Part shown: positions 1-64,000 of the stretch, one piece after another
How the letters are laid out: each line of letters begins with the position of its first letter
How positions within the stretch are numbered: the stretch's first letter is position 1
Assembly: GCA_023384675.1 (NCBI GenBank)
Contig: JAHDVK010000030.1
Location: 1-64,000 of the forward strand
Length of the DNA stretch: 64,000 bases
Origin: Bryobacteraceae bacterium
Lineage (GTDB): Bacteria; Acidobacteriota; Terriglobia; Bryobacterales; Bryobacteraceae
Reading direction: 5' to 3'
Program-made: the position numbers and the translations under genes
Notes under the pieces: generated by a model
What the model saw: only the letters and a program-made list of their open reading frames with translations
What the model was told of the DNA's origin: nothing
The model's database searches: none

Positions 1-64
1 CACGCCAAGTTCCTCTCCCGAATGGTCCCGCCCACCCGGGCAGCCGGCTTGACAGATACCTATG

Positions 65-81
65 ATGAATGTCCCCGAAAT
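65..81 (+). repeat. REP-like short repeat, copy 1
   Basis: The string GAATGTCCCCGAAATCC recurs near 1911-1927, in both cases outside genes. It resembles the dispersed GTCCCCG-containing repeats that many Acidobacteria carry between genes. Only two copies are visible here, so the family assignment is an inference. Confidence 0.4.
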
Positions 82-170
82 CCGTTCCTTCACGCCGCTG
101 CCCTGGGCGGCGGCGTCCCGCCGTTTTCGCCTGATGTGGCTTATGCTCAGAGCAGCAGGGAGCGTACATT

Positions 171-752
171 GTGCAGACAACCCGGGCCTCGTTCGTTGTT
201 CTGATGCTTGCCGGGGCGCTGAGCGCGGCGTGCGCCGCGGGGCAGACCGCCGCGCCCGTCCGTGATCCGGACGTCCCCTATGTTCCGACCACCGACCCCG
301 CGGTGGAGGCCATGCTGAAACTCGCCAACGTGGGCAGGTCCGATGTGGTTTACGATCTCGGCTGCGGGGATGGCCGGATCGTGATCGCCGCCGCTGTTGA
401 GTTCGGAGCCCGCGGTGTCGGCATCGACATCGATCCGCAGCGCATCAGCGAAGCGCGCGCCAATGCCCGGAAGGCCGGCGTGGAACACCGGGTGCGGTTC
501 ATCGAGCAGGATCTGTTCAAGGCTGACATCAGAGAGGCCACGGTGGTCACCCTGTTTCTGCTGGATCACGTCAACCTCAGGCTGCGGCCCAAGCTGCTCT
601 CCGAGCTCAAGCCCGGCACGCGGGTTGTGTCGAATACATTCGACATGGGGGATTGGAAGGCCGATGTGGAACGGAGCCTCGACGATCCGGACGCGGGCTA
701 CTTCAGCAGCCACTTCTACCTCTGGGTGATTCCGCGGAGGGCCGGCAAGTAA
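171..752 (+). CDS. exported class I SAM-dependent methyltransferase
   Basis: The 193-residue product has an N-terminal hydrophobic segment (residues 6-22) ending in LSAACAAG, which looks like a signal peptide with a possible lipobox Cys at about residue 21. It then has a compact Rossmann methyltransferase core: motif I VYDLGCGDGR (about 61-70), the acidic motif II GIDIDPQ, and FIEQDLF as motif III. The length is typical of small methyltransferases without a separate substrate domain, so the substrate cannot be named. The start is GTG with a purine-rich RBS (CAGGGAG) about 8 bases upstream. An exported SAM enzyme is odd because SAM is cytoplasmic; the leader may be an uncleaved anchor. The gene stands alone. 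Confidence 0.8.
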   Translation: MQTTRASFVVLMLAGALSAACAAGQTAAPVRDPDVPYVPTTDPAVEAMLKLANVGRSDVVYDLGCGDGRIVIAAAVEFGARGVGIDIDPQRISEARANARKAGVEHRVRFIEQDLFKADIREATVVTLFLLDHVNLRLRPKLLSELKPGTRVVSNTFDMGDWKADVERSLDDPDAGYFSSHFYLWVIPRRAGK

Positions 753-931
753 GGCAGGGCACGTTGTTTCGGCGGTCAGGGGACTGAGTCCGCCTTGCGG
801 TTGCGCCGGGGCTGGGAGTCTGGTGATTTCGTATCCTGTCGCCACAGCGCATACTGGCCGCTGTTTTCGCCGGGACCAGGATCGGGTCTCGCGGGGGACA
901 GGCTGCCCCATGCGGGGCGCCCCATCAAACG

Positions 932-1668
932 CTAAGGGCGGCACAGGTATGGGCGGAGCTCCGCGGATGATTGGGTTGGTGGGTTCGTTTCGCTGGAATT
1001 TGTTCCGGGCGTTGGGTTCGTTTGTTCGGTTTCGGGGTCGGGGGTTGGGACTACCTCGCCCTGACGGGCGAGGCTCGGGTTCGTTTCTTCGGTTTCGGGG
1101 GTGGGGGTTGGGTTCGTTTCTTCGGATTCTTCTTCGTCTGGCTTTTTGGGGCGCCAGGGTTCTCCGGTGCGGGGGTCGATCCATTCGACGATGATTTTGG
1201 ATGGTTGGGCGAGTTGGGGGTTGTGGCGGCGGCGGTCTTCGAGGGCTTTGAGGGTGCGTAGGTAGGAGCGTTTGAGGCCTTCGATGGTGCGACGGAGGTG
1301 GTCGAAGAGGGGGACGGGGTAGGCGGAGAGGTCGGCCGAGTCGAAGGCTTCGCCTTCGATTTTAAGGAAGTGGTGGTAGCGCATGCGGTTGAAGGCGAGT
1401 TGGCTGAGCAGGTCGGCTTCGATGGAGTCGGCGGGGATGTAGTCCTGGTGGTAGGCCTCGAGGATTTGGTGGTAGTGCAGTTGGACGTCGAGGGGAAGGT
1501 GTAGAGGGTTTTGGCCCAGAGTCCTGTTTTGAAGGCGTTACGGGAAGAGATTTGCTTGCCTTCTTCGGAGGTGGGGCCTCGGGAGTGGGCTCCGCTGAGG
1601 CGGGACTGGTGGGCGCGGTCGCGCGGGGTGGTGTCTTGATCGATGTGGTCAGAATTGAGATGTTCCAT
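932..1668 (-). pseudogene. frameshifted hypothetical protein with C-terminal ETNP repeats
   Basis: The N-terminal part starts at the ATG at 1668 and reads TSEEGKQISSRNAFKTGLWAKTL, typical of an abundant acidobacterial family of unknown function (pattern GP.T.EGK..SS.NA..HGL). Around 1505-1515 the coding signal moves to the frame that ends at 932. That frame reads PLDVQLHYHQILEAYHQDY and then DLLSQLAFNRMRYHHFLKIEGEAF without a break. One indel near the GCCAAAACCC stretch therefore separates two halves of one gene. The tail is low-complexity, with ETNP repeated about five times between TPTPE/TPDPE spacers. It could be a pseudogene or an assembly indel. The gene has no operon partner. Confidence 0.65.
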
Positions 1669-1759
1669 GGTTTGAAGAGAGCGCGGGCGGGGGGCGGTTC
1701 CGAACCATGGTTTCTTGGGAGTTGTTGATTCTGTGGGAGATGTTTTGTTTGAAACCGGG

Positions 1760-2021
1760 TCACCGTGGGTGCCGGTTTTCGTGTGGCCGTAAGTGGTTTT
1801 TTTTCAGTGAGAGGCTGGTTTGGGGGCGGGTTGATTGGGCTGTAAGTTGTTGATTGTCAATGGTCGGGCAGGTACCGAGGTGTCTGACCCCAATGCGCCT
1901 GGAGTTTAGTGAATGTCCCCGAAATCCCCGAAATCCGGCGCGGATCCAGCCAATACGGTGGAAGCCGCCGGCCGGGGGTAGCCTTCCGGGTGGGCGAGGA
2001 CGGCGCGCAGGGACGCGAACT
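1760..2021. other. intergenic region with REP-like repeat copy 2
   Basis: Between the frameshifted gene and the radical SAM gene I see no convincing coding sequence. The stretch at 1911-1935 holds GAATGTCCCCGAAATCC followed by a second CCCCGAAAT, the same motif as at 65-81. Confidence 0.4.
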
Positions 2022-3089
2022 TCAACGGCTCCGGTCGTCCCTGCGGGCCGCATTAATGGTCACCAGGACACGGTCTGAAGCGCCCAGAACCTCTTCGTGG
2101 AAGCGGTCGCAGCCAAGGCAGAGGTTTCGATAGAGCCTGCCATCCGGATGCCGCAGAGTGCTTGCTTCGAGGAACTTCTCTACGCTCCAGCCGTGAGAAA
2201 TGCCCATGCGTTCGGGATGGCCCATCGAAATCGCTTCATAGACGGGATTCCCCGCGCAGCGCTCCAGGATGGCTTCGAGGGGTTCTTCGAGCAGATTCCC
2301 CAGTGGTTTCTTCGTCTTCAGACAGCAGGGATGGACATTCCCGTTGGGCTCAATCGAGACTTCGGAACCCTTGAGGCGATACTGAAGAAAGTTGAGGCCG
2401 CCGGACCACTGGTTGCAGAAATTATCGACCAGAGTCGCGGAACTGAGAGAGTTCTGAAGAGCCCGGCCACGGGGCCACAAGCGTCCGATCCAACTGCCGG
2501 GCTGCGCGCCGAAGAACTGATAGAAGGGGCCGGGGCCCTCGGCTTCGCCGGTGTGTTCGGCGACCGGTGCGAAGTTGCGCATACCGGCGGATTCGAAGTA
2601 CCCGGTGAGCTTGTCCACCAGCACCTGCTGGTCGGCGGGCCGTTCCAACCCCTCATGGAACTCATCGATGCCCGAGACCGAGATCATCCACACGTCGCGT
2701 TGGAGCAGTTCATCGATCATGCGCGGCTTCAGGATGTCGCCGGTCGTCTGGACGATGAGGTTGACTCCACCCTCGTCGCCGTAACGCTCATGGAGGAGGT
2801 CAAGCGCCGGATACAAGACGGATTCGCGAACCGGATCGAGAAGGATTTCGCCGCCCGCGAGGATGATCCGGCCACGCTTTTCGGGAAAGCTGCCATCGGG
2901 ATTCGGGTCATCCGGGTCGAGATAGGTCATCCTGGCCGGCAGATTGCCGATGATGCGGGCGAAGTTGGAGCGAGCTTCTTCGACGACCTGCGCCAGATCG
3001 TCTCCGTAATAGGGCCGGAAGCGGTCTTCGTAGCAATGGCGGCAGGTGCGGTGGCACAGCCAGCTCATGACGTAATAGATGGATTCCAT
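2022..3089 (-). CDS. radical SAM protein with C-terminal SPASM-like Cys motifs
   Basis: The 355-residue protein has the radical SAM [4Fe-4S] motif at its extreme N-terminus, CHRTCRHC (Cys12, Cys16, Cys19, CX3CX2C). A GGEILLDP segment matches the SAM-binding GGE motif. The C-terminal half carries VHPCCLKTKKPLGNL and LCLGCDRF, as in SPASM or twitch auxiliary-cluster domains, which are common in peptide-modifying enzymes. The substrate is unknown. It lies 63 bp downstream of the small membrane protein at 3153-3770, which has a GTTACC-N16-CGAA promoter, so the two are probably co-transcribed with the bufferin-type regulon. A role in that system is an inference. Confidence 0.8.
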   Translation of the reverse strand: MESIYYVMSWLCHRTCRHCYEDRFRPYYGDDLAQVVEEARSNFARIIGNLPARMTYLDPDDPNPDGSFPEKRGRIILAGGEILLDPVRESVLYPALDLLHERYGDEGGVNLIVQTTGDILKPRMIDELLQRDVWMISVSGIDEFHEGLERPADQQVLVDKLTGYFESAGMRNFAPVAEHTGEAEGPGPFYQFFGAQPGSWIGRLWPRGRALQNSLSSATLVDNFCNQWSGGLNFLQYRLKGSEVSIEPNGNVHPCCLKTKKPLGNLLEEPLEAILERCAGNPVYEAISMGHPERMGISHGWSVEKFLEASTLRHPDGRLYRNLCLGCDRFHEEVLGASDRVLVTINAARRDDRSR

Positions 3090-3152
3090 GCGATTAATTC
3101 CAAGGGTGTGAGTATCTCATCATGGCGCGAGAATGCGGTTGGCGTCCATGCT

Positions 3153-3770
3153 TCATGCCAGATGCCTGCCGAGTGTGGCCGTTAAGGAGCAGCATTCCAT
3201 GGGATGGTGCTCCGGGTCGAGACGGGCTTCGCCGACACAGGCTTCGTGAAGATGGATGAGGCGCCGGATCAGTAGGATACCGGCGACCCAGGCCGCGAGC
3301 GCAAACAGCAGCAAGGCGTGGACGGCGAAAGCGCCGGCTCCTTCGGCAGGGAGGCCAAACCGGTGCACAACCACGAGGAGTGCCGCTGCGGCCAGGCCCT
3401 CTCCGATGCGCGAGGCGGTTCCGTCCACGAGGATTTTGACGATGCCCCGGACTTGTCCGCGACGAGCGTGTAGGACTGCTCCCAACATCAACGTTCGCAC
3501 GAACCGGTCCGCCGAAGCGTCTCCGAGCGCGGCGAAGGGCAACAATCGATCGAGGCGGCGCCTTGGAGGTGGACTCTGCGAGGGGAATAGCGCTTGGGCG
3601 CGAGGAGTCGTGAGGGCGGCTCCGATGAGGAGAGCAGCGGCCACCAAGAAGAGAGCGGTCGCGGGCAAGCCGAGACGGGGGACCGCTCGCTCGCAACCTG
3701 GAGGCGGTTTTTCAACGCCGGATTGGAGCAGCCAGACCATGATCTGCGAGCGAGTTCCCAGGGCATTCAA
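3153..3770 (-). CDS. small multi-spanning membrane protein of unknown function, in the sigmaF-type regulon
   Basis: The 205-residue product has about three hydrophobic segments (near residues 35-53, 123-140 and 145-168) and a Cys/His-rich tail (HLHEACVGEARLDPEHHPMECC). The middle part, RGQVRGIVKILVDGTASRIGEGLAAA, faintly recalls nucleotide-transporter-like MFS proteins, but I do not assign it. No ATG or GTG precedes the first membrane segment. I chose the TTG at 3770 because an AAAGGGG RBS lies just upstream and a promoter at 3814-3789 would start the message about 15 bases before it. The reading frame stays open upstream to the end of the TonB gene, so a longer ancestral form is possible. 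Confidence 0.6.
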   Translation of the reverse strand: MNALGTRSQIMVWLLQSGVEKPPPGCERAVPRLGLPATALFLVAAALLIGAALTTPRAQALFPSQSPPPRRRLDRLLPFAALGDASADRFVRTLMLGAVLHARRGQVRGIVKILVDGTASRIGEGLAAAALLVVVHRFGLPAEGAGAFAVHALLLFALAAWVAGILLIRRLIHLHEACVGEARLDPEHHPMECCSLTATLGRHLA

Positions 3771-3788
3771 CGATACCCCTTTGATGTG

Positions 3789-3814
3789 TTCGTCCCAGCC
3801 CTCGCCATGGTAAC
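3789..3814 (-). promoter_or_regulatory. sigmaF-type ECF promoter (GTTACC-N16-CGAA) for the membrane protein and radical SAM gene
   Basis: Read on the minus strand, GTTACC (3814-3809), exactly 16 bases, then CGAA (3792-3789). It lies just downstream of the TonB gene's stop codon and 19 bases before the TTG at 3770. The motif is identical to those at 9390-9415, 13434-13459 and 17766-17791. Confidence 0.7.
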
Positions 3815-3837
3815 GGCAATCCCCCGGGAGAGAACGG

Positions 3838-6800
3838 CTAGAAACTCAGCTTCAAGCCGAGCTGGACGATGCGGGGAGGGGCCGCGGCCACGAAGGCGCC
3901 CGGGGCGGAGGTCAGGTCCGTGACCGGCCCCTGGAAATTCACCGTGTTGAGGGCATTCATGAATTCCGCCCGGAATTGCAGCGCGGCCCGTTCCCGGAGG
4001 CGGAAGGTGCGGAACACCGAAAGATCCACGCTGCGGTAGGAATCGCCCCGGACGATATTGCGCCCCGCGTTGCCGAACTCACCGAGCGCCGGAAGCGCAA
4101 AGGCGGCGGGGTTGAACGCCAAGCCGCGTGGAACGTTGCGATTTGGATCGCCCACCACATGGGGCCGGTTGAACGCTTCGTTGCGGAAGGGGTCGAATCG
4201 GTTCAGGAAGGGTGTGAACGGCTGGCCGGACTGGAGAGTGACCAGCGCGTTGAGCGACCATCCGCTCAGCATTGGCCGCCAGAAAGAGCGCACACCGGCA
4301 AACCGGGGAAGTTCATACTGGCCGCTGGCGGTGAACCGGTGCGGGACATCGAAGCTGGACACGGCACGCTGACCGGCAAGGTTGTTGGCGTTGAGGACCT
4401 GCTCGGAGGGGTCGGCCGAATTGAAATCGCTGGCTGTATCGATGGACTTCGAGAAGGTGTAGGAGGCGTCCAGCGTCAATCCCTTGCTCATCCGCCGGAT
4501 CAGGCGCGCCTGACCGCTGTGATAGGTGGAGGTTCCGACGTTTTCGCTCAGGGTGATGTTGTCGAACTCCGGATAAGGCCGCAGCGGTTGCAGCAGCGCG
4601 GTCGTATCCCGGCCCGCCGCGACGGCGGTGGCGAGAGCAGCGCGCTGATCCGCCGTCAAGGCTTCCAGCGGGACCTGGTTACCGTTCCGGTACACCGGCA
4701 GGCGAAGACCGCGCGTGCCGGCGTAGCTCAAATCAAGGAGCCAGGCGGCGCCCAGGCGGTGCTGAAGTCCAAGCGAGTACTGAATCGTGTATGGATTGCG
4801 GAACCCGCCAATCGCGCCCAGGCTTCGGGAAGGAGCGGCGAGTGCGGCGAGGTCCAGCAGGGTATTCGACGCGCCGCCCGCGGAGAATGGCGAGGGCGTG
4901 CGCGTCACGGCCAGGGAGGAAAACGGCGCGTTGTTTTCGACCAGTTCAACCGAATTGGCCTGCAGCAGTGTCTCGTAGAGGATGCCAAAGCCCCCACGCA
5001 GGACCGTGGTGCCGCGTCCGTTGAAGTCGAATGCGAAGCCGGCCCGCGGTGCGAAGTTGTTGCGATCGGCGGGGTAGAGACCGGGGAAAGACGCCGCCGA
5101 GGCGTCCAGCAGCCCTTGGCCCGGGAGGAGATTGGACAGCTTGTTGTTCACTTCGGTCCAAGGCGCTGTGTAGTCGTAGCGCAAGCCGAGGTTGAGCGTG
5201 AGCCGGGGTGTGAGCCGCCAACTATCCTGAGCGAACAGCGATCCGGACCACTGGCGGAAACCGCGTCCGAACTGTCCGCGGGTGATGGATGCCTCCGAGG
5301 GAAGGCCCAGGAGGAAATCGGCGAGCACGGCTGAGCGCTCATTGCCAGGGAGGAGAGGGATGGTGGAGTCCCGGGTCCCATCAAAGACCACGGAGCCGCG
5401 CATGTTGAATGCCCCCCGGGTATTCAAGTGCTGCCGAAACAGGATGCCGCCGAACTTCAGGCTGTGCTTGCCTCGTAGAACGCTGAAGGAATCGGCGATT
5501 TGCAGAGTGGTTTCGTTCTGGTCACGGTTGAGCCACGCTTGTCCGCCAAGGCCTTCAAGATTGCCTCCGCGAAAACCGATGGAAGGGATTCCGTTGGCCA
5601 CGCTGCCGTTGGGCAGGCCGATTTCAGCTGCGCTGAGCGGATCGCCGTTGGCCAGCGGATTCCGGTAGCGGTTGAGGCCGACCCGCAATTCGTTCACCAT
5701 GGAGCCGCTCAGGGTTCGGGTGTAGCCGACGGCGGCGTTGGTGGTCTTTTCCGGGTTCGGGAGCGAGAAACCAGGGATGAAGGGTCCGCCGAAGCGGTTG
5801 ATCACATATTCCTGGTCATTGAGGTTCCACGAGAAGCGGACGCTCAGCAGATCGCGGGCGGAGAGATGGTGGTCGGTACGAGCGTGGGTCTGATAGTCGT
5901 TCAGGCGGATCAGCAACGAAGAACTGTAATTCAATCCCGCGGGGCCGGACGTGTTCGCTTCGGGATAGAGGTCGAGCAGGCGGCGGGTGAGTGGGTTGAT
6001 GCGGCTGGACAGATCCAGTTGCCGTTCCGCGCCGCCTGTATCCCGAAAGCGGAGCAGGCCGCGCTTTTCATCGGCGCTGGGGACGCCCACGAGGCGGGTT
6101 TCGACGCCCTCCACGATGCGGAGCAATTCAGTGTTCACGAAGAAGTAGTGGCCGCGGCGGGCGAGCGGCCCGCTGAGACTGCCCCCGAACTGATTCTGGC
6201 GCAGCTTTCCGCGGGGCAGCCCGGCGGCGTTATTGAAGGGATCGTTGGCATCCATCCGGTCGTTGCGGAAGAACTCATAGAGGCTGCCGCGGAATTGGTC
6301 GCCGCCGCTGCGCGTCACCATGGTGACGGCCGAACCCATGGTGGAGCCATACTCGGCGGGCGGGGTCCCGGTCACCAGACGAAACTCCTCGACGGCTTCG
6401 ACGGAAGGCTCGAAATTGATCACCCCGTACTGGCGCAGATTCAACGTGACGCCGTCCAATGTGAAGTTGTTCGAGCGGCCGCGCGCGCCGTTGACGTTGA
6501 AGGCGCCTTCCAGGTTCTCTCGCGCCTTGCCGTAGCGGTTGGCCGCGGTGGACCAGTTCCAGCCTGCGGCGATACCCGGAGCCAAGAGTGCCAGGTTTTG
6601 CAGTTGGCGGCCATTCAGCGGCAGATTCTGGATCTCATCGCTGAGGACTGCGCGGGAGAGCATCGAGGATTGGGTGTCGATGGGCGATAGCGTCTCGCTC
6701 ACCTCCAACGACTGGCTGGCGCCTTCAATCGCCAGCCGGACATCGGCGCGCCTTTGCTGTCCGACATGGAGGTCGATGTCAGCCAGTTCCACCGGGGCGA

Positions 6801-7053
6801 AACCGGATTTGACGAAGCGCAGCGAATAGCGGCCGACCGGCAATGCCGCGAGAGAGAACTGGCCCTGTTCATTGGTTTCTGAGGTCGAGGAAACGCTCGC
6901 GCCCGCGCGCGTGGCCGTAATGAGGACATCCTTCACCCCGCGTCCTTGCGGATCGGTGACTTCGCCGGAGATCGCGGCGGTATGCATTTGGGCAGCGGCG
7001 CTCCACGAGAGCAGGAATAGGGCGGCAGTGAGCCGCAAGTGACTTCTAGACAT
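3838..7053 (-). CDS. TonB-dependent receptor, Oar-like, coupled to the MNIO operon
   Basis: This outer-membrane receptor of about 1071 residues has a signal peptide ending SWSAAAQ. It is followed by a carboxypeptidase-regulatory-like domain (ISGEVTDPQGRGVKDVLI, residues about 28-110), a plug region with the LPLNGRQLQNLALLAPG signature, and a large beta barrel ending in the aromatic terminus GLKLSF. The ligand cannot be read from sequence. The start is ATG 7053, or GTG 7059; both lie inside the end of the BufC-like gene (stop at 7046-7048), so translation is probably coupled. Such receptors are common in Acidobacteria, but this placement, directly in a metal-binding RiPP operon, suggests transport of a peptide- or metal-related ligand (inference). 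Confidence 0.9.
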   Translation of the reverse strand: MSRSHLRLTAALFLLSWSAAAQMHTAAISGEVTDPQGRGVKDVLITATRAGASVSSTSETNEQGQFSLAALPVGRYSLRFVKSGFAPVELADIDLHVGQQRRADVRLAIEGASQSLEVSETLSPIDTQSSMLSRAVLSDEIQNLPLNGRQLQNLALLAPGIAAGWNWSTAANRYGKARENLEGAFNVNGARGRSNNFTLDGVTLNLRQYGVINFEPSVEAVEEFRLVTGTPPAEYGSTMGSAVTMVTRSGGDQFRGSLYEFFRNDRMDANDPFNNAAGLPRGKLRQNQFGGSLSGPLARRGHYFFVNTELLRIVEGVETRLVGVPSADEKRGLLRFRDTGGAERQLDLSSRINPLTRRLLDLYPEANTSGPAGLNYSSSLLIRLNDYQTHARTDHHLSARDLLSVRFSWNLNDQEYVINRFGGPFIPGFSLPNPEKTTNAAVGYTRTLSGSMVNELRVGLNRYRNPLANGDPLSAAEIGLPNGSVANGIPSIGFRGGNLEGLGGQAWLNRDQNETTLQIADSFSVLRGKHSLKFGGILFRQHLNTRGAFNMRGSVVFDGTRDSTIPLLPGNERSAVLADFLLGLPSEASITRGQFGRGFRQWSGSLFAQDSWRLTPRLTLNLGLRYDYTAPWTEVNNKLSNLLPGQGLLDASAASFPGLYPADRNNFAPRAGFAFDFNGRGTTVLRGGFGILYETLLQANSVELVENNAPFSSLAVTRTPSPFSAGGASNTLLDLAALAAPSRSLGAIGGFRNPYTIQYSLGLQHRLGAAWLLDLSYAGTRGLRLPVYRNGNQVPLEALTADQRAALATAVAAGRDTTALLQPLRPYPEFDNITLSENVGTSTYHSGQARLIRRMSKGLTLDASYTFSKSIDTASDFNSADPSEQVLNANNLAGQRAVSSFDVPHRFTASGQYELPRFAGVRSFWRPMLSGWSLNALVTLQSGQPFTPFLNRFDPFRNEAFNRPHVVGDPNRNVPRGLAFNPAAFALPALGEFGNAGRNIVRGDSYRSVDLSVFRTFRLRERAALQFRAEFMNALNTVNFQGPVTDLTSAPGAFVAAAPPRIVQLGLKLSF

Positions 7054-7900
7054 AAACACGCTGAAACAGCCTTTCTGTGAACCAGTTCCGGAACCACTCG
7101 TAGACTAGGCCCTCGCCGGTGCCGCCCGCGTCGAACATCGCCTGTACGGCTTCGCCCAAGGTGAGGCCTTCGCACAGGGACTGAAGCAGGGCGTAGGCAG
7201 GGCGGCTGAGCGGCAGATAGAAGACGTGAAAGTCGCGCCGGTACACGACGAGCCGGGTCCTGGCGGGCCGCAGGCGAGGCAGCGCATCTTCACTCCGCAG
7301 AGCTTCGAGATAGCGGTGGGCGGGGTATGACAGTTCCACGAGCCGCAGGGCGCGAATGGGGGTGAAGCGCAAGTCGTCCCACTGCTGGTAGGAGAATCGC
7401 GAGATCGCCCCAGGCCCAGCCGTGGGGGATTCCTCTTCGTCGAAGACGAAGGTGCTTGCGAGTTCGAGCCGGGCCAGGTCCTGCAATAGACGTGGCCGGG
7501 GGAGCCCTTCCAAGTCATCAAGGAAGCCGGGCAAGCCGTCCCCCAACCGGTTGAGCGTATAGCTGCGGGAAGGATGGGCGGTGATGTACAGTCGCGCCAA
7601 TTCGGCAAACTGTTCCTCGCCCAGAAAGTGCGCCAAGCCGGGGTAGTCCGTCCGGAGCGCCTCAGTCAGCCGGAGTTCGTACATCCCCCGGTAGATATCC
7701 AGCCTCTCCAAGGGCGCCAGGGTCCGCGAGGGGCGGATTAGCCCTGGCGCCCGGCTTGCGGGAAATTCCTTCGTGGCAGAAGACGTGCGAATCGCCTGCT
7801 CGACAGGGCCCTCCGCAAGAATACAGGCCTGCATCCATCGTTGGACACGGCCGAGCGGGTAACCCCGGGTCAGTTCATGCGGCGTGGATGCGGGTTGCAC
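7046..7900 (-). CDS. bufC: BufC/HvfC-type MNIO partner protein (DUF2063)
   Basis: The 284-residue protein matches the DUF2063 'putative DNA-binding' family, now regarded as the recognition or chaperone partner of MNIO (DUF692) enzymes. Characteristic stretches are RLDIYRGMYELRLTEALRTDYPGLAHFLGEEQFAELARLYI and HPSRSYTLNRLGDGLPGFL, followed by a C-terminal winged-helix-like half. It should bind the precursor leader and present it to the MNIO enzyme. It starts at GTG 7900, inside the last 26 bases of the MNIO gene, and overlaps the TonB gene at its end. The gene order precursor, MNIO, BufC is the standard one for bufferin-type clusters. Confidence 0.85.
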   Translation of the reverse strand: MQPASTPHELTRGYPLGRVQRWMQACILAEGPVEQAIRTSSATKEFPASRAPGLIRPSRTLAPLERLDIYRGMYELRLTEALRTDYPGLAHFLGEEQFAELARLYITAHPSRSYTLNRLGDGLPGFLDDLEGLPRPRLLQDLARLELASTFVFDEEESPTAGPGAISRFSYQQWDDLRFTPIRALRLVELSYPAHRYLEALRSEDALPRLRPARTRLVVYRRDFHVFYLPLSRPAYALLQSLCEGLTLGEAVQAMFDAGGTGEGLVYEWFRNWFTERLFQRVYV

Positions 7901-8741
7901 GCGTCACCTCGTTCTGCGGGGCGGCGCGGAAGCCGCGGGCCTTGAGCGCCTCAGCGTGGACGATGTCGAAAGAGGGGATGTCCTCATCCCACTCCAGCAG
8001 GGTGGAGATGTTGCCGAGGCGCTGGCTCGCGCGGCGGTACAACGCCCACACGGCATCGACTACATGATCGCTGTGCGTGTCGAGAATGTGCGTTCCCTTG
8101 TGCGTATGCCCTGCCAGGTGGATCTGAACCACCCGGTCCTCGGGAATCCTGTCGACGTATTCGAATGCGTCGTAGCCGTGGTTAAAAGCGCTGACGTAAA
8201 CGTTGTTCACGTCCAGCAGCAGCCCGCAGCCGGATCGTTCGGTGAGTTCGGCGAGGAAGTCCCATTCGCTCCAGGTCGACTCGGAGAATTCGAGATACGT
8301 GGAGGGATTCTCCAGGAACACGGGCCGTTCGAGGTAGTCCATAATGACGCGGACGCGCTCCGCGGCGTGGCGCAGGGACTCATCGGTATACGGCATGGGC
8401 AGCAGGTCATGAGTATTGACACCCGAGACGCCGGTCCAGCAGAGATGATCCGAGATCCAGCGCGCACGAGTCCGGCACGCCAGGGCCTTCAGCTTGCGGA
8501 GATAGTCGAAGTCGATGGGATCGGTGCTGCCGACGGATAGAGACACGCCGTGCATCACGACGGGATAGCGCTCGGCAACCTGGTCGAGAACATAGGCCGG
8601 GCGACCGCCGGTATCGAGGAAGTTCTCCGACAGGATTTCGAACCAGTCCACAGGCGGACTTTTGGCGAGGATGTGCGGAAAATGCACGGTTCGCAAACCG
8701 ATGCCGAAGCCCAGATCGGGGATGCCCCAGTTGTTTGCCAT
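7875..8741 (-). CDS. bufB: MNIO-family (DUF692) multinuclear iron oxidative enzyme, BufB-like
   Basis: The 288-residue TIM-barrel enzyme is of the DUF692 family, iron enzymes that oxidatively modify cysteines in ribosomal peptides (MbnB and BufB are characterised members). Expected metal-site residues are visible: His64 in MHGVSLSVGS, Asp98-His99 in ISDHLCW, Glu144 in LENPSTY, Asp177/Asn180 in LLLDVNNVYV, His208 and His212 in IHLAGHTH, Asp221/His223 in DTHSDHV, and Glu250 in LLEWDEDIP. The length is normal. It lies 155 bp downstream of the Cys-rich precursor gene and overlaps the BufC-like gene, so it almost certainly modifies that precursor's cysteines. The exact product (thiooxazole, oxazolone-thioamide or other) cannot be inferred. 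Confidence 0.92.
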   Translation of the reverse strand: MANNWGIPDLGFGIGLRTVHFPHILAKSPPVDWFEILSENFLDTGGRPAYVLDQVAERYPVVMHGVSLSVGSTDPIDFDYLRKLKALACRTRARWISDHLCWTGVSGVNTHDLLPMPYTDESLRHAAERVRVIMDYLERPVFLENPSTYLEFSESTWSEWDFLAELTERSGCGLLLDVNNVYVSAFNHGYDAFEYVDRIPEDRVVQIHLAGHTHKGTHILDTHSDHVVDAVWALYRRASQRLGNISTLLEWDEDIPSFDIVHAEALKARGFRAAPQNEVTRATRIHAA

Positions 8742-8896
8742 CAGAGTCTATCTCCCTCGCTTCGTGGATTGGGGCCCGCCGCGCCAAGGTAGGGGTAGCG
8801 CGGCGGGCATCACCGGTGGCGGACCTTCCAAGTTCGCACCGGACGAGGCGCCGCCGGCACCGGAGGAGTATGCCGGTGACGCCAAGATCGATGGCA

Positions 8897-9307
8897 TTAC
8901 GCGTAATAGAGCCGCCGCGGACGGAGCCGGAGGGACTTCTTCCGGGCCTTGAGCGGGACCGCGCAGCCGCCTTTGCCTTTGCAGGAATTCTTGCCGGCGC
9001 AGCCGTTATCCCCGCTGGAGCAGCCGCCCTGTCCCTTGCATTCGTTCATGCCCTTGCACTCGTGTTTGGCGACCGTGGCGCAGCCGCCCTGGCCCTTGCA
9101 GGCATTCTTGCCTGCACAGTCGTTCTTGGCCGTCTTGCAGCCGCCCTGACCTTTGCATTCGTTGTGGCCCTTACAGACATTCTTGGCCGCCTTGCATTCG
9201 TCCTTGGCCTTCTTTTCCTGCGCAAGCGCACTGGCCGCGGCGGCGCTGGCGCCGATACCGGCGACCGCCGCGCTCAAGGTCGCGCCAAATTTCCTTCTGG
9301 TCATCAT
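8897..9307 (-). CDS. Tat-exported Cys-rich RiPP precursor with four CxGxNxCKGxGGC repeats (bufferin-like)
   Basis: The 136-residue protein begins MMTRRKFGA, a twin-arginine signal with a predicted ALA|Q cleavage site near residue 29. The mature part has 13 cysteines. Cys38 comes first, then four triplets with exact spacing of six (45-51-57, 64-70-76, 84-90-96, 103-109-115), each reading C-[KA]-G-x-N-x-C-K-G-[QK]-G-G-C. Linkers are 6-7 residues, and the last 17 residues form a strongly basic tail (KARKKSLRLRPRR...). A strong RBS (GAGAGGGA) precedes ATG 9307. It is followed by the DUF692 and BufC-like genes and preceded by a sigmaF-type promoter. It probably becomes a periplasmic metal-binding peptide. 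The family differs from classic DUF2282 bufferins in leader type and repeat. Confidence 0.85.
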   Translation of the reverse strand: MMTRRKFGATLSAAVAGIGASAAAASALAQEKKAKDECKAAKNVCKGHNECKGQGGCKTAKNDCAGKNACKGQGGCATVAKHECKGMNECKGQGGCSSGDNGCAGKNSCKGKGGCAVPLKARKKSLRLRPRRLYYA

Positions 9308-9389
9308 TCGTCCCTCTCTTGTTTGCATCCCGGATTTCTGAAGAGCCAGCGCCAACGCGTCGTCGTTTCCGGCCCGTCTGCAGATGGGA

Positions 9390-9415
9390 TTCGCGCTCGT
9401 CGCCCGGCTGGTAAC
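9390..9415 (-). promoter_or_regulatory. sigmaF-type ECF promoter for the precursor-MNIO-BufC-TonB operon
   Basis: On the minus strand, GTTACC (9415-9410), 16 bases, CGAA (9393-9390), with a leader of about 75 bases to ATG 9307. The motif matches the GTAACC-N16-CGAA consensus I recall for Caulobacter sigmaF promoters, which also drive DUF692 operons. A divergent copy lies 33 bp away at 9449-9474. Confidence 0.75.
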
Positions 9416-9448
9416 GCCGGATGACAAAATTCCTGGAGGGCCGGCCGC

Positions 9449-9474
9449 GTAACCAGATGCCTTCCGCCGGCGAA
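9449..9474 (+). promoter_or_regulatory. sigmaF-type ECF promoter for the oxidoreductase-ferredoxin-sigma-NrsF operon
   Basis: GTAACC (9449-9454), 16 bases, CGAA (9471-9474), about 50 bases before the start codon at 9527. It would place the ECF sigma gene at 11.9 kb under its own control if that sigma factor reads this motif. Confidence 0.75.
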
Positions 9475-9526
9475 CACCAGAACGGAGGAGCCAATCGCGG
9501 CAGCCGTTCGCCGCGAGGCCGTGAAT

Positions 9527-10813
9527 ATGCACTACGTCATCGTTGGGAATGGAGTCGCCGGAATCACCGCCGCCTTCGCTTTGCGAAAGCGGGATGCGAG
9601 GGCGAAGATCACCGTGATTAGCGGAGAAAGCGAGTATTTTTTCTCGCGCACGGCGCTGATGTACGCCTTTCTGGACCGGATGAATCTCCGTGACCTCGAA
9701 CCGTTCGAGCGTAAGGTCTATCAGAAGCAGCGCATCGATCTGCTCCATGGGTGGGTTGAAGACTTGAATGCAGACCGGCGCGAACTCCGCCTGAAGGATG
9801 GCGCCGAAATCCAGTATGACCGGCTGCTGCTGGCTACAGGGTCCGCGCCGAACCGTCCGGACTGGCCGGGACTCGGTGAGGTGAAGGAGGGCGTGGTCCA
9901 CTTCGTCTCGCTGCAGCACCTCGCGGAGTGCGAGCGCTTGACGCCGAGCACGCGCAGGGCAGTAGTTGTCGGCGGCGGCTTGATCGGTGTCGAACTGGTG
10001 GAGTGCCTGGTCCATCACGGCGTGGAAGTGGATTTTCTGGTTCGCGAGGACTGGTATTGGCCGATGGCGCTGGCGCCGGAAGAAGGAAAGTTGATCGCGC
10101 AACACCTGCGTCATCATGGCGTGCGGCTTCATTTGCAGGACGAGGTGACGGGTGTGGAATCCGGAACCGGCAGCCGCGTGTCGGCGGTTCAGACCGGGCA
10201 AGGAAAGAAGTTGCCCTGCGAGATGCTGGGGATCTGCATTGGTGTGCGGCCGGCCGTGGACTGGCTCCGAGGCGTCGCCACCCCGCCGGCGCTGGGCCGA
10301 GGTATTCAGGTGGACCGCGGCTTTCGCACGTCCCTGCGGGATGTCTGGGCGGCGGGCGATTGCGCGGAATTCCAGCGCCCGGACGGCACGCCGTTCGTCG
10401 AGCAGATCTGGTATTCAGCGAAGCGCCAAGGTGAACTCGCCGCGCGAGCCATGCTCGGCGATTCGATCCGGTACGAACCGCCTCTATTCTTTAACAGCGC
10501 CAAGTTTTTCGAGATCGAGTACACCACCGTGGGAGCCACCACCCGGCTTCCTGACACCGCCCGCAGTTTCTTTCACCGCTGGGCGGACCGCGAAGCCACC
10601 ATTCGAATTGTTGAGGAAAACGGCGCCGTGACCGGCTTCAGTATGCTCGGTTCCCGGTGGGATCACACGGTGCTGGAGCGGTGGGTCGGGGAGAGACGGA
10701 GCCTGGACGACGTGGTCGCCCGGCTGCATGAGGCTCAGTTCGATGTGGAGTTCGGGCGGGTTCCGCTGGCCGGTCTGCGCGCGGCGTTCGGCGCGCGGGA
10801 GGTGCGCGCATGA
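9527..10813 (+). CDS. FAD-dependent NAD(P)H oxidoreductase (pyridine nucleotide-disulphide family)
   Basis: The product is about 428 residues. The N-terminal FAD-binding GxGxxG region is VIVGNGVAGITAAFAL, the central NAD(P)-binding Rossmann motif is VVVGGGLIGVELVE, and the FAD-closing motif is VWAAGDCAEF, so both nucleotide sites are intact. The fold is that of rubredoxin, ferredoxin or nitrite reductase subunits; no redox-active CxxxxC pair is seen. I prefer ATG 9527 to GTG 9521 because the GAGG RBS at 9514 is 9 bases from the ATG. Its stop overlaps the next gene (ATGA at 10810), so it probably passes electrons to that membrane iron-sulfur protein. A sigmaF-type promoter lies just upstream. 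Confidence 0.88.
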   Translation: MHYVIVGNGVAGITAAFALRKRDARAKITVISGESEYFFSRTALMYAFLDRMNLRDLEPFERKVYQKQRIDLLHGWVEDLNADRRELRLKDGAEIQYDRLLLATGSAPNRPDWPGLGEVKEGVVHFVSLQHLAECERLTPSTRRAVVVGGGLIGVELVECLVHHGVEVDFLVREDWYWPMALAPEEGKLIAQHLRHHGVRLHLQDEVTGVESGTGSRVSAVQTGQGKKLPCEMLGICIGVRPAVDWLRGVATPPALGRGIQVDRGFRTSLRDVWAAGDCAEFQRPDGTPFVEQIWYSAKRQGELAARAMLGDSIRYEPPLFFNSAKFFEIEYTTVGATTRLPDTARSFFHRWADREATIRIVEENGAVTGFSMLGSRWDHTVLERWVGERRSLDDVVARLHEAQFDVEFGRVPLAGLRAAFGAREVRA

Positions 10814-11901
10814 TCAAGGCAGGCACGGCGCAATGGCTTCTGCATGACGTCAAGAACCGAGGCATCACCGCCTGGCTGCTGGCCGTAGTGCTGACTTCGT
10901 TTTACCTGGTGCTCTACTTCACCGAGTGGCTCACTCCGGCGGCGCGCGCGGTGGGTCTCGACGGCAAGTGGACGTTGTACGGACTCCTCTACTCGATTGC
11001 GATTGTCTGGGGCGGCATTTATGTGATCCGCAAGTACCGGCACAACCGGTATCAGATCGTCCGCACCAGCGTGGTCATTTTCGTGCAGGTTACGTTCGCG
11101 TTCTCCATTCCGCAATTGCTGAAGTTTCTCCATCAGCCGGAGTATTACTTCAGCTATTTGTGGCCTCTGAAGATGGAATACCTGACGCCGGGCTATATCT
11201 TCTCTCTCCCATTACCGTTCATTCTCTATAGCTTTCTGGGCTCGCTCCTCATGGTGCCGGTCCTGGCGGCGTTATTCGGGAAGCGTTGGTATTGCTCCTG
11301 GGTTTGCGGGTGCGGCGGGCTGGCGAATACATTCGGCGAGCCTTGGCGCCATCTGTCGGACAAATCGAGCCTGAGCTGGAAGATCGAGAAGGTCGCCGTC
11401 CATACCGTATTGGCCACGAGCCTGCTGCTCACCGCGCTTCTGTTTGTGACGTGGGGCGTGGGCAAGAGCAATCCAGAAGTAGCGCGGTTCACTTATGGCT
11501 TTCAATCCTTTTATGGGCTGATGGTCTCATCTATGCTGGCCGGCGTGGTCGGCGTAGGCCTGTATCCGCTCGGCGGAACGCGAATCTGGTGCCGGTTCTT
11601 CTGTCCCATGGCGGCGCTGCTCGGGCTGGTGCAGAAATTCGGCCGCTACCGGATTCGCGTGAAGGAGAACATGTGCATCTCCTGCGGGCTCTGCTCGAAG
11701 TATTGCGAGATGGGGATCGATGTCCGCAGCTACGCGCAGGCGAGCCAGAGCTTCACGCGGGCTTCGTGCGTGGGGTGCGGCCTGTGCGCGGAGGTTTGCC
11801 CGCGCGGGGTTTTGCGTTTGGAAAACGTGCGTGTCCGGGCGCCGCAGGAAGCGAGTCTGATTCAAATCAGTCCGATGCCGTCTGTACGGCAAGCGGGATA
11901 A
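10810..11901 (+). CDS. membrane-bound 4Fe-4S protein (NapH/CcoG/NosR-like)
   Basis: The 363-residue protein has about five or six transmembrane segments (near residues 20-37, 52-70, 85-105, 128-155, 190-215 and 230-250). It has the polyferredoxin signatures CSWVCGCGG after TM4 and CRFFCP after TM6, then a cytoplasmic or periplasmic bicluster ferredoxin domain, CISCGLCSKYC and CVGCGLCAEVCP (about 290-340). All eight ligands for two [4Fe-4S] clusters are present. Such proteins shuttle electrons across or along the membrane. It is translationally coupled to the FAD oxidoreductase; together they look like an electron-supply unit for the regulon, possibly for metal reduction or for keeping peptide thiols reduced (inference). 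Confidence 0.85.
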   Translation: MIKAGTAQWLLHDVKNRGITAWLLAVVLTSFYLVLYFTEWLTPAARAVGLDGKWTLYGLLYSIAIVWGGIYVIRKYRHNRYQIVRTSVVIFVQVTFAFSIPQLLKFLHQPEYYFSYLWPLKMEYLTPGYIFSLPLPFILYSFLGSLLMVPVLAALFGKRWYCSWVCGCGGLANTFGEPWRHLSDKSSLSWKIEKVAVHTVLATSLLLTALLFVTWGVGKSNPEVARFTYGFQSFYGLMVSSMLAGVVGVGLYPLGGTRIWCRFFCPMAALLGLVQKFGRYRIRVKENMCISCGLCSKYCEMGIDVRSYAQASQSFTRASCVGCGLCAEVCPRGVLRLENVRVRAPQEASLIQISPMPSVRQAG

Positions 11902-11925
11902 GACGGGAAAGGAGTACGGAACATC

Positions 11926-12642
11926 TTGCAGTTGACGGCCTGTTGGGATGAGACTCAAGAGATGGTCCCGCGCGAGATGGCGGCGGGGCCAGAGCCCCCA
12001 ATGACCGATCCTTCGGCAATTCCTGCTTCGGAGCCCACTGCCGTCTCCGCCGAGCAGTCCGCACAGCGCGAACTGTTGATCGACCTGATGAAGCGCTACC
12101 AGGATGCAGATGCGAGCGCGGCGGACGAACTCTTCCGCCAAGTGAATCCGGTTTTGGCCCGGTACTACTACTCGCTGGTCAACCAACCGGGGCAAGTGGA
12201 AGATCTTCTGCAGGAGTGCTGGCTCCGTGTGCATCGGGCGCGGCAAAGCTACCGGCCGGGCGAACCCGTGCTGCCCTGGATCCTGGCCATCGCCCGTCAC
12301 ACGCGCGTGGACCAGTTCCGGCGCTGGCAGCGCTCCTCAGGGAGGGAATCGAGTATCGACGCGATGACCCAGCATCCCTCGATGGATCCCCGCAAGGCGA
12401 TGGATTCGCGGCTACGCGCCGACGCCGTCATGCAGGCCATGGAGACCTTGCCCGAGGGCCAACGTGAAGTCCTGATCATGCTGAAGGTCACGGGGATGAC
12501 GGCCGCGGAGGTGGCCCGCGCCACCGGGAGCACCGCCGCGGCCGTGAAGCAGAAGGCGTTTCGAGCTTACCAGGCGATTCGGCAGACCCTGAAGATGGGG
12601 GCGGAGCCAGAGGAGAACAGGGATGACGTGCAAGGAAGTTGA
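11926..12642 (+). CDS. ECF RNA polymerase sigma factor (sigmaF-like)
   Basis: The 238-residue sigma-70 family protein has region 2 at about 45-115 (ADELFRQVNPVLARYYYSLV...VEDLLQECWLRVHRARQSY...PWILAIARHTRVDQFRR) and region 4 at about 165-225 (LPEGQREVLIMLKVTGMTAAEVARATGSTAAAVKQKAFRAYQAIR). The TTG at 11926 has an AAAGGAG RBS 12 bases upstream; ATG codons at 11962 and 12001 are alternatives, and the first 40 residues are low-complexity. The next gene, an NrsF-like anti-sigma, overlaps by 20 bp. It probably reads the GTWACC-N16-CGAA promoters found around it, one of which lies upstream of this operon. Confidence 0.9.
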   Translation: MQLTACWDETQEMVPREMAAGPEPPMTDPSAIPASEPTAVSAEQSAQRELLIDLMKRYQDADASAADELFRQVNPVLARYYYSLVNQPGQVEDLLQECWLRVHRARQSYRPGEPVLPWILAIARHTRVDQFRRWQRSSGRESSIDAMTQHPSMDPRKAMDSRLRADAVMQAMETLPEGQREVLIMLKVTGMTAAEVARATGSTAAAVKQKAFRAYQAIRQTLKMGAEPEENRDDVQGS

Positions 12643-13402
12643 CCAACTGTTGAGCGAAGGCCGCCCCCCTGCCGAGTTGAAGGCGCTGCCGGGTGTCCTG
12701 CAGCACCTGGATAAGTGTGTCCGCTGCCGGCGAATCCTCCAGTGGATGTTGTCGCCCTCGCCGGAGCCGGACATGCGCGCCTCACTGGGGGAGCGCGTGC
12801 AGGCCATCACGCACACGGACCTGAAGAAAGTGAAGCCGCTCCCGCCACTGGGCGTAGCGGCGTTGGGCGCCGTCGCAGTCACCGCGCTGGTTGCCGCCTT
12901 GCACGCGCTCACGATGGGCATTGATGGGTGGACGCGGCTGTCAGCAGCGCAGGCCGGCTTGATTGGAGGGCTGGCTCTGGCGGTGGTGCTCTCGGCCGCG
13001 GCCAGCTTGATCGCGTCCATTCGTCCGGGAAGCCCGCAATGGGCTCCGCCCGTGATCCCGCTCGCTTTGCTCGTGCTGGGATTCCCCATCCTTGCCGCGG
13101 TCCTGTTTCCGTTCGCGGAATGGTCCCATCTGCTCGAGCACGGAATCGACTGCCTTGCCGCCGGGCTCATGGTGGCCGCTATTACGGCTGGTATGACCTG
13201 GCTGGTGGCCAGGCGGGGTTATTCCACGGACTGGAGCCGCAGCGGCGCGCTGATTGGCGTCATCGGCGGGGCCGCCGCCGTTGTCGCGTTGCAAATCTCC
13301 TGCTCCGCGCACGAGGCCGGGCATTTGATCGTGTGGCACGGCCTCGCGGCAGTGATCGCGATCAGCGGCGGATATCTCGTGGGACGCCGGATGAATTCCT
13401 AG
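12623..13402 (+). CDS. NrsF/DUF1109-like membrane anti-sigma factor with N-terminal CxxC motif
   Basis: The 259-residue protein has a short cytoplasmic N-terminus, MTCKEVDQLL..LQHLDKCVRCRR (a zinc-finger-like H-x3-C-x2-C), then six hydrophobic helices (about 77-97, 108-128, 140-162, 170-192, 205-225 and 238-255). This is the topology of DUF1109/NrsF proteins, which hold sigmaF at the membrane and release it on heavy-metal or oxidative stress through a Cys pair. Cys3, the finger cysteines, and Cys in the LQISCSAHEAGH and HGIDCLAAG segments are candidate sensors. It overlaps the sigma gene by 20 bp, which fits a cognate pair. Confidence 0.82.
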   Translation: MTCKEVDQLLSEGRPPAELKALPGVLQHLDKCVRCRRILQWMLSPSPEPDMRASLGERVQAITHTDLKKVKPLPPLGVAALGAVAVTALVAALHALTMGIDGWTRLSAAQAGLIGGLALAVVLSAAASLIASIRPGSPQWAPPVIPLALLVLGFPILAAVLFPFAEWSHLLEHGIDCLAAGLMVAAITAGMTWLVARRGYSTDWSRSGALIGVIGGAAAVVALQISCSAHEAGHLIVWHGLAAVIAISGGYLVGRRMNS

Positions 13403-13433
13403 CGAGTTGACACTTCTTTTTCCAACGGATCGC

Positions 13434-13459
13434 GTTACCGGAAGCGCCTGTTCCCCGAA
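13434..13459 (+). promoter_or_regulatory. sigmaF-type ECF promoter for the AhpD-like gene
   Basis: GTTACC (13434-13439), 16 bases, CGAA (13456-13459). The next start codon is ATG 13567, so the leader is about 100 bases. It is the third exact match of this motif within 10 kb. Confidence 0.7.
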
Positions 13460-13566
13460 TTCCTTACTGACATCGCATGAATGGCGCGACGCGCGACATG
13501 CCGGTCAATCGCCGGCTGCCGGTCGCGACGCCTTCGAAACACAAGTCACCAACGGATAAGGAAACT

Positions 13567-14133
13567 ATGATCAATTTGACGGTTTTGAACGAACAAAACG
13601 CGCCGGAGGAGTCCCGCGGCGTGCTCGCCCAGGTGCGGCAGAAGTTTGGCTTTGTGCCCAACATGCTGGGAACCATGGCCCATGCCCCCACCCTTCTGAA
13701 GACCTACCTGACGGTGTCCTCGATCTTTGAACAGGGCACGCTGAACCCCGTGGAGCAGCAAGTTGTGCTGCTGAGCGTGAGTGCGCAGAACGGTTGCGGC
13801 TATTGCGTGGCGGCCCATACGGTGATCGCCGGAATGGTGCAGGCGCCGCAGGATGTGGTCGATGCCATCCGCGCCGGATCGCCGATCGCCGATCCCAAGC
13901 TCGAAGCACTGCGGCGGTTCACCGCAGATGTCGTCGAGAAGCGCGGATTTCCGGGCAAGGACAGCGTGAACGGGTTCCTCGCGGCGGGGTATTCGAAGGA
14001 ACAGGTGCTGGAGGTGCTTGTCGGGGTGGGCATGAAGACGATCTCCAACTACACCAACCATCTCGCGGAAACGCCGCTCGACGCGGCGTTCGCGCGAGCG
14101 GAATGGCAGCCCGTCGAGGCCGCTGTCCGTTAA
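13567..14133 (+). CDS. carboxymuconolactone decarboxylase / AhpD-like family protein
   Basis: The 188-residue AhpD-fold protein has the redox CxxC and general-base motif NGCGYCVAAHT (about residues 75-85), as in alkylhydroperoxidase-like members rather than in true decarboxylases. It probably acts as a thiol peroxidase. I chose ATG 13567 because an AAGGAAA RBS is 5 bases upstream and the protein then begins INLTVLNEQNAPEESRGVLAQVRQKFGFVPN, normal for the family; the frame extends back to 13477 but without family similarity. It has its own sigmaF-type promoter and a strong terminator, so it is a monocistronic member of the metal/thiol-stress regulon. Confidence 0.88.
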   Translation: MINLTVLNEQNAPEESRGVLAQVRQKFGFVPNMLGTMAHAPTLLKTYLTVSSIFEQGTLNPVEQQVVLLSVSAQNGCGYCVAAHTVIAGMVQAPQDVVDAIRAGSPIADPKLEALRRFTADVVEKRGFPGKDSVNGFLAAGYSKEQVLEVLVGVGMKTISNYTNHLAETPLDAAFARAEWQPVEAAVR

Positions 14134-14156
14134 TAGACCGATCCTGGAAGCCTCTT

Positions 14157-14194
14157 GGGCAGCCGGCGCGCGTAGCAGCCGGCTGCCCGTTTTT
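14157..14194 (+). terminator. rho-independent terminator after the AhpD-like gene
   Basis: A perfect 11-bp stem, GGGCAGCCGGC (14157-14167) with GCCGGCTGCCC (14178-14188), has a 10-base loop and is followed by GTTTTTC. Confidence 0.9.
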
Positions 14195-14240
14195 CATTTC
14201 GGCGCGTGACATACCGCGCGCCTCCGGCGAATACTTGGGC

Positions 14241-15341
14241 ATGATGCCTTACGCCGCCTGGCTGGTCCTGTTCGCCATGCCTTTGTCCGCGCAGTTCGCT
14301 GCTGGAACCTGGAAGACCGACATGTCCAAACGCTCCATCGACTTGAGCGAACTACGCAAGGGCGGACCTCCCAAGGATGGCATCCCCGCCATCGATCAGC
14401 CCCGCTTCGTCCCCGGCTCCGAGGCGAACTGGCTGGCTCCAGGCGAATTGGTGATTGCGCTGCGCATCGGCGGCGAGGCGCGCGCTTATCCCCTGCAGAT
14501 CCTCATGTGGCATGAGTTGGTCAACGACCGCGTCGGCGAAACTCCCGTCCTGGTCAGCTATTGCCCGCTCTGCAACAGCGCCATCGTTTTCGACCGCCGT
14601 GTCGATGGCGTGGAACTCGATTTCGGCGTCTCCGGTATGCTACGCAACAGTGACATGGTGATGTACGACCGGCAGACCGACTCGCTCTGGCAGCAGATCA
14701 CCGGCGAAGGCATTGTGGGCGCCTACACCGGGAAAGAACTGCGCATGATCGCCTCGCAAATGATCTCCTTCGAGCGTTTCCTCCAAGCTCACCCGGACGG
14801 CAAAGTGCTGAGCCGGGAGACCGGGTTTCGCCGCGATTACGGCCGAAATCCCTATCAGGGCTACGAATTCGGCAAGGGGCCGATCATGCCCGTGAAGCAG
14901 ACGCGTGACACGGGTTTGCGGCCCATGGAAAAGCTCGTGGTGCTGAAAGACGGCAAAGGCTATCGCGCCTATCCCGTCTCAAGACTAACGCGCAGCCGCG
15001 TCTTTGAAGACAAAGTGGATGGCCGGCACATCGTGCTGTTTTACAGTCCCGAAGGACTGAGCCCGGTGGATGCTACTCAGATGGCCGATTCACGCGAAGC
15101 CGGGACGATCGGTGTCTTCCTCGCCGAGCGCGACTCCAAGCGGCTGCGCTTCCGCCGCAACAAGGATCAGATTGAGGACCGGGACACGGGCAGCGTGTGG
15201 ACCATCACGGGGGCCGCGGCCTCGGGACCGCAGGCAGGCGCGCAACTCGAACCCGTGGAGCATGGCGTTTACTTCGCCTTCGCGTGGATGGCCTTTGAGC
15301 CGGACACGCTGATTGTGGGCGGCATCTCCAGTCCGGAATGA
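14241..15341 (+). CDS. DUF3179 domain-containing exported protein
   Basis: The product is about 366 residues with a signal peptide (MMPYAAWLVLFAMPLSAQ). The body has DUF3179 hallmarks: the segment ALRIGGEARAYPLQILMWHELVNDRVGETPVLVSYCPLCNSAIVFDR (CPLC motif about residue 110), DSLWQQITGEGIVG, and a final VYFAFAWMAFEPDT. The frame is open back to 13794, but ATG 14241/14244 starts the signal peptide, and sequence before it overlaps the AhpD-like gene. The family's function is unknown; the conserved CxxC and His suggest a redox or metal site. It converges on the DUF547 gene, 14 bp apart. Confidence 0.85.
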   Translation: MMPYAAWLVLFAMPLSAQFAAGTWKTDMSKRSIDLSELRKGGPPKDGIPAIDQPRFVPGSEANWLAPGELVIALRIGGEARAYPLQILMWHELVNDRVGETPVLVSYCPLCNSAIVFDRRVDGVELDFGVSGMLRNSDMVMYDRQTDSLWQQITGEGIVGAYTGKELRMIASQMISFERFLQAHPDGKVLSRETGFRRDYGRNPYQGYEFGKGPIMPVKQTRDTGLRPMEKLVVLKDGKGYRAYPVSRLTRSRVFEDKVDGRHIVLFYSPEGLSPVDATQMADSREAGTIGVFLAERDSKRLRFRRNKDQIEDRDTGSVWTITGAAASGPQAGAQLEPVEHGVYFAFAWMAFEPDTLIVGGISSPE

Positions 15342-15355
15342 ACCGCGTACCGATC

Positions 15356-16237
15356 TCAGCCCATCCCGTCACGCCGCTTCCGCCCCAGCCTCCGGTAAAC
15401 CCCGGCGCCCACCAGTGCACCCAGCGTCAGGATCACGCCGATGTTGAAGAACCGGTGGTTGCGCACAAAATCCAGGTACAGCCTCCACTGAGGATAGGGC
15501 GCTGCGGCATCGGTAGCTTCGTTCAGGCCCCAATCGTACCCCTGGTATTCAAGGCGCGCGGATGGATCGGAGAGAAACTCGCCCCGTCCGCCGGGGGCGT
15601 ACCGGCGCAGGAATGCGCGCAGCAGCGCTTCGCTGCCGAAGTCTCCCGCATACCACTGAAAGATCGGACTGACTCGCGCCCGTTTTGCCGCCGGGTCAAA
15701 TTCGTTGAGCGCGCCATTGGCCAGCCAGCGGCGCGTGTTGTCATCCAATTGCTGATCCACACGCTCCGCCACGTAGGCTTCGCCGCGTAGCGGCGGGCAA
15801 CTGCGCGCTGCGCAGATCACGGCGGCATGGATGCGTGGATCGCCCATGTCCCGCAGCCGGCCCTCGGCCTGGTCCAGGGAAAGCATTTCGCCGTTCAAAC
15901 GGTGGCGGGCGGCCGTGAATGGGTCCCTCGTCGCCTGGATACTGGCCACCGGGTAGTGTTCGATGATCCAGCGAACCGCAAGCGCGTTGTAAGCGTTGAT
16001 CAGGGCCGCCTTCCTCGCGTCGGCGGTCATGTCCGCAGGCCATGGGGCGGCCAGCGTGGACAGGTAAGCGTCCAGCTTGGGCAGGTCTTTCTCCTTCAAG
16101 CCGCGGTAGTCGACTCGGGCTTCCGAGGTAACGTACTGCTTCAACAACTGGTCCCAGGCGGCATGATCCAGGCCGAACGCAGATCCAGTCAACCCAGCGA
16201 GAAGTAGAACACTCATCATCACTCGTGGCGCCGGCAT
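15356..16237 (-). CDS. DUF547 domain-containing exported protein with C-terminal membrane anchor
   Basis: The product is about 293 residues: a signal peptide (APRVMMSVLLLAGLTGSAFG), the DUF547 core WPADMTADARKAALINAYNALAVRWIIEHYP...IHAAVICAARSCPPLRGEAYVAERVDQQLDDNTRRWLANG, and a C-terminal transmembrane helix (FFNIGVILTLGALVGAGVYRRLGRK). DUF547 carries a papain-like Cys/His arrangement (Cys in ICAARSCPP), but no activity is proven. ATG 16237 is chosen because GGAGG lies 8 bases upstream. It is the last gene of an operon with the selenoprotein (14 bp upstream) and the TIGR04283 glycosyltransferase, a combination I recall from arsenosugar-type loci. Confidence 0.85.
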   Translation of the reverse strand: MPAPRVMMSVLLLAGLTGSAFGLDHAAWDQLLKQYVTSEARVDYRGLKEKDLPKLDAYLSTLAAPWPADMTADARKAALINAYNALAVRWIIEHYPVASIQATRDPFTAARHRLNGEMLSLDQAEGRLRDMGDPRIHAAVICAARSCPPLRGEAYVAERVDQQLDDNTRRWLANGALNEFDPAAKRARVSPIFQWYAGDFGSEALLRAFLRRYAPGGRGEFLSDPSARLEYQGYDWGLNEATDAAAPYPQWRLYLDFVRNHRFFNIGVILTLGALVGAGVYRRLGRKRRDGMG

Positions 16238-16250
16238 AGGAAATCCTCCG

Positions 16251-16982
16251 TTACTCTTCGAAGAGTTGCATTCGCTCCGCAGGGCCGGAAAGCAACGCCA
16301 GAGCGGCGGAAATGATCCGCGTCTGCAGCGGCGCATCGAGGGGCGCGCCCAGGGGATAGCCCAGCGGACGGTCCACCAATAGAACGCGGGGCGGGTCCAC
16401 CCGGCGGGTGACCTGCTCGAGATTGCTCACCGACACGGTGGCGATGCCCGCTCGCTCAATCACGCTTTGAATCAGCCCGACCGACTGATGGCACATCGGT
16501 CACACGGGCGTCAGCAGCACGCCATCCACCTTGGCGGAGCGAAGCCGTTCCGCGGCGGCGGGCGCCGTTTCACGCATCAGGGCCCCCGGCGCGGTGATCG
16601 ACCCCATGAAGCTGAAATGCTCCGGCGCAACCTCGCCGATGACGCCGTCGGCGGCCAGTTCCCGCAATCGTTCCAGCGGCAAGGCCAGGTTCGAATCCGC
16701 CTGGATGCCCGAAGCGTCGAAGGCATCGCTCTTGTGCCCCATCAGCAGGCTGCGCGGACCGGTATCGGATGGGATCACCCGAAAGCTGCAGTCCCCACCC
16801 CGGATGGAATGATCGAAGGGCGCTTGCCCCGGCAGGTAGTAGCCCGCGGTGGTCACGACGGCGATGCGTGCCTCAGACAGCGGCTTGGCGAGGCGCATTC
16901 CCGGCCGCCAGTCAATGCGGCGATACGGGTAAGCTTCCATGAACAGCCTATAGGCCAGTTTGAGATCGGAGAGTTGAGCCAT
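16251..16982 (-). CDS. selenoprotein of the glycine/sarcosine/betaine (GrdB/PrdB-like) reductase family, in-frame UGA = Sec161
   Basis: Two open frames of 160 and 81+ residues are in the same phase, separated only by a UGA at 16502-16500. Read as selenocysteine, it gives DGVLLTPV-U-PMCHQSVGLIQ, the UxxC/UPxCHQ redox motif of the selenoprotein B family (the D-proline/glycine reductase subunit relatives). The 243-residue total is the normal size for the short family members. A stem-loop with a GGUC-type apical loop lies immediately downstream (separate entry). It starts 3 bp after the TIGR04283 gene and 14 bp before DUF547. A protein truncated at 160 residues would lose the redox motif. No selA/B/C/D gene is in the window. 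Confidence 0.85.
16471..16489 (-). promoter_or_regulatory. putative bacterial SECIS stem-loop for Sec161
   Basis: On the mRNA, 10 bases after the UGA, AUCAGUC pairs with GGCUGAU (7 bp with one U-G) around the loop GGUCG. The distance from UGA to loop (17 bases) and the GGU-containing apical loop fit SelB-recognised bacterial SECIS elements such as that of fdhF. Confidence 0.65.
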
Positions 16983-16985
16983 ATT

Positions 16986-17675
16986 TCAGGGTGTTCCGGC
17001 GCGCCGGACGGGTGCGTAGTATCTGCCCAGCGTCTTCGGCGCCACCCCCATCCAGTAGAGCGACTGCAGGACGGACCAGCGCGTGAATGTCCTCAGCAGG
17101 CTCTTTTCCTGGAACCGCCGGCAGGAGGTCACCACCTTCTCCGGCAGCCGCGCGAACCGGCCTGACTTCCGCATTTTTGCGATCAGATCCACATCTTCAA
17201 ACAGCGGATAGGGCCGAAAGCCCCCCAACGCGAAGTAGGTCTCACGGCGCAGAAAGATCGTCGAATCCCCATAATAGAGCCGCAGCGGACCAGCAAGCGG
17301 CTGTACGGCGTTCATGACACGCGAACTCCTCGCATCGCCATCGAAGCTCAGAGTGAATGTGCCGCCCACCACTCCTGGGTTCGCCAGGGTCTCCAGGACC
17401 CGCTCCGATGCCCGTGGACCCACGCGCGTGTCGGCATGGACGAACCAAAGCACCTCTCCTTCCGCCGCGAGCGCCCCAGCGTGCAATTGCGGGCCTCGAC
17501 CGCGCTCACACTTCACCACGCGCGCGCCCGCTGACCGGGCAATCTCTGTCGTCCGGTCCAAACTGCCCCCGTCGGCGACGATGATCTCCGCCACGCCCGG
17601 CAGATCTTGCAGCGCCTCCAGCGTCGGCGAAATCGCGGCCTCCTCGTTGAGGGCTGGTATCACAACCGAAATCAT
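16986..17675 (-). CDS. TIGR04283-type family 2 glycosyltransferase
   Basis: The product of about 229 residues begins MISVVIPALNEEAAISPTLEAL, the canonical GT2 start. It contains EIIVADGGSLDRT (DGGS nucleotide-binding motif), GRGPQLHAGALAAEGEVLWFVHADTRV (HADT metal-binding variant), FGDST-like YYGDSTIFLRRETYFALGGF and FEDVDLIAKMRKSGR. These are hallmarks of TIGR04283, annotated as arsenosugar biosynthesis glycosyltransferase. An upstream GTG-like start is possible at 17723, but ATG 17675 fits the family. It is the first gene of the operon with the selenoprotein and DUF547. Its actual acceptor is unknown. Confidence 0.88.
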   Translation of the reverse strand: MISVVIPALNEEAAISPTLEALQDLPGVAEIIVADGGSLDRTTEIARSAGARVVKCERGRGPQLHAGALAAEGEVLWFVHADTRVGPRASERVLETLANPGVVGGTFTLSFDGDARSSRVMNAVQPLAGPLRLYYGDSTIFLRRETYFALGGFRPYPLFEDVDLIAKMRKSGRFARLPEKVVTSCRRFQEKSLLRTFTRWSVLQSLYWMGVAPKTLGRYYAPVRRAGTP

Positions 17676-17765
17676 TCCCAATCTTCTCAATTCGTCCGCG
17701 GCCCCAACTCCGTAACGGCGCAAGCTACGAGGCTCCCGCGCCCGGACCTGCTCGAAATCGTTTGC

Positions 17766-17791
17766 GTTACCAATTATGGCGTACCGCCGAA
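17766..17791 (+). promoter_or_regulatory. sigmaF-type ECF promoter for the TonB receptor at 17940
   Basis: GTTACC (17766-17771), 16 bases, CGAA (17788-17791), in the 264-bp divergent intergenic region and about 150 bp before ATG 17940. It is the same motif as at the bufferin-type operon, so this receptor is probably in that regulon. Confidence 0.65.
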
Positions 17792-17939
17792 CCCTACCTC
17801 ACAACGCAAGCCCAATCAGGCTTGCCTGCCAGTTCAGGGGTTGACTCGTGATGTTTCCCTCTTTGGGAAGCGGAACGAAGTGTGTCCGTTCGCGGGCCTC
17901 CCCTGAACCTCTGAAATCGCTGATAGAGAGGTTCTCACG

Positions 17940-20900
17940 ATGCAAAGCCGCATCCTTCTAACTCTCGCGCTTCCCTTGCTCCTTACGGCGCAGGAATACC
18001 GCTCCACCGTATCCGGAACAGTGTCAGATCCCTCGGGCGCCTCTGTTCCCAACGTGAAGATCCAGGTCACGGAGAGAAACACCGGCGCCCGGTATGAAAC
18101 CGTCTCCGGCCCTTCGGGCGACTACAGCCTTCCTTTTCTGCCTCCGGGCCCTTACACCCTAACAGCGGAAGTGGACGGCTTCAAGAAATCAACGCAGGAG
18201 GGCATTAACGTCACCACGAACCAGCGCCTGACGGTGAACATCGCGTTGCAAATCGGCAGCCAGGTGGAGACTGTCACGGTCACCGCCGATGCCACCATGC
18301 TACAGACCGCCACTGCCAGCGTCGGTCAATCCATCAGCGAGAACCAGATCGCTTCGCTTCCCATGAACGGCCGGACCCCTCTCACCCTCGCCCAGCTTTC
18401 TTTCGGCGTCACTCCCTCCTCTGACCCACGCTTCACCCGCCCCTTCGATAACGCCGGCCCTTCCGGCTTTTCAATGGGCGGCGGACAGGCGCGATCCAAT
18501 GAACTTCTGCTTGACGGCGCACCCGATATGACCCGCAACCGCCGGGTCGCGTACAATCCGCCCGTCGACGCCGTGCAGGAAATCAAGGTCGAAGCCTTCC
18601 AGCCCGACGCCGCTTACGGCAGCACCGGCGGCGGCACGGTCAATGTCGTCATGAAGGGCGGCACCAATGAACTCCACGGCTCGCTGTACGAGTTCCACCA
18701 GAACCAGCGTCTCAAGGCCACCCCCTTCTTCACCAACGCCGCCGGCCAGACCAAGCCCGTCACCCGCTTCAATCAATACGGCGTCACCGTGGGCGGACCG
18801 GTCGTGCTGCCCAAGATTGTCGACGGCCGCAACCGCCTCTTCTTCTTCTTCGGCTCCGAAGGCATCCGCCAGTCTGAACCCGAACCGGCCTTCTCCACTG
18901 TGGCTACCGCCGCTCAGCGTCAGGGTAACTTCTCACAGCTCCTCACCGTCGGATCGGCCTACCAGCTCTATGACCCCACCACGGGCGTCCGCGAAGGCAG
19001 CCGCATCCGCCGCCAGCCTTTCGCCAACAACATCATTCCCACCTCGAGGCTGAATCCCATCTCGCAGCGCTTCCTCGAGTTCATCCCACAACCGAACGTC
19101 ACCGGCGGCCCCGCTGACGGCACCAATAATTTCTTCAGCAACATGGTTCGCTCCGACGTCTTCAGCTCCTTCATGGGCCGCATCGACCTCAACGTCAGCG
19201 ACCGCCACAAGCTCTTCCTCTCCGGCCGCTACAACGACCGCATCGAGAACCGCGGCAACCGCTTCGATAACATCGCCACCGGCAACAATCTGCTCCGCCA
19301 GAACTGGGGCGTCACCCTGGATGATGTCTACACATTCACCCCAACCTTGATTCTCAACACCCGCCTGAATTGGACGCGCTTTGTCGAGGGCGGCATCCGC
19401 CAAAGCGACGGGTTCGACTTCACCTCCCTCGGGCTGCCCGCCTCTCTTCAGGGCTCCAGCGCCAGGAACGTAATGCCCATCGTCGACTTCTCCAACTTCA
19501 CCGACATCGGCCACAGCGGCGGTGACCGGACCCCCTTCGACTCGTATCAGATCTTCCTCGCTGCCACCAAGATCTACGGCCGGCACACCTTCAAATTCGG
19601 TACGGACCTTCGCACCCAGCGGGAAAGCTCCAACAACTTCGGCAACTCCTCCGGCGCCTTCACCTTCGCCCAGAACTGGCTGCGCGGCCCGCTCGACAAC
19701 GCACCCAACGCCCCGCTCGGCCAGGACCTCGGCGCCTTCCTCCTCGGCCTGCCCACCGGCGGCAGCTTCGATGTCAATGCCACCCGCACCCAGAGCAACA
19801 AGTACGCCTCGTTCTTTGTTCAGGACGATTGGCGCGTTTCCCCCACACTCTCCTTCAACTTCGGACTCCGATACGAAAAGGAAACCGGTACCATCGAGCG
19901 GCACAACCGCGCTGTTCGCGGCTTTGATCCCTCTGCCGGCCTCGCTGTTACCAACGCTGCCCGTGCCGCGTACGCAGCCAACCCCTCGGCACTGCTACCG
20001 GCCAGTCAGTTCAACCCCGTCGGCGGCCTCCTCTTCGCGGACCCCGATAACCGGCGCATTTTTGAAACCCCTTCAAACGTCTTCAGCCCTCGCTTCGGCT
20101 TCTCCTGGAGCCCGTCTGTCCTTGGCTCGAAGACTGTCTTCCGCGGCGGCGCTGGCGTCTTTTATCAGACCTTCGGTACCTTCGGCATCCAGCAGCCCGG
20201 CTTCAGCCAGCGCACCCCGCTGGTGGCTACTCTCGACAACTTCCTTACCCCATCCGCCAGCCTTTCCGATCCCTTCCTTAGCGGCATCCTTCAGCCCTCG
20301 GGCGCAACCGCCGGCGTCAACACCTTCCTGGGCCAGAACGCTCGCTTCGTGAAGAGCGAACTCGATCAGCCCTACACCGTCCGCTGGAACTTCAACATCC
20401 AGCGAGAACTCGCAAACAACCTGCTGCTGGAAGTCGGCTATATCGGCTCGGTCGCCCGCCGCATCCCCGTCGACCGCAACGTGAACTTCTTCCCGGCCGA
20501 GTTCCTCTCCACCTCTCCTGTCCGGGATCAAGCGAACATCGACCGCCTGACCGCCGTCGTCGCCAATCCCTTCCGCGGCCTGCTTCCCGGTACCGGCCTC
20601 AATGGCAGCACCATCTCCATCGAACAACTCCTCCGGCCTCACCCGCAGTTCTCCGGCACAGGCGGCGTCCGCGAAGACGCCCAGACCGTCGGGTACTCCA
20701 ACTTCCACATGTTCCAGGTACGCCTCGACCGCCGCTTCGCCAATGGACTCCAGTTCCTCACCAACTTCCAATGGTCGAAGATGCAGGAAGCGACGAACTA
20801 CCTCTTCGAGTCCGCCCCCACCCTCAACCGGCGCATCGCCGGCGAAGACCGGCCCCTGCGGCTCGTCTTCTCGGGCACCTACGAATTGCCCTTCGGCCGT

Positions 20901-21368
20901 GGCAAGCGCTTCGGTTCCGGCGTGGGCTCCTGGACCGACCGCGTGATCGGCGGCTGGCAGATCAACGGCATCTACACCGCCCAATCCGGACCAACTGTCA
21001 CCTTCGGCAACTCCATCTTCTTCGGCGGCGACCTCGACTGGGACAACCGCAACGTGGCGCGCGTCTTCAATACTTCGCTCTTTGAGACAAATGCCACCCG
21101 CCAGCTCAACCGCAATCAGCGCACCCTCCCCGAAGTGTTCTCCGCTTACCGCGCCGACATTATCAATAATGTCGACCTCTCGGTGATCAAGAACATTCCG
21201 CTCGTCGAACGAGTCAAACTCCAGTTCCGCGCGGAATCCTTCAATGCCTTCAACCGCGCCTCCTTCAACGGACCCAACATGGACCCCGTCAACCGCAATT
21301 TCGGAGTGATCACCTCCACGGCCAACCTGCCTCGTACCTTTCAGTTGGCCCTCCGGCTGACTTTCTGA
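17940..21368 (+). CDS. TonB-dependent receptor, Oar-like
   Basis: The 1142-residue receptor has a short signal peptide (MQSRILLTLALPLLLTAQ) and a carboxypeptidase-regulatory domain (VSGTVSDPSGASVPNVKIQVTERNTG...LPPGPYTLTAEVDGFKK, about 22-105). The plug includes QIASLPMNGRTPLTLAQLSFGV, and the beta barrel of about 900 residues ends FQLALRLTF. Codon use is richer in C-ending codons than in the other two receptors. The ligand is unknown. It is monocistronic: a sigmaF-type promoter lies upstream and a strong terminator downstream, which ties it to the metal/thiol-stress regulon rather than to polysaccharide uptake (inference). Confidence 0.92.
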   Translation: MQSRILLTLALPLLLTAQEYRSTVSGTVSDPSGASVPNVKIQVTERNTGARYETVSGPSGDYSLPFLPPGPYTLTAEVDGFKKSTQEGINVTTNQRLTVNIALQIGSQVETVTVTADATMLQTATASVGQSISENQIASLPMNGRTPLTLAQLSFGVTPSSDPRFTRPFDNAGPSGFSMGGGQARSNELLLDGAPDMTRNRRVAYNPPVDAVQEIKVEAFQPDAAYGSTGGGTVNVVMKGGTNELHGSLYEFHQNQRLKATPFFTNAAGQTKPVTRFNQYGVTVGGPVVLPKIVDGRNRLFFFFGSEGIRQSEPEPAFSTVATAAQRQGNFSQLLTVGSAYQLYDPTTGVREGSRIRRQPFANNIIPTSRLNPISQRFLEFIPQPNVTGGPADGTNNFFSNMVRSDVFSSFMGRIDLNVSDRHKLFLSGRYNDRIENRGNRFDNIATGNNLLRQNWGVTLDDVYTFTPTLILNTRLNWTRFVEGGIRQSDGFDFTSLGLPASLQGSSARNVMPIVDFSNFTDIGHSGGDRTPFDSYQIFLAATKIYGRHTFKFGTDLRTQRESSNNFGNSSGAFTFAQNWLRGPLDNAPNAPLGQDLGAFLLGLPTGGSFDVNATRTQSNKYASFFVQDDWRVSPTLSFNFGLRYEKETGTIERHNRAVRGFDPSAGLAVTNAARAAYAANPSALLPASQFNPVGGLLFADPDNRRIFETPSNVFSPRFGFSWSPSVLGSKTVFRGGAGVFYQTFGTFGIQQPGFSQRTPLVATLDNFLTPSASLSDPFLSGILQPSGATAGVNTFLGQNARFVKSELDQPYTVRWNFNIQRELANNLLLEVGYIGSVARRIPVDRNVNFFPAEFLSTSPVRDQANIDRLTAVVANPFRGLLPGTGLNGSTISIEQLLRPHPQFSGTGGVREDAQTVGYSNFHMFQVRLDRRFANGLQFLTNFQWSKMQEATNYLFESAPTLNRRIAGEDRPLRLVFSGTYELPFGRGKRFGSGVGSWTDRVIGGWQINGIYTAQSGPTVTFGNSIFFGGDLDWDNRNVARVFNTSLFETNATRQLNRNQRTLPEVFSAYRADIINNVDLSVIKNIPLVERVKLQFRAESFNAFNRASFNGPNMDPVNRNFGVITSTANLPRTFQLALRLTF

Positions 21369-21392
21369 TCGGCGACCGTCTCAAACCCGAAA

Positions 21393-21428
21393 GGCCGCCC
21401 GGCACTTCACAGCGCCGGGCGGCCTCTT
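21393..21428 (+). terminator. rho-independent terminator after the TonB receptor
   Basis: A perfect 11-bp stem, GGCCGCCCGGC (21393-21403) with GCCGGGCGGCC (21414-21424), has a 10-base loop and is followed by a short TCTT. The weak T-run makes it slightly atypical. Confidence 0.75.
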
Positions 21429-21456
21429 ACGCTATCCTGCCTTCTGCCCACTCGCA

Positions 21457-22740
21457 ATGCCGATCACCACTGACCGATTGCGGTCCATCGCCGCCGCCGT
21501 CCTCCTGCTCGCGGGAGCACTCCTCATGCGTCCCTTCGGCGACTTTCGCGACCCCACCGTGCTTCCCCCGTTCCTGGCTGGCGCAATGGTGATGAGTATT
21601 GCCTTCCTCCTCGCTCTTCGCTTCCCACCCTCCCAACATTTCTGGTTCTGGGCGCCCCCCATCGCCGCCCGCCTCATCCTGCTCACCATGGCGCCGGGTG
21701 ACGACATCTTTCGCTATATCTGGGAAGGCAGCATTCAACTCTCTGGCCACAGTCCCTATTGCCTCGCCCCGGACCATCCTACCCTCGCCCCTTTGCGCGA
21801 CAACTTCATCTGGCCCCAAGTGGGCCATCCGTCCGTCACAGCCATCTATCCGCCGCTCACTGAATTGTTCTTTCGCGCCGTCGCCGCCGTGTCCCCTAGC
21901 GTGTTGGCGATGAAGACCGCCATCACCGTATTCGACCTCCTCGCTTGCGCCCTGCTGTACCGCCAGTTCGGGAGCGGCTCGTCGCTCTACATCTGGAATC
22001 CCCTCGTGATTTACAGCTTCGCCGGCGGCGGCCACTACGACAGCCTGTTCATCCTCTCGCTCGCCGTCGCCTTCCACTTCTGGGAGCGCGGTGATTCGGC
22101 CCGGAACCGGCTGCTCGCCTGCCTCGCCCTCGGCGCAGGGGTCGCATTGAAATGGCTCAGCCTGCCGCTGCTGCTCTGGGCGCTCTGGCGAACTCTCCAG
22201 ATCGATGGCTTGCCTCGCGCAGCACAGACGGCTGCTGCCGCCGCAACCCCGTTCGCGATCTCCTTCCCGCTCGTCGCCAACGGCCAATGGCTTTGCCCGC
22301 TCGCGCCGCCTACGTTCGCCCACTCGGCCCGCAGCGCCGAGGCTCTGCCCGCCCTCCTCGGCGCCCTGCTTCCCGCCCGCCATCCGCTCGATTCCAACGT
22401 GGCCTATCTGCTTTTGTTTTTCGGACTGGCGTTCTTCCTCTTGCGCCGCCTTCGAGGCATTCGCACGGCTGCGTACGCGAGTTTCGCCGCGGCCCTGCTC
22501 ACCACACCCATGTTCCATGCGTGGTATGCCACGTGGCTCCTGCCCGCCGCCGCCGGGCTGCGGCGCAGCGCCGCGGCCGCTCTGAGCATATCCTCGTTTG
22601 CTTACTTCTGGCTCCACGTCCACATCGCGGAGCCTGGGGGCGCATGGCGGCAGTCCCCACTCGAGAAGGCCCTGCTCTGGGGACCCTTCCTGGGCGCTCT
22701 GCTGTGGGATCATCTCCGTGAACGAAGGCGGAATCGATGA
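21457..22740 (+). CDS. GT-C/GT87-like polyprenol-dependent mannosyltransferase-type membrane protein
   Basis: The 427-residue protein has about ten transmembrane segments. An acidic loop after TM3, APGDDIFRYIWEGSIQLSGHSPY (about 78-100), is typical of DUF2029/GT-C glycosyltransferases that use polyprenyl-phosphate sugars; the DD pair is the probable catalytic site. Further motifs are YPPLTELFFR and WNPLVIYSFAGGGHYDSLFILSL. It is the first gene of a pair with the DUF2064 gene (ATGA overlap). Together with the convergent GT2 gene it looks like a small envelope-glycan module. The sugar specificity cannot be read. Confidence 0.82.
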   Translation: MPITTDRLRSIAAAVLLLAGALLMRPFGDFRDPTVLPPFLAGAMVMSIAFLLALRFPPSQHFWFWAPPIAARLILLTMAPGDDIFRYIWEGSIQLSGHSPYCLAPDHPTLAPLRDNFIWPQVGHPSVTAIYPPLTELFFRAVAAVSPSVLAMKTAITVFDLLACALLYRQFGSGSSLYIWNPLVIYSFAGGGHYDSLFILSLAVAFHFWERGDSARNRLLACLALGAGVALKWLSLPLLLWALWRTLQIDGLPRAAQTAAAAATPFAISFPLVANGQWLCPLAPPTFAHSARSAEALPALLGALLPARHPLDSNVAYLLLFFGLAFFLLRRLRGIRTAAYASFAAALLTTPMFHAWYATWLLPAAAGLRRSAAAALSISSFAYFWLHVHIAEPGGAWRQSPLEKALLWGPFLGALLWDHLRERRRNR

Positions 22741-23399
22741 GCGAGACACTCCCAGTGCCCCGGATCATCTTGTTTGCCAAGGCCCCGATTCCCGGCCGCG
22801 TCAAGACGCGCCTTCACAGCGTGTTGACCCCATCAGCAGCCGCCGCACTTCACGAGGCGATGGTGGAAGACACCCTGTCGCTGCTGTCTTCGTTCTCTCC
22901 TCTCGCCACTGTCGAGTTGCACACCGATGTGCCCACCTCCGCCTGGCCCGGATTCAAGGGTGCGCGCCACTTGCAGTCAGCCGGCGATCTCGGACTCCGC
23001 CTGCTCTCCGCGCTCCAGGGCGCGTTGGAGGCGGGCAGTCCGCTTGCCCTCATCCTGGGCAGCGATTCGCCGGGACTGCCGCCCGGCCACATTGAGCGAC
23101 TGCTCGACTGCCCCGGCGACCTTCGCCTGGGTCCCGCGGCCGACGGCGGCTATTACGCGATCGCCGCCCGGCGGGTTCACTCCGCTATGTTCGCGGGCGT
23201 CCGTTGGTCCTCGCCCCATACTCTGGATGACACCTTGTCTTCCGCCCGCTCTGCTGGCCTTTCGGCTGATACCGGTGACGCGTGGTTCGACATCGATGAG
23301 CCCGCCAGTCTCGCCAGGCTGCACGAACTCACCGGACTGGGGCCTGGAACCAGCGCGTGGCTTGCCGCCTGGCGTACATCCGCAGCAGCGTCAGAATGA
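22737..23399 (+). CDS. DUF2064/TIGR04282 glycosyltransferase-like protein
   Basis: The 220-residue nucleotidyltransferase-fold protein begins PRIILFAKAPIPGRVKTRL, the diagnostic N-terminal loop of TIGR04282 (arsenosugar-type) and CofC-like proteins. It continues with QSAGDLGLRLLSALQGAL, LILGSDSPGLPPGHIERLL and LRLGPAADGGYYAIA. It is full length. It overlaps the GT-C gene by 4 bp, and its last 71 bp overlap, on the opposite strand, the end of the GT2 gene at 23329. Pairing of TIGR04282 here with TIGR04283 at 17 kb suggests one pathway split over two operons. Confidence 0.85.
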   Translation: MSETLPVPRIILFAKAPIPGRVKTRLHSVLTPSAAAALHEAMVEDTLSLLSSFSPLATVELHTDVPTSAWPGFKGARHLQSAGDLGLRLLSALQGALEAGSPLALILGSDSPGLPPGHIERLLDCPGDLRLGPAADGGYYAIAARRVHSAMFAGVRWSSPHTLDDTLSSARSAGLSADTGDAWFDIDEPASLARLHELTGLGPGTSAWLAAWRTSAAASE

Positions 23400-24105
23400 T
23401 CTTCACACCCGCTTTCGTCCCGCCCAACCAGGAGCCGCCGATCTTCGACTCCCCGCCCTGGCGCGGCAGGGAACGCACCGGAATCTCCGCAATTCGTAAA
23501 CCCTCTTCAACGGCTCGCACCTGCATCTCAAGCGTCCAGCCCCAGGAGCGATCCCGCATCCGCAGCCGCTCCAACGCACTCCGCCGGATGAGCCGGAAGG
23601 GACCCATATCCCGGTAGTTCCACCCCCAACCCCATCTCATGCACCGTGTCGCAATGGCGTTGCCGATCCGCTGCGCCAGCGTCACTCCCCCGCCGCGGAC
23701 GCTCTCCCGCGCACCCAGGACGAAATCGAAGTCCGGCGTGAGGCGCAGAAAGTCCGCGATGCGATCCAGGTCATCGCTGCCATCCGCATCGCAGAACAAC
23801 ACCCATTCAACGGCCGCCGGCAGCGCCTGCATCCCGCGCCAGCAAGCCGCACCGTAGCCGCGCCTCGGCTCGACGATCACCATCGCACCCTCAGCCCGTG
23901 CTGCATCCGCCGTCCGGTCCCGGCTCCCGTTGTCCACCACAATCACCCAGCCCAGACCCGCGCGGAGCAAACCGGCTACCACCATGGCGACCGCAGCCTC
24001 TTCATTCAATGCCGGCAGAATTGCTGCAACACGAGAGGCGGGCATCCCTGCCGGCCGCGTATTGGCGTCAATCACCCGCTTCGAGTTGCCTGCCTGGCTC
24101 ATCAC
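23329..24105 (-). CDS. family 2 glycosyltransferase (dolichyl-phosphate mannose synthase-like)
   Basis: The 258-residue GT2 enzyme has VAAILPALNEEAAVAMVVAGLL, VIVVDNGSRDRT, the metal-binding FCDADGSDDLDRI, and the downstream GARESVRGGG and NYRDMGPFRLIRR motifs of the polyprenyl-phosphate glucose/mannose synthase-like subgroup. It may make the lipid-linked sugar donor used by the GT-C enzyme encoded convergently (inference). The true start could be ATG 24105 or a few codons later. Its 3' end overlaps the DUF2064 gene by 71 bp. Confidence 0.87.
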   Translation of the reverse strand: MMSQAGNSKRVIDANTRPAGMPASRVAAILPALNEEAAVAMVVAGLLRAGLGWVIVVDNGSRDRTADAARAEGAMVIVEPRRGYGAACWRGMQALPAAVEWVLFCDADGSDDLDRIADFLRLTPDFDFVLGARESVRGGGVTLAQRIGNAIATRCMRWGWGWNYRDMGPFRLIRRSALERLRMRDRSWGWTLEMQVRAVEEGLRIAEIPVRSLPRQGGESKIGGSWLGGTKAGVKIILTLLRMYARRQATRWFQAPVR

Positions 24106-24240
24106 TTCGCTCTGACGCCCTTATCCGAAAACCGCATGGTAGCCCATCGTCCGCGCGCCAATCAGAATGGCTTCGCATCCCGCCGCGGCAGCAGACCGCC
24201 GATCCTCGCACACCGGATCAATGGTCTCCTTCTTCACGGC

Positions 24241-24903
24241 TCATTTCGCCCTGCTCACTTCAGGATTCGCTATCACGTGGCGAAGAGCTACGTAGGCCCG
24301 AAATGCTTTCTGCTTCACTGCCGCCTCGGTCGAACCCTTGCGCTTGGCCACCTCAGCCGCGGTCATTCCGGCAATTTTCAACAGCCAAATCACTTCGCGC
24401 TGCCCTTCGGGCAGCCCTTTCATCGCCTGGCCGATCACTTCCGCCTCCAGCCTGTTCTGCAGGGATCTACCTGGATCGGGCGAGTGCGGTTCCGGCACCA
24501 ACTCGATGCTGACTTCTCGCCCCGAGGTCCGCCGCCAGCGGCGGGATTGATCCACTCGCGTGTTCCTGGCAATGGACAGGACCCACGGAAGAACCGCTGC
24601 GCCCGGCCGGTAACTCTGACGGGAGGTATGGATCCGCAGCCAACACTCCTGCAACCCGTCCTCGCTCATGCCTTGCTGGGATGCCCTCGCGCGGAAATAC
24701 CGGGTCAGAACCGGATTGACCTCCCGGAAGAGTTCCTCCGCCGCACCTCGCTCGGCCTTCTGGTAGCCGAGCATGGGTTCCGAAAGCTGTCGTTTGGCCA
24801 GACCACCTCCATTCCACCCACCTATTGCAAGTCCCCGCCCACAGCCCAGGCACTGCGTAAGTGATTGAAGACGCGTGCCCACGCACCGCCCAAGATGATC
24901 CAC
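24241..24903 (-). CDS. ECF RNA polymerase sigma factor, paralogue of the sigmaF-like one
   Basis: Region 2 (EELFREVNPVLTRYFRARA...EDGLQECWLRIHTSRQSYRPG...LPWVLSIARNTRVDQSRRW) and region 4 (LPEGQREVIWLLKIAGMTAAEVAKRKGSTEAAVKQKAFRAYVALR) are close to the sigma factor at 11.9 kb. The region 4 recognition helix differs (KRKGSTEA versus ARATGSTAA). The listed start is GTG 24903, but the first 40 residues look non-coding and ATG 24774 may be the real start. No anti-sigma gene is adjacent. It may read the same or a related promoter. Confidence 0.75.
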   Translation of the reverse strand: MDHLGRCVGTRLQSLTQCLGCGRGLAIGGWNGGGLAKRQLSEPMLGYQKAERGAAEELFREVNPVLTRYFRARASQQGMSEDGLQECWLRIHTSRQSYRPGAAVLPWVLSIARNTRVDQSRRWRRTSGREVSIELVPEPHSPDPGRSLQNRLEAEVIGQAMKGLPEGQREVIWLLKIAGMTAAEVAKRKGSTEAAVKQKAFRAYVALRHVIANPEVSRAK

Positions 24904-25058
24904 GGGTTTTGCTGCTCCACGATGAGTCGTGTTTGCCCACGAAATCCCGTCGCCGGCAGAACGGCTCCGCCACGAGTTCCCCCGCCTGGACCGAGACCGG
25001 CCCGTGGATTTGCCTCCTCCATCGGGGCGGATCCCGGCGCAGCAGCCTCCCTTGGGAT

Positions 25059-25373
25059 CTAAAGCGATTCTTCGCCTATTTCGTAATCCGCGATGACCTG
25101 AAAGGCCTTCACGGCCCGGTCGAAGAGTCTTGCGCGAATCGCTCGGTACTCCTCATCGGCGAAGAACGCCTCCTTCGCCCCCCGGTCCGGAAAACGGATC
25201 ACAAAGACGCGATTGATCCCATCAGGTACGTCGCCCCTCAACACGCGCGACACCTCGCAGTCGAACCGGAACGTTCCTCCTGCGGCCTCGAGCAGCGGTA
25301 TCATGGCCGAGCGATACTGTGCATACAATCCCGCGTCGGTGACAGCGACGGCGTTCAGCGTTTCGTACGCCAT
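25059..25373 (-). CDS. DUF1330 family protein
   Basis: The 104-residue ferredoxin-like fold protein has the DUF1330 pattern DAGLYAQYRSAMIPLLEAAGGTFRFDCEVS...INRVFVIRFPDRGAKEAFFADEEYRAIRARLF. The function is unknown, though related small dimeric alpha/beta-barrel proteins act as monooxygenases or stress proteins. It starts 3 bp after the SDR gene stops, so the two form an operon, divergent from the HxlR regulator. Confidence 0.85.
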   Translation of the reverse strand: MAYETLNAVAVTDAGLYAQYRSAMIPLLEAAGGTFRFDCEVSRVLRGDVPDGINRVFVIRFPDRGAKEAFFADEEYRAIRARLFDRAVKAFQVIADYEIGEESL

Positions 25374-25376
25374 CGC

Positions 25377-26102
25377 TTACCACCTCCCCGCATGCGCGCC
25401 ACCGTCAACGTGCAGCACCTCGCCGGTGACGAACTTCGCCCGTACCAGGAACAGGGCCGCCTGCGCGATTTCGTCCACCGTGCCCATGCGCGCGATCGGA
25501 TGCAGCCCCGCCAGGTACTCATGGTTCTCCGGCTGGTGCATGGGAGTATCAATGATCCCGGGTGCGATGGCATTCACCCGGATCCCTTCCTTGGCGTACT
25601 CAATCGCCAGTTCCCGCGTCACGGAGTTCAGACCGCCCTTGGTCAGATTTGTCAGCGCCGTCGGGACTCCCGCCAGCGGTTGCTGATCGAGCGCGGTCGT
25701 GATCATGATGATCTGCCCTCCGCCCTGTTCTCTCATCCGCCGGACCGCTTCCTGCGTCACGTGGAAGAAGCCCTCGACATTAGTGCGGAAGACGCGCTGA
25801 AAATCTTCAAACGAGTATTCGTGAAAGGGCTTGGGTACGAAAACGCCGGCATTGTTGATGAGCACATCCACCGTGCCGAAATTCTGCGTGGCCGTGGCGA
25901 TCAGCTTCTTCCCGGTCGCCGGATCGCCAATGTCGCCATCCACCAGCAGCAGGCGGGGCGAGGCTTCCAGCGCGCCCGACGCCGTCAGTTGGCGCGAATT
26001 GGCGACGACATTGAATCCTTCAGTGGAAAAAGTCTTCGCCAGCGCCAGTCCAATGCCGCTCGAAGCCCCGGTAATCACTACGGTTTGGTTTGTGGGTGTC
26101 AT
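25377..26102 (-). CDS. SDR-family oxidoreductase with non-canonical active site
   Basis: The 241-residue short-chain dehydrogenase fold has the cofactor motif TGASSGIG (11-18), DVLINNAGV, and the C-terminal RVNAIAPGIIDTPM and VLHVDGGAHAG. The catalytic YxxxK is altered: the segment reads AGVPTALTNLTKGG, with Thr where Tyr is expected, and the usual active-site Ser segment reads IMITTALDQ. Lys is kept. I recall an SDR subgroup with this pattern, so the change is probably ancestral and not a recent mutation. The activity is uncertain. It is co-transcribed with DUF1330 and divergent from HxlR. Confidence 0.85.
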   Translation of the reverse strand: MTPTNQTVVITGASSGIGLALAKTFSTEGFNVVANSRQLTASGALEASPRLLLVDGDIGDPATGKKLIATATQNFGTVDVLINNAGVFVPKPFHEYSFEDFQRVFRTNVEGFFHVTQEAVRRMREQGGGQIIMITTALDQQPLAGVPTALTNLTKGGLNSVTRELAIEYAKEGIRVNAIAPGIIDTPMHQPENHEYLAGLHPIARMGTVDEIAQAALFLVRAKFVTGEVLHVDGGAHAGRW

Positions 26103-26189
26103 GCTCCTATGGATGGGAATTGCCGGGACTCGATCCCGTGAAGCGGCTCGTCACGACGACAATCAGGTTACCATCTGGTAAGCATTCAC

Positions 26190-26555
26190 ATGATCAAGCG
26201 CCGGAAGAACAGCGTCCCGCCGCCTCCTCCCGATTGCCCCCTGCGCAAATGCATGGAACTGCTCTCCGGAGCCTGGACGCCCGACATCATCTGGTATCTC
26301 CGCGATGGCGAGCGCCGGTTCAACGAACTCCAAACCGATCTCCCCGGCGTTTCCGCCAAGATGCTCACGACGCGCCTGAAACGGCTGGAACGGTTGGGCG
26401 TGATTCTGCGCTCGCCCAAACCCACCTCACCCCCCACGGTCTGGTATGGGCTCACCCCGCTTGGCCTCGAACTCGTCGGCGCCCTTTCCGTGGTCGTCGA
26501 CATCGGCCATCGACTGAAGCAGAGCCACGAAGGCAGCTTTGAGACACGGCTCTGA
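26190..26555 (+). CDS. HxlR-family transcriptional regulator
   Basis: The 121-residue winged helix protein has the HxlR signature CPLRKCMELLSGAWTPDIIWYLRDGERRFNELQTDLPGVSAKMLTTRLKRLERLGVI. The conserved Cys residues in CPLRKC could sense electrophiles or oxidants. It is transcribed divergently from the SDR-DUF1330 operon with 87 bp between the starts, the usual layout for a local repressor. Confidence 0.9.
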   Translation: MIKRRKNSVPPPPPDCPLRKCMELLSGAWTPDIIWYLRDGERRFNELQTDLPGVSAKMLTTRLKRLERLGVILRSPKPTSPPTVWYGLTPLGLELVGALSVVVDIGHRLKQSHEGSFETRL

Positions 26556-26690
26556 GGCTGTTGCCCCCGCCTGAGCCACCAATCTCAATCCGGAAGAGAT
26601 CCCTGACACCAACAATCCGGGGCGCGGCCGTGTTCTGCGGATTCGGCTATCTGCACGCAGCTGCAAACATGCTGCCTATAGAGTTGAGCC

Positions 26691-27578
26691 CTATGCGTGC
26701 CATGGTCCGCCGGCTGGCCACGTGCGGGCAGGCCTGGCCTCAATGAGCACAGGCTCCACGAACTGCCGGATCGCCAACCCCACTTGAGGCAGGTCGGGGT
26801 CATTCTCCAGGCGGAGTCGTTCGACGAATCCGATCCATTGGGCGGTCGTGGTCTTGCTTTGAAGGAACTCCGGCGTCAGGGCGAACGGGATTCCCTTTGG
26901 CAGGTCCGTGCGCCTTCGCTCGAAGGTCGCGCGGAAAGCGCGCCTGAGCCGTTCCATCTCGAAGGACCTCGTCCGTGAGAGATGCCACACATCATAGAAG
27001 TCTTTCATCCGGCTGTTGCGGACATCGAGGACAACCATGGCGTGGACCTTCTCGGCGATGACCGATTCCGCCGGGTACATCCGCAGCCGCGGTGGGCTCA
27101 TCCCTTTCAAAATGGCCGGAAATCGGTCTGTCCCGAGTGGCGCATCCACGGCATCGCCAAAGCCGATGTCGACCTGCATCCGGATTCGCGCCTGCTCCAG
27201 CCTTGCGGTGAACCTGGCTCGAACCCCCGCATACTCGGCGTCCTCTTTAATGACTTCCGTCTCGACACTGGCGGTATCGAAGACGATTCCGTCGTCGCAC
27301 TGAATCGCCGCAATTTCGCGGATCCGGGCGGCGGCGTCTTCCGCGGATGGCGGTCAAAAGCCCAGCAGGTCGAGGTCTTTGGTCGGCCGGTGCAAGCTAC
27401 CCTCCCACGCCACGAAAAGCATGGCTCCTTTGATGACGAACGTGTCGCGCTGCCCGCTCTCTCCAAGCCGGAAGTGGAATCGCTCGATCGCATAGCGCGT
27501 CAGGAGGGCCTGAAAGTCCTCCCCAGATTGCCGGCTGGCATTCAGGAGCCGCGCGCGGATTGAGGCGGGCGAGTTCAC
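26691..27578 (-). pseudogene. AbiEii/AbiGii-type nucleotidyltransferase toxin with in-frame nonsense codon
   Basis: The frame from 27578 encodes MNSPASIRARLLNASRQSGEDF...FVIKGAMLFVAW...RPTKDLDLLGF and then meets TGA at 27356-27354. The same frame continues with PPSAEDAAARIREIAAIQ...YAGVRARFTARLEQARIRMQVDIGFGDAV and on to 26691, the full length of the family. Relatives have Gly after LLGF, so GGA to TGA by one substitution explains the stop. The nucleotidyltransferase KDLDLLG and IDIGFGD motifs are both kept. A start at 27179 could give a fragment without the catalytic motif. Its antitoxin overlaps by 4 bp. There is no Cys context or obvious SECIS, so I treat it as nonsense, not Sec. Confidence 0.8.
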
Positions 27579-28177
27579 GACAACGAGTCCAGATACGGTT
27601 GCATCAAACTCGCGACACGGCAGATCTCGGCGAAATGGCGGATTTCGGCAATGGTCGCCTTTCGCTTCTTGATCCCTTCACGAAGCGCTTCGATGGCAAC
27701 GTCGAGGCCGACTCGATTGCGAAAGCGGAAGCAATCGGCGATGGTCTTGGCTGGAGAATAGATCATCACCGGCACCCCTTCGATTCGGTGCTCCTGCCTT
27801 CCCTCCGAGAAGGTGAGACTGGAGAAACGGAAGACGCGCAGTTTGGGGTGATCCAGCCGCGGGGTGCGAGATCCCCTAGGGAGAGCCACCCAGACGTCCG
27901 GCGGATTCTGCGTCGTCATCTCATGGAAGACCAGCGCAGAAAGCAGGCAAATCGTGGCATGCGGCACCCGCTTTGCCACCTCCGCGAGCGAATGGAATTC
28001 AGTGACTGGCGCGTCCGAAATCCGGTAGAGACCGCGACCGGTTCGCTCCAGAACCCCCCTCCGCAGCAGCCGCAGAAGATACTCTCGGGGAATGCCGTGC
28101 TGTTCGGCATCACGCGGACGAAGAGCGCCGTGCTGATGCACCAGTGCGATGAGCCGTTGCTGGAGCGGCTGTTGCAA
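27575..28177 (-). CDS. AbiEi-type antitoxin (type IV TA) with wHTH domain
   Basis: The 200-residue protein starts with an N-terminal winged-helix region (LVHQHGALRPRDAEQHGIPREYLLRLLRRGVLERTGRGLYRI) and continues into the AbiEi domain (HSLAEVAKRVPHATICLLSALVFHEMT...VWVALPRGSRTPRL...VPVMIYSPAKTIADCFRFRNRVGLDVAIEALREG). Such proteins repress their operon and neutralise AbiEii. It is intact while the toxin has a stop codon, a usual end state for decaying toxin-antitoxin loci. The ATGA overlap with the toxin gene is kept. Confidence 0.88.
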   Translation of the reverse strand: MQQPLQQRLIALVHQHGALRPRDAEQHGIPREYLLRLLRRGVLERTGRGLYRISDAPVTEFHSLAEVAKRVPHATICLLSALVFHEMTTQNPPDVWVALPRGSRTPRLDHPKLRVFRFSSLTFSEGRQEHRIEGVPVMIYSPAKTIADCFRFRNRVGLDVAIEALREGIKKRKATIAEIRHFAEICRVASLMQPYLDSLS

Positions 28178-29601
28178 GATGTCACCAGTATGCAGTGCCT
28201 ATATGCATATTGCAACAGGCTATTGACGGGGCCGGACTTCGCAACCTCGGGCAACAGTGGTCGTGGGGATCGGCCGCTTGCCACTGTGGGTGCGGCAGAG
28301 AGGAGGCAGGGATAGTGGTCTGCCGGCCGGGGGATCCCGAGGGGGCAAAAAGACCCATTGGGTAAATTGGTCCCCTCTGATTCGAGAACGGATCCGCCCG
28401 GCTACGCGGTTCGTGACTCGATAATCGCGGTGAGCTAACGGCCTGCAAATGCCTCTATGTCTGTGAAGAGTACTGGCGGCTGAGAGCCCGGGGATTGACG
28501 GCGTAAGGAGCCAGATTGATATGCGCCATACAGCGGGAAGCTGGCACCACGGTAGCTCTAAGACGCTGAATATGAGCGAACAGCGAAGTCCTCGAGTTGT
28601 GGGGAGCGGCGCAGTCGTGGAACTAAGGTCCAGTTCGGTGGACCGCAACTGGCATCGGCTGGTGGCACTGGCGTATTCCACCAAGACAGAGAGGAGATTC
28701 ACGTCGGATCGAGATCCCGTTCAGAACTTTCACGATCATGAACGGGCGATCCCAGCCCACTGTGCCAGAACTGTGCCAAAACCCCATCTCTTTGTGGGTC
28801 TGGAAGTTGCCGAAGAAACCGAATCAGCTGCTCCAAAGTGTTGAAAACAAGGAGGGCCACATAGAGTTGTTGGAGCTTTTGGAACCAGTCCGAATTCTTC
28901 GTAATCAGCAGGTCGCCGGTTCGATCCCGGCGGGTGGCTCCAGAAAGAATTGAAATCAAAAGGTTTACCGAGGGGGTCCCGAAAGGGGCCTCCTTTATTT
29001 TTGGCACAGCTGTGCCAAAACCCCGGAACGAGGCCCTGGCTGTACCAAAACCAGGTACCGGGGCAACTCACTGAAAATGATCATCTTGGTACCCGGCCCC
29101 CGTGAACGGTGGACATCCCACAATCATCCTGGGTCATTCGTGAGGCCGGGATGGTCTTCCAGGAAGATGTTTGTTTTGAGGTGTGTACGAATTGAGCCCC
29201 TAGTAGACCCGCTGACAAACTGTCAGCAGTCCCATCCTCCAGGTCTACAGATTCAGGGTCGAAGTCACTAACTCCCGCTAGCCTTACGCGCTGTCTTCGG
29301 GAAAAGCCCGACGCTCAGCTCGCTTGCAAAGCGCTGCACGGCAGTCAGTCACAAGACACAACGCTCGCCATCGCGCTGCCTTCCTGAACGCTACATAGAC
29401 AACTGACGATTCATAAAGGGGGGGGACTGGGGCTCCGGCATCTGTTCTTGGCGCCGGACCAACCGGAAGGAGAAATAATCTCGCTGGCCTATATCACGGC
29501 GCCTGCTGGAGAGCCCTTTATGGATGTGGGGGTCAGAGCCCACGAAGCGGGGGGCGCACTTGCCACCGCTAATCAGAATTAAGACAAGCCCGAGGTGACC
29601 C
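28178..29601. other. gene-poor region with repeat remnants
   Basis: There is no convincing gene in these 1.4 kb. The stretch holds a short motif near 28340-28375 (AAAGACCCATTGGGTAAA) that recurs near 46690, the 240-bp tRNA-half repeat (separate entry), and at 29296-29340 a 40-bp string also found near 59890-59930. Small open frames here, including one reading RDRTGDLLI, come from the tRNA-like sequence and are not genes. Confidence 0.6.
28770..29010 (+). repeat. 240-bp repeat with tRNA 3' half and terminator, copy 1
   Basis: This copy is strongly similar to 47054-47292. At 28895-28942 it contains what looks like the 3' half of a tRNA: anticodon loop TTCGTAA (would be CGT, Thr), T-arm GCCGG-TTCGATC-CCGGC, acceptor strand GGGTGGC, then TCCA. 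No matching 5' half is present. A GC hairpin and T-run (28977-29002) follow as a terminator. Such half-tRNAs are typical att sites left by tyrosine-integrase elements; no integrase gene is seen. Confidence 0.65.
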
Positions 29602-30735
29602 ATGTCTACTGCCCCTTTACTGGAGCGGTGCGCGAATGTTGCGCCCGCCCTGTTGATCCAGTCTCCCACCGCCGAACAGGCTGCGTTGCAACCGCGCGAG
29701 ATACCGAATGTCATACGCTGGTCCTGGGCGTGCAGGGTGTTGAAACAACCCGCGCCGGACCTGATTTCCCGGGAGAATGCCCGGGCGCCGAAGGCGGGCG
29801 ACCTGGCGGTCGTTCAGGTGACCGAACTCGGCTGTCATGAGAGGATCACCACGCGGGAAAACATGCGGCTGCGCATCTACGCGGGTGATTATCTCGCCTG
29901 CGTTTTCGGCAACCGCTACGCCACCGATGCGTATGAAGGTCTGGTCGAAGATGTGGAGAACCTCAGTCTGCTGACCGCCGGCGGGATGATTGGCACGGTG
30001 CGCTCGCGGCACCGGTCGACCGGCCGGCCGACCAATGTGCGGTTTGTGGGCTATCTTGGCGGAGCGAATGGCGAAATCCTGAACCTGAAGCGGCTCGCCT
30101 TCAAGCCTAAGAACCCCGGGCTGACACCGGCGAATTTGATCGCGGTAGTGGGTACGGGGATGAACGCGGGCAAGACCACCTCATGCGTGCGTCTGATCAA
30201 GGGGCTGTCGGATCTTGGTCTGCGCGTGGCGGCCTGCAAGCTGACCGGCAGTGTGTCCAACCGCGACCAGGATGAGATGCGCGCGGCATCGGCCGTCCAG
30301 GTGCTCGATTTCAGCGACTATGGATTTCCGTCAACGTATCTTTGCCCGAAGACTGAGTTGATGTCGCTGTTCCGCACAATGATGGCGGACATCTCGCCCA
30401 GCGCGCCCGACGTGGTGGTGATGGAAATCGCGGATGGCATCCTTCAGCGCGAGACCGCCATGCTGCTGGAGGAGGCCAGGATTCGCACGGCGCTGCAGGG
30501 CGTGGTGCTGGCCGCCGACAACGCGCTCTCAGCCCACTTCGGGGTGCAGCGCCTTCACTCGCTCGGGCACGAGGTTCTGGGTGTGACCGGCCTGCTGACG
30601 TCGTCTCCGCTCTGTGTGCGCGAGTTCAACGAACTCTCCGATGTCCCAGTTGCCTCAAGCACCGGTTCCGGCGGCCCGCTCGCTGAACTTGTGACAGCCA
30701 GATTGGCACAGCCGTCGGCCCGGCGAGGCCGGTAG
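29602..30735 (+). CDS. P-loop NTPase, DUF1611/MobB-like
   Basis: The 377-residue protein has an N-terminal domain of about 170 residues with no recognised fold. The C-terminal NTPase domain has Walker A VVGTGMNAGKTTSC (about 186-199), KLTGSVSNRDQDEM and VVVMEIADGILQRET as a Walker B-like strand. The layout recalls DUF1611 proteins, which include a D-glutamate N-acetyltransferase, and MobB-like GTPases, but the similarity is only motif-level. A GAGGTG RBS precedes ATG 29602. It is the first gene of a long run; the ABC exporter gene starts 5 bp after its stop. Confidence 0.65.
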   Translation: MSTAPLLERCANVAPALLIQSPTAEQAALQPREIPNVIRWSWACRVLKQPAPDLISRENARAPKAGDLAVVQVTELGCHERITTRENMRLRIYAGDYLACVFGNRYATDAYEGLVEDVENLSLLTAGGMIGTVRSRHRSTGRPTNVRFVGYLGGANGEILNLKRLAFKPKNPGLTPANLIAVVGTGMNAGKTTSCVRLIKGLSDLGLRVAACKLTGSVSNRDQDEMRAASAVQVLDFSDYGFPSTYLCPKTELMSLFRTMMADISPSAPDVVVMEIADGILQRETAMLLEEARIRTALQGVVLAADNALSAHFGVQRLHSLGHEVLGVTGLLTSSPLCVREFNELSDVPVASSTGSGGPLAELVTARLAQPSARRGR

Positions 30736-30739
30736 TACG

Positions 30740-32482
30740 ATGCATGCGCTGTCGTTTCTGGGCGGGCGCCTGAGGCCGCACAGGCGGCTGCTGACGGCGG
30801 CGGCCCTGGTCGCAGTTCTGTTCCGGCTGCTTCCGCTGCAGGTTCCGATACTGGCAGGAGCGCTCATTGATGGCCTGAACGGCCGGGGCGCGAGCATCTG
30901 GGGATGGCCGTTGCCGTCGGAAACCCCTGCCGCAGCGGTGCAACTGGCGGGCGCCATCCTGTCGGCTCTTGCGCTGGCCACGGGCCTTGCGGCCTACCTG
31001 GCGCGGCAACTGTCCTCGCGGCTGAGCCGAGGCCTGAACCGCGAGTTGCGGGAGTGCGTCTTTCAGGCGTGGCAGGAAACCTCCATCGGATTTCAGCGGG
31101 CGCAAGGCGCCATCCGGTTCTCCACGGACATCCTGCCCCGGACCCGCGCCGTGGGACGACTGGCGGCGGACTCGATTGTGGAAGGCTTGGCAGCCGCGGC
31201 GCGTCTGGTCTACCCGGCGCTGATGTTGTTGCTGCTGGATCCCGTCCTGGCGCTGATCCCTCTGGCAGCGCTGCCCCTGCAAGCCCTGTTGACCCGCATC
31301 GCCCAACAGCGCGAGAGCCGTTTCGCCGATGAGGTCCAGGAGGCGGCGGCCATTCGCAAACGGGCCTTCCGGGAAGCGGTGGAAGGGACGGAAACCATTC
31401 AGGCCTTGAATGCCCAGCCGGTGGTTCGCGACCATCTGCTGCGTGCCGATGAAGAAGTCGAAGAGATTCGCGACCAGGCGAGCGGATTTTCAAGGGTGCT
31501 GACGGGCGCGGCGTGGTCGCTGGCTGCGCTGGGTCTGGCCCTGAGTTGGTGGGTCGGGGGCACCCGGGTGGCGGCGGGAGAGACCACGATCGGCCATTTG
31601 GTCACATTCGCCGGTTTCGCTGCCTTGTTGGGATTGCCTCTCCGGCGGTTCACGACGTTGAGCCGGCGAACGAATCGCGGCCTCCGCGACCTCGGGCGGG
31701 TCCGCAGGTTCCTGGAGAACGCCGCTGCCGACCAGGGCCGCCGCGGCAAAGCCGGGACACCTCCCCAGTTCGGAGCGATCGAGCTCAGGGGCGTCAGCTT
31801 TCGCCCGGGCGGCGCGGAAGTGCTCAAGGAAGCCTGTGCGACAGTTCCGGCCGGGGAGTTCATCTGGCTGCGTGGTCCCAGCGGCTGTGGCAAGTCATCC
31901 TTGCTGCGTCTGATCGCCGGACTCGATCTGCCCGATGAAGGGACGGTCCTGCTGCAAGGCCAGAATCTCAACGCGTGCCCGGCGGAGGCGATCCGGCAAC
32001 TGATTACGCTGGTTCCGCAGAGCCCGTCCGTGTTTACCGGCACACTGGCGAGCAATCTCCGGCTGGCGGATCCGGAGGCTACGGTTGAGGCGATGGAAGC
32101 GGCCTGTGCGCTCGCCGGCCTGGCCCCGCTACTCAGCAGTCTGGGCGGCCGTCTGGACACGCTGGTCGGGGAACAGGGGATCCGGCTTTCCGCCGGCGAA
32201 GCGCAACGCCTGGCCATCGCCCGGGCGCTGCTGCGGCGCCCCCGCGTGCTCTTGCTGGACGAACCCACCGCGCCTCTGGACGAGGAAGCGGAACTGCGGC
32301 TTCTGGAGACCCTGGGATCGTTGACCCCCGCAATGACGGTCGTCATGACCGCCCATCAGGTCCGCTCGCTGTCCCGCATCGACCGCGTGCTGGAAGTGTG
32401 CGACGGACGAATCATGGAATGGCCGGCCACCCTCCGGCTGGCGCAGACCGAAAGGAGAGAACGCGAATGTCCATCCAGCTAG
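30740..32482 (+). CDS. ABC exporter, fused permease and ATPase
   Basis: The 580-residue half transporter has six transmembrane helices in residues 15-320 and a nucleotide-binding domain with Walker A GPSGCGKSSLL, signature LSAGEAQRLAIARALL, Walker B VLLLDEPTAPLD and the H-loop TAHQ. The fold and compact size are close to CydC/CydD-type and other small-molecule exporters; it should act as a homodimer. It is tightly packed between the P-loop gene (5 bp) and the next small gene, which starts inside its 3' end at 32467. The cargo is unknown. Confidence 0.88.
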   Translation: MHALSFLGGRLRPHRRLLTAAALVAVLFRLLPLQVPILAGALIDGLNGRGASIWGWPLPSETPAAAVQLAGAILSALALATGLAAYLARQLSSRLSRGLNRELRECVFQAWQETSIGFQRAQGAIRFSTDILPRTRAVGRLAADSIVEGLAAAARLVYPALMLLLLDPVLALIPLAALPLQALLTRIAQQRESRFADEVQEAAAIRKRAFREAVEGTETIQALNAQPVVRDHLLRADEEVEEIRDQASGFSRVLTGAAWSLAALGLALSWWVGGTRVAAGETTIGHLVTFAGFAALLGLPLRRFTTLSRRTNRGLRDLGRVRRFLENAAADQGRRGKAGTPPQFGAIELRGVSFRPGGAEVLKEACATVPAGEFIWLRGPSGCGKSSLLRLIAGLDLPDEGTVLLQGQNLNACPAEAIRQLITLVPQSPSVFTGTLASNLRLADPEATVEAMEAACALAGLAPLLSSLGGRLDTLVGEQGIRLSAGEAQRLAIARALLRRPRVLLLDEPTAPLDEEAELRLLETLGSLTPAMTVVMTAHQVRSLSRIDRVLEVCDGRIMEWPATLRLAQTERRERECPSS

Positions 32483-33018
32483 AACCGAGACAATCCGGGA
32501 GCCGCCGGCTGCCCGGCTTGCTCATCGTCTGCACCCTGGCGGTGCTGCTGTCGCCGGCGGGCGAGAACTGGAAGCGTAAGCCCGTGGACAGTTTCCCGCT
32601 TTCTCACTACCCCATGTTTTCCGCCAAACGCGCGGAGACCTATTCGGCGCAGACCATCTACGGCATCGACAGCTCCGGGAAGAAGACCGTGCTGCCTTAC
32701 CGCTTCGCGGGGACAGGCGGATTCAACTCGGTGCGGAGGCAACTGCGGGTTCACGTCCGGGAGAAGCGGGCCGACGGGCTTTGCAGCGACGTGGCTGCTC
32801 GCGTCAGCCGTTCCCGGAGGCGGGAGCACGCCGGCATCCGGGAAATTCGCATCGCCACCCAGACGCACAACGTCGGCGCCTTTTTCGCGGGAGAGCGGAC
32901 ACCCTTGTCCGAAAAAGTGCACGCGGTCTGCGAGGCGCCGCCGCGGCGGGCGGCGAATGAGAGCGCGGACAATCACCTGACACTGGAGGCAAAAGATCAG
33001 CCATGGTCCAGCAACTAA
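32467..33018 (+). CDS. small membrane-anchored protein linked to the HTTM protein
   Basis: The 183-residue product has one N-terminal hydrophobic helix (LPGLLIVCTLAVLLSPAG), followed by WKRKPVDSFPLSHYPMFSAKR. That FPLSHYPMFS motif is one I associate with proteins encoded next to HTTM (vitamin K-dependent carboxylase-like) genes. ATG 32467 has an AGGAGAG RBS. It overlaps both neighbours (16 bp with the exporter, 16 bp with the HTTM gene). The function is unknown; it is probably an extracytoplasmic partner of the HTTM protein. Confidence 0.75.
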   Translation: MSIQLEPRQSGSRRLPGLLIVCTLAVLLSPAGENWKRKPVDSFPLSHYPMFSAKRAETYSAQTIYGIDSSGKKTVLPYRFAGTGGFNSVRRQLRVHVREKRADGLCSDVAARVSRSRRREHAGIREIRIATQTHNVGAFFAGERTPLSEKVHAVCEAPPRRAANESADNHLTLEAKDQPWSSN

Positions 33019-34337
33019 TCAACCGTATCTGGTTCCCCGAAATGCCGGCCACCCGGCTCGCGATCCTCCGCATCGCCACGGGCTTGTTCGCCCTCTGGTA
33101 CGTGGGTTCGCGGTATTCCATGTACCTTCAGATTGCGGCGGGCGAGACTTTCCTGTTTTCGCCGGTTGGGCCGGTCTCCTGGCTGCCCGCGCCGCTCCCT
33201 GTGCCCGTCTTCGAGGCGCTGATGGCCGCGACGCTTCTGGCCAACGTAGCTTTCGTCATCGGATGGCAATACCGTTGGTCGGGGCCTGCCTTCGGTCTTC
33301 TGTTGTTGGTTCTGCTCAGTTACCGCAACTCCTGGTCGATGGTCTACCACAGCGACAATGCGATGGTTGTCCATGTCCTGATCCTCGGCTTCGTGCGCGC
33401 CGCCGACGCCTGGTCCCTGGATGCGTGGCGCGGCGGCCGGCGCGAGCCGGGCGCGCTCGTCCACTGGCGCTATGGCTGGCCGGTTCAACTCATCTGCGCC
33501 GCGACCGCGGCGGGCTACTTTCTGGCCGGACTGGCCAAGGTGGCGGGGAGCCTGGGCTGGAGTTGGGCTAGCGGCGAGGCGCTGCGCGGGCAGATCGCCG
33601 CGGACACCATCCGGAAGGCGCTGCTTGGCGAATCCACTTCCGCTTTAGCGTTCTACCTCTACGAACACGTCTGGCTGTTCACGTTCATTGGGGTGTTATC
33701 GCTTGCGGTGGAACTCGGCGCGCCCCTGGCGATGCTCTCCCGGCGGGCCGGGATGTTCTGGGCGGCGAACGCATTTCTGATGCACTGGGGCATTTTCTTC
33801 ATGATGAGCATCACGTTTCGCTACCAGTTGGCGGGCCTGATCTTCCTTTCCTTCTTCCCGGTCGAAAAGCTGGGCGCCTTCCTCCGGGGACTTGTCCGGG
33901 GCAGGACGGAGCCGGCGCGCCCGCCGGAACCGCTGCCCGAACCCACCGCCGCCGGGGCGCGCATCGTGGTTTACGACGGGCGCTGCCGGTTCTGCCGGGG
34001 ACAGATGTCCATCCTGCGGGCGCTGGATGTTTTCGATACCCTGCGGTACCTGTCGCTGCACGATCCCCGAGTACCGGAGCTTTTGCCCGGAATGACTCGC
34101 GACGAACTGATGCAGGCCATGGTGGTGCTCGACCCGCAAGGGCGGCGGCACATCGGCGCCAGTGCCGTGCGGTATCTTACGCGAAGCCTGCCCGCGCTTT
34201 GGTGGCTGGCTCCGCTGCTGCATATCCCTGGCTCATTCGGACTGTGGCGCGCGCTGTATGACGCTGTCGCGCGCGTCCGGTACCGGCTGGGGGGAGTCCG
34301 CTGCGAGGAAGAGGGCGCCTGCCGGTTGCCAGGGTGA
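33003..34337 (+). CDS. HTTM membrane protein fused to a DCC (DUF393) thiol-disulfide domain
   Basis: The 444-residue fusion has residues 1-300 as a multi-span HTTM domain (homologous to the membrane part of vitamin K-dependent gamma-carboxylase) with RLAILRIATGLFALWYVGSRY and AYRNSW-like YRNSWSMVYHSDNAMVVHVLILGF. Residues 318-435 form a DCC domain with the motif VVYDGRCRFCRGQMSIL (DGxCxxC). The fusion joins a putative membrane redox or carboxylase-like catalyst to its own thiol partner. It is translationally coupled to the small anchored protein, and the M14 peptidase gene follows 4 bp later. The substrate is unknown. Confidence 0.85.
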   Translation: MVQQLINRIWFPEMPATRLAILRIATGLFALWYVGSRYSMYLQIAAGETFLFSPVGPVSWLPAPLPVPVFEALMAATLLANVAFVIGWQYRWSGPAFGLLLLVLLSYRNSWSMVYHSDNAMVVHVLILGFVRAADAWSLDAWRGGRREPGALVHWRYGWPVQLICAATAAGYFLAGLAKVAGSLGWSWASGEALRGQIAADTIRKALLGESTSALAFYLYEHVWLFTFIGVLSLAVELGAPLAMLSRRAGMFWAANAFLMHWGIFFMMSITFRYQLAGLIFLSFFPVEKLGAFLRGLVRGRTEPARPPEPLPEPTAAGARIVVYDGRCRFCRGQMSILRALDVFDTLRYLSLHDPRVPELLPGMTRDELMQAMVVLDPQGRRHIGASAVRYLTRSLPALWWLAPLLHIPGSFGLWRALYDAVARVRYRLGGVRCEEEGACRLPG

Positions 34338-34341
34338 AGCC

Positions 34342-35694
34342 ATGCCCCAACACGACTCCATCGTCGCCCGGGCGGCATGTGGCAGTGCGCAACTGATAGG
34401 CGCGCTTCCTCCATCTGCAGGCGAAACCGGCCTTTGCATCGGCTATTCCGTGCTTGGGCGGCCGCTCACCGTACAGCGCTACGGCACACCAGATGCGCCC
34501 TTGCGTGTTCTGCTGATGTGCGGCCAGCATGGCGATGAGCCGGCGGTTCGTCAGGCGCTCCGTCACTTCTGCCGGCGTGAGGCAGAGCGATTCGCCGCCA
34601 AAGAAACCCGGATGCAATTCGCCGTGCTGGAGACTGCCAACCCGGACGGCTTCGCCGCACGGACGCGCCACAATGCACAGGGAATCGATCTGAACCGCGA
34701 TCATGTGTGGCTGCGCGCTCCCGAGACCCGCGCCGTACACCGCTTCATCGCCCGGTGGCGCCCTCACTTCGTGGTGGATCTTCATAATTACCCGTCTAGA
34801 CGCGAGCATCTGGTCCGTCAGGGACTTCGTCTACCGTGGGATCTATCCATCGATTTCCCCACCCATCCGGCCGCGCGATATGCCCATGGGCATCCCCTGC
34901 TCGCCTCGCTGGCGGAATCGCTCGAGCGGTGTGCCCAGAAGGCCCGATTCCGGTTTGGCCGGTACGGGATCCACGGCGCCGACGGCTCCATGCGGCACGG
35001 GACGCCCAAACCCGGCGATGCGCGCAATACGCTTGCCCTGAAATTCGACATTCCGGTGCTGTTGATCGAGGCCCGCAACCCATCGAGAAATGACTCGCGG
35101 GAAGACCGGATTATGGTGCGTGCGGCAGTCGAGGCTTCCTGTGCCGCATTTCTGCAGTGGGCGTCGCGCCATGCCGAGGTGTTGACGGCTACAGGCCGCG
35201 AAAATGCGTCCAGCGAACGGGTCCCCGTGCGTTACCGCCGGGCCGGGCGGCAATCCGTGGAGCTTCCTTTTGTACAACTCCAGAGCAATGAGGTGTGCTG
35301 GCTGCCTTGTGAGCGGTACCGCCCTGAAGTCCGGGGCAGGCGCACCCGCACCGCTCCGGCGGCCTATGCAGTCCCGCTGGCGCGGCGCGCGTTGATCGGC
35401 TTTCTCGAGCAGCATGGGTTCGCGTACCGGCTGGCCCGGCCGGGTGAGCGATTCGTGACTGAAGCGGCCCCGGACCAGGGCGTGCCGGCCCCGGTCAGCC
35501 TGCCCGGTCATGCGATCTTCCCAATCCACCAGGTGGGCGGACGATTTCTGATGCTTCTGATCGAGCCCGATTCGCGCTCGTCCATCATGACCTGCCCGGA
35601 ATTCGCCATGCCGGGGGACGGAGCTGTTGTCCCGGTGCGGCGTGTGCTGTCCAATTCATCAATCTCAAACAGCGAAGTGACACTCAATGACTAA
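34342..35694 (+). CDS. M14-family zinc carboxypeptidase
   Basis: The product of about 450 residues has an N-terminal M14 domain with the zinc ligands CGQHGDEPA (HxxE) and VVDLHNYPS (third His), the ANPDGFAARTRHNAQGIDLNRDH segment typical of M14, and the catalytic Glu probably in PVLLIEARNP. A C-terminal extension of about 180 residues has no recognised domain. ATG 34342 is chosen because it lies 4 bp after the HTTM stop and no family similarity occurs upstream. No signal peptide is seen, so it may be cytoplasmic and trim or recycle peptides. It overlaps the next gene by 8 bp. Confidence 0.85.
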   Translation: MPQHDSIVARAACGSAQLIGALPPSAGETGLCIGYSVLGRPLTVQRYGTPDAPLRVLLMCGQHGDEPAVRQALRHFCRREAERFAAKETRMQFAVLETANPDGFAARTRHNAQGIDLNRDHVWLRAPETRAVHRFIARWRPHFVVDLHNYPSRREHLVRQGLRLPWDLSIDFPTHPAARYAHGHPLLASLAESLERCAQKARFRFGRYGIHGADGSMRHGTPKPGDARNTLALKFDIPVLLIEARNPSRNDSREDRIMVRAAVEASCAAFLQWASRHAEVLTATGRENASSERVPVRYRRAGRQSVELPFVQLQSNEVCWLPCERYRPEVRGRRTRTAPAAYAVPLARRALIGFLEQHGFAYRLARPGERFVTEAAPDQGVPAPVSLPGHAIFPIHQVGGRFLMLLIEPDSRSSIMTCPEFAMPGDGAVVPVRRVLSNSSISNSEVTLND

Positions 35695-36514
35695 CGAACT
35701 CGTTCCCGCACCCCAAGTTCTTGTCCCCAGTCTTCCGTCCGAGCGCGTGCGTGTCATCTTCGACACGACGCTGGCAATGCCGGCCTTTGCACCGGAGCCG
35801 CGGCTACGGTTGCATTTGATCCTGGGATTTTTGATATTGGCCGCCCTGATTGCCGGTGGGCAGGTAGCGATTCTGGTGAAGATGCGGCAGCGCGAAGCGC
35901 GCCTCTCCGCAAAGATCGCCGCCCAGGAGACAATACGCGAACGCGAGATTAGCGCATTGCGAGAATCCGTCGACCGGCTGCTGCGCGCCTCGGCCGAGCA
36001 GACTGGCCAGATTGCCCTGCTCGCGGCCGCCAGCCAGGAAGCAGCGCTGGTTCAGCCTCCGGCGCCGGCGCCGGCCCTCGCCAAACGCCCACCGGCCGCC
36101 ACCGTGGTTGCCACGCCGTCTGCGCGGCCGTCTGAACCGGCGGCGGTGGAAGGGCCACTGGTTGCGGACATCCCCGCCATTACGCCGTCCGCGGCCGCCG
36201 GACCGGGCCTCGAAGCCCTGGCTCCGGCGACGACAGTGATGGCGGCCATCGATAACACGGATCTGGATCCGCCCCAACCACGGAGGAACCGGTTTCTGAG
36301 AATGCTGTCCAATCCAATTGTGATCGATGGCGCTGTGCTGGCGAGTTCCGTGCTCGTGCCTCCCTCACTACCGCTCACCCTGGCTCAGTCCCGGCTGGGC
36401 CGTTCGCTGTCGCGGCGGGTGTTGCGGAAGACCCATACGGACAAGACCGTCGGCGGCCGCGTGGCCTCCGATGTCCTCAACATGCCGATCACACAAAAGC
36501 GAAAGAAGAAGTAG
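35687..36514 (+). CDS. single-pass membrane protein with coiled coil and Pro/Ala linker, unknown function
   Basis: The 275-residue product has a cytoplasmic N-terminus, one transmembrane helix (LHLILGFLILAALIAGGQVAILV, about 42-64), a heptad-rich coiled coil (MRQREARLSAKIAAQETIREREISALRESVDRLLRASAEQ, about 66-105), a long Pro/Ala-rich linker and a basic C-terminus (QKRKKK). No family is recognised. It overlaps the peptidase gene by 8 bp and may scaffold the membrane complex encoded upstream (inference). Confidence 0.7.
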   Translation: MTNELVPAPQVLVPSLPSERVRVIFDTTLAMPAFAPEPRLRLHLILGFLILAALIAGGQVAILVKMRQREARLSAKIAAQETIREREISALRESVDRLLRASAEQTGQIALLAAASQEAALVQPPAPAPALAKRPPAATVVATPSARPSEPAAVEGPLVADIPAITPSAAAGPGLEALAPATTVMAAIDNTDLDPPQPRRNRFLRMLSNPIVIDGAVLASSVLVPPSLPLTLAQSRLGRSLSRRVLRKTHTDKTVGGRVASDVLNMPITQKRKKK

Positions 36515-36553
36515 GCTCCTACGAGCGGACCGGCGGCATCCGATACTGGGGGA

Positions 36554-37876
36554 ATGACGCTGCGATTGGATGGAGTGAGTGTCTGCTACGGCCGGCATGA
36601 AGTGCTGGCCTCCGTCAGCGCCTCGGTCCGTCCTGGCGATTGGGTGGTCTGCACGGGGGCGTCGGGTAGCGGCAAGTCCACCCTCGCGCATGCCATCGCC
36701 GGCACGCTGTCTTCCTCCGCGCGACTCTCGGGGGCGGTACGCCTCGAGCGAACGCCCGTCGCGGCCATCTGGCAGGAACCGTCTTCGACATTCAGTCCGC
36801 TGCGGCGCGTGCTGGATCAGGTCGGCGATGTCCTGGCCGCGCGCGGTGCGCCGCGCGCTCAGGCGCGGGATCTGCTCTTCCGTACCGGAGTCGACGGCAA
36901 ACAGGACGCCTACCCGCATCAGTTCAGCGCGGGCCAGTTGCAGCGCGCGGCCATTGCCCGCGCCCTGGCGGTGCGCCCGGCGCTGCTGGTGGCCGACGAG
37001 CCCACTTCGTCTCTCGACCCAACCACCGAGGCCGGCATCATCGAACTCGTGGATGACGTGCGGCGCGAGTACGGCTTCGACGTGCTGTGGATGACACACC
37101 GCCCCCGGCCGTTGCGCCCGTGGGCTACGCGATGGTGGCAGATCCACGATGGGGTTCTCAACGCCGCCGCGCCCGATCCCACGCACGAGGCGGAGGAGAA
37201 AGGCAGACCGATTCCCCCACGGGATTCCGCTCCGCTGGTTCTGCGGGCGGCCGGACTCTGGAAGTCCTACCGGGAACCGGTGCTGCGGGGCGTCGATCTC
37301 CAACTGTATGCTGGCCGGACGACCGCGCTGGTGGGCGAATCTGGGACGGGGAAATCGACGCTGGGCAGGATTCTGGCCGGGCTGGAATCGCCCGACGCGG
37401 GCGAGTTGGAGCGGTTCGGTCCAGTCCAGTTGGTGATGCCCGATCCAGCCACGGCGCTCAATCCGCGCTGGTCCGCGGCCGAGGCCGTGGCGGAGCCGGA
37501 AACGATCCGCGGGATTCCCCGCCGCCAGAGGCGGCAAACGGCTCTCCGCTGGCTGGAGCGGCTCCAGTTACCGGCCGCGGCGGCGGACCGCGCGGTCACC
37601 GGTCTAAGCGGCGGCCAGCGCCGGCGTCTGCTGATCGCCCGCGCGCTCGTTGCCGGGCCACAAGCGCTGATCTTTGACGAAGCCACCAATGGCCTTGATC
37701 CGGCGTTGCGGGATGAGACGACGCGGCTCATCCGGGAACTGCAGCGGGAGTTCTCGCTCGCCATCCTTTGGATCACGCACGACTACGAAACTCTGCCGGG
37801 TTTCGCCGACGAGGTGTTCACTCTGGCTGCAGGCCGCATCAGGCAGGTATCACATGCTCCGCCTTTGCATCCGTAG
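36554..37876 (+). CDS. fused tandem ATPase of an oligopeptide ABC importer (DppD-DppF-like)
   Basis: The 440-residue protein has two ATPase domains. Domain 1 has Walker A CTGASGSGKSTLAHA (about 35-48), signature FSAGQLQRAAIARAL and Walker B LLVADEPTSSLDP. Domain 2 has GESGTGKSTLGRI (about 264-276), LSGGQRRRLLIARAL and ALIFDEATNGLDP. Such fusions replace the usual separate DppD and DppF. Both sites look active. The permease and binding-protein genes follow with overlaps, so this is a complete peptide/nickel-type importer operon. Confidence 0.92.
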   Translation: MTLRLDGVSVCYGRHEVLASVSASVRPGDWVVCTGASGSGKSTLAHAIAGTLSSSARLSGAVRLERTPVAAIWQEPSSTFSPLRRVLDQVGDVLAARGAPRAQARDLLFRTGVDGKQDAYPHQFSAGQLQRAAIARALAVRPALLVADEPTSSLDPTTEAGIIELVDDVRREYGFDVLWMTHRPRPLRPWATRWWQIHDGVLNAAAPDPTHEAEEKGRPIPPRDSAPLVLRAAGLWKSYREPVLRGVDLQLYAGRTTALVGESGTGKSTLGRILAGLESPDAGELERFGPVQLVMPDPATALNPRWSAAEAVAEPETIRGIPRRQRRQTALRWLERLQLPAAAADRAVTGLSGGQRRRLLIARALVAGPQALIFDEATNGLDPALRDETTRLIRELQREFSLAILWITHDYETLPGFADEVFTLAAGRIRQVSHAPPLHP

Positions 37877-38723
37877 CCTCACGCTCCTGCTGGCCTTGTC
37901 CTTGTTCACCTTTCTGCTCTCGGAATGGTCGCCTGGGGACTTCCTTTCGGGCCTGGAAGCCAGCCCCGAATACTCCCAATCCACGGCAGCGGCGGCCCGG
38001 CAGCGGCTGGCTCTCGACCGGCCCGTTGCGGAGCGCTACCTGAGCTGGCTGCACTCCGCCGTCACCGGCGATTTCGGTATCTCGCATGCGTACGGCATGC
38101 CGGCCAGCGAGTTGATCCGCCCGCGGCTATGGAACACGTTCCGTCTCAATCTGACGGCCACCACCGCCGCCTGGATCATGGCCTTTTGGCTCGGCTCGTG
38201 GGCCGCTGCGCGGCGGGGCGGCCGCCTGGACGCGGGCCTGCGCCAGATCTTCGCGCTCCTGCTCGGCCTGCCTGAGATCCTGTTGGCCCTGTTTGGCCTC
38301 TGGCTTTTTGGCTCCAGCCCGCTGCTCCCCTATGCCGTGCTGGCGTTGGGGGCTCTGCCCACCCTTGCCATTCATATTCGCTACAGCGTAGGCGGCGCCC
38401 TGGAGCACGACGCTGTCCGGGCCGCCCGCGCCCACCGCATCACCGGTGTCCGCCTCTGGTGGAGCTATGTTTTCCCGCTGGCGGCTCCGCCCTTGATCTC
38501 TTTGGCCGGGATTTCCTTCGGTGCACTGTTCAGCGCGTCGCTGCTGGTGGAAGCCGCCCTGGGTTATCCCGGGCTCGGCAGCCTCGTGCTGGATTCCATT
38601 CAGACGCGCGACACCGCGGTGGTCGCAGCCGCCGTGGCGCTCTCGGGCTTACTGCTCATGGCCGCGAATCTGTCCGCTGATTTGGCGCGCCGCGCGCTGG
38701 ATCCGAAACTACGGAGCCGCTAG
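37854..38723 (+). CDS. ABC importer permease, DppB-like
   Basis: The 289-residue permease has an N-terminal helix (SLTLLLALSLFTFLLSEWSPGDF), the conserved LALDRPVAERYLSWLHSAVTGDFGISHAYG loop, and the EAA-type segment HDAVRAARAHRITGVRLWWSYVFPLAAPPLISLAG. It is slightly shorter than E. coli DppB. ATG 37854 is 23 bp inside the ATPase gene; the frame extends further upstream only as overlap. DppC-like follows after 2 bp. Confidence 0.9.
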   Translation: MLRLCIRSLTLLLALSLFTFLLSEWSPGDFLSGLEASPEYSQSTAAAARQRLALDRPVAERYLSWLHSAVTGDFGISHAYGMPASELIRPRLWNTFRLNLTATTAAWIMAFWLGSWAAARRGGRLDAGLRQIFALLLGLPEILLALFGLWLFGSSPLLPYAVLALGALPTLAIHIRYSVGGALEHDAVRAARAHRITGVRLWWSYVFPLAAPPLISLAGISFGALFSASLLVEAALGYPGLGSLVLDSIQTRDTAVVAAAVALSGLLLMAANLSADLARRALDPKLRSR

Positions 38724-38725
38724 CC

Positions 38726-39523
38726 ATGCATCGCGCCGCCGTCATCGCCTTCCTCTTGCTGGTTCTGATGTCGGCCGCCGCGCCGTGGCTCTCCCCCCAT
38801 GACCCTTCCACCCAATACCGCGATTTCCCGCATGCCGGACCTGGCTTGAAATTCCCCCTCGGCACCGATGAGTATGGCCGCGATCACCTCTCCCGGTTGC
38901 TCCACGCCGGCCGCTGGTCGCTGCTCGCGGGCGCGCTGGCCACCCTGCTCTCCCTCAGCGCCGGAACCTTGCTCGGCTTGGCCGCCGCCGGCGGAGGAAA
39001 GGCGGTGGAGACCGTCATCCTTTGGTTCGCCGACCTCTCGCTGAGCCTGCCGTGGCTCTACCTGCTCTTTGCCGTGCGCGGACTGCTCCCCTTGTCGATG
39101 GCTCCCGAGACCGCGTTTCTGGCAATTCTGTCGCTGGTCGGATTGCTCGGCTGGGCCGTCCCGGCCCGCTTGGTGCGCGCGGCGGCGTTGGGGGTTCTTA
39201 CCCAGGATTATGTCCTCGCCGCCCGCGGCTTCGGAGCATCCCGCGCTTACATACTGCTCCGCCATGTGCTTCCCGCGTTGGGCCCCGTACTGCTGCCTCA
39301 GGTTTTTGTCCTTATGCCACAATATGTATTAGCGGAGTCCACGCTTTCGTTTCTTGGACTCGGCTTAGGCGAACCCACGCCAACTTGGGGCACCATGCTC
39401 GCATCTATGAGAGAGAATCTGCCCTCCGGAGTGGCCCCGGAGATGCTCGCGCCTGCGGTACTCATAATAGTGTTGACCCTCAGCAGCGATATTCTCGCGG
39501 GCAAACGCTTCCGTTCCTCATGA
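38726..39523 (+). CDS. ABC importer permease, DppC-like
   Basis: The 265-residue permease has the typical KFPLGTDEYGRDHLSRLLHAGRWSLLAGALATLLSLSAG start motif (HxLGTDxxGRD) and the EAA loop YVLAARGFGASRAYILLRHVLPALGP, with six predicted helices. Its stop codon overlaps the start of the binding-protein gene (ATGA at 39520). Confidence 0.92.
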   Translation: MHRAAVIAFLLLVLMSAAAPWLSPHDPSTQYRDFPHAGPGLKFPLGTDEYGRDHLSRLLHAGRWSLLAGALATLLSLSAGTLLGLAAAGGGKAVETVILWFADLSLSLPWLYLLFAVRGLLPLSMAPETAFLAILSLVGLLGWAVPARLVRAAALGVLTQDYVLAARGFGASRAYILLRHVLPALGPVLLPQVFVLMPQYVLAESTLSFLGLGLGEPTPTWGTMLASMRENLPSGVAPEMLAPAVLIIVLTLSSDILAGKRFRSS

Positions 39524-41160
39524 TTCGGTCGATCTTTCTTCTGCTCTGCGCGATCACCGTCCCCATCGTGGCCGAAAACAGACTGGTGCTTTCCCAACGG
39601 GCGGAGCCGAGAACGCTAAACCCTGTCTTCGCCCAGGATGCTCCAACCCGCGACGTGCTGCGGCTCATCCATGGACGCCTGGTCCGGATCAACGGCGCCA
39701 CCCTCGGCACGGAGGCCGCGCTGGCGGAGAAGTGGTCGTTCTCCCCCGATGGACGCAGTTGCACCCTGCGGCTTCGCCGGGGCGTGAAGTTCTCCGACGG
39801 GCAGCCCTTTACTGCCGATGACGTGGTCTTCAGCCTGGAGCTTTATCAGGACCCCAAATTAGGCTCTCCCCAGCGGGACCTGCTCGCCGCGGGCGGGCGG
39901 CCCCTGCGCGTGACAAAGCTTTCCGCCTACGAGGTGCGGCTGGAATTCGCAGAGCCTTACGGACCCGCCGAGCGGCTCTTCGACGGTCTCGCAATCCTAC
40001 CCCGGCACCGGCTCGAAAAGCCATACCGTGAGGGGAAACTGTCGCAGACCTGGACTCTTGCAACGCCTCCGGGCGAGTTTGCCGGCCTCGGTCCATTCGT
40101 GCCTGCCGCGCACGTTCCCGGCCAGCGCCTCGTATTGCGCAAAAATCCTCATTACTGGCAGCCCGGCAAGCCGAAGCTGAATGAAGTGGAGATCGTTTTC
40201 ACCGCGGACCAGACTGCCGAAATGCTCCGTTTTCAGCGCGGCGAAACTGATCTGGTGCAACGTCCGCTTGCGCGGGCATTTAATGCATTGGGGCCGGACT
40301 TCGTCAAACTCGACCTGGGTTCGAGCCTCGAGTATCACTTCCTGTTCTTCAATCTCAATGAGGCGGCAGACAAGCTCTCGCCAGAACTCCAAGCCAAACA
40401 GGCGATCTGGCGGAAGCCCGAATTCCGGCGGGCGATCTCGCTGGCGGCCGACCGCGCCGCGATGGCGAAGCTTGCCTTCGACGGCCGGGCCACGCCCCTG
40501 CGCCACCACGTCACACCCGGAAACAAGCGTTGGCTGGTGGAGGGCCCAGCCCCACGCCGCTCCGCCGCGGAAGCCGGCCGCCTGCTCGCCGCCATCGGCC
40601 TCCGGCTCAATGACGGCGTGCTCTCCGGCGCTGACGGAAGGCCCGTCGAGTTCACTATCGCCGTGAATAGCGCCAATGCGCCGCAGCTTCGGATGGCCGC
40701 GATACTTCAGGAGGATCTCCGGCCCCTCGGCATCCGCGTCCGCATCGTGCCGCTGGAGTTCCGCAGCCTGGTCGATCGTGTGCTCAAGAGCCTGGATTAC
40801 GAAGCCGCACTGATGGCTCTGGGCAGCGGCGATGCGGATCCGAATTCGGAAATGAACATCTGGTTGAACGACGGGTCCATGCACGTGTGGAATCTCTCGG
40901 CCGCCCGTCAGCCGCAACACTGGGAGACCGAAATCGATCAACTGATGCGGCGCCAGCGCGCGACGTTGAACCAGCAGGAACGCCGCAGCCTGTACGGCCA
41001 AGTCCAGCGCCTCGTAGCCGATTACCTGCCGATTATCCCGTTGGTCAGCCCGCATCTGCTGACCGCTCACCGGCGAGGATTGAAAAACGTCCAGCCGTCC
41101 ATTCTTCCTCCCTACGCGCTGTGGAAAATTGAGGAGTTCGCCTGGGAATCGCCACGCTGA
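39520..41160 (+). CDS. family 5 extracellular solute-binding protein (peptide-binding)
   Basis: The 546-residue binding protein has a signal peptide (MIRSIFLLLCAITVPIVA). The SBP family 5 motifs include EAALAEKWSFSPDGRSCTLRLRRGVKFSDGQPFTADDVVFSLE, GLGPFVPAAHVPGQRLVLRKNPHYW and FRRAISLAADRAAMAKLAF. No lipobox Cys is visible, so it is probably soluble and periplasmic. Its stop overlaps the start of the sigma factor gene (TGATG), linking peptide import to the regulatory module that follows. Confidence 0.92.
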   Translation: MIRSIFLLLCAITVPIVAENRLVLSQRAEPRTLNPVFAQDAPTRDVLRLIHGRLVRINGATLGTEAALAEKWSFSPDGRSCTLRLRRGVKFSDGQPFTADDVVFSLELYQDPKLGSPQRDLLAAGGRPLRVTKLSAYEVRLEFAEPYGPAERLFDGLAILPRHRLEKPYREGKLSQTWTLATPPGEFAGLGPFVPAAHVPGQRLVLRKNPHYWQPGKPKLNEVEIVFTADQTAEMLRFQRGETDLVQRPLARAFNALGPDFVKLDLGSSLEYHFLFFNLNEAADKLSPELQAKQAIWRKPEFRRAISLAADRAAMAKLAFDGRATPLRHHVTPGNKRWLVEGPAPRRSAAEAGRLLAAIGLRLNDGVLSGADGRPVEFTIAVNSANAPQLRMAAILQEDLRPLGIRVRIVPLEFRSLVDRVLKSLDYEAALMALGSGDADPNSEMNIWLNDGSMHVWNLSAARQPQHWETEIDQLMRRQRATLNQQERRSLYGQVQRLVADYLPIIPLVSPHLLTAHRRGLKNVQPSILPPYALWKIEEFAWESPR

Positions 41161-41744
41161 TGCCCTCCCCCTGGCACAATCTCACCGTTCGGGAACCCAG
41201 CCCCGCCTGGGATGATGCCCGTCTGGTCCAGCACTGCCTGGATGGTGAGGCCGCCGCCTGGCGGGCGTTGATCGACAAATACAAGCGCTTCATCTACTCC
41301 ATCCCGTTCCGCTACGGGGCCTCCCCCAGCGACGCCGAAGATATCTTTCAGGGGGTTTGCCTGGAGCTGTACCAGGAGCTTGGCAACCTGCGCGAAGCCG
41401 GCGCGCTGCGGTCTTGGATTGGAACGGTCACCGCACGCCAGAGCCTGCGTTGGAAGACGAGAGTGCGTCAGCGTGGTGAAACAGATCTCGATGATTCACC
41501 GGAGCCTGTGCTCGAGGACCCGCCCACCCTCGAGATCCTCGAGCGCGGCCAACTGGTGCACGAGGCCATCGCCCGCATCCCGGAACGTTGCGGGCGTTTG
41601 ATTCAACTCCTGTTCTTCGACGATCCGCCGCGTCCGTACGATGAGGTCGCGGCGGAGTTGGGACTGGCGCGCGGTTCCATCGGCTTCATCCGCGGGCGCT
41701 GTCTCGAAAAGCTGCGAAAGGCTCTCGCCGAGGTGGGCTTTTGA
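41160..41744 (+). CDS. ECF-like RNA polymerase sigma factor of the CHAT module
   Basis: The 194-residue sigma-70-like factor has region 2 AWRALIDKYKRFIYSIPFRYGASPSDAEDIFQGVCLELYQELGNLREAGALRSWIGTVTARQSLRW and region 4 LVHEAIARIPERCGRLIQLLFFDDPPRPYDEVAAELGLARGSIGFIRGRCLEKLRKAL. It differs clearly from the other two ECF factors here. Its start overlaps the binding-protein stop and its own stop overlaps the CHAT gene start, so it is translationally coupled on both sides. The target promoter is unknown. Confidence 0.9.
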   Translation: MPSPWHNLTVREPSPAWDDARLVQHCLDGEAAAWRALIDKYKRFIYSIPFRYGASPSDAEDIFQGVCLELYQELGNLREAGALRSWIGTVTARQSLRWKTRVRQRGETDLDDSPEPVLEDPPTLEILERGQLVHEAIARIPERCGRLIQLLFFDDPPRPYDEVAAELGLARGSIGFIRGRCLEKLRKALAEVGF

Positions 41745-44446
41745 AAGCGTCCTTTGAAGAGCTTTACGCGGAAGCCCTCCGGCTGACTACGGTGGATCTC
41801 CCCCAGGCGGCAATCGCCGCGCGCAGGGTGCGCCGGTTGGTGAAGCAGACGGGCGATGAGCGCCACTTGGGCCTCGCCGAGAGGGTTCTCGGCCACGTTG
41901 CGCTTTTGCGCTCCCGGCACCGGGACGCCCTGGCCCATTACGAAGCTTCTGTCGCCTGCCTCGATCGCGCCGGCCTGGCCTTCGAGGCGGCCGTTACTCG
42001 CAGCGGTGCGACCGCCGCTTTGATCTACCTGGCGGACTACGACCGGCTGGCGGATTGGGCCCACACCGCCCGCCGCGAATTCGAGGCCCGGAACGACCGC
42101 GCCCGCCTGGCGCGCCTGGACGGCAATCTCGCGCTGGCGCTGTTCCGGCAGGACCGCTTCGTCGAAGCGTTGGAAATCTACAGCCGCCTTCACCACGAGT
42201 TCAGCGATGTCGGCAGGCCCGTGGATGTGGCAAACGTTCTCTGGAACAAGGCCACCTGCCTGATCTCGCTGGGCGACTACGCCGCCGCTTCCCGCGCCTA
42301 TGCGGAGGCGAAGGACTTTGCCCGCCAGCACAACATGCCGGTCCAGCTCGCCGCCGTGGACTACAATGTCGCCTACCTGCACTACCTTTGCGGGGACTAC
42401 ACCGACGCGATGCACCTCTACGATGCCGCGCGAAAAACCGGAGAACCCTATCGCCGCGCCCTCTGCGACCTGGACGAGGCGGAGATGTACCTGGAACTCA
42501 ACCTCCACCACGAGGCCGGTCAATTCGCGCGCCGCGCCATCCGGCAGTTCCAGCGCCTCGCCATGCCCTACGAACAGGGAAAGGCCGCCGCGTTTCTGGC
42601 CATCGCCGAAAGCCAGTTAGGGCGCAGCCGCAGCGCGATCCGCTCCATTGCCAGCGCCCGCCGCACGTTCCAGCGCGAGCGGAATGAAGTCTGGCTGGCT
42701 CTGCTCGATCTGTACGAGGCGATTCTGCTCGACCGGGCGGGCGCAACGGCTCGCGCCCAGCCTTACGCCGCGCGCGCATTGGCTTGGTTCAAGGAGTCCG
42801 CGTTCCCCGCCAAAGCCCTCACATGCGAACTGCTGATGGCCCGCCTTGATCTCCGTCTCGGCCATTGGCAATCGGCCTACGAACGATGCCGCCTCGTCAA
42901 GCCCCGTGTCTCGGACGTCGGATCGCCTTCCCTCGAATTTCAGTTCGCCCAACTCGAGGCCGAGATCCTTGAGTCCAGTGGCCGGTACAGCGAAGCCCGC
43001 ACAGCCTACTTGGCCGCCTGCGCCATCCTGGAACGCCTCCGCTACCGTCTTCGCGGCGATGAAATCAAGGTCGCGTTCCTCAAGGACAAGCTCACCGTCT
43101 ATGACCGCCTCTTCTGGCTGACCTTGGCCCGCCACGATGACACCTCCCGAGTTCAGACCGCTTTCGCCCTGGCCGAACGCGCGAAGTCCAGGTCCATGGC
43201 TGAGTCCATCCAGTTCCCTAGCGCCTCCGCCTCCGAAGTCAATGAGCTGAACGACCTCCGCTTGGGCTTGGAAGTCACCTACCAGCAGATCCACCGGCTC
43301 GAGCAGGCCCGCCAGCCCAGCGCCGCGTCCGCCACACCACAACCCGGACCGCTCCCCACGCTGCGCACTGAGGCGCGCCGCCAGGAAACCCGCTTGGCCA
43401 GCAGACTGGTGGCCCTGAATGCGTTGCGCGGTCACCCAGCCTCTTCGCCTGGCGGCGCCGATGGCCCTCCTCCCAGCGACTGGCTCCCTCCGCAAACCCA
43501 ACTCATCGAGTACTTCACTTCGCGAGGAACCATCTTCGCGTTTCTCGCCGGCCGCGGACGTCTCGGCTGCTGGCCCCTGGCTCCGGAGAGACGCGTGGCG
43601 AGAACCATTCGCTTCCTCCGCTTTCAGTTGGGGCTCGCCTCTCCGACGCCCGGCGCCATCGACGCGCACCTCCGCCAACTGTACTCCGACCTTTTCCTCC
43701 CCCTGCGGTCCGAACTGACCGCGGACCACCTCGTGATTGTGCCTCACGGCCTGCTCCACGCCGTTCCTTTCGCGGCTCTTCACGACGGCGATGCCTGCCT
43801 TCTCGACCGCTACGCGATATCGTACTCCCCGTCGGCCGAACTGCTCCGTCTCTGCGCGCAGCGGCCCGCCGGAAGGGCTCGCCGCTCCGTCATTGCCGGA
43901 GTCGCCGATGAACTCGCCCCTGCCATCGAACGCGAGGTGCGGCTCCTCGCTTCCCTTCTCCCAGAGCCAACGCTGCTCACCGGGTCCGCCGCCAATCTGG
44001 CTTCCGTCCGGCAGGAAGCCGCAACAGCAAGGTTCCTCCACATTGCCGCGCACGGACGCTTTCACCGCGGCAACCCCATGTTCTCCTCTGTCCGGCTCGC
44101 GGATTCCTGGCTCACCGCCTTCGATCTTCACCGTTTCGAAATTCCCGCCGACCTGGTCACCCTCAGCGGCTGCGGCACCGGTCTCACCGAAGTCGTCGCC
44201 GCAGACGAATTGCTCGGCCTGGTTCGCGGACTCATCCAGGCTGGCGCGCGCGCCGCGGTGCTCAGCCACTGGCATGCGCATGATGAAAGCACAACCGAGT
44301 TGATGGTTCGCATGTACCAGTACCTGGTAAAAGATGGACTCCCCCCGGTTCACGCACTTCGGAGAGCAAGCCTTGATATCAGAACAACTTATCCCGATGT
44401 CCGCCAATGGGCCGCCTTCTTTCTCATCGGCATGGGCGGCGATTGA
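41741..44446 (+). CDS. TPR-CHAT caspase-like protease
   Basis: The 901-residue protein has residues 1-510 as tetratricopeptide-like helical repeats (units such as ALALFRQDRFVEALEIYSRLHHEF and ATCLISLGDYAAASRAYAEAKDFAR), a short coiled coil, and a C-terminal CHAT domain (about 590-900). The catalytic pair is present: His771 in LHIAAHGRF and Cys811 in LVTLSGCGTGL. CHAT proteins are caspase-fold cysteine proteases such as separase relatives and the TPR-CHAT of type III-E CRISPR systems, which frees a sigma factor. TTG 41741 overlaps the sigma gene stop. The neighbours suggest it cuts an anti-sigma or another partner to control transcription (inference). Confidence 0.88.
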   Translation: MKASFEELYAEALRLTTVDLPQAAIAARRVRRLVKQTGDERHLGLAERVLGHVALLRSRHRDALAHYEASVACLDRAGLAFEAAVTRSGATAALIYLADYDRLADWAHTARREFEARNDRARLARLDGNLALALFRQDRFVEALEIYSRLHHEFSDVGRPVDVANVLWNKATCLISLGDYAAASRAYAEAKDFARQHNMPVQLAAVDYNVAYLHYLCGDYTDAMHLYDAARKTGEPYRRALCDLDEAEMYLELNLHHEAGQFARRAIRQFQRLAMPYEQGKAAAFLAIAESQLGRSRSAIRSIASARRTFQRERNEVWLALLDLYEAILLDRAGATARAQPYAARALAWFKESAFPAKALTCELLMARLDLRLGHWQSAYERCRLVKPRVSDVGSPSLEFQFAQLEAEILESSGRYSEARTAYLAACAILERLRYRLRGDEIKVAFLKDKLTVYDRLFWLTLARHDDTSRVQTAFALAERAKSRSMAESIQFPSASASEVNELNDLRLGLEVTYQQIHRLEQARQPSAASATPQPGPLPTLRTEARRQETRLASRLVALNALRGHPASSPGGADGPPPSDWLPPQTQLIEYFTSRGTIFAFLAGRGRLGCWPLAPERRVARTIRFLRFQLGLASPTPGAIDAHLRQLYSDLFLPLRSELTADHLVIVPHGLLHAVPFAALHDGDACLLDRYAISYSPSAELLRLCAQRPAGRARRSVIAGVADELAPAIEREVRLLASLLPEPTLLTGSAANLASVRQEAATARFLHIAAHGRFHRGNPMFSSVRLADSWLTAFDLHRFEIPADLVTLSGCGTGLTEVVAADELLGLVRGLIQAGARAAVLSHWHAHDESTTELMVRMYQYLVKDGLPPVHALRRASLDIRTTYPDVRQWAAFFLIGMGGD

Positions 44447-44513
44447 AGAAAATTTTTCCGGCAACCTATATCTGATCGGTTACCTCAACACCCTATACAA
44501 GTGAAGGACCTCC

Positions 44514-45146
44514 ATGGCGTCCAATCAGCCCGTTCATTTCGAATTGCCAGACTGGATCGACTACATCCGGCGGGTCGGCTCGCCCGACAGGTTGGCCGCC
44601 ATGGAGCTCCACTTGCTCGGCGAGCGCTGCGCACGCTGCTCCGAGCTCTTTGAGTCGCTCTCCGCTGCTTATGGCGCGGCGCGTCAACTCCACTCGTTTG
44701 AACCGCCCGGGCCGGCCGTCGGGAAGGCGTACACGATCTTTCAACCGTCCGCGCTTTCTGATTGGAGGAACTTGCCTTCAGTGATCGCCCGGCTCATCCC
44801 CCCGCAAACCCCCATGCCTGCGCTTGCTGCCGGCTGGCGCACTGGCGAAGCGCAAGACCTCCAGGTTTTTGAAGCCGGCGCGCTCCAGCTTCATCTCATA
44901 CAATGCGCGGACCCTTCCGGCTACCTCACCATCGTTGGAACGGTGAAGCATACCTCTGGTGACGCGGGCTTAGCTGCGGGCTGCCGCATCTACGCCGTAA
45001 GCGGACGCTCGACTCTTGCACAAACCATCACCACCGACTTCGGAGAGTTTTGCCTCGAGGTGCCGCCGGCACGAAATCTCAGGCTGGTGGCCGTTCCTCA
45101 AGGCGCCGCCGATCGCTTCGAAATTGAACTCGGAACAGGAAAATGA
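44514..45146 (+). CDS. CxxC-containing small protein with C-terminal beta domain, possible anti-sigma
   Basis: The 210-residue product has an N-terminal segment FELPDWIDYIRRVGSPDRLAAMELHLLGERCARCSELFESLSAAYGAA that resembles a zinc-finger anti-sigma fold (H-x5-C-x2-C). The C-terminal half is beta-rich (YLTIVGTVKHTSGDAGLAAGCRIYAVSGRSTLAQTITTDFGEFCLEVPP), like a small carboxypeptidase-regulatory domain. No transmembrane helix is present, so it is probably a cytoplasmic partner of the sigma factor or a CHAT substrate (inference). It sits 67 bp after the CHAT gene. Confidence 0.7.
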   Translation: MASNQPVHFELPDWIDYIRRVGSPDRLAAMELHLLGERCARCSELFESLSAAYGAARQLHSFEPPGPAVGKAYTIFQPSALSDWRNLPSVIARLIPPQTPMPALAAGWRTGEAQDLQVFEAGALQLHLIQCADPSGYLTIVGTVKHTSGDAGLAAGCRIYAVSGRSTLAQTITTDFGEFCLEVPPARNLRLVAVPQGAADRFEIELGTGK

Positions 45147-45168
45147 CTCTCCCATCAGAGGTTAGAAC

Positions 45169-46638
45169 ATGAAACGGATCACTCTACTTTGGCTCCTTGC
45201 GATTTTCTGCCTTGTCGCTTCCCCCGGTTTTGCGGATGACGACGACCTGAAGTTTATTCTGCGTGTCGACCCCGCCAACTTGCGGGCAGTCCTTCAAACT
45301 TACCGTCTCGATCTGGAGGAGGCTTTTGCCCAGCAGGGTCTCTATCTCGTCGAAATTGACGACGACGATCTCATCAACGACGACGATGACGATGATGATG
45401 ACGACGATGATGATGATGATGACGATGATGACGATGATGATGACGACGATGATGATGACGACGACGACGACGGTCCGCCTGCCAGTTCCACTCGCAGGGA
45501 ATCGCTCGATCAGTTCATCAACCGCGTCCGGCTGGATCCCCGCGTTCTTGGCTTCGAACTCGACCAGGAAGTCCTGACGCCGGTAGTCACCCCCCGGCCC
45601 ACGATCACGCCAACGCTGCTGCCCGCTCAGCAAGCGCTGTTCGATCGCACCCCCGTCAACTTCTTCGGCGTCCAGGCCCTCCCCGGCTATGTCGCACAGC
45701 CCGCCTCAAATATCGTCAGACTTGGTCCGGCTCGCACCATGGCGACAGGTCTTGGAATTGTCGCCGTCATCGACACCGGCATTGATCCAAACCATCCCCT
45801 GCTCCGTGACGCCCTCGTGCCCGGCTACGACTTCACGCGAAGCCGCCCCGGCGCCAATGAACTCGATGACCTTGGTTCCAGCGGTGGAGGCGCGCTGGGC
45901 CAAGAGGCAGCCGTGTTTCTCGAGTCCCTGCGGCCGGCCCAGATCAGTCCGTTTGCCATGCCCATCCTCACCCAGGAGGCGGCGGTTTTCCTCGAAGGCA
46001 ACCGGCCTCCGGCCAGCTTCGGACACGGCACCATGGTGGCTGGTTTGATCCGCCTGGTCGCCCCGACGGCTCAGATTATGCCGCTGAAGGCCTTTACCGC
46101 CACCGGCACAGCTTCTCTCTTTAATCTAATCAAGGCGGTTTACCACGCTACGGACAACGGCGCCCGGGTAATCAACATGAGCTTCACCATCGCGCAACCA
46201 TCAGACGCGTTCACCAGCGCCATCAATCAGGCTGCCCTGCGAGGTGTCATCTGTGTTGGCGCCGCCGGTAACGAAGGCCGGGAAACCGTGGTCTTCCCCG
46301 CCGCTTACTCCACCGTCATCGGCGTCGCTTCCACCACCAATGCCGATGCCCGCAGCGGCTTCTCCAACTATGGAACCGCGCTGGTGAGTCTCGCCGCGCC
46401 CGGCGAAGGCCTGATCACGACCTATCCGGGCGGCAATTACGCCGCCGCATGGGGAACTTCCTTCAGCGCTCCCCTCGTGTCGGGGACCGTGGCCCTGCTC
46501 GAACAGATCCGCCCGGGCGCCACGTTTGCCGACGCCCTTCAGGCGCTCGAAAAGGCCCTCCCGCTCGACAGTGACCTTGGCGCCGGGCGCCTCGACATCC
46601 CGGCGGCCCTCCACCACCGCCTCACGCAGCAGCAGTAG
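45169..46638 (+). CDS. S8 family subtilisin-like protease with a poly-aspartate tract
   Basis: The 489-residue exported protease has a signal peptide (RITLLWLLAIFCLVASPGFA). A prodomain-like region is interrupted at about residues 70-100 by a run of some 31 consecutive Asp codons, a mix of GAT and GAC. The S8 domain follows with intact triad: Asp202 (AVIDTGID), His286 (GHGTMVAG) and Ser431 (GTSFSAP). Two copies of QEAAVFLE lie between Asp and His, at about residues 246 and 269, an unusual insert. It is the last gene of the sigma/CHAT module, 22 bp after the CxxC gene. The Asp run may bind calcium or keep the proenzyme inactive. Confidence 0.9.
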   Translation: MKRITLLWLLAIFCLVASPGFADDDDLKFILRVDPANLRAVLQTYRLDLEEAFAQQGLYLVEIDDDDLINDDDDDDDDDDDDDDDDDDDDDDDDDDDDDDDGPPASSTRRESLDQFINRVRLDPRVLGFELDQEVLTPVVTPRPTITPTLLPAQQALFDRTPVNFFGVQALPGYVAQPASNIVRLGPARTMATGLGIVAVIDTGIDPNHPLLRDALVPGYDFTRSRPGANELDDLGSSGGGALGQEAAVFLESLRPAQISPFAMPILTQEAAVFLEGNRPPASFGHGTMVAGLIRLVAPTAQIMPLKAFTATGTASLFNLIKAVYHATDNGARVINMSFTIAQPSDAFTSAINQAALRGVICVGAAGNEGRETVVFPAAYSTVIGVASTTNADARSGFSNYGTALVSLAAPGEGLITTYPGGNYAAAWGTSFSAPLVSGTVALLEQIRPGATFADALQALEKALPLDSDLGAGRLDIPAALHHRLTQQQ

Positions 46639-47619
46639 TCTGCCCACGATCTCTGCGGATTCGACGGTCAGCCATCCTGCCCCAAAGGGGGGTCAAAAGA
46701 CCCATCGGGTAAACTGACCCCCTCTGCTTCGATCCCGATTCTGCTCAAGCCATCTTGGTTACGACTGCAGAAATCCGGTGAGTCGATGTGCTGCTTCCGC
46801 CTCGATGCTTCTGAGTACCGATGACGGCTGAGAGAAAGCAGCGGAAGGAATGACCGGCGAGTTATGGGAAGCAGGACGGCAGGCAGAGGAACCTCGGCGG
46901 ACTTTCACGCACCACAAGTGGTTTCGATGGGCGGCGGCTGCACATTCCGCCATGGCAGGTAGGATATCCAGACTTGATCCAGATCCCGTGCGGAGAATCC
47001 TCGATTATGGACGAGCGAGCGAAGCCGGCTTGCTGGGCTTCACCTGTGACAAAACTGTGCCAGAACCCCATCTCATTGTGGGTCTGGAGGTTGCTGAAGG
47101 AACCGAATCAGCTGCTCCAAAGTGTTGAAAACAAGGAGGACCATATAGAACGATTGAAACGCTTGGAACCAGTCCGAATTCTTCGCAATCAGCAGGTCGC
47201 CGGTTCGATCCCGGAGGGTGGCTCCAGAAAGCATTGAAATCACAAGGTTTACCGAGGGGACCTCACAAGGGGTTCCCTTAGTTTTTGCACAGCCGCAGAT
47301 CTTGCGCATCAGTTCGATCGATTCGCGCGCGTCCGAGCCCTGCTCGCGGATCCATGGGTCGACGGGTATGCCATCGACCTTCACCGGGAACCGCCTCCAG
47401 CCGGTAGGCGTCGATCAGGCGGCCGATCAGCGGAGACGCGCCCAACACGGCTTCGTGAATACGGGGCTCCTGCGCGAAGACATCCGGCTCATCGCCAGAG
47501 TGCTCAGTCCCTGCCGTCTCATCCTATCTGACCCCGGTGTTCATTGGCGATCTTCCCGCAGGGAATCTGTGTAGGCGATGAGCAACCTGGGTCGTTGGGG
47601 GGCAGGTTGCGAAGAGGGG
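46639..47619. other. gene-poor region with second copy of the tRNA-half repeat
   Basis: The stretch carries AAAGACCCATCGGGTAAA near 46690 (matching 28340-28375), then the 240-bp repeat (separate entry). At about 47290-47520, on the minus strand, a short conserved-looking fragment reads IREQGSDARESIELMRKI after a frameshift; I cannot name it. No intact gene is seen. Confidence 0.5.
47054..47292 (+). repeat. 240-bp repeat with tRNA 3' half and terminator, copy 2
   Basis: This is the partner of 28770-29010. The tRNA-like part (47179-47226) has anticodon loop TTCGCAA and a T-arm/acceptor in which one position (CCGGAGGG instead of CCGGCGGG) has drifted. A hairpin of different sequence but the same position, with GTTTTT after it, again ends the unit. 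Conservation outside the tRNA part shows the repeat came from a larger element. Confidence 0.6.
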
Positions 47620-49281
47620 TCATCTTGTCTGGAGTTGGAGGTCGCCGCCGGGTTTCGGGAGGAACTCGTAATGGTCGAGCCGGAAAGGGGACCAGTAACA
47701 AAGCCAGCGGGGGTCCGACTGCAGAAAAGCCGCCATCCGGTCGATGAGGCCCGCGCGGGCCGTCGTGTGCTCGGCCGCGGTGGAGGCGGCGAGGTTGACC
47801 GGATCCTCGTCCCGGAGGTCGTAGAGTTCGGGCTGATCGGCCAGGTTGTAGGAGTAGAGGTAGCGGCCGTCGTGCATGGCGCAGGCAAAGTTGGCGGTGA
47901 CGTGCCAGCCGCACTCGGCGATGAAGGGTTTCGGGGTGTGGGGCCGTCCGTGGAGAAGAGGCAGGAGAGAGGCGCCATCCAGCCGCGCGGATGGAGTGAC
48001 GCCGGCCAACTGCAAGAGCGTCGGGGCCACGTCGAAGTGCGAAACGGGTTGAGGTTCAATTCGCGGGGCGATTCCCATCGATCGGGGCATCTTGACGGCG
48101 AGAGGGACGCGCAGGATCTCGGGATGCAGGTAGACGCCTTTGTCGACGAGGGCGCGCCGGCCATTCATTTCGCCGTGGTCGGAGGTGAAGATGATGACGG
48201 ACTCGTCGTACAGGCCGCGGCGTTTCAGTTCCCGAACGAAGTGGGCGATGGCGTGGTCGACCACTTCCATCTGGAGGGCGTTGGCCGCGCGGTAGTCTTC
48301 GACCGTGGCCGGATTGTAGAGGCCCCAATAGCGCCGGTAGAGGTCATAGACGCGGGGCAGCGTAGGATCCGCCCGAAAGCCCCGGCTGGCTGCGGCCGAA
48401 TAGCTGGCAGGCAGGCGCGAGGCGGCCCGGATGGCTTTTTCGCGCTCCTCGAAGCCCGCGGGGATGGAGAAGGGCTGGTGGGGATCGAAGAAATCGAGTT
48501 GAAGATAGACGGGCTTTGAGGTGGTCAGCGCGTCATCGAGTTTGGAAACGGCGCGGGCGGCGAGGAAGGAACTGTACTGAGCCTCGAGGGGGAATGGGGC
48601 GCCGCCGGCCTGCTGAATCCAGCCGCCGAGGGAGTTGCCGGGGGTTTTGCGGTCCTGTTGGAGGCCCCGGATCTCGCGGCGATAGGTCTGGGTGCGGACC
48701 CCGAGTTGGCGGAGGTAGGACAGGTAACTCTCGTCGGAGTGGACGGGCGGGTCCCAGCGATCCCAACCATCTCCGTTCTCGCCGAAGGCGTCGTGCAACT
48801 TCTGTGCGCCGAGATGGCCCTTCCCGCAGTGCCGGGTATCGTATCCTGCCGCCTTGAGGTATTCCGGAAAGATGGAATCGGAAGGCCGCAGGGAGGTCTC
48901 GTGGCCGTCGTGGGCCCGTTCATTGTTGACGAGGATGTAGGAGGGCCGTCCGGTCAGCAGGGACGCGCGAGCGGGCGCGCACAGCGGGCTGGCGCAGTAG
49001 GCGTCACTAAAAAAGACGCTATCGGCCCAGAGGGAGCGCAGCGCCGGAAGATGGATGGCAGACGTGGCATCGCGGCCCGGCCGCCAATGGTCGGGGCTCA
49101 TCATGTCGACGGTGATCAGGAAGACATGCGGGCGGGAGCCAGGGGCATCGGAGCAGTAGGGGTGGGCGCCCGTACGGGGATTGAGAAATCCCGGACGGCA
49201 GGGGGCGCTCCCCGGGGTTTGCGCGGCTGCGGAAGCGGCTCCCACTTGCAGGAAAAAACCGCGACGGGTTGGGGCGTTCAT
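47620..49281 (-). CDS. sulfatase (formylglycine-dependent)
   Basis: The 553-residue sulfatase has a Tat-like leader (APTRRGFFLQVGAASAAAQ). The active-site motif SPLCAPARASLLTG has the Cys converted to formylglycine by an anaerobic or FGE-type maturase; none is in the window. Metal ligands are in VDMMSPDH and IIFTSDHGEMNG. It lies 130 bp downstream of a TonB receptor on the same strand, so the pair may take up and desulfate a sulfated glycan or ester (inference). Confidence 0.9.
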   Translation of the reverse strand: MNAPTRRGFFLQVGAASAAAQTPGSAPCRPGFLNPRTGAHPYCSDAPGSRPHVFLITVDMMSPDHWRPGRDATSAIHLPALRSLWADSVFFSDAYCASPLCAPARASLLTGRPSYILVNNERAHDGHETSLRPSDSIFPEYLKAAGYDTRHCGKGHLGAQKLHDAFGENGDGWDRWDPPVHSDESYLSYLRQLGVRTQTYRREIRGLQQDRKTPGNSLGGWIQQAGGAPFPLEAQYSSFLAARAVSKLDDALTTSKPVYLQLDFFDPHQPFSIPAGFEEREKAIRAASRLPASYSAAASRGFRADPTLPRVYDLYRRYWGLYNPATVEDYRAANALQMEVVDHAIAHFVRELKRRGLYDESVIIFTSDHGEMNGRRALVDKGVYLHPEILRVPLAVKMPRSMGIAPRIEPQPVSHFDVAPTLLQLAGVTPSARLDGASLLPLLHGRPHTPKPFIAECGWHVTANFACAMHDGRYLYSYNLADQPELYDLRDEDPVNLAASTAAEHTTARAGLIDRMAAFLQSDPRWLCYWSPFRLDHYEFLPKPGGDLQLQTR

Positions 49282-49410
49282 GGATCGGACCTCCGGACTT
49301 TGCGCTCAGTTCGCTTGCGTCAATTGCGTTGGCGAATCGGATCAAATCTGGCCGCCATTGCCCCAGGGCGCACGACGCACCCTGGGGGTGGAGTCACCTC
49401 AGCAGGGTGC

Positions 49411-52400
49411 TTAGAAGCTCAGCTTGAGAGCGAACTGAATCACCCTTGGGGAGCCGGCTCCGGTGATCCTTCCAAACTGGGCAGCCGAGGCATTCGTGTT
49501 CGGATTGCCGAGGTTCACCCGGTTGAAGAAGTTGAAGAACTCGGACCGGAACTGCAATCGCACCCGTTCGCTGAGCATGAAGTTCTTTGAAATGCCCGCG
49601 TCCACCGACGCGTCCCCGGGTCCGCGGATGATGTTGCGGCCGGATGTGCCGAAAGTGCCCAATGCGTTCACGGTGAAAGCGGAGGTATTGAAGTAACGCT
49701 CGATCAACTCCCCGCGGGCGCGATCGGTGGGGAGGAAGGGGTCTCCCACCAGATCGGCGCGATCCAGATTGACCGCCGAACGGGAGTTGTCCACGCCGCT
49801 GCCGATGGTCATCCAACTGCCGCTCACCAGGGTGATGATACCGTTGGTTTCCCACCCGCCGAATACCTGCCGCACAAACGGATTCGCCCCCGCCAGTTTG
49901 GGCAACTCATAGATGAAGGAGCCGACGAAACGATGCGTCCGGTCAAGATCCGAGTGCCCCCGCTGATTGCGGATGTCAAAGGGGTTTGCCGGGTTGCCGC
50001 CATCGTTTGAGGCATCATCGATCATCTTGGACCACGTGTAATTCGCCAGCACCGTCAAGCCCTTGTCGAAGCGCTTGTTCACGGTAGCCTGCATGGCGTG
50101 GTAAATCGAGTTTCCCCGGCTGCTTTGGTCCGCCACATTGGCGAAGATGGGGAACAGGGCACGGCGGGCATTCACCGACGCCCCAGGAGCGCCGAAGATG
50201 GCCGGGTTCAGTTCCGTGGTCATAAACAGGTGGTTGCCCTTCGATCCGACGTAGGCCAGCGTTCCAATCCAACTGCCAAAAAACTGCTGCTGGAGATTCA
50301 GGTTCCACTGCTGCGCCATCGCGTTGCGGAAATTGGGGTTCCACTGCGTGATGGCCATTGGCGTGACCCACCGGTAATTCTGGATCTCTTCTGGAGTCGT
50401 GGGCGGATTAAACGGGAAGGGATTCCCAAAGCCCTGGTAGGGGTTGTTGATGCCGCCCGCGGGATTATTCGCCGTCAGCTTCAGGGAAAACGGCTGGTTG
50501 GTGGAGATCTGGTTGTTGGCCTGCTGGCGGACCTGCGAATAGAAGATGCCGTAGCCGCCACGAATACTGGACCGGCCTCTGCCCGTCGGATCATACGCGA
50601 ACCCGAAGCGCGGACCGAGGTTGCCCCACGACGTATTGAGCAATGTGGGGTTTGTGCCCGGATCGCCCGGATACGCAAGCCCCACCGGCGCGGTCGGGAA
50701 GACCGTGGACTGGAAGCCGGGGCGGATCTGCGCGTAGCGGTTGAGCTGGTCTTCAAAGGGGAACCATGGGTCCCAACGCAACCCAAGATTGAGAGTCAGG
50801 CGCTGCGTGGCCTTCCAGTCGTCTTGCACGAAGAAGCCTAGTTCGACGACGCGCGGCTTATTCGCTGCTTCGGCAATCTGCTCGAATTGCGTGATGGCGC
50901 CCAGCATCATGTCGGCGCCCGCGTCGCCGGTGAAGGTATTGCGGAAGCGGATGAACGGATCCCCCCGGAAGAACTCCTGCAAATCGAGGATGGACCGCCG
51001 CACGTCGCCGCCGATCTTGATGAAATGCGAACCCTTGGTCCAGCTCAATACGTTCGAAAACTGGTAGTTCTGGCGGAAGTGGTTGAGAGGAAACCGGGAG
51101 AAGGCGTTGAAGTACCCATCCACCAGCGTGTGAAGAGCCGCGGGTGCTTCGGCCGTCATCGTGCGCGTGAAGCCCGCACCGAAATCGTTCCAGGTCTGGT
51201 TGCCAGGAACGATGGATATCTGGCGCCGGTCTATGTCGGTGAACGAGAAAGTGAATGTATTCACAATGGAGGGCGAAAAGATGTGCGTGTCGTTCGCCAC
51301 CAGACTCCAGTTCTGGTAATTGATGCGCGCCAGGAATCCCGGGAGATTGCCCGTCGCCTCGTCGAAATCGTTGATGTTTCTCAGCAGACGCCCGCTGATC
51401 TGATTCGCATTGCTGATCCGGTGATCGATCTTGACGATGTACTGGTCGTCATCCACTTTCTGCTGGCTGATCGTGGACAGCAACCCGTCCGGACCGTTCG
51501 GGAGCGGCACCAGGGCTGAGAGGAAGCGGACCGCGGGCTGATTCAGCCGGGAGGCGGGAATCTGATTGCCTGCAAAGGTTCCGCCCAAGGGGTCGCGCAG
51601 GGGCGCCGTGCGATTCGAGAAGTTGCCGGAGCGCTGAGCTTCGGTATGGACGACCGCCGTCACCGCCCCGGGCGCGCTGCGTTCGTTCGTGCGCTGCCAG
51701 GAAAAGAAGAAGAAGGTGCGGTCGCGTTTGATGGGTCCTCCGATCGTGCCGCCATATTGGTTCCGTTTGAATGGAGGCACGCCCAGAGCGAAGAAATTGC
51801 GGGCGTTCAGCTTGTCGTTGCGCAGGAACTCGAACAGCGTGCCGCGGAACTGATTCGTCCCACTCTTGGTGACTGCCGACATGAAGGCGCCCGCGTTTCT
51901 TCCTCGATCAGCACCGTAGGCGTTGGTCTGCACGCTGAACTCTTCCAGCGCATCCGGTGACGGGAACACGGAGGGCGTATTGAAGTAGGGGTCGTGATTG
52001 TCTCCGCCATCCAGTTGATAGTTGTTCGCGTTGGTCCGCGAGCCATTGATCGATACGGAAGCGTTCTGGGCCTGCCCCTGCCCGGCAATGCCGCCGACGC
52101 CCGCCACCAGATATTGCAGCTGCAAAGGATTACGGCCATTCAGCGGGAGTTCCACAATCCGCTTGCTATCCACCACTTCGCGCAGCGCGCCGCTGCGCGT
52201 TTCCACCTGCACCAGTTCCGCGGCCACCTCCACGCTTTCGGTCACCGAGCCAATCTGCAGCACCACGTTCACCTGCCGGTTTTCATCCACCTGCACCGAG
52301 ATCCCATCCTGTACAAAGGCCTTGAACCCTTGAGCCTGGATGCGGACGGTGTAGAGGCCAATCGGCAATTGCGAAACCACATAGTCTCCCGATTGCGTGC

Positions 52401-52572
52401 TCACGGCGTTTCGCACCACCCCGGTGAGCGTATTCGTGACCGTGATCTCCGCGCCGGGGATTACCGCCCCACTACCGTCCTGCACATTGCCATAGATGGT
52501 CACTGTGCCTTGTGCGGCCAAAAAGCCTGGCATCGTGGCCAGGAGGGTGAACAACAGAATACGTGGCACCAT
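49411..52572 (-). CDS. TonB-dependent receptor, Oar-like, paired with sulfatase
   Basis: The 1053-residue receptor has a signal peptide (VPRILLFTLLATMPGFLAAQ), the carboxypeptidase-regulatory domain GNVQDGSGAVIPGAEITVTNTLTG...LPIGLYTVRIQAQGFKAF (about 28-110), the plug with RIVELPLNGRNPLQLQYLVAGV, and a barrel ending RVIQFALKLSF. The domain layout is the same as in the receptors at 3.8 and 17.9 kb, but it lacks the sigmaF-type promoter and is instead divergent from a regulator gene at 52911. It probably imports a polysaccharide-derived ligand for the adjacent sulfatase. Confidence 0.92.
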   Translation of the reverse strand: MVPRILLFTLLATMPGFLAAQGTVTIYGNVQDGSGAVIPGAEITVTNTLTGVVRNAVSTQSGDYVVSQLPIGLYTVRIQAQGFKAFVQDGISVQVDENRQVNVVLQIGSVTESVEVAAELVQVETRSGALREVVDSKRIVELPLNGRNPLQLQYLVAGVGGIAGQGQAQNASVSINGSRTNANNYQLDGGDNHDPYFNTPSVFPSPDALEEFSVQTNAYGADRGRNAGAFMSAVTKSGTNQFRGTLFEFLRNDKLNARNFFALGVPPFKRNQYGGTIGGPIKRDRTFFFFSWQRTNERSAPGAVTAVVHTEAQRSGNFSNRTAPLRDPLGGTFAGNQIPASRLNQPAVRFLSALVPLPNGPDGLLSTISQQKVDDDQYIVKIDHRISNANQISGRLLRNINDFDEATGNLPGFLARINYQNWSLVANDTHIFSPSIVNTFTFSFTDIDRRQISIVPGNQTWNDFGAGFTRTMTAEAPAALHTLVDGYFNAFSRFPLNHFRQNYQFSNVLSWTKGSHFIKIGGDVRRSILDLQEFFRGDPFIRFRNTFTGDAGADMMLGAITQFEQIAEAANKPRVVELGFFVQDDWKATQRLTLNLGLRWDPWFPFEDQLNRYAQIRPGFQSTVFPTAPVGLAYPGDPGTNPTLLNTSWGNLGPRFGFAYDPTGRGRSSIRGGYGIFYSQVRQQANNQISTNQPFSLKLTANNPAGGINNPYQGFGNPFPFNPPTTPEEIQNYRWVTPMAITQWNPNFRNAMAQQWNLNLQQQFFGSWIGTLAYVGSKGNHLFMTTELNPAIFGAPGASVNARRALFPIFANVADQSSRGNSIYHAMQATVNKRFDKGLTVLANYTWSKMIDDASNDGGNPANPFDIRNQRGHSDLDRTHRFVGSFIYELPKLAGANPFVRQVFGGWETNGIITLVSGSWMTIGSGVDNSRSAVNLDRADLVGDPFLPTDRARGELIERYFNTSAFTVNALGTFGTSGRNIIRGPGDASVDAGISKNFMLSERVRLQFRSEFFNFFNRVNLGNPNTNASAAQFGRITGAGSPRVIQFALKLSF

Positions 52573-52910
52573 GATTATTTCCTCTCAGTCGATCGAAGTC
52601 TTCCGCGGACGTTCATGATAGGTCTCTGTCAATAGAAACCACGGTCCTACCGGCCCCTGCTCTCCAGCAACCTCCATCCTCGTCCCGGTGGGTCATTCCG
52701 TGGATCGATCAGAACCTGGATCCGCCCGGGCCTTCCGTGGCTTGAGGCTGACGGCAAGCTTCATCGCGAGACACCGTCCTGGCCGGAGCTGTAGAGTTTT
52801 GGACTTAATATATAGCAAGGTGGCACCCAGGTGGAAGGGGTAAACGGTCAACTGCCGGTGATTGACAGTCATTTCTCCGTAGAATCAATTTGTTACATGG
52901 AGGTTGCAAC

Positions 52911-54143
52911 GTGCTGTCAGACGATTCGCGTTGGGCGTTAACGCAACGTATCGCACAGAGCGAGGGTTTCCGGCGGGCTCCGCGGCTCCGGGCGTTTCTG
53001 TTGTATGTGGCCGAGCATCAGATCACCCGGCCGGAAGTTGAGCTAAACGAGTACCAGATCGCCACCAGCGTCTTCGACCGCCCAGCCAGCTTCAATCCCG
53101 TTGAGGAATCCATCGTGCGGTCATCGGCGCGGCAACTGCGCGCCAAGCTTCAGGAATACTTCGAGGGGGAGGGCCGCGGCGAGGACCAGATTCTCGTGAT
53201 CCCCAAGGGAACTTATGTGCCCGAATTCGTGGCGCGGCAAGAGGTGCAAAGGGTCGCGGAAGCGCCGCCTCATTGCGAACGGCGATGGAAGGCCGCGACA
53301 GCGGCGCTCGCCATCCTCACTGTCGCGCTGGGGTGGACCGCCTATCGCGGCCGGTCCGAAGGCGCGCCTGAACCGCCGGCAGGTATGGTGTTTTCTGTCT
53401 TTAGGCCGGCAGACGGCGAGATTCAGGTGGTGCTCTGCGATTCGGCTCTCGTGACCGTGAATGCCTTCCGGAAGCAGGTCTTGACCGTCGAAGAATACTC
53501 GCAGCGCATGGAGCAGACCTTTGCGCTGCTGCCGGAGTCCTTGCCGGGGAGCGCAACCCCGCAGCGGTTTCCCGGCGGAAGACTCATCACCAGTTTCCGG
53601 GATGCCGCCTTTCTGTCGAGTTTGATCGAGCAAGGGACAGCGGCGGGCTACCGCTTTGCGACAAAGCACGCCCGGCTGGTGCCATCGAGGGACTTCCGGT
53701 CGGGATCTCACATTCTCATCGGAAGTTCCTGGTCGAATCCGTGGACAGGTTTGTTCGAAGAGAAACTCAATTTTCGCTTCGTGCAGGATTCGGAGGGCCG
53801 CTACGGACTTCTGAACAGCGATCCGAAACAGGGCGAGCAGCCCTTCTACTATGCGACACCGGAGGAGGCGCGCAACGGTCTTTCGTGGGCGCGGATCGCC
53901 ATGGCGCCTAATCTGTCCGGAAACGGCCGCGTGCTCCTGATTTCCGGCATGCAGACCGAGAGTTCAGAAGGGGCTTCGGAGGCGGTGCTGTCAGAGGAGT
54001 TTGCGGCGGCTGTCCAGAAGGCGATCGGAGGAGCCCCCCTGGGTGAATTGAACGTCGCGGAGTTGCTGGTTGAGGTCCGTGCAGTGAACGGGACGGTTCA
54101 GGGGCGCAGGCTCGTCGCCTCGCGCGTGGGGAAGACAAGGTAG
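52911..54143 (+). CDS. wHTH-like regulator with one membrane helix, divergent from the TonB receptor
   Basis: The product is about 410 residues. The N-terminal region WALTQRIAQSEGFRRAPRLRAFLLYVAEHQI...LNEYQIATSVFDRPASFNPVEESIVRSSARQLRAKLQEYFEGEGRGEDQILVIPKGTYVPEF resembles the DNA-binding-like domain often found beside Solibacter TonB receptors. One transmembrane helix (AATAALAILTVALGWTAYRG, about 138-157) follows, then an extracytoplasmic domain of unknown fold. GTG 52911 is preferred to TTG 52890 because GGAGG lies 8 bases upstream. It probably senses a ligand outside and controls the receptor-sulfatase pair (inference). Confidence 0.75.
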   Translation: MLSDDSRWALTQRIAQSEGFRRAPRLRAFLLYVAEHQITRPEVELNEYQIATSVFDRPASFNPVEESIVRSSARQLRAKLQEYFEGEGRGEDQILVIPKGTYVPEFVARQEVQRVAEAPPHCERRWKAATAALAILTVALGWTAYRGRSEGAPEPPAGMVFSVFRPADGEIQVVLCDSALVTVNAFRKQVLTVEEYSQRMEQTFALLPESLPGSATPQRFPGGRLITSFRDAAFLSSLIEQGTAAGYRFATKHARLVPSRDFRSGSHILIGSSWSNPWTGLFEEKLNFRFVQDSEGRYGLLNSDPKQGEQPFYYATPEEARNGLSWARIAMAPNLSGNGRVLLISGMQTESSEGASEAVLSEEFAAAVQKAIGGAPLGELNVAELLVEVRAVNGTVQGRRLVASRVGKTR

Positions 54144-54689
54144 TAGGGAGCCTCGAGGGAGAAAGCCGGGAATGCGGCCGAAGGCGACTCCATCGTGCTG
54201 GCCGCAATTGGCGAACGGCGGAACCGGAATCGCTGGCGTACCTCGTCCTGGCGGGATAGTGCAGACACGCGGAGGCCACCACGCTGTAAGAGAAAAAATA
54301 CCGGGAAATTGCCCACGTCCGGCCGCCTGAAGACCTCAGAGTCATCGCGCCTCGGAAGTACTTTGTGGCTGGTAAGCTCCACCGGGGCGCGCCTGACAGC
54401 GGATCTTGGCGCGCCCGGTTGCAGCGAGTACTTCACCCACGTTCAGTTGGGAAAAGAACTTGGCTCAAACACCGTGACTGCCAGGGTCGGGTCTGCCTCC
54501 CGGCGGGCACGAGCGCAATGCTTCGAGCCGTTCCTGGGGCATCCCACACTGAACAGAATCGTGCTCGGCGGCGAATAGCGCGCAGTCATTCCGGTAGGCG
54601 TAGTACGACGGCTGGATCGCGAAACTGCGCGAAGTAGCTCTCAGTGCGCGCGCTCTGCACCTGGCCGAGCGGCCGCGTGCGCGCAGGCG
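54144..54689. other. non-coding or degraded stretch
   Basis: I see no supported gene between the regulator and the MFS remnant. Several overlapping short frames exist, but none resembles a known family or has an RBS. Confidence 0.5.
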
Positions 54690-55335
54690 GTCCGATGCCG
54701 CGCCGCCCACCAACTTGCCGATGTCTACGGTCAGGAACGGGATCCAGCCGAACATACCGATCTCCTTCAGCGTGAAGCCTCGCTCCTTACTCAAGTAGTC
54801 CGGCAGCCAGAAGACGTAAAACCACCAGACGGGCGTCGCGAGCATGCGCGCCCCCATCAGGCCCCAAAGCTGGCGCACGCCTAGCAGTGGTTTGATTGCT
54901 TCCAGATAGCCGCGCTTCCTGGCCGGGCCCGCGTGCGCGCCCGTTTCCTCGAGCACCTTTGCGCGATCCGCCTCGCTCAGCCAGGGATGCTCACCGGGCC
55001 GCTGGTAGATCGCAAGCCAGCCAATCAGCCAGACAAAGCCCAGCAGGCCGGTGATCAGAAACGCGGCCCGCCAACCCCAGAAGATGGCGATGGCCGCGAC
55101 CATCGGCTGAGCGATAATGGCGCCGATGGCCGAGCCGCCGTCGAGCACGCCCATTGCGAAAGCCCGGCGGTGTTTCGGGAACCACTCGGAGATGGCCTTG
55201 CCGCCCGCGGGCCACTTGCCCGCTTCGCCCAGGCCCAGCAGGAAGCGCAGAATGGCAAGCACGACGACACCCGTTGCCAGCGCGTGTCCCGCGGCGGCCG
55301 CCGACCACGCGGCGATGAACAGCACGAAGCCCAGG
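54690..55335 (-). pseudogene. MFS transporter fragment (hexuronate/anion:cation symporter type)
   Basis: The reading frame from about 55335 to 54690 encodes LGFVLFIAAWSAAAAGHAL...FLLGLGEAGKWPAGGKAISEWFPKHRRAFAMGVLDGGSAIGAIIAQPMVAAI, the classic ExuT/ACS-family motif, and continues to YLSKERGFTLKEIGMFGWIPFLTVDIGKLVGGAASDRLRARG. The first helices and the last third are missing. Upstream it runs in frame into transposase-derived sequence, and downstream into unrelated sequence. It is a non-functional internal fragment fused to an IS remnant. Confidence 0.85.
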
Positions 55336-55785
55336 CGTGTGCGGGCCTGGCCATCGGAGGAACTGGCCAGGGACAGTTGCAGGAAGCGCAGAGCCCAGAT
55401 GAGATTGACCTGGAAGGGGGGGCGAGGGGATCGCGCATGTACTTGGCGCCGCTGACCTTGCGGCCGGACTTGCGAATGCGGGTATCGTCGAGGGCGACCA
55501 CGGCGGGCGAGTCCGCAGCGAGATGATCGAGCAGATGCTGGCGCACGGCGGCGAAGAGCGCATCGGGTTCAATCCGCTCGCGCGAGTACATGCGGTAGTC
55601 GGCGGTCCAGTCCTGAGCGAGACGGCCGGAAGCACTGAGCAGGGAAGTCACCGAGTGAGTACCGAGGCAGACGATCTGAGACAGGACGTGCCGGGACAGG
55701 CGGGAACGCATCCGGGGGGATAAACCAGCCGTGGCCTGTTCGAGCAGCTGCTGGAAGGCAGTCAGGAGGAGGGTGGAGTTTTTTT
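55336..55785 (-). pseudogene. IS transposase 5' part (OrfB), frameshifted and truncated
   Basis: From the A8 site near 55785 the -1 frame encodes LLLTAFQQLLEQATAGLSPRMRSRLSRHVLSQIVCLGTHSVTSLLSASGRLAQDWTADYRMYSRERIEPDALFAAV...VVALDDTRIRKSGRKVSGAKYMRDPLAPP, the N-terminal half of a DDE transposase (VVALDDT is the first catalytic Asp region). At a C7 run (+ strand G7, about 55416-55422) the frame slips: the next frame continues FQVNLIWALRFLQLSLASSSDGQARTR and then joins the MFS fragment at about 55335. The rest of the IS is deleted. Confidence 0.8.
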
Positions 55786-55971
55786 TAAAGGGACCGGGGA
55801 GGGATGAGCGTCCGGGCGGCGGAGGATGAGGTGAGCCTTATCGTGGACGGACCATTCGACGGTTTCACCTTTGGCAAAGTCCATGGCTTGGGCAAGGGCA
55901 GAGGGGAAGTTGATGTACCACTGTTCGCTGGCCTTACGCTGGATGAGCTGGACCTTGGTGGGGAAGGGCAT
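55762..55971 (-). mobile_element. IS-encoded small ORF (OrfA) preceding the transposase frame
   Basis: This 69-residue product, MPFPTKVQLIQRKASEQWYINFP..., is of a type I recall directly upstream of similar transposase genes. ATG 55971 has GGAGG 6 bases upstream. It ends 14 codons after TTT-AAA-AAA-AAC, an A8 slippery string at 55778-55785. A -1 slip there would read into the transposase frame, so OrfA and OrfB were probably made as a fusion. No clear terminal inverted repeats were identified. Confidence 0.65.
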
Positions 55972-55984
55972 GTGGCCTCCAAAT

Positions 55985-56000
55985 GATCTAGTTATCGAAC
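55985..56000. promoter_or_regulatory. palindromic site upstream of the IS ORF
   Basis: CTAGTTATCGAACTAG is two 6-bp arms (CTAGTT/AACTAG) around ATCG, 14 bp before ATG 55971. It may be an operator or part of an IS end; which one is not decided by sequence. Confidence 0.45.
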
Positions 56001-56175
56001 TAGAGCATAACTCAAACAATCGACAAACAGAAGAGGAAATATTTGAAGAGAAAACTAGTCAAGGGCCACACGCCAGGCTGCCACCGTCAGGTGGAGGTAG
56101 ACGGTGTGGGCGACCGGCGAGAGACGTTCGATTTATTCACACACCCTGACGCCGGCGCCTCTCGCTTGCTCACGC

Positions 56176-58731
56176 TTACTGCCCCCCGAACCCCACCCGC
56201 AACACCCCCGCCGCCTCCCGCGTCGCCGGACGCAGCCCCCGGTATTCCCGGAAATCGCCCCCCGGTTCGCCCACCCGCAGCGTGAACAGCCCCGTCTTCG
56301 TGAACACCCGCGGGTGCCATTCCGTCCCACGCACCCGCACCGTATAGATCATCTCCCCGCTCTCTTCCGCCACCACCTGCACCACTGGATTGCTCATCCC
56401 CTCCACCACCACCCGCGGCAGCCAGGCCACGCCCTTTTTCGCGAAATTGTCTTCCCGGTCGATCGTCTTCGGCCACCCGGGAAACTGCCGCCCCTCCGCT
56501 CCCGGCGCCGCCGCGTCCACCAGAATCGGCCAGCACTCTGACGTGATCTTCCCGCTTTCCTTGTCCAGCCGCACAATCCCGTAGCCCGAAGCCTTGTCCA
56601 TCAGCCTCTCGTACGCCCCTTCCCGCCACTTCTTCTTCGGATTCGCCACCGCCCAAACGGTCAGTTTGTTGCCGAACGGATCCAGGAACTCCCCTGTGTA
56701 GTCCGGCATTCCCGGCGCCCGGTTTTTGCCCGGTTCGTCCGGCTCATACAGCCTTGGATAGCCCGCCGCGATCGATGGAACGCAGAAACTCCACCCAGAA
56801 TCGTTCCAGTCCTCCACACCGTGATGAATCATCGACGGCAGATGAGTGTCCCCTGCGTACATGAACGCATACCCCTTCCTCAACTCCCGCAGCGCCCGGT
56901 TTCGCGCCGAATGCGGCCACCCGTTCGTGTCCAGATCCGCCACCAGTCTCATGAACTCCGCCCCGTGCGTCGTCGCCGCCGCCCCGAATATCGTCTGGCT
57001 CAGCGCCACCTTGAAATCCGCGCCTCGCCAGTCGCCCGTCCAGTGCCGCACAAACTCCAGTTGCCTCTCCCCCAGAATCGTCGCCCCTGGCGGATCGTAC
57101 GCCTGCCGGTCGAAATTCGGATCCGTCACATGGTCCGGACGCCCGCCCGTCGGCGGTACGATCCCTTTGGGTCCGCTCTTGAACTTCCGGTCCTCGATGA
57201 TCCCGAAACTCACCCGCCCGTAGAGCAGGTCCGTGTAATACACCCCAATCCCCTGTTCCACCGGACGCCCGTCGAACGGATCCGGCAAATGCGCCGTCTG
57301 CGTCCGCTGCACCATGTTCACCCACTCCGCCGGCATCACATACCCGCCCCGTTCGTGCTCCTCGATGGGCTGCTTCCGCCCCCCGCCGCCCCAGATATTG
57401 CCCTGATACACATCATGATCGTCCGGCATGTGCACCGTCACGCGGTCCCGCATCAAATCCCCGAAACTCCACCCCACCAGATACCACTTCCGCAAATAAT
57501 CTATCGCCGCTGTCTCCACCGGCAGCCGCTGAATTCCATAACCCGCCACATTTTCATAAATCTGATCCCCGGAGAAAAACAGCACATCCGGATCGTGATA
57601 ACCGACGTTCTTTACCGTTGGCAGATTTGGAAATCCCGTGTCCTGATTTCCTGTAAATCCAGCCACCACGATCGTCCGCTTGTCCACCGGGTCCCGCCGC
57701 ACCGTCCCTTCCCAATAATGCGGCGCCGTCTTGCCGCCTTTCCCCTTCAAGGCATAAACCAGCCGGTACCGCACGTCCTTGGTCGCATCCCAATCCGCCA
57801 CCCGGAACGTCGCCGTCCGCGCCAGCGTGTGGATCAATTCTTCGTCAATCCGCTTCCACTGCCCGCCCTCCTGCACCTCCAAGCCCACCACCGGCGTATC
57901 TTCCACGCCCAACGGCGGCATCTGCGCCGTCATCTTCAACACGCCCTTCGACAAGGTGTACTGCGACCACAAAATCGGTCCGAACACCCGTTCCGGATGC
58001 GCCTCCACCCGCGCTCCTCCCACCTTCCAGTCATCAAACCAATACACCGACGATCCCCCCCGCGGACTCGCCGCCGCCCCCGCCCTGCCGCCGCCCCGCT
58101 CCCAATGCGCCACCAGCGCCACGTTCCCCGTCAGCCTGTTTGCTTCCACCACCAGCACCGCCTCCCGCGCCTTCCGCCCGCTTCCCCTCTCCACCGCCGT
58201 CAACGTCAATCGCACCGAATCGCCCTCCGGAGCGCCGGTCAGCACCAATTCCACGTCCCGCAACCCAATTCCCGCATCGCGCCGCTTCTCCACCACCTCA
58301 AACTGCTCCGCCCCGATGAACAACTTCCCCGATGCCGTAATCCCCGCGTCCAAACCCCGCCCGTGCACCGCCGCCGACCGGTAATCGTCCACCGGTCCCA
58401 CAATGCCCACCCGGAATCCCGCCCAGCCCGGCGTCAACTGCCCCTCCGGATGCAGCCGCCCCAACTTCACCGACATCCGGAAACCCGCGTTCTCCTTCCC
58501 CAGCGTATGCGTCAACAACTGCACATTGCGGTTCATCCCGCTCACAAAGCACTCGAGCCGCCCCCGCGCCACCCGCCAGTCCTGCAGCGGATTCGTCCAG
58601 TACTCCGGACCAATCCACGCCCGCTCCGTGTGCTCCACAAAATCACTCGCGAACTCCGCCCCAGGCAGCAGACCCCCCATCACCACCAAACCCAGCGCCG
58701 CCGCGCCATTCAAAAACCGTTCTGTTGCCAT
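56176..58731 (-). CDS. PhoD-like alkaline phosphatase family protein
   Basis: The 851-residue exported metallophosphoesterase has a signal peptide (NGAAALGLVVMGGLLPGAEF), a beta-rich N-terminal part of about 320 residues, and a PhoD-like domain with FFSGDQIYENV (metal ligand Asp), TVHMPDDHDVYQGN (DDHD) and YAGDTHLPSM plus IIEDRKFKSG. It is far larger than Bacillus PhoD. It probably releases phosphate from organic phosphates in the periplasm. It stands alone; downstream lies the IS remnant. The opposite strand has a long open frame that is only its shadow. Confidence 0.87.
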   Translation of the reverse strand: MATERFLNGAAALGLVVMGGLLPGAEFASDFVEHTERAWIGPEYWTNPLQDWRVARGRLECFVSGMNRNVQLLTHTLGKENAGFRMSVKLGRLHPEGQLTPGWAGFRVGIVGPVDDYRSAAVHGRGLDAGITASGKLFIGAEQFEVVEKRRDAGIGLRDVELVLTGAPEGDSVRLTLTAVERGSGRKAREAVLVVEANRLTGNVALVAHWERGGGRAGAAASPRGGSSVYWFDDWKVGGARVEAHPERVFGPILWSQYTLSKGVLKMTAQMPPLGVEDTPVVGLEVQEGGQWKRIDEELIHTLARTATFRVADWDATKDVRYRLVYALKGKGGKTAPHYWEGTVRRDPVDKRTIVVAGFTGNQDTGFPNLPTVKNVGYHDPDVLFFSGDQIYENVAGYGIQRLPVETAAIDYLRKWYLVGWSFGDLMRDRVTVHMPDDHDVYQGNIWGGGGRKQPIEEHERGGYVMPAEWVNMVQRTQTAHLPDPFDGRPVEQGIGVYYTDLLYGRVSFGIIEDRKFKSGPKGIVPPTGGRPDHVTDPNFDRQAYDPPGATILGERQLEFVRHWTGDWRGADFKVALSQTIFGAAATTHGAEFMRLVADLDTNGWPHSARNRALRELRKGYAFMYAGDTHLPSMIHHGVEDWNDSGWSFCVPSIAAGYPRLYEPDEPGKNRAPGMPDYTGEFLDPFGNKLTVWAVANPKKKWREGAYERLMDKASGYGIVRLDKESGKITSECWPILVDAAAPGAEGRQFPGWPKTIDREDNFAKKGVAWLPRVVVEGMSNPVVQVVAEESGEMIYTVRVRGTEWHPRVFTKTGLFTLRVGEPGGDFREYRGLRPATREAAGVLRVGFGGQ

Positions 58732-58929
58732 AGCGCCATTATCTTTTCACACCCGCCACCCTCATACAATCGCCTCATTCCCCGTCCATACCAAGAACCG
58801 GGGACGCTCTCGGCCCCCTGCCCTCAGTGATTCTTCAGGCACGCCCCAACCCCGCAAGCCCCTTGAGTACCCGGGTGTGAGGCCAAACGAGACTTCCCGG
58901 AAAAACGACACCGAACGGGACGGGCGCTG

Positions 58930-59694
58930 AAGGATGTCTACGTCAACGACGCGGCGCACCGGATCCCGGTCGAGTGCGAGATCGTGGCCGGGCGGGATGA
59001 ATTAGAGTTCTATGCCGCGCTGGGCATCGTGGGCCACGGACCGATCTCGGGCTTCGCCAGGAGCACCGCCCAACCGCACACGCTCTACGGCCAGCCCAAC
59101 CACGGTCCCGGCTTGCTCGGACTCCGTCGCTCCTACGGCGGGAATCCCGTCACTGGCGAGGAGACGCCTGCGGACAACGCACCTGATTCCGGCTCCAACA
59201 GCTTCGCCCTCGATTCCGTCGGTGAGCCCCTGCCCAACAATCCGTTGCCCGGCGTGGCGTTTCTCCAGATCCGCCGGACCGACGAAAAGGGCATCCAACC
59301 CATCCGCCCACCCGAGCGGAAGGTGCAAGCTCAAGTCACGGGTGGACTGGGCTGCTGGGCCTGGACTGCGCAGGGCACCCGCATCTGGGTGCCGGCCTGC
59401 ACGAACCCGGTGTGGATCGCCGTCAACACGCTGCTTAGAGCCAAGGGTTTGTCCTCGGCGTCCGCTGCGGCACAACAGAATCAACGGGGTTCGGATGGGG
59501 CGGGTAGCAATGTTACACGCGGGCAGCGCTTTTCGATCGCCGTTACGCAGCCTCCTTCTCCAGCCTGTCATGCGCGGTGCAGCCTCTGCCCAACCAGCCT
59601 GTACGTCGATGTCAAGACGGCGTTGACAGATCGGACAGAGGCCAGCCTGGCCTCTTCGATGAGATTGACGACGCCGGCAAGCAAGTGGCCGTAG
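58930..59694 (+). pseudogene. truncated phage-tail-like or structural protein remnant
   Basis: The frame opens without a start and encodes KDVYVNDAAHRIPVECEIVAGRDELEFYAALGIVGHGPISGF, then PHTLYGQPNHGPGLLGLRRSYGGNPVTGEE, NPLPGVAFLQIRRTDEKGIQPIRP and WTAQGTRIWVPACTNPVWIAVNTLLRAKGLSSAS. The motif NPVWI-x-NxLLRA resembles the NPAWxxxDLLTNxRYG segment of phage tail tip J-type proteins. Beginning and end are missing. The assignment is by motif only; it may be another conserved protein. Confidence 0.5.
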
Positions 59695-59768
59695 GAGGCG
59701 GTCTGTCGCCCTAGGTCGCTTCGAACCGGGACACGCAGACTTTTCTTTGGTGACTTCCTCATCGCCAT
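59568..59768 (-). pseudogene. N-terminal remnant of a YhcG/DUF1016 nuclease
   Basis: This 66-residue frame contains LLAGVVNLIEEARLASVRSVNAVLTSTYRLVGQRL, matching the start of DUF1016 (PDDEXK) proteins (typically LIxEARxxxxRxVNxxLxxxYWxIGRRI). It then ends. The nuclease domain is absent, so the fragment is inactive. It overlaps the tail-like remnant on the other strand. Confidence 0.65.
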
Positions 59769-59885
59769 CCCTCAACGCGACCGCCGCCTCGAGTGCCTGT
59801 TGCGAAACGGGCTTTCAATCCGGTGCCCACTCAAGACATCCACAATGCCGCGAGTCACAACATCAAAGCTTTTCGGATGGCGGCC

Positions 59886-59930
59886 TGGGGAAAAACACGA
59901 CGCTCAACTTGCTTGCAGAGCGCTGTACGC
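59886..59930. repeat. short string shared with 29296-29340
   Basis: GAAAAACACGACGCTCAACTTGC-type sequence here corresponds to GAAAAGCCCGACGCTCAGCTCGC at 29.3 kb, with about 85 percent identity over 40 bases by eye. On the minus strand both give VQR-x-AS-x-LSV, so they may be the end of a shared transposase-like ORF. Confidence 0.4.
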
Positions 59931-59988
59931 ACAAATACGGTGACTTCCGTGCGCGGCTGAACAGACCGTATTGGCGCGAAGACCGAGA

Positions 59989-60192
59989 GCCCAGCTTGCG
60001 GGCAAGGGCGGCCGGAACCGCCTCCTCGAAAAGGATCCATACATGCTGCCCTGCCCCGGGCGCGACCGCTCCCAGGCGGCCGGCAGATTCCGGCAACGGC
60101 AGGTTTCGATAAAGGCAGCCGCGTCTTCGCGCCAGCCTTCCCCGTCGAGTATCAGCGGCGAGGAAGAAACACGTCTCGTCCTGGGGCATCGG
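59989..60192 (-). pseudogene. TOTE conflict system primase fragment with two frameshifts
   Basis: Pieces in two frames join into one typical TOTE-primase stretch: MPQDETCFFLAAD (first frame), DGEGWREDAAAFIETCRCRNLPAAWERSRPG (second frame), AGQHVWILFEEAVPAALARKLGS (first frame again). Intact relatives read PDETCxFLAADFD...WREDxxAFLETC...ALERSRSGNGxHVWxFF. The helicase and nuclease parts of the system are missing. It is a defence-gene remnant next to the YhcG piece. Confidence 0.7.
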
Positions 60193-60314
60193 CTTGGCTT
60201 CATGAAGCGACATTCCCCGCTTGGCGCGAAGACGGTCCGGGGCGGGAAGACTTGGCCTTCCTGGCGGCGACGCAGGCTTGACGTTTCCTGGGGGCCGGTG
60301 TAGTTGTGGAAAGC

Positions 60315-62933
60315 ATGAAACGGTTGGCGATTGCCTCGGTGCTCATCCTGCCGCTGTTCGCAGGGGAGGTGGAGTTGATTCGCGACCGGTGGGGGATCCC
60401 CCACGCGTTCGCCTCGAATGAAGCGGATGCTTTCTTCGGGATTGGTCACGCCGCGGCGGAGGACCGCCTGCTTCAGATGGATCTGTTCCGGCGGCGCGCC
60501 ACAGGACGCCTTGCGGAAGTGTTCGGCGAGAAGTTCCTCGATTCGGATCGGAAGTTCAGAGCCGCCGGCATGGAGCGTCACTGCCGGGAAGCGGCCTCGG
60601 GCATGCCCGCTGACATTCGCGCCTACTTGACCGGATATGCGGCGGGCGTGAATGCATGGGTTGCAGCGAACCCGGACAAAGCGGCCCGGCGCCTGGCGCC
60701 TCTGGGGACCCCGTTCGAGCCCTGGACGGAGGCCGACTGTGTCTGCGCGTGGATGGCGGTGGCCGAGAACTTCGACCGGCTGTTCGACGAGGGCGCCGCG
60801 CAGTTGTACAACGAATTCCGGCAACTGGCCGCCGAGGTTGGCGAGGCGGAGGCGCTGATGCGCAGGGGCATGATGATCGACGATGCGGCGGCGGTCGTCC
60901 CGGAATCTGAAATGGCAAGAAACGAGGCCATTTACGCCCAACTGAAGGCGACACCCGCGCAGCCCGGATTCTGGCGCCGCAGCCTGCCGGACGAAATGCT
61001 TCAATTCAGCCATGCATGGGCCGTAGCCGGGAGCCGCACAACGACGGGCAAGCCGCTGCTGGAAAGCGACCCGCAGACCCCGGTAAGCAATCCGCCGTTG
61101 TGGTACGAGTTCCACGTCTCGGGCGGGCGGTTCGACGTGCGCGGCATCGGCGTCGCCGGTTCGCCCGCAATGCTGATCGGCTTCAATCGCTTCATTGCCT
61201 GGGGCGCGTCGGCCCTCGGCGCCGGTTCAGGTGTTACATTCATCGAAAAACTGACGCCGCAAGGCGACGGCTATATGGACAGGGGCGTGGCGGCCAAGTT
61301 CGAGCGAAACCTCGAGACGATTCAAGTGAAGGATGCGGAGCCGGTGACACAGGAGGTGCTGCGAACGCGCCACGGCTTTGTGTTCAACTCGCTGGTGAAG
61401 AATCCGCCGGCGGGCGAAGCCTGGGTCTCCCACTTCAAGCCGATCGAGGACAGGGTGTCGTCCATTCTCGGTCTGCTCAACATGATGGGTTCGGGCGATT
61501 GGAATCAGTTTCGCGAAGCGATGGAATGGTACTACAGCCCCGGGCTGCACGTTGTGTACGCCGATGTGCATGGCCGCATCGCATACCAGACCCTGGTGCA
61601 TGTGCCGAAGACGAAGCGGACGCCGAGGATGGCGCTCGAAGGATGGACCGGCGAGGACGAAGTGATGGGCCGCATTCCTCTCGACGAGATGCCCAACATG
61701 GCGGACCCGGCGGCGGGCTTTGTCAGTCACGCCAATAATCTGCCGGTGGGATCCTGGTATCCGTACGACCTCGGGATCGCTACGGGCGGCATCGGGCACA
61801 CCGCGCGCTCGTTGCGCCTCGTGGAACTGCTCGGGGGCGGGCAGTTGTTCAGCGTGGAGAGCTTCGAGGCGGCCGTCCACCGGGATGACGTGCACGCCTC
61901 GGTGGCGGCGATGTATCCGGTGGCGCGGCGGCTGGCCGAAGGCGTCGCGGAGCGCGATGTGGCCGCGCTCCTGGATGCGCTGAAGAACTGGGATCTGCGG
62001 TTCCGCGCTGAGCAGGCGAGCTATCCCGCGGCCGCCGCACTGGCGCGGACGGCACTTCTGAGCTACCGGAGGTCGGGGTTAAACGAGCGGCTTGGCGGAG
62101 GCGAAGGCGGAATCGCGCACCTGGCGCGGCTGCTCAAAGCGCAGTTCGGTGAAGGTCCGGCAGCGCCTCACGACGAACAAGTCCGCGCCTACCTGCTGTC
62201 GTGGATTCGGGCCGCGGCCCAGGAGTTCGCCAAGAACCCGCGCGGAGCTGGCAGGCAACATGTCATGCCCTTCCAGACGAATGGTCCGCTGGGGCTGCCA
62301 TCCCTCGACCCGGCGCTGGACCTGGTTTCGCCGCCACTCTCGTGCCCGGAGACGGGGACGATCTGGTCGCAACCGGGCAACAGCTACACGCAGATCGTCG
62401 ATCTGGATGACGTGGACAACTCCCGGACGTTGCTGCCGCCTGGGATCTCGGAAGATCCCGAAAGCCCTTTCCACACCGATCAGATGGAGGTCTGGGTTCG
62501 AGGCGCAACGCACGCGGCGCCGCTTTCCCGGCACCGCGTCGAAGAACTCGCGTCTTCGCGCGTTACTCTCGATACTGGCCTGCCACAGTACGCATCGCCG
62601 TTGCGGCGGGCGCCCGCCCGGCCCCCCGCGGGACGGTTCATCGCCGCCATTCCCGCGGGCGTGAAGCAGTTGCCGGGCCGGAAACCGGATGACCCCAGGC
62701 TCGAGTCAGGGCTGCGGTACTTGATCCGCCCCGAGCGGACGGAGCGGGAAGCAGCGGCGAAGGCAGCGGAACTCAAGTCTCAGGCCGACAGCGACCCCGG
62801 ACTGCACGCCCAACTGGCCGGCGGTCTGCGACTGGTTCTCCACCTGGACTACGGCAACCAGGCCGCGAAAGCAGTTATGCGCGATCTACTCCGGCAACTC
62901 CACAGCGCACCAACCAGCCCGGCTGCGCGATGA
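60315..62933 (+). CDS. penicillin acylase family protein (Ntn hydrolase)
   Basis: The product is about 872 residues with a signal peptide (MKRLAIASVLILPLFAG) and then VELIRDRWGIPHAFASNEADAFFGIGHAAAEDRLLQMDLFRRRATGRLAE, the canonical penicillin/acylhomoserine-lactone acylase N-terminus. The expected autoprocessing site is at FSHAWAVAGSRTTTGKPLLESDPQ: Ser follows Phe where Gly-Ser is usual, and DPQ replaces the common NDPH. The beta subunit contains NRFIAWGAS, GDWNQFREAMEWYYSPGLHVVYADVHGRIAYQ and VSHANNLP. ATG 60315 or GTG 60306 may be the start. The substrate may be an N-acyl amide; it is unknown. Confidence 0.88.
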   Translation: MKRLAIASVLILPLFAGEVELIRDRWGIPHAFASNEADAFFGIGHAAAEDRLLQMDLFRRRATGRLAEVFGEKFLDSDRKFRAAGMERHCREAASGMPADIRAYLTGYAAGVNAWVAANPDKAARRLAPLGTPFEPWTEADCVCAWMAVAENFDRLFDEGAAQLYNEFRQLAAEVGEAEALMRRGMMIDDAAAVVPESEMARNEAIYAQLKATPAQPGFWRRSLPDEMLQFSHAWAVAGSRTTTGKPLLESDPQTPVSNPPLWYEFHVSGGRFDVRGIGVAGSPAMLIGFNRFIAWGASALGAGSGVTFIEKLTPQGDGYMDRGVAAKFERNLETIQVKDAEPVTQEVLRTRHGFVFNSLVKNPPAGEAWVSHFKPIEDRVSSILGLLNMMGSGDWNQFREAMEWYYSPGLHVVYADVHGRIAYQTLVHVPKTKRTPRMALEGWTGEDEVMGRIPLDEMPNMADPAAGFVSHANNLPVGSWYPYDLGIATGGIGHTARSLRLVELLGGGQLFSVESFEAAVHRDDVHASVAAMYPVARRLAEGVAERDVAALLDALKNWDLRFRAEQASYPAAAALARTALLSYRRSGLNERLGGGEGGIAHLARLLKAQFGEGPAAPHDEQVRAYLLSWIRAAAQEFAKNPRGAGRQHVMPFQTNGPLGLPSLDPALDLVSPPLSCPETGTIWSQPGNSYTQIVDLDDVDNSRTLLPPGISEDPESPFHTDQMEVWVRGATHAAPLSRHRVEELASSRVTLDTGLPQYASPLRRAPARPPAGRFIAAIPAGVKQLPGRKPDDPRLESGLRYLIRPERTEREAAAKAAELKSQADSDPGLHAQLAGGLRLVLHLDYGNQAAKAVMRDLLRQLHSAPTSPAAR

Positions 62934-62949
62934 CGAGCGAAGGCGGCGC

Positions 62950-63636
62950 GGCTAACTCCATTTTGATTTCGCCCACGATAAGCAGACCCTGACGCTGCAA
63001 AATCGGCTGCTGCGTGAGTACGCGGCCCGGCGCGGCTGGACTATCGCCCTGCAGGCTCGCGAGGTGAACTCCGGCGCCGCGCGGCGCGAAGCCCGGGAGG
63101 AAGTGATCGAGGCGGCCCGCCGGCGGGAGATCGACGTGGTGCTGGTCTGGCGGATAGACCGCTGGGGCCGGTCTGTCACGGACCTGCTGGCGACGCTGCA
63201 GGAACTGGATCATCTGGGCGTCGGGTTCGTCTCCCTGACGGAAGCGCTGGATCTGACGACGCCGGCCGGCAGAGCCATGGCGGGCCTGCTGGCGAACTTC
63301 GCCGAAATTGAAAGGGAACTCCTGCGCGAGCGAACCCGTGCCGGCTTGGCGTATGCCCGGGAGAACGGGAAGCGGCTCGGCAGACCGGCAACAGCCGCCA
63401 TCCACGCTGCGGAAATCCGGAAACTGCATCGTGCCGGGATCAGCAAATCCGAGATCGCCCGCCGCCTGCAGATCGGCCGCACACTCCTGGAATTCCTCCG
63501 TCGCGGAGGCAAGCTAACCCGCCGTGGCGATAACAACGACATCCTCCGCCTCGCCCAAGGGCTCCGTGCCTGGGAGGGTCTCGAAGCCGCATCCTTACAA
63601 CTCACACGGCCCCGGACGATGTGGAGCACCCTGTAA
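62950..63636 (+). pseudogene. serine recombinase lacking the N-terminal catalytic segment
   Basis: From about 62957 the frame reads HDKQTLTLQNRLLREYAARRGWTIALQAREVNSGAARREAREEVIEAARRREIDVVLVWRIDRWGRSVTDLLATLQELDHLGVGFVSLTEALDLTTPAGRAMAGLLANFAEIERELLRERTRAGLA, a standard resolvase/invertase domain, and then a C-terminal HTH (EIRKLHRAGISKSEIARRLQIGRT). The usual start, RVALYARVSTHDQ with the nucleophilic Ser, is replaced by stop-interrupted sequence. A product from GTG 63064 would keep the DRWGRS arginines but no catalytic Ser. It is probably inactive. Confidence 0.8.
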
Positions 63637-63932
63637 GAGTCTTCAAGCGATCGACCGCGGAGGGCAACCTCGTGAGGGGCCTCCTTGACACGGTTTCGGC
63701 CACCCCACCCGCGCCGTTCATCCACGCTCGGGAAGGTCCGGCGTGATTTGAGAAAAGGGTCCGTTCGATCAGGCCGGCGCTGGGAGCGTGTGCCTGCTGC
63801 GCGCGAATGGGGAGCCGCCTGCGATTCGCGATGAGGATTCCACGACCCGCTTGGGCCGGCCGGATCCGGAGGACGCAGCAAAGTCACGGGCGGGATTCAC
63901 TTCGTGCGATCATCCTACGGAGAGGGAAAGCA
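63637..63932. other. intergenic, no feature recognised
   Basis: The 296 bases between the recombinase and the partial gene contain no recognisable gene, repeat or strong hairpin. The next gene's RBS (GGAGAGGGAAA) is at its end. Confidence 0.5.
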
Positions 63933-64000
63933 ATGTCAGACAAACTGGGAACGACTCTACCTGCGCCGGATCACATTCTACAAGTGGGATTGGGATTCTG
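63933..64000 (+). CDS. start of a probable SAM-dependent methyltransferase (cut by window end)
   Basis: ATG 63933 follows GGAGAGGGAAA and encodes SDKLGTTLPAPDHILQVGLGF before the window ends. DxILQxGLGF is a start I associate with acidobacterial O-methyltransferase-type proteins whose next residues are WASKTLLSA. With 22 codons the call is tentative. Confidence 0.45.
   Translation, partial: MSDKLGTTLPAPDHILQVGLGF

Follow-up and report, generated by a model that had tools for sequence, protein, structure and literature searches.

The window analysed here, a stretch of 64,000 nucleotides, contains a bufferin operon of the Buf2 (BufA2) type. According to the explanation that we consider likely for the system as a whole, the precursor of this operon would be exported from the cytoplasm through Tat. 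Bufferins are characterized by cysteine-derived thiooxazoles with an absorbance at 305 nm and function in copper binding and in growth under copper stress. The operon occupies the minus strand in the order bufA-bufB-bufC (9307-7046), as a first, sequence-only reading of this DNA had stated, and consists of the following features:

8897..9307, minus strand: bufA, BufA2-like precursor of 136 aa (NCBIfam NF050166; alternative start 9304)
9221..9307, minus strand: twin-arginine signal peptide, residues 1-29 (TRRKF motif, then AAVAG hydrophobic region)
9137..9175, minus strand: module 1 (residues 45-57), first half of 6-Cys domain 1, exact motif
9080..9118, minus strand: module 2 (residues 64-76), second half of domain 1, exact motif
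9020..9058, minus strand: module 3 (residues 84-96), first half of domain 2, exact motif
8963..9001, minus strand: module 4 (residues 103-115), second half of domain 2, exact motif
8900..8950, minus strand: basic C-terminal tail of 17 residues (sequence; 20-row alignment)
7875..8741, minus strand: bufB, MNIO maturase of 288 aa (PF05114, E 6e-107; NCBIfam MNIO_BufB)
7046..7900, minus strand: bufC, DUF2063 and RRE-like partner (PME type 1) of 284 aa (PF09836, E 6e-21)

Both maturation genes could be assigned to known families. BufB scores 360.6 bits against NCBIfam MNIO_BufB, over the cut-off of 310, and its gene is the only one with PF05114 found in the window's own genome. BufC exceeds the cut-off of PF09836 and falls under those of NGO1945_C and NCBIfam HvfC; its AlphaFold2 model (pLDDT 92.5) was matched by Foldseek to TglI (8hi7_A, E 4.5e-7) and NGO1945 (3dee, E 2.1e-5). 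Together with the gene order, these assignments support the initial identification of a bufferin-type MNIO operon. The operon does not appear to be a trait of the genus, since PF05114 is present in two of its four genomes, the window's own included, the match in the other being weaker (175 bits).

The precursor starts with MMTRRKFGATLSAAVAGIGASAAAASALAQ and has 13 cysteines (residues 38, 45, 51, 57, 64, 70, 76, 84, 90, 96, 103, 109 and 115). Four exact copies of the module C.G.N.CKG.GGC begin at residues 45, 64, 84 and 103, and the module was not encountered in 20000 shuffles of the mature region. These counts agree with the sequence-only reading, but Cys38 is not conserved across a 20-row alignment and the conserved core is therefore one of 12 cysteines, not 13. 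The four triplets, originally described as four 3-Cys modules, are by sequence better read as two 6-Cys Buf2 domains, that is, as the 12-Cys doublet class of bufferins that has already been published (PMC12452194, section 14); the 6 or 12 conserved cysteines that define Buf2 are matched by 12 in two 6-Cys domains, plus the non-conserved Cys38. The basic tail noted earlier is present as well (final 17 residues KARKKSLRLRPRRLYYA, 8 of 17 basic), although long basic tails are found only in the rows of the alignment nearest to the window (e.g. L083, L085, L049 and L096), so that the tail looks lineage-specific. Against the NCBIfam BufA2 model (NF050166) the precursor obtains an E-value of 5.3e-16 and 58.6 bits, the cut-off being 60; in a six-frame search, with both stretches joined, it scores 63.9 bits. 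The same model matches, at E up to 1, 51 of the 52 surveyed precursors that carry an RR-x-F motif and 58 of the 59 that do not. The precursor is therefore not of a new kind, and the earlier statement that known bufferins use other repeats had to be abandoned, its modules being those of the known BufA2/Buf2 family.

The survey behind these figures was based on BufB. With identical, truncated and short (under 250 aa) BufB rows removed and one scan taken as its best 80 of 573, there were 139 distinct BufB loci, 111 of which have a motif-bearing precursor on the strand of bufB and no more than 1.6 kb upstream of it; the remaining 28, lacking a readable precursor, are unlabelled, and some represent other MNIO types (e.g. 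L165-L169). This linkage argues against the precursor being an unmodified metallothionein-like exported protein and the MNIO enzyme having some other target, an explanation that we find very unlikely. What could be said for it is that AlphaFold2 gives the precursor no confident fold (mean pLDDT 50), which also leaves the earlier suggestion that Tat export implies prior folding or metal loading unsupported, and that similar Cys-rich repeats occur without a nearby bufB. Besides the window, the BufA2 model marks 50 places in Acidobacteriota. Forty were taken with wide flanks; of the other ten, eight were read from short loci (non-RR, 6 Cys) and two (G159:C519 and G280:C18) were left out. Homologues without DUF692 genes, which the sequence-only reading had named as evidence against its proposal, were indeed found at the level of loci, in five of the 40 (L052, L056, L057, L060 and L076; absence of bufB judged over ~6 kb on each side of the precursor match), but all five genomes have a PF05114 gene elsewhere; such a gene was missing from one of 22 genomes, G159, which is 71% complete. 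The modules of the precursor are probably modified. Some bufferin-like substrates brought up by the survey receive low scores from the curated BufA2 model, as in L129, L138 and L149 (27.3 to 29.5 bits against the cut-off of 60); L158, from Planctomycetota, reaches 67.9 bits.

At the N-terminus the precursor displays, judging by sequence, RR-x-F and not a Sec-type signal of the kind described for Buf2, in agreement with the Tat-like signal proposed earlier from its twin-arginine TRRKF motif; the signal is likely cut after ALA. RR-x-F was found in 52 of the 111 distinct BufB-linked precursors, against a shuffle rate of 4.9%, the start picking having permitted an earlier ATG wherever that showed RR. 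The precursor copy adjacent to bufB was used as the row for L193 (Pseudomonadota); the first copy in that locus reads KRRLV, which would pass a loose pattern. A precursor not linked to bufB, in L056, has RR without F (RRDA).

Several properties of the RR rows bear on whether the operon is an ordinary Sec-exported Buf2 bufferin, with RR-x-F a basic n-region of no consequence for the route. Phenylalanine occupies its RR-x-F position in 52 of 52 rows, and the hydrophobic region is weaker (mean 1.81) than in the 39 rows outside the BufB group to which the RR rows belong (2.01, p 5e-4) or in the 20 non-RR rows inside it (2.09, p 5e-5), a property in which the RR rows seem to resemble Tat signals. 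Among the Tat-signal HMMs, TIGR02811 matches 20, TIGR01409 seven and PF10399 ten of the 52 RR rows, all weakly (best E 0.0012), and no match is listed for the 59 non-RR rows. On the other hand, no match to these models at E up to 1 is listed for the window's precursor itself; Sec is the export route described for published bufferins (PMC12452194, section 4); and RR is missing from 20 of the group's 72 rows, whose hydrophobic region is similar, which means that another route serves near relatives. Weighing these points, we consider Sec export of the window's precursor unlikely. RR-x-F, the weak hydrophobic region and a TatC gene, which is present in the window's own genome, together fit a Tat substrate, and the precursor and dozens of its relatives carry what looks like a Tat signal, unlike the export route described for bufferins. 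The earlier claim that known bufferins use other leaders accordingly holds for the accessible literature, where the leaders are of the Sec type only, and the survey widens the contrast to the group of relatives.

The distribution of the motif follows the phylogeny of the maturase. All 52 RR-x-F rows fall into one BufB group (52 of its 72 rows), mostly from Acidobacteriota and Planctomycetota, and the motif is found in none of the 39 rows outside it, a further argument against an incidental n-region, nor in eight additional Acidobacteriota precursors with 6 Cys each that stand outside the 111 rows. The branch that sets all 52 RR rows apart has an SH-aLRT support of 97. On this quick, midpoint-rooted tree the RR trait requires 7 changes against a mean of 37.1 for shuffled traits (0 of 500 shuffles as low), the starred branches alone forcing 2 changes rather than 7. 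The absence of TatC was ruled out as the cause of non-RR signals within the group: TatC was found in 30 of the 31 genomes tested, the exception being G866, host of the non-RR locus L126, and its presence is thus no predictor of signal type.

The motif might alternatively be a docking site for BufB/BufC, a RiPP leader motif whose likeness to Tat signals is coincidental. Conservation in the signal extends past RR, with A, A, G and A kept at four positions of the hydrophobic region in 41-44 of the 52 RR signals; some non-RR precursors retain F and K (MKTTQFSKLLMTAAVAGM in L119), and for Buf1, preliminary data reported by the authors of PMC12452194 place the signal peptide within the recognition sequence. 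Yet 20 of the 72 rows lack RR while their BufB remains in the same group, and a lipobox (detected with our own pattern) closes the signal in five of the 52 RR precursors, as it may in export signals. A docking role to the exclusion of export therefore appears improbable to us; the two roles may coexist.

The surroundings of the operon provide a possible link to its regulation. The relevant features, including five sigmaF-type sites, are:

2022-3089, minus strand: radical-SAM/SPASM gene (PF13186)
3153-3770, minus strand: ORF with no Pfam match
3789..3814, minus strand: sigmaF-type site (GTTACC), before ORF 3153-3770(-) and the radical-SAM/SPASM gene
3838..7059, minus strand: outer-membrane TonB-receptor-like beta barrel (PF25183, PF13620)
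9390..9415, minus strand: sigmaF-type site GTTACC-N16-CGAA, before bufA
9449..9474, plus strand: sigmaF-type site GTAACC-N16-CGAA, before the divergent redox operon
9521..10813, plus strand: FAD/NAD(P) oxidoreductase, ferredoxin-reductase-like (PF07992)
10810..11901, plus strand: NapH-like membrane Fe-S protein (TIGR02163, E 6e-20, under its cut-off)
11926..12642, plus strand: ECF sigma factor (PF04542, PF08281)
12623..13402, plus strand: NrsF-type membrane anti-sigma (PF06532, E 3e-14) with an extra N-terminal HLDKCVRC motif (sequence)
13434..13459, plus strand: sigmaF-type site (GTTACC), before the AhpD-like gene
13477..14133, plus strand: AhpD-like peroxidase-related protein (PF02627)
17766..17791, plus strand: sigmaF-type site (GTTACC), before the second outer-membrane barrel gene
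17940-21368: second outer-membrane barrel gene

The window has five exact GTWACC-N16-CGAA sites where 0.12 would be expected; two of these face away from each other between bufA and the redox operon. GTWACC was, however, adopted as a looser form of the Caulobacter GTAACC after these two had been seen, so that only three of the five are independent of that choice. GTAACC alone gives a single site, that of the redox operon, the bufA site being one base off; an NrsF-family anti-sigma gene (PF06532) lies beside the sigma gene. Within 300 bases of bufA, a GTWACC site is present in seven other RR loci and five non-RR loci of the 111, and the reversed-pattern control in none of them. Genome-wide, 17 matches stand against 10 for the reversed control, and most matches outside the window may therefore be due to chance. 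In seven distinct relatives, bufABC has an ECF sigma gene as its neighbour. Among the loci searched, bufABC is accompanied by both the oxidoreductase and the NapH-like gene in L083, L084, L085, L089 and the window, so that the redox pair is of limited occurrence in bufferin systems generally. The start of the beta-barrel gene at 3838..7059 overlaps the end of bufC, and the gene has the same position in L083 and L085 (72-73% identity).

The family, the gene order, RR-x-F with its distribution on the BufB tree and the promoter-like sites can be read directly from the DNA, and from them the following course of events may be proposed. A metal signal would cause NrsF to release the ECF sigma factor, which would transcribe the redox operon and, in the opposite direction, bufABC from the paired GTWACC-N16-CGAA promoters. 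BufC would grip the precursor by its signal peptide, acting as a RiPP leader, and BufB, still in the cytoplasm, would oxidise the N-x-C-K-G cysteines to thiooxazoles, putatively at four sites in each molecule of this precursor. The modified peptide would be exported by Tat and cut after ALA; as Tat acts after translation, export would follow modification. In the periplasm the peptide would buffer a metal, by analogy copper.

According to the authors of the bufferin survey, a mechanism against premature export must exist (PMC12452194, Discussion), and a Tat signal suggests a simple way of finishing the chemistry before export. We lean towards the broader view that Tat replaces Sec in the export of the modified peptides of a large MNIO group (Acidobacteriota, Planctomycetota and others), so that modification, and perhaps the loading of metal, is completed and checked beforehand. 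If true, the group would consist of RiPPs that mature in the cytoplasm and then leave it by Tat, some of them carrying a lipid anchor. Because sister enzymes have substrates with Tat-type and other signals, the timing of export becomes a matter for a signal-swap experiment. Buf2 operons would, in addition, be tied to a sigmaF/NrsF-type metal response in Acidobacteriota.

With the Cys-Lys group of captophorins (PMC13097082) the window's system shares several Cys-Lys motifs, including N-x-C-K-G, and apparently the MNIO catalytic-base Asp, placed in BufB by alignment to 3bww. The residue that follows is Glu in the window, whereas Asp is reported for the Cys-Lys group; within the RR-bearing group (72 rows) it is Glu in 28, Ala in 28, Asp in 11 and another residue in five, and Asp is found in 32 of the 39 rows outside it. 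In the Caulobacter sigmaF/NrsF regulon (PMC3511200), a promoter motif of the GTAACC-N16-CGAA type was mapped by 5' RACE before two bufferin operons, and an ECF sigma factor with an NrsF-family anti-sigma is shared with the window. The Caulobacter operons are Buf1 (DUF2282), unlike the Buf2 operon of the window with its GTTACC at bufA, and the window differs further in the FAD/NapH-like redox operon, AhpD-like gene and outer-membrane barrel behind similar sites and in the extra N-terminal Cys motif of its NrsF protein. The closest relative is Buf2 (BufA2, Buf_6/12Cys; PMC12452194), with which the window shares the precursor family, the bufABC order, the MNIO and DUF2063/RRE partner and the doubled 6-Cys domain. 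Sigma/NrsF genes beside the operon, as in the window, are reported in that paper for Buf1 and not for Buf2 clusters (section 14). The terms 'Tat' and 'twin-arginine' are absent from its main text, and the open-access literature searched yielded no account of bufferins exported by Tat, although an earlier prediction in the original bufferin paper, in figures or in supplements is possible. What looks new is thus the apparent Tat signal, the precursor family and operon type being already known, and it is this RR-x-F, in place of the Sec-type signal described for Buf2, that sets the window's operon apart as a variant within Buf2.

The genes bufA, bufB and bufC lie consecutively on the minus strand of the window:

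8897-9307, minus strand, bufA, the precursor (NCBIfam BufA2, 58.6 bits, cut-off 60)
7875-8741, minus strand, bufB, the MNIO (NCBIfam BufB, 360.6 bits, cut-off 310)
7046-7900, minus strand, bufC, the DUF2063 partner (Pfam DUF2063, E 6e-21)

Together they form a Buf2-type bufferin operon. Its bufB is the only PF05114 gene in the genome (5.73 Mb, 60 contigs), and besides the precursor ORF of the window the BufA2 model had no match there at E values up to 0.001. In structure comparison, the AlphaFold2 model of BufC (pLDDT 92.5) matched TglI (8hi7_A, E 4.5e-7) and NGO1945 (3dee, E 2.1e-5), and RRE domains with bound leader (5v1v) matched it very weakly (E 2.3). A gene for a TonB-receptor-like outer-membrane barrel (3838-7059, minus strand) overlaps the end of bufC, and an equivalent gene (72–73% identity) occupies the same position in L083 and L085, two sampled loci of relatives; given this overlap and shared position, the operon of this lineage may include it as a fourth gene.

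The precursor contains four exact C-x-G-x-N-x-C-K-G-x-G-G-C modules, which chance does not explain: none occurred in any of 20000 shuffles. Since the accessible text of the bufferin survey (PMC12452194) assigns 6 Cys to 90% of the Buf2 family and 12 Cys, in a doubled domain, to the remainder, the repeat type is a known one. Cys 51, 70, 90 and 109 of N-x-C-K-G are invariant in a 20-row alignment, as are Cys 45, 76, 84, 96 and 115; Cys 57, 64 and 103 are absent from some of these rows, the first two jointly in L083–L085. Across a wider alignment of 52 rows, no residues but the signal's R, R and F are invariant; most of these cysteines are nearly so. Cys38 was found in the window precursor alone. 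We propose the N-x-C-K-G cysteines as the sites of modification.

BufB loci were collected from genomes matching the BufA2 model: 8 of 61 relatives and 38 of 396 genomes of the phylum in Acidobacteriota, and 61 of 398 genomes, 25 above the cut-off, in Pseudomonadota. From Acidobacteriota, 40 of 50 places were taken with wide flanks, and the genomes concerned gave seven additional MNIO loci; 30 loci came from Pseudomonadota. The best 80 among 573 BufB relatives from named genomes were added, with a few matches from 12 of these genomes. Removal of duplicate, short and truncated enzymes left 139 distinct loci, 111 with a readable precursor. RR-x-F is present in 52 of these precursors and absent from 59, fractions that are not population estimates because sampling was not neutral (the 80 loci were chosen by closeness to the window BufB, the Pseudomonadota rows by BufA2-model score).

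In a quick IQ-TREE phylogeny of BufB, rooted at the midpoint, a branch with SH-aLRT 97 sets apart a group of 72 rows that contains all 52 RR rows and 20 non-RR ones; the 39 rows beyond it, 24 from Pseudomonadota and 15 from Acidobacteriota, all lack the motif. The RR state takes 7 changes, compared with 37.1 on average after shuffling, and 0 of 500 shuffles were as low; the starred branches of the tree by themselves force 2. The RR rows comprise 31 Acidobacteriota, 19 Planctomycetota, one Verrucomicrobiota and one MAG labelled Proteobacteria, and RR-x-F occurs in none of eight further Acidobacteriota 6-Cys precursors outside the table. The window's own genome has TatC, as do 30 of the 31 genomes with RR or non-RR loci that were searched for it. 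In L052, L057 and L076 the precursor is also of the RR type, its signal being followed by a lipobox-like Cys; bufB was not matched there over about 6 kb, and the genomes carry MNIO genes elsewhere.

The pattern permitted F, L, M, I or V at its last position; the residue is F in 52 of 52 RR rows, and the pattern arises in 4.9% of their shuffled N-termini. The best 13-residue hydrophobicity is 1.81 in RR rows, against 2.01 outside the group (Mann-Whitney p 5e-4) and 2.09 in non-RR rows inside it (p 5e-5). When the 52 RR and 59 non-RR precursors were scanned separately against NCBIfam and Pfam, Tat-signal models were weakly matched by the former (TIGR02811 in 20, TIGR01409 in 7, PF10399 in 10) and, among the matches listed, by none of the latter (25 of 29 families in one scan, where a model with just one matching precursor might be missed); the window precursor itself matches none of the three. 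No report of a Tat-type signal on bufferins was found in the open-access literature searched, and neither 'Tat' nor 'twin-arginine' appears in the PMC12452194 main text. Judged by sequence, the precursor family is known and its export signal appears to be a variant that we have not found in print.

Relative to RR, the hydrophobic-region positions A, A, G and A are kept in 42, 41, 44 and 42 of the 52 RR rows. A looser AGM-x-AG-type core is present in 38 of them, in 19 of 20 non-RR rows inside the group and in 14 of 39 outside; the window precursor is among the 14 RR rows failing it. Far more variable is the region after the signal, with arrays of 6, 9, 10, 12 or 14 Cys, a KASCKGE tandem in L101 and GCKGKD arrays in L119 and L122. 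A signal steadier than the core behind it is what one would expect of a signal peptide also serving as RiPP leader. For Buf1, the accessible text of the survey mentions preliminary data of this kind, and its authors speculate about a signal that stays masked by the partner until modification has finished (PMC12452194). Tat, if used, would be a second solution to the premature-export problem, beside such masking. The L101 precursor (L101:5448-5921, also L163; Blastocatellia MAG) is RR-type, adjoins a BufB of the group and has 17 Cys in a long array; it matched no family at E values up to 0.01. Three 9-Cys precursors, two planctomycete and one from Limisphaerales (L129:555-998, L138:5431-5880, L149:5444-5857), have a common C-terminal segment W-x-x-A/T-R-x-x-F ... 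AP-A/K-K/R and BufA2 scores of 27.3–29.5 bits (cut-off 60; planctomycete L158, 67.9), and may form an uncurated branch.

The Caulobacter sigmaF motif GTAACC-N16-CGAA is described, with 5' RACE, at two DUF2282-DUF692-DUF2063 operons in the accessible text of PMC3511200. Five GTWACC-N16-CGAA sites (one GTAACC, four GTTACC) are present in the window against a shuffle mean of 0.12 (five reached in 0 of 100 shuffles), two of which, between bufA and the divergent redox operon (oxidoreductase, NapH-like, ECF sigma and NrsF genes), are not independent of the pattern, since it was broadened to GTWACC after they had been spotted by eye as near matches. The others precede an AhpD-like gene, an outer-membrane barrel, and a membrane-like ORF, downstream of which lies a radical-SAM/SPASM gene (2022-3089, minus strand), possibly a second peptide-modifying enzyme of the regulon. 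The whole genome holds 17 sites, compared with 10 matches to the reversed pattern; within 300 bases 5' of bufA a site occurs in 13 of 111 loci (8 RR including the window, 5 non-RR) and the reversed control in 0 of 111. The window NrsF-family anti-sigma (12623-13402, plus strand) has, besides its membrane part, an extra N-terminal HLDKCVRC motif, which we take to resemble a zinc anti-sigma domain. The family, the gene order, RR-x-F with its distribution and the promoter-like sites are seen in the sequences. In the mechanism proposed, metal would release the sigma factor, thiooxazoles would form in the cytoplasm, the precursor would be transported by Tat, and the peptide would buffer metal in the periplasm.

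The accessible text of the captophorin paper (PMC13097082) describes a Cys-Lys group, and in its model of BufA2B2C2 an Asp faces the substrate Lys; in the window BufB the corresponding residue is Glu, by alignment to 3bww. This residue is Glu in 28, Ala in 28, Asp in 11 and other in 5 of the 72 rows of the RR-bearing group, and Asp in 32, Ala in 5 and Gly in 2 of the 39 outside. An ECF sigma gene lies beside bufABC, divergent and with the redox pair, in L083, L084, L085 and L089, and downstream of it in L049, L088, L091 and L093; L093 and L049 have the same BufB, leaving seven distinct loci. NrsF was matched in six of these eight, L088 and L089 being without it where the contig ends near the sigma gene. 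Three Pseudomonadota Buf2 loci (L178, L180, L181) have a weak sigma-factor match nearby (27–32% identity) and a sigmaF motif 5' of bufA. The survey, in its accessible text, places sigma and NrsF genes in Buf1 and not in Buf2 clusters (PMC12452194); compared with it, the window and these loci are Buf2 exceptions, although the window's sigma and NrsF genes lie in the divergent operon, outside bufABC itself.
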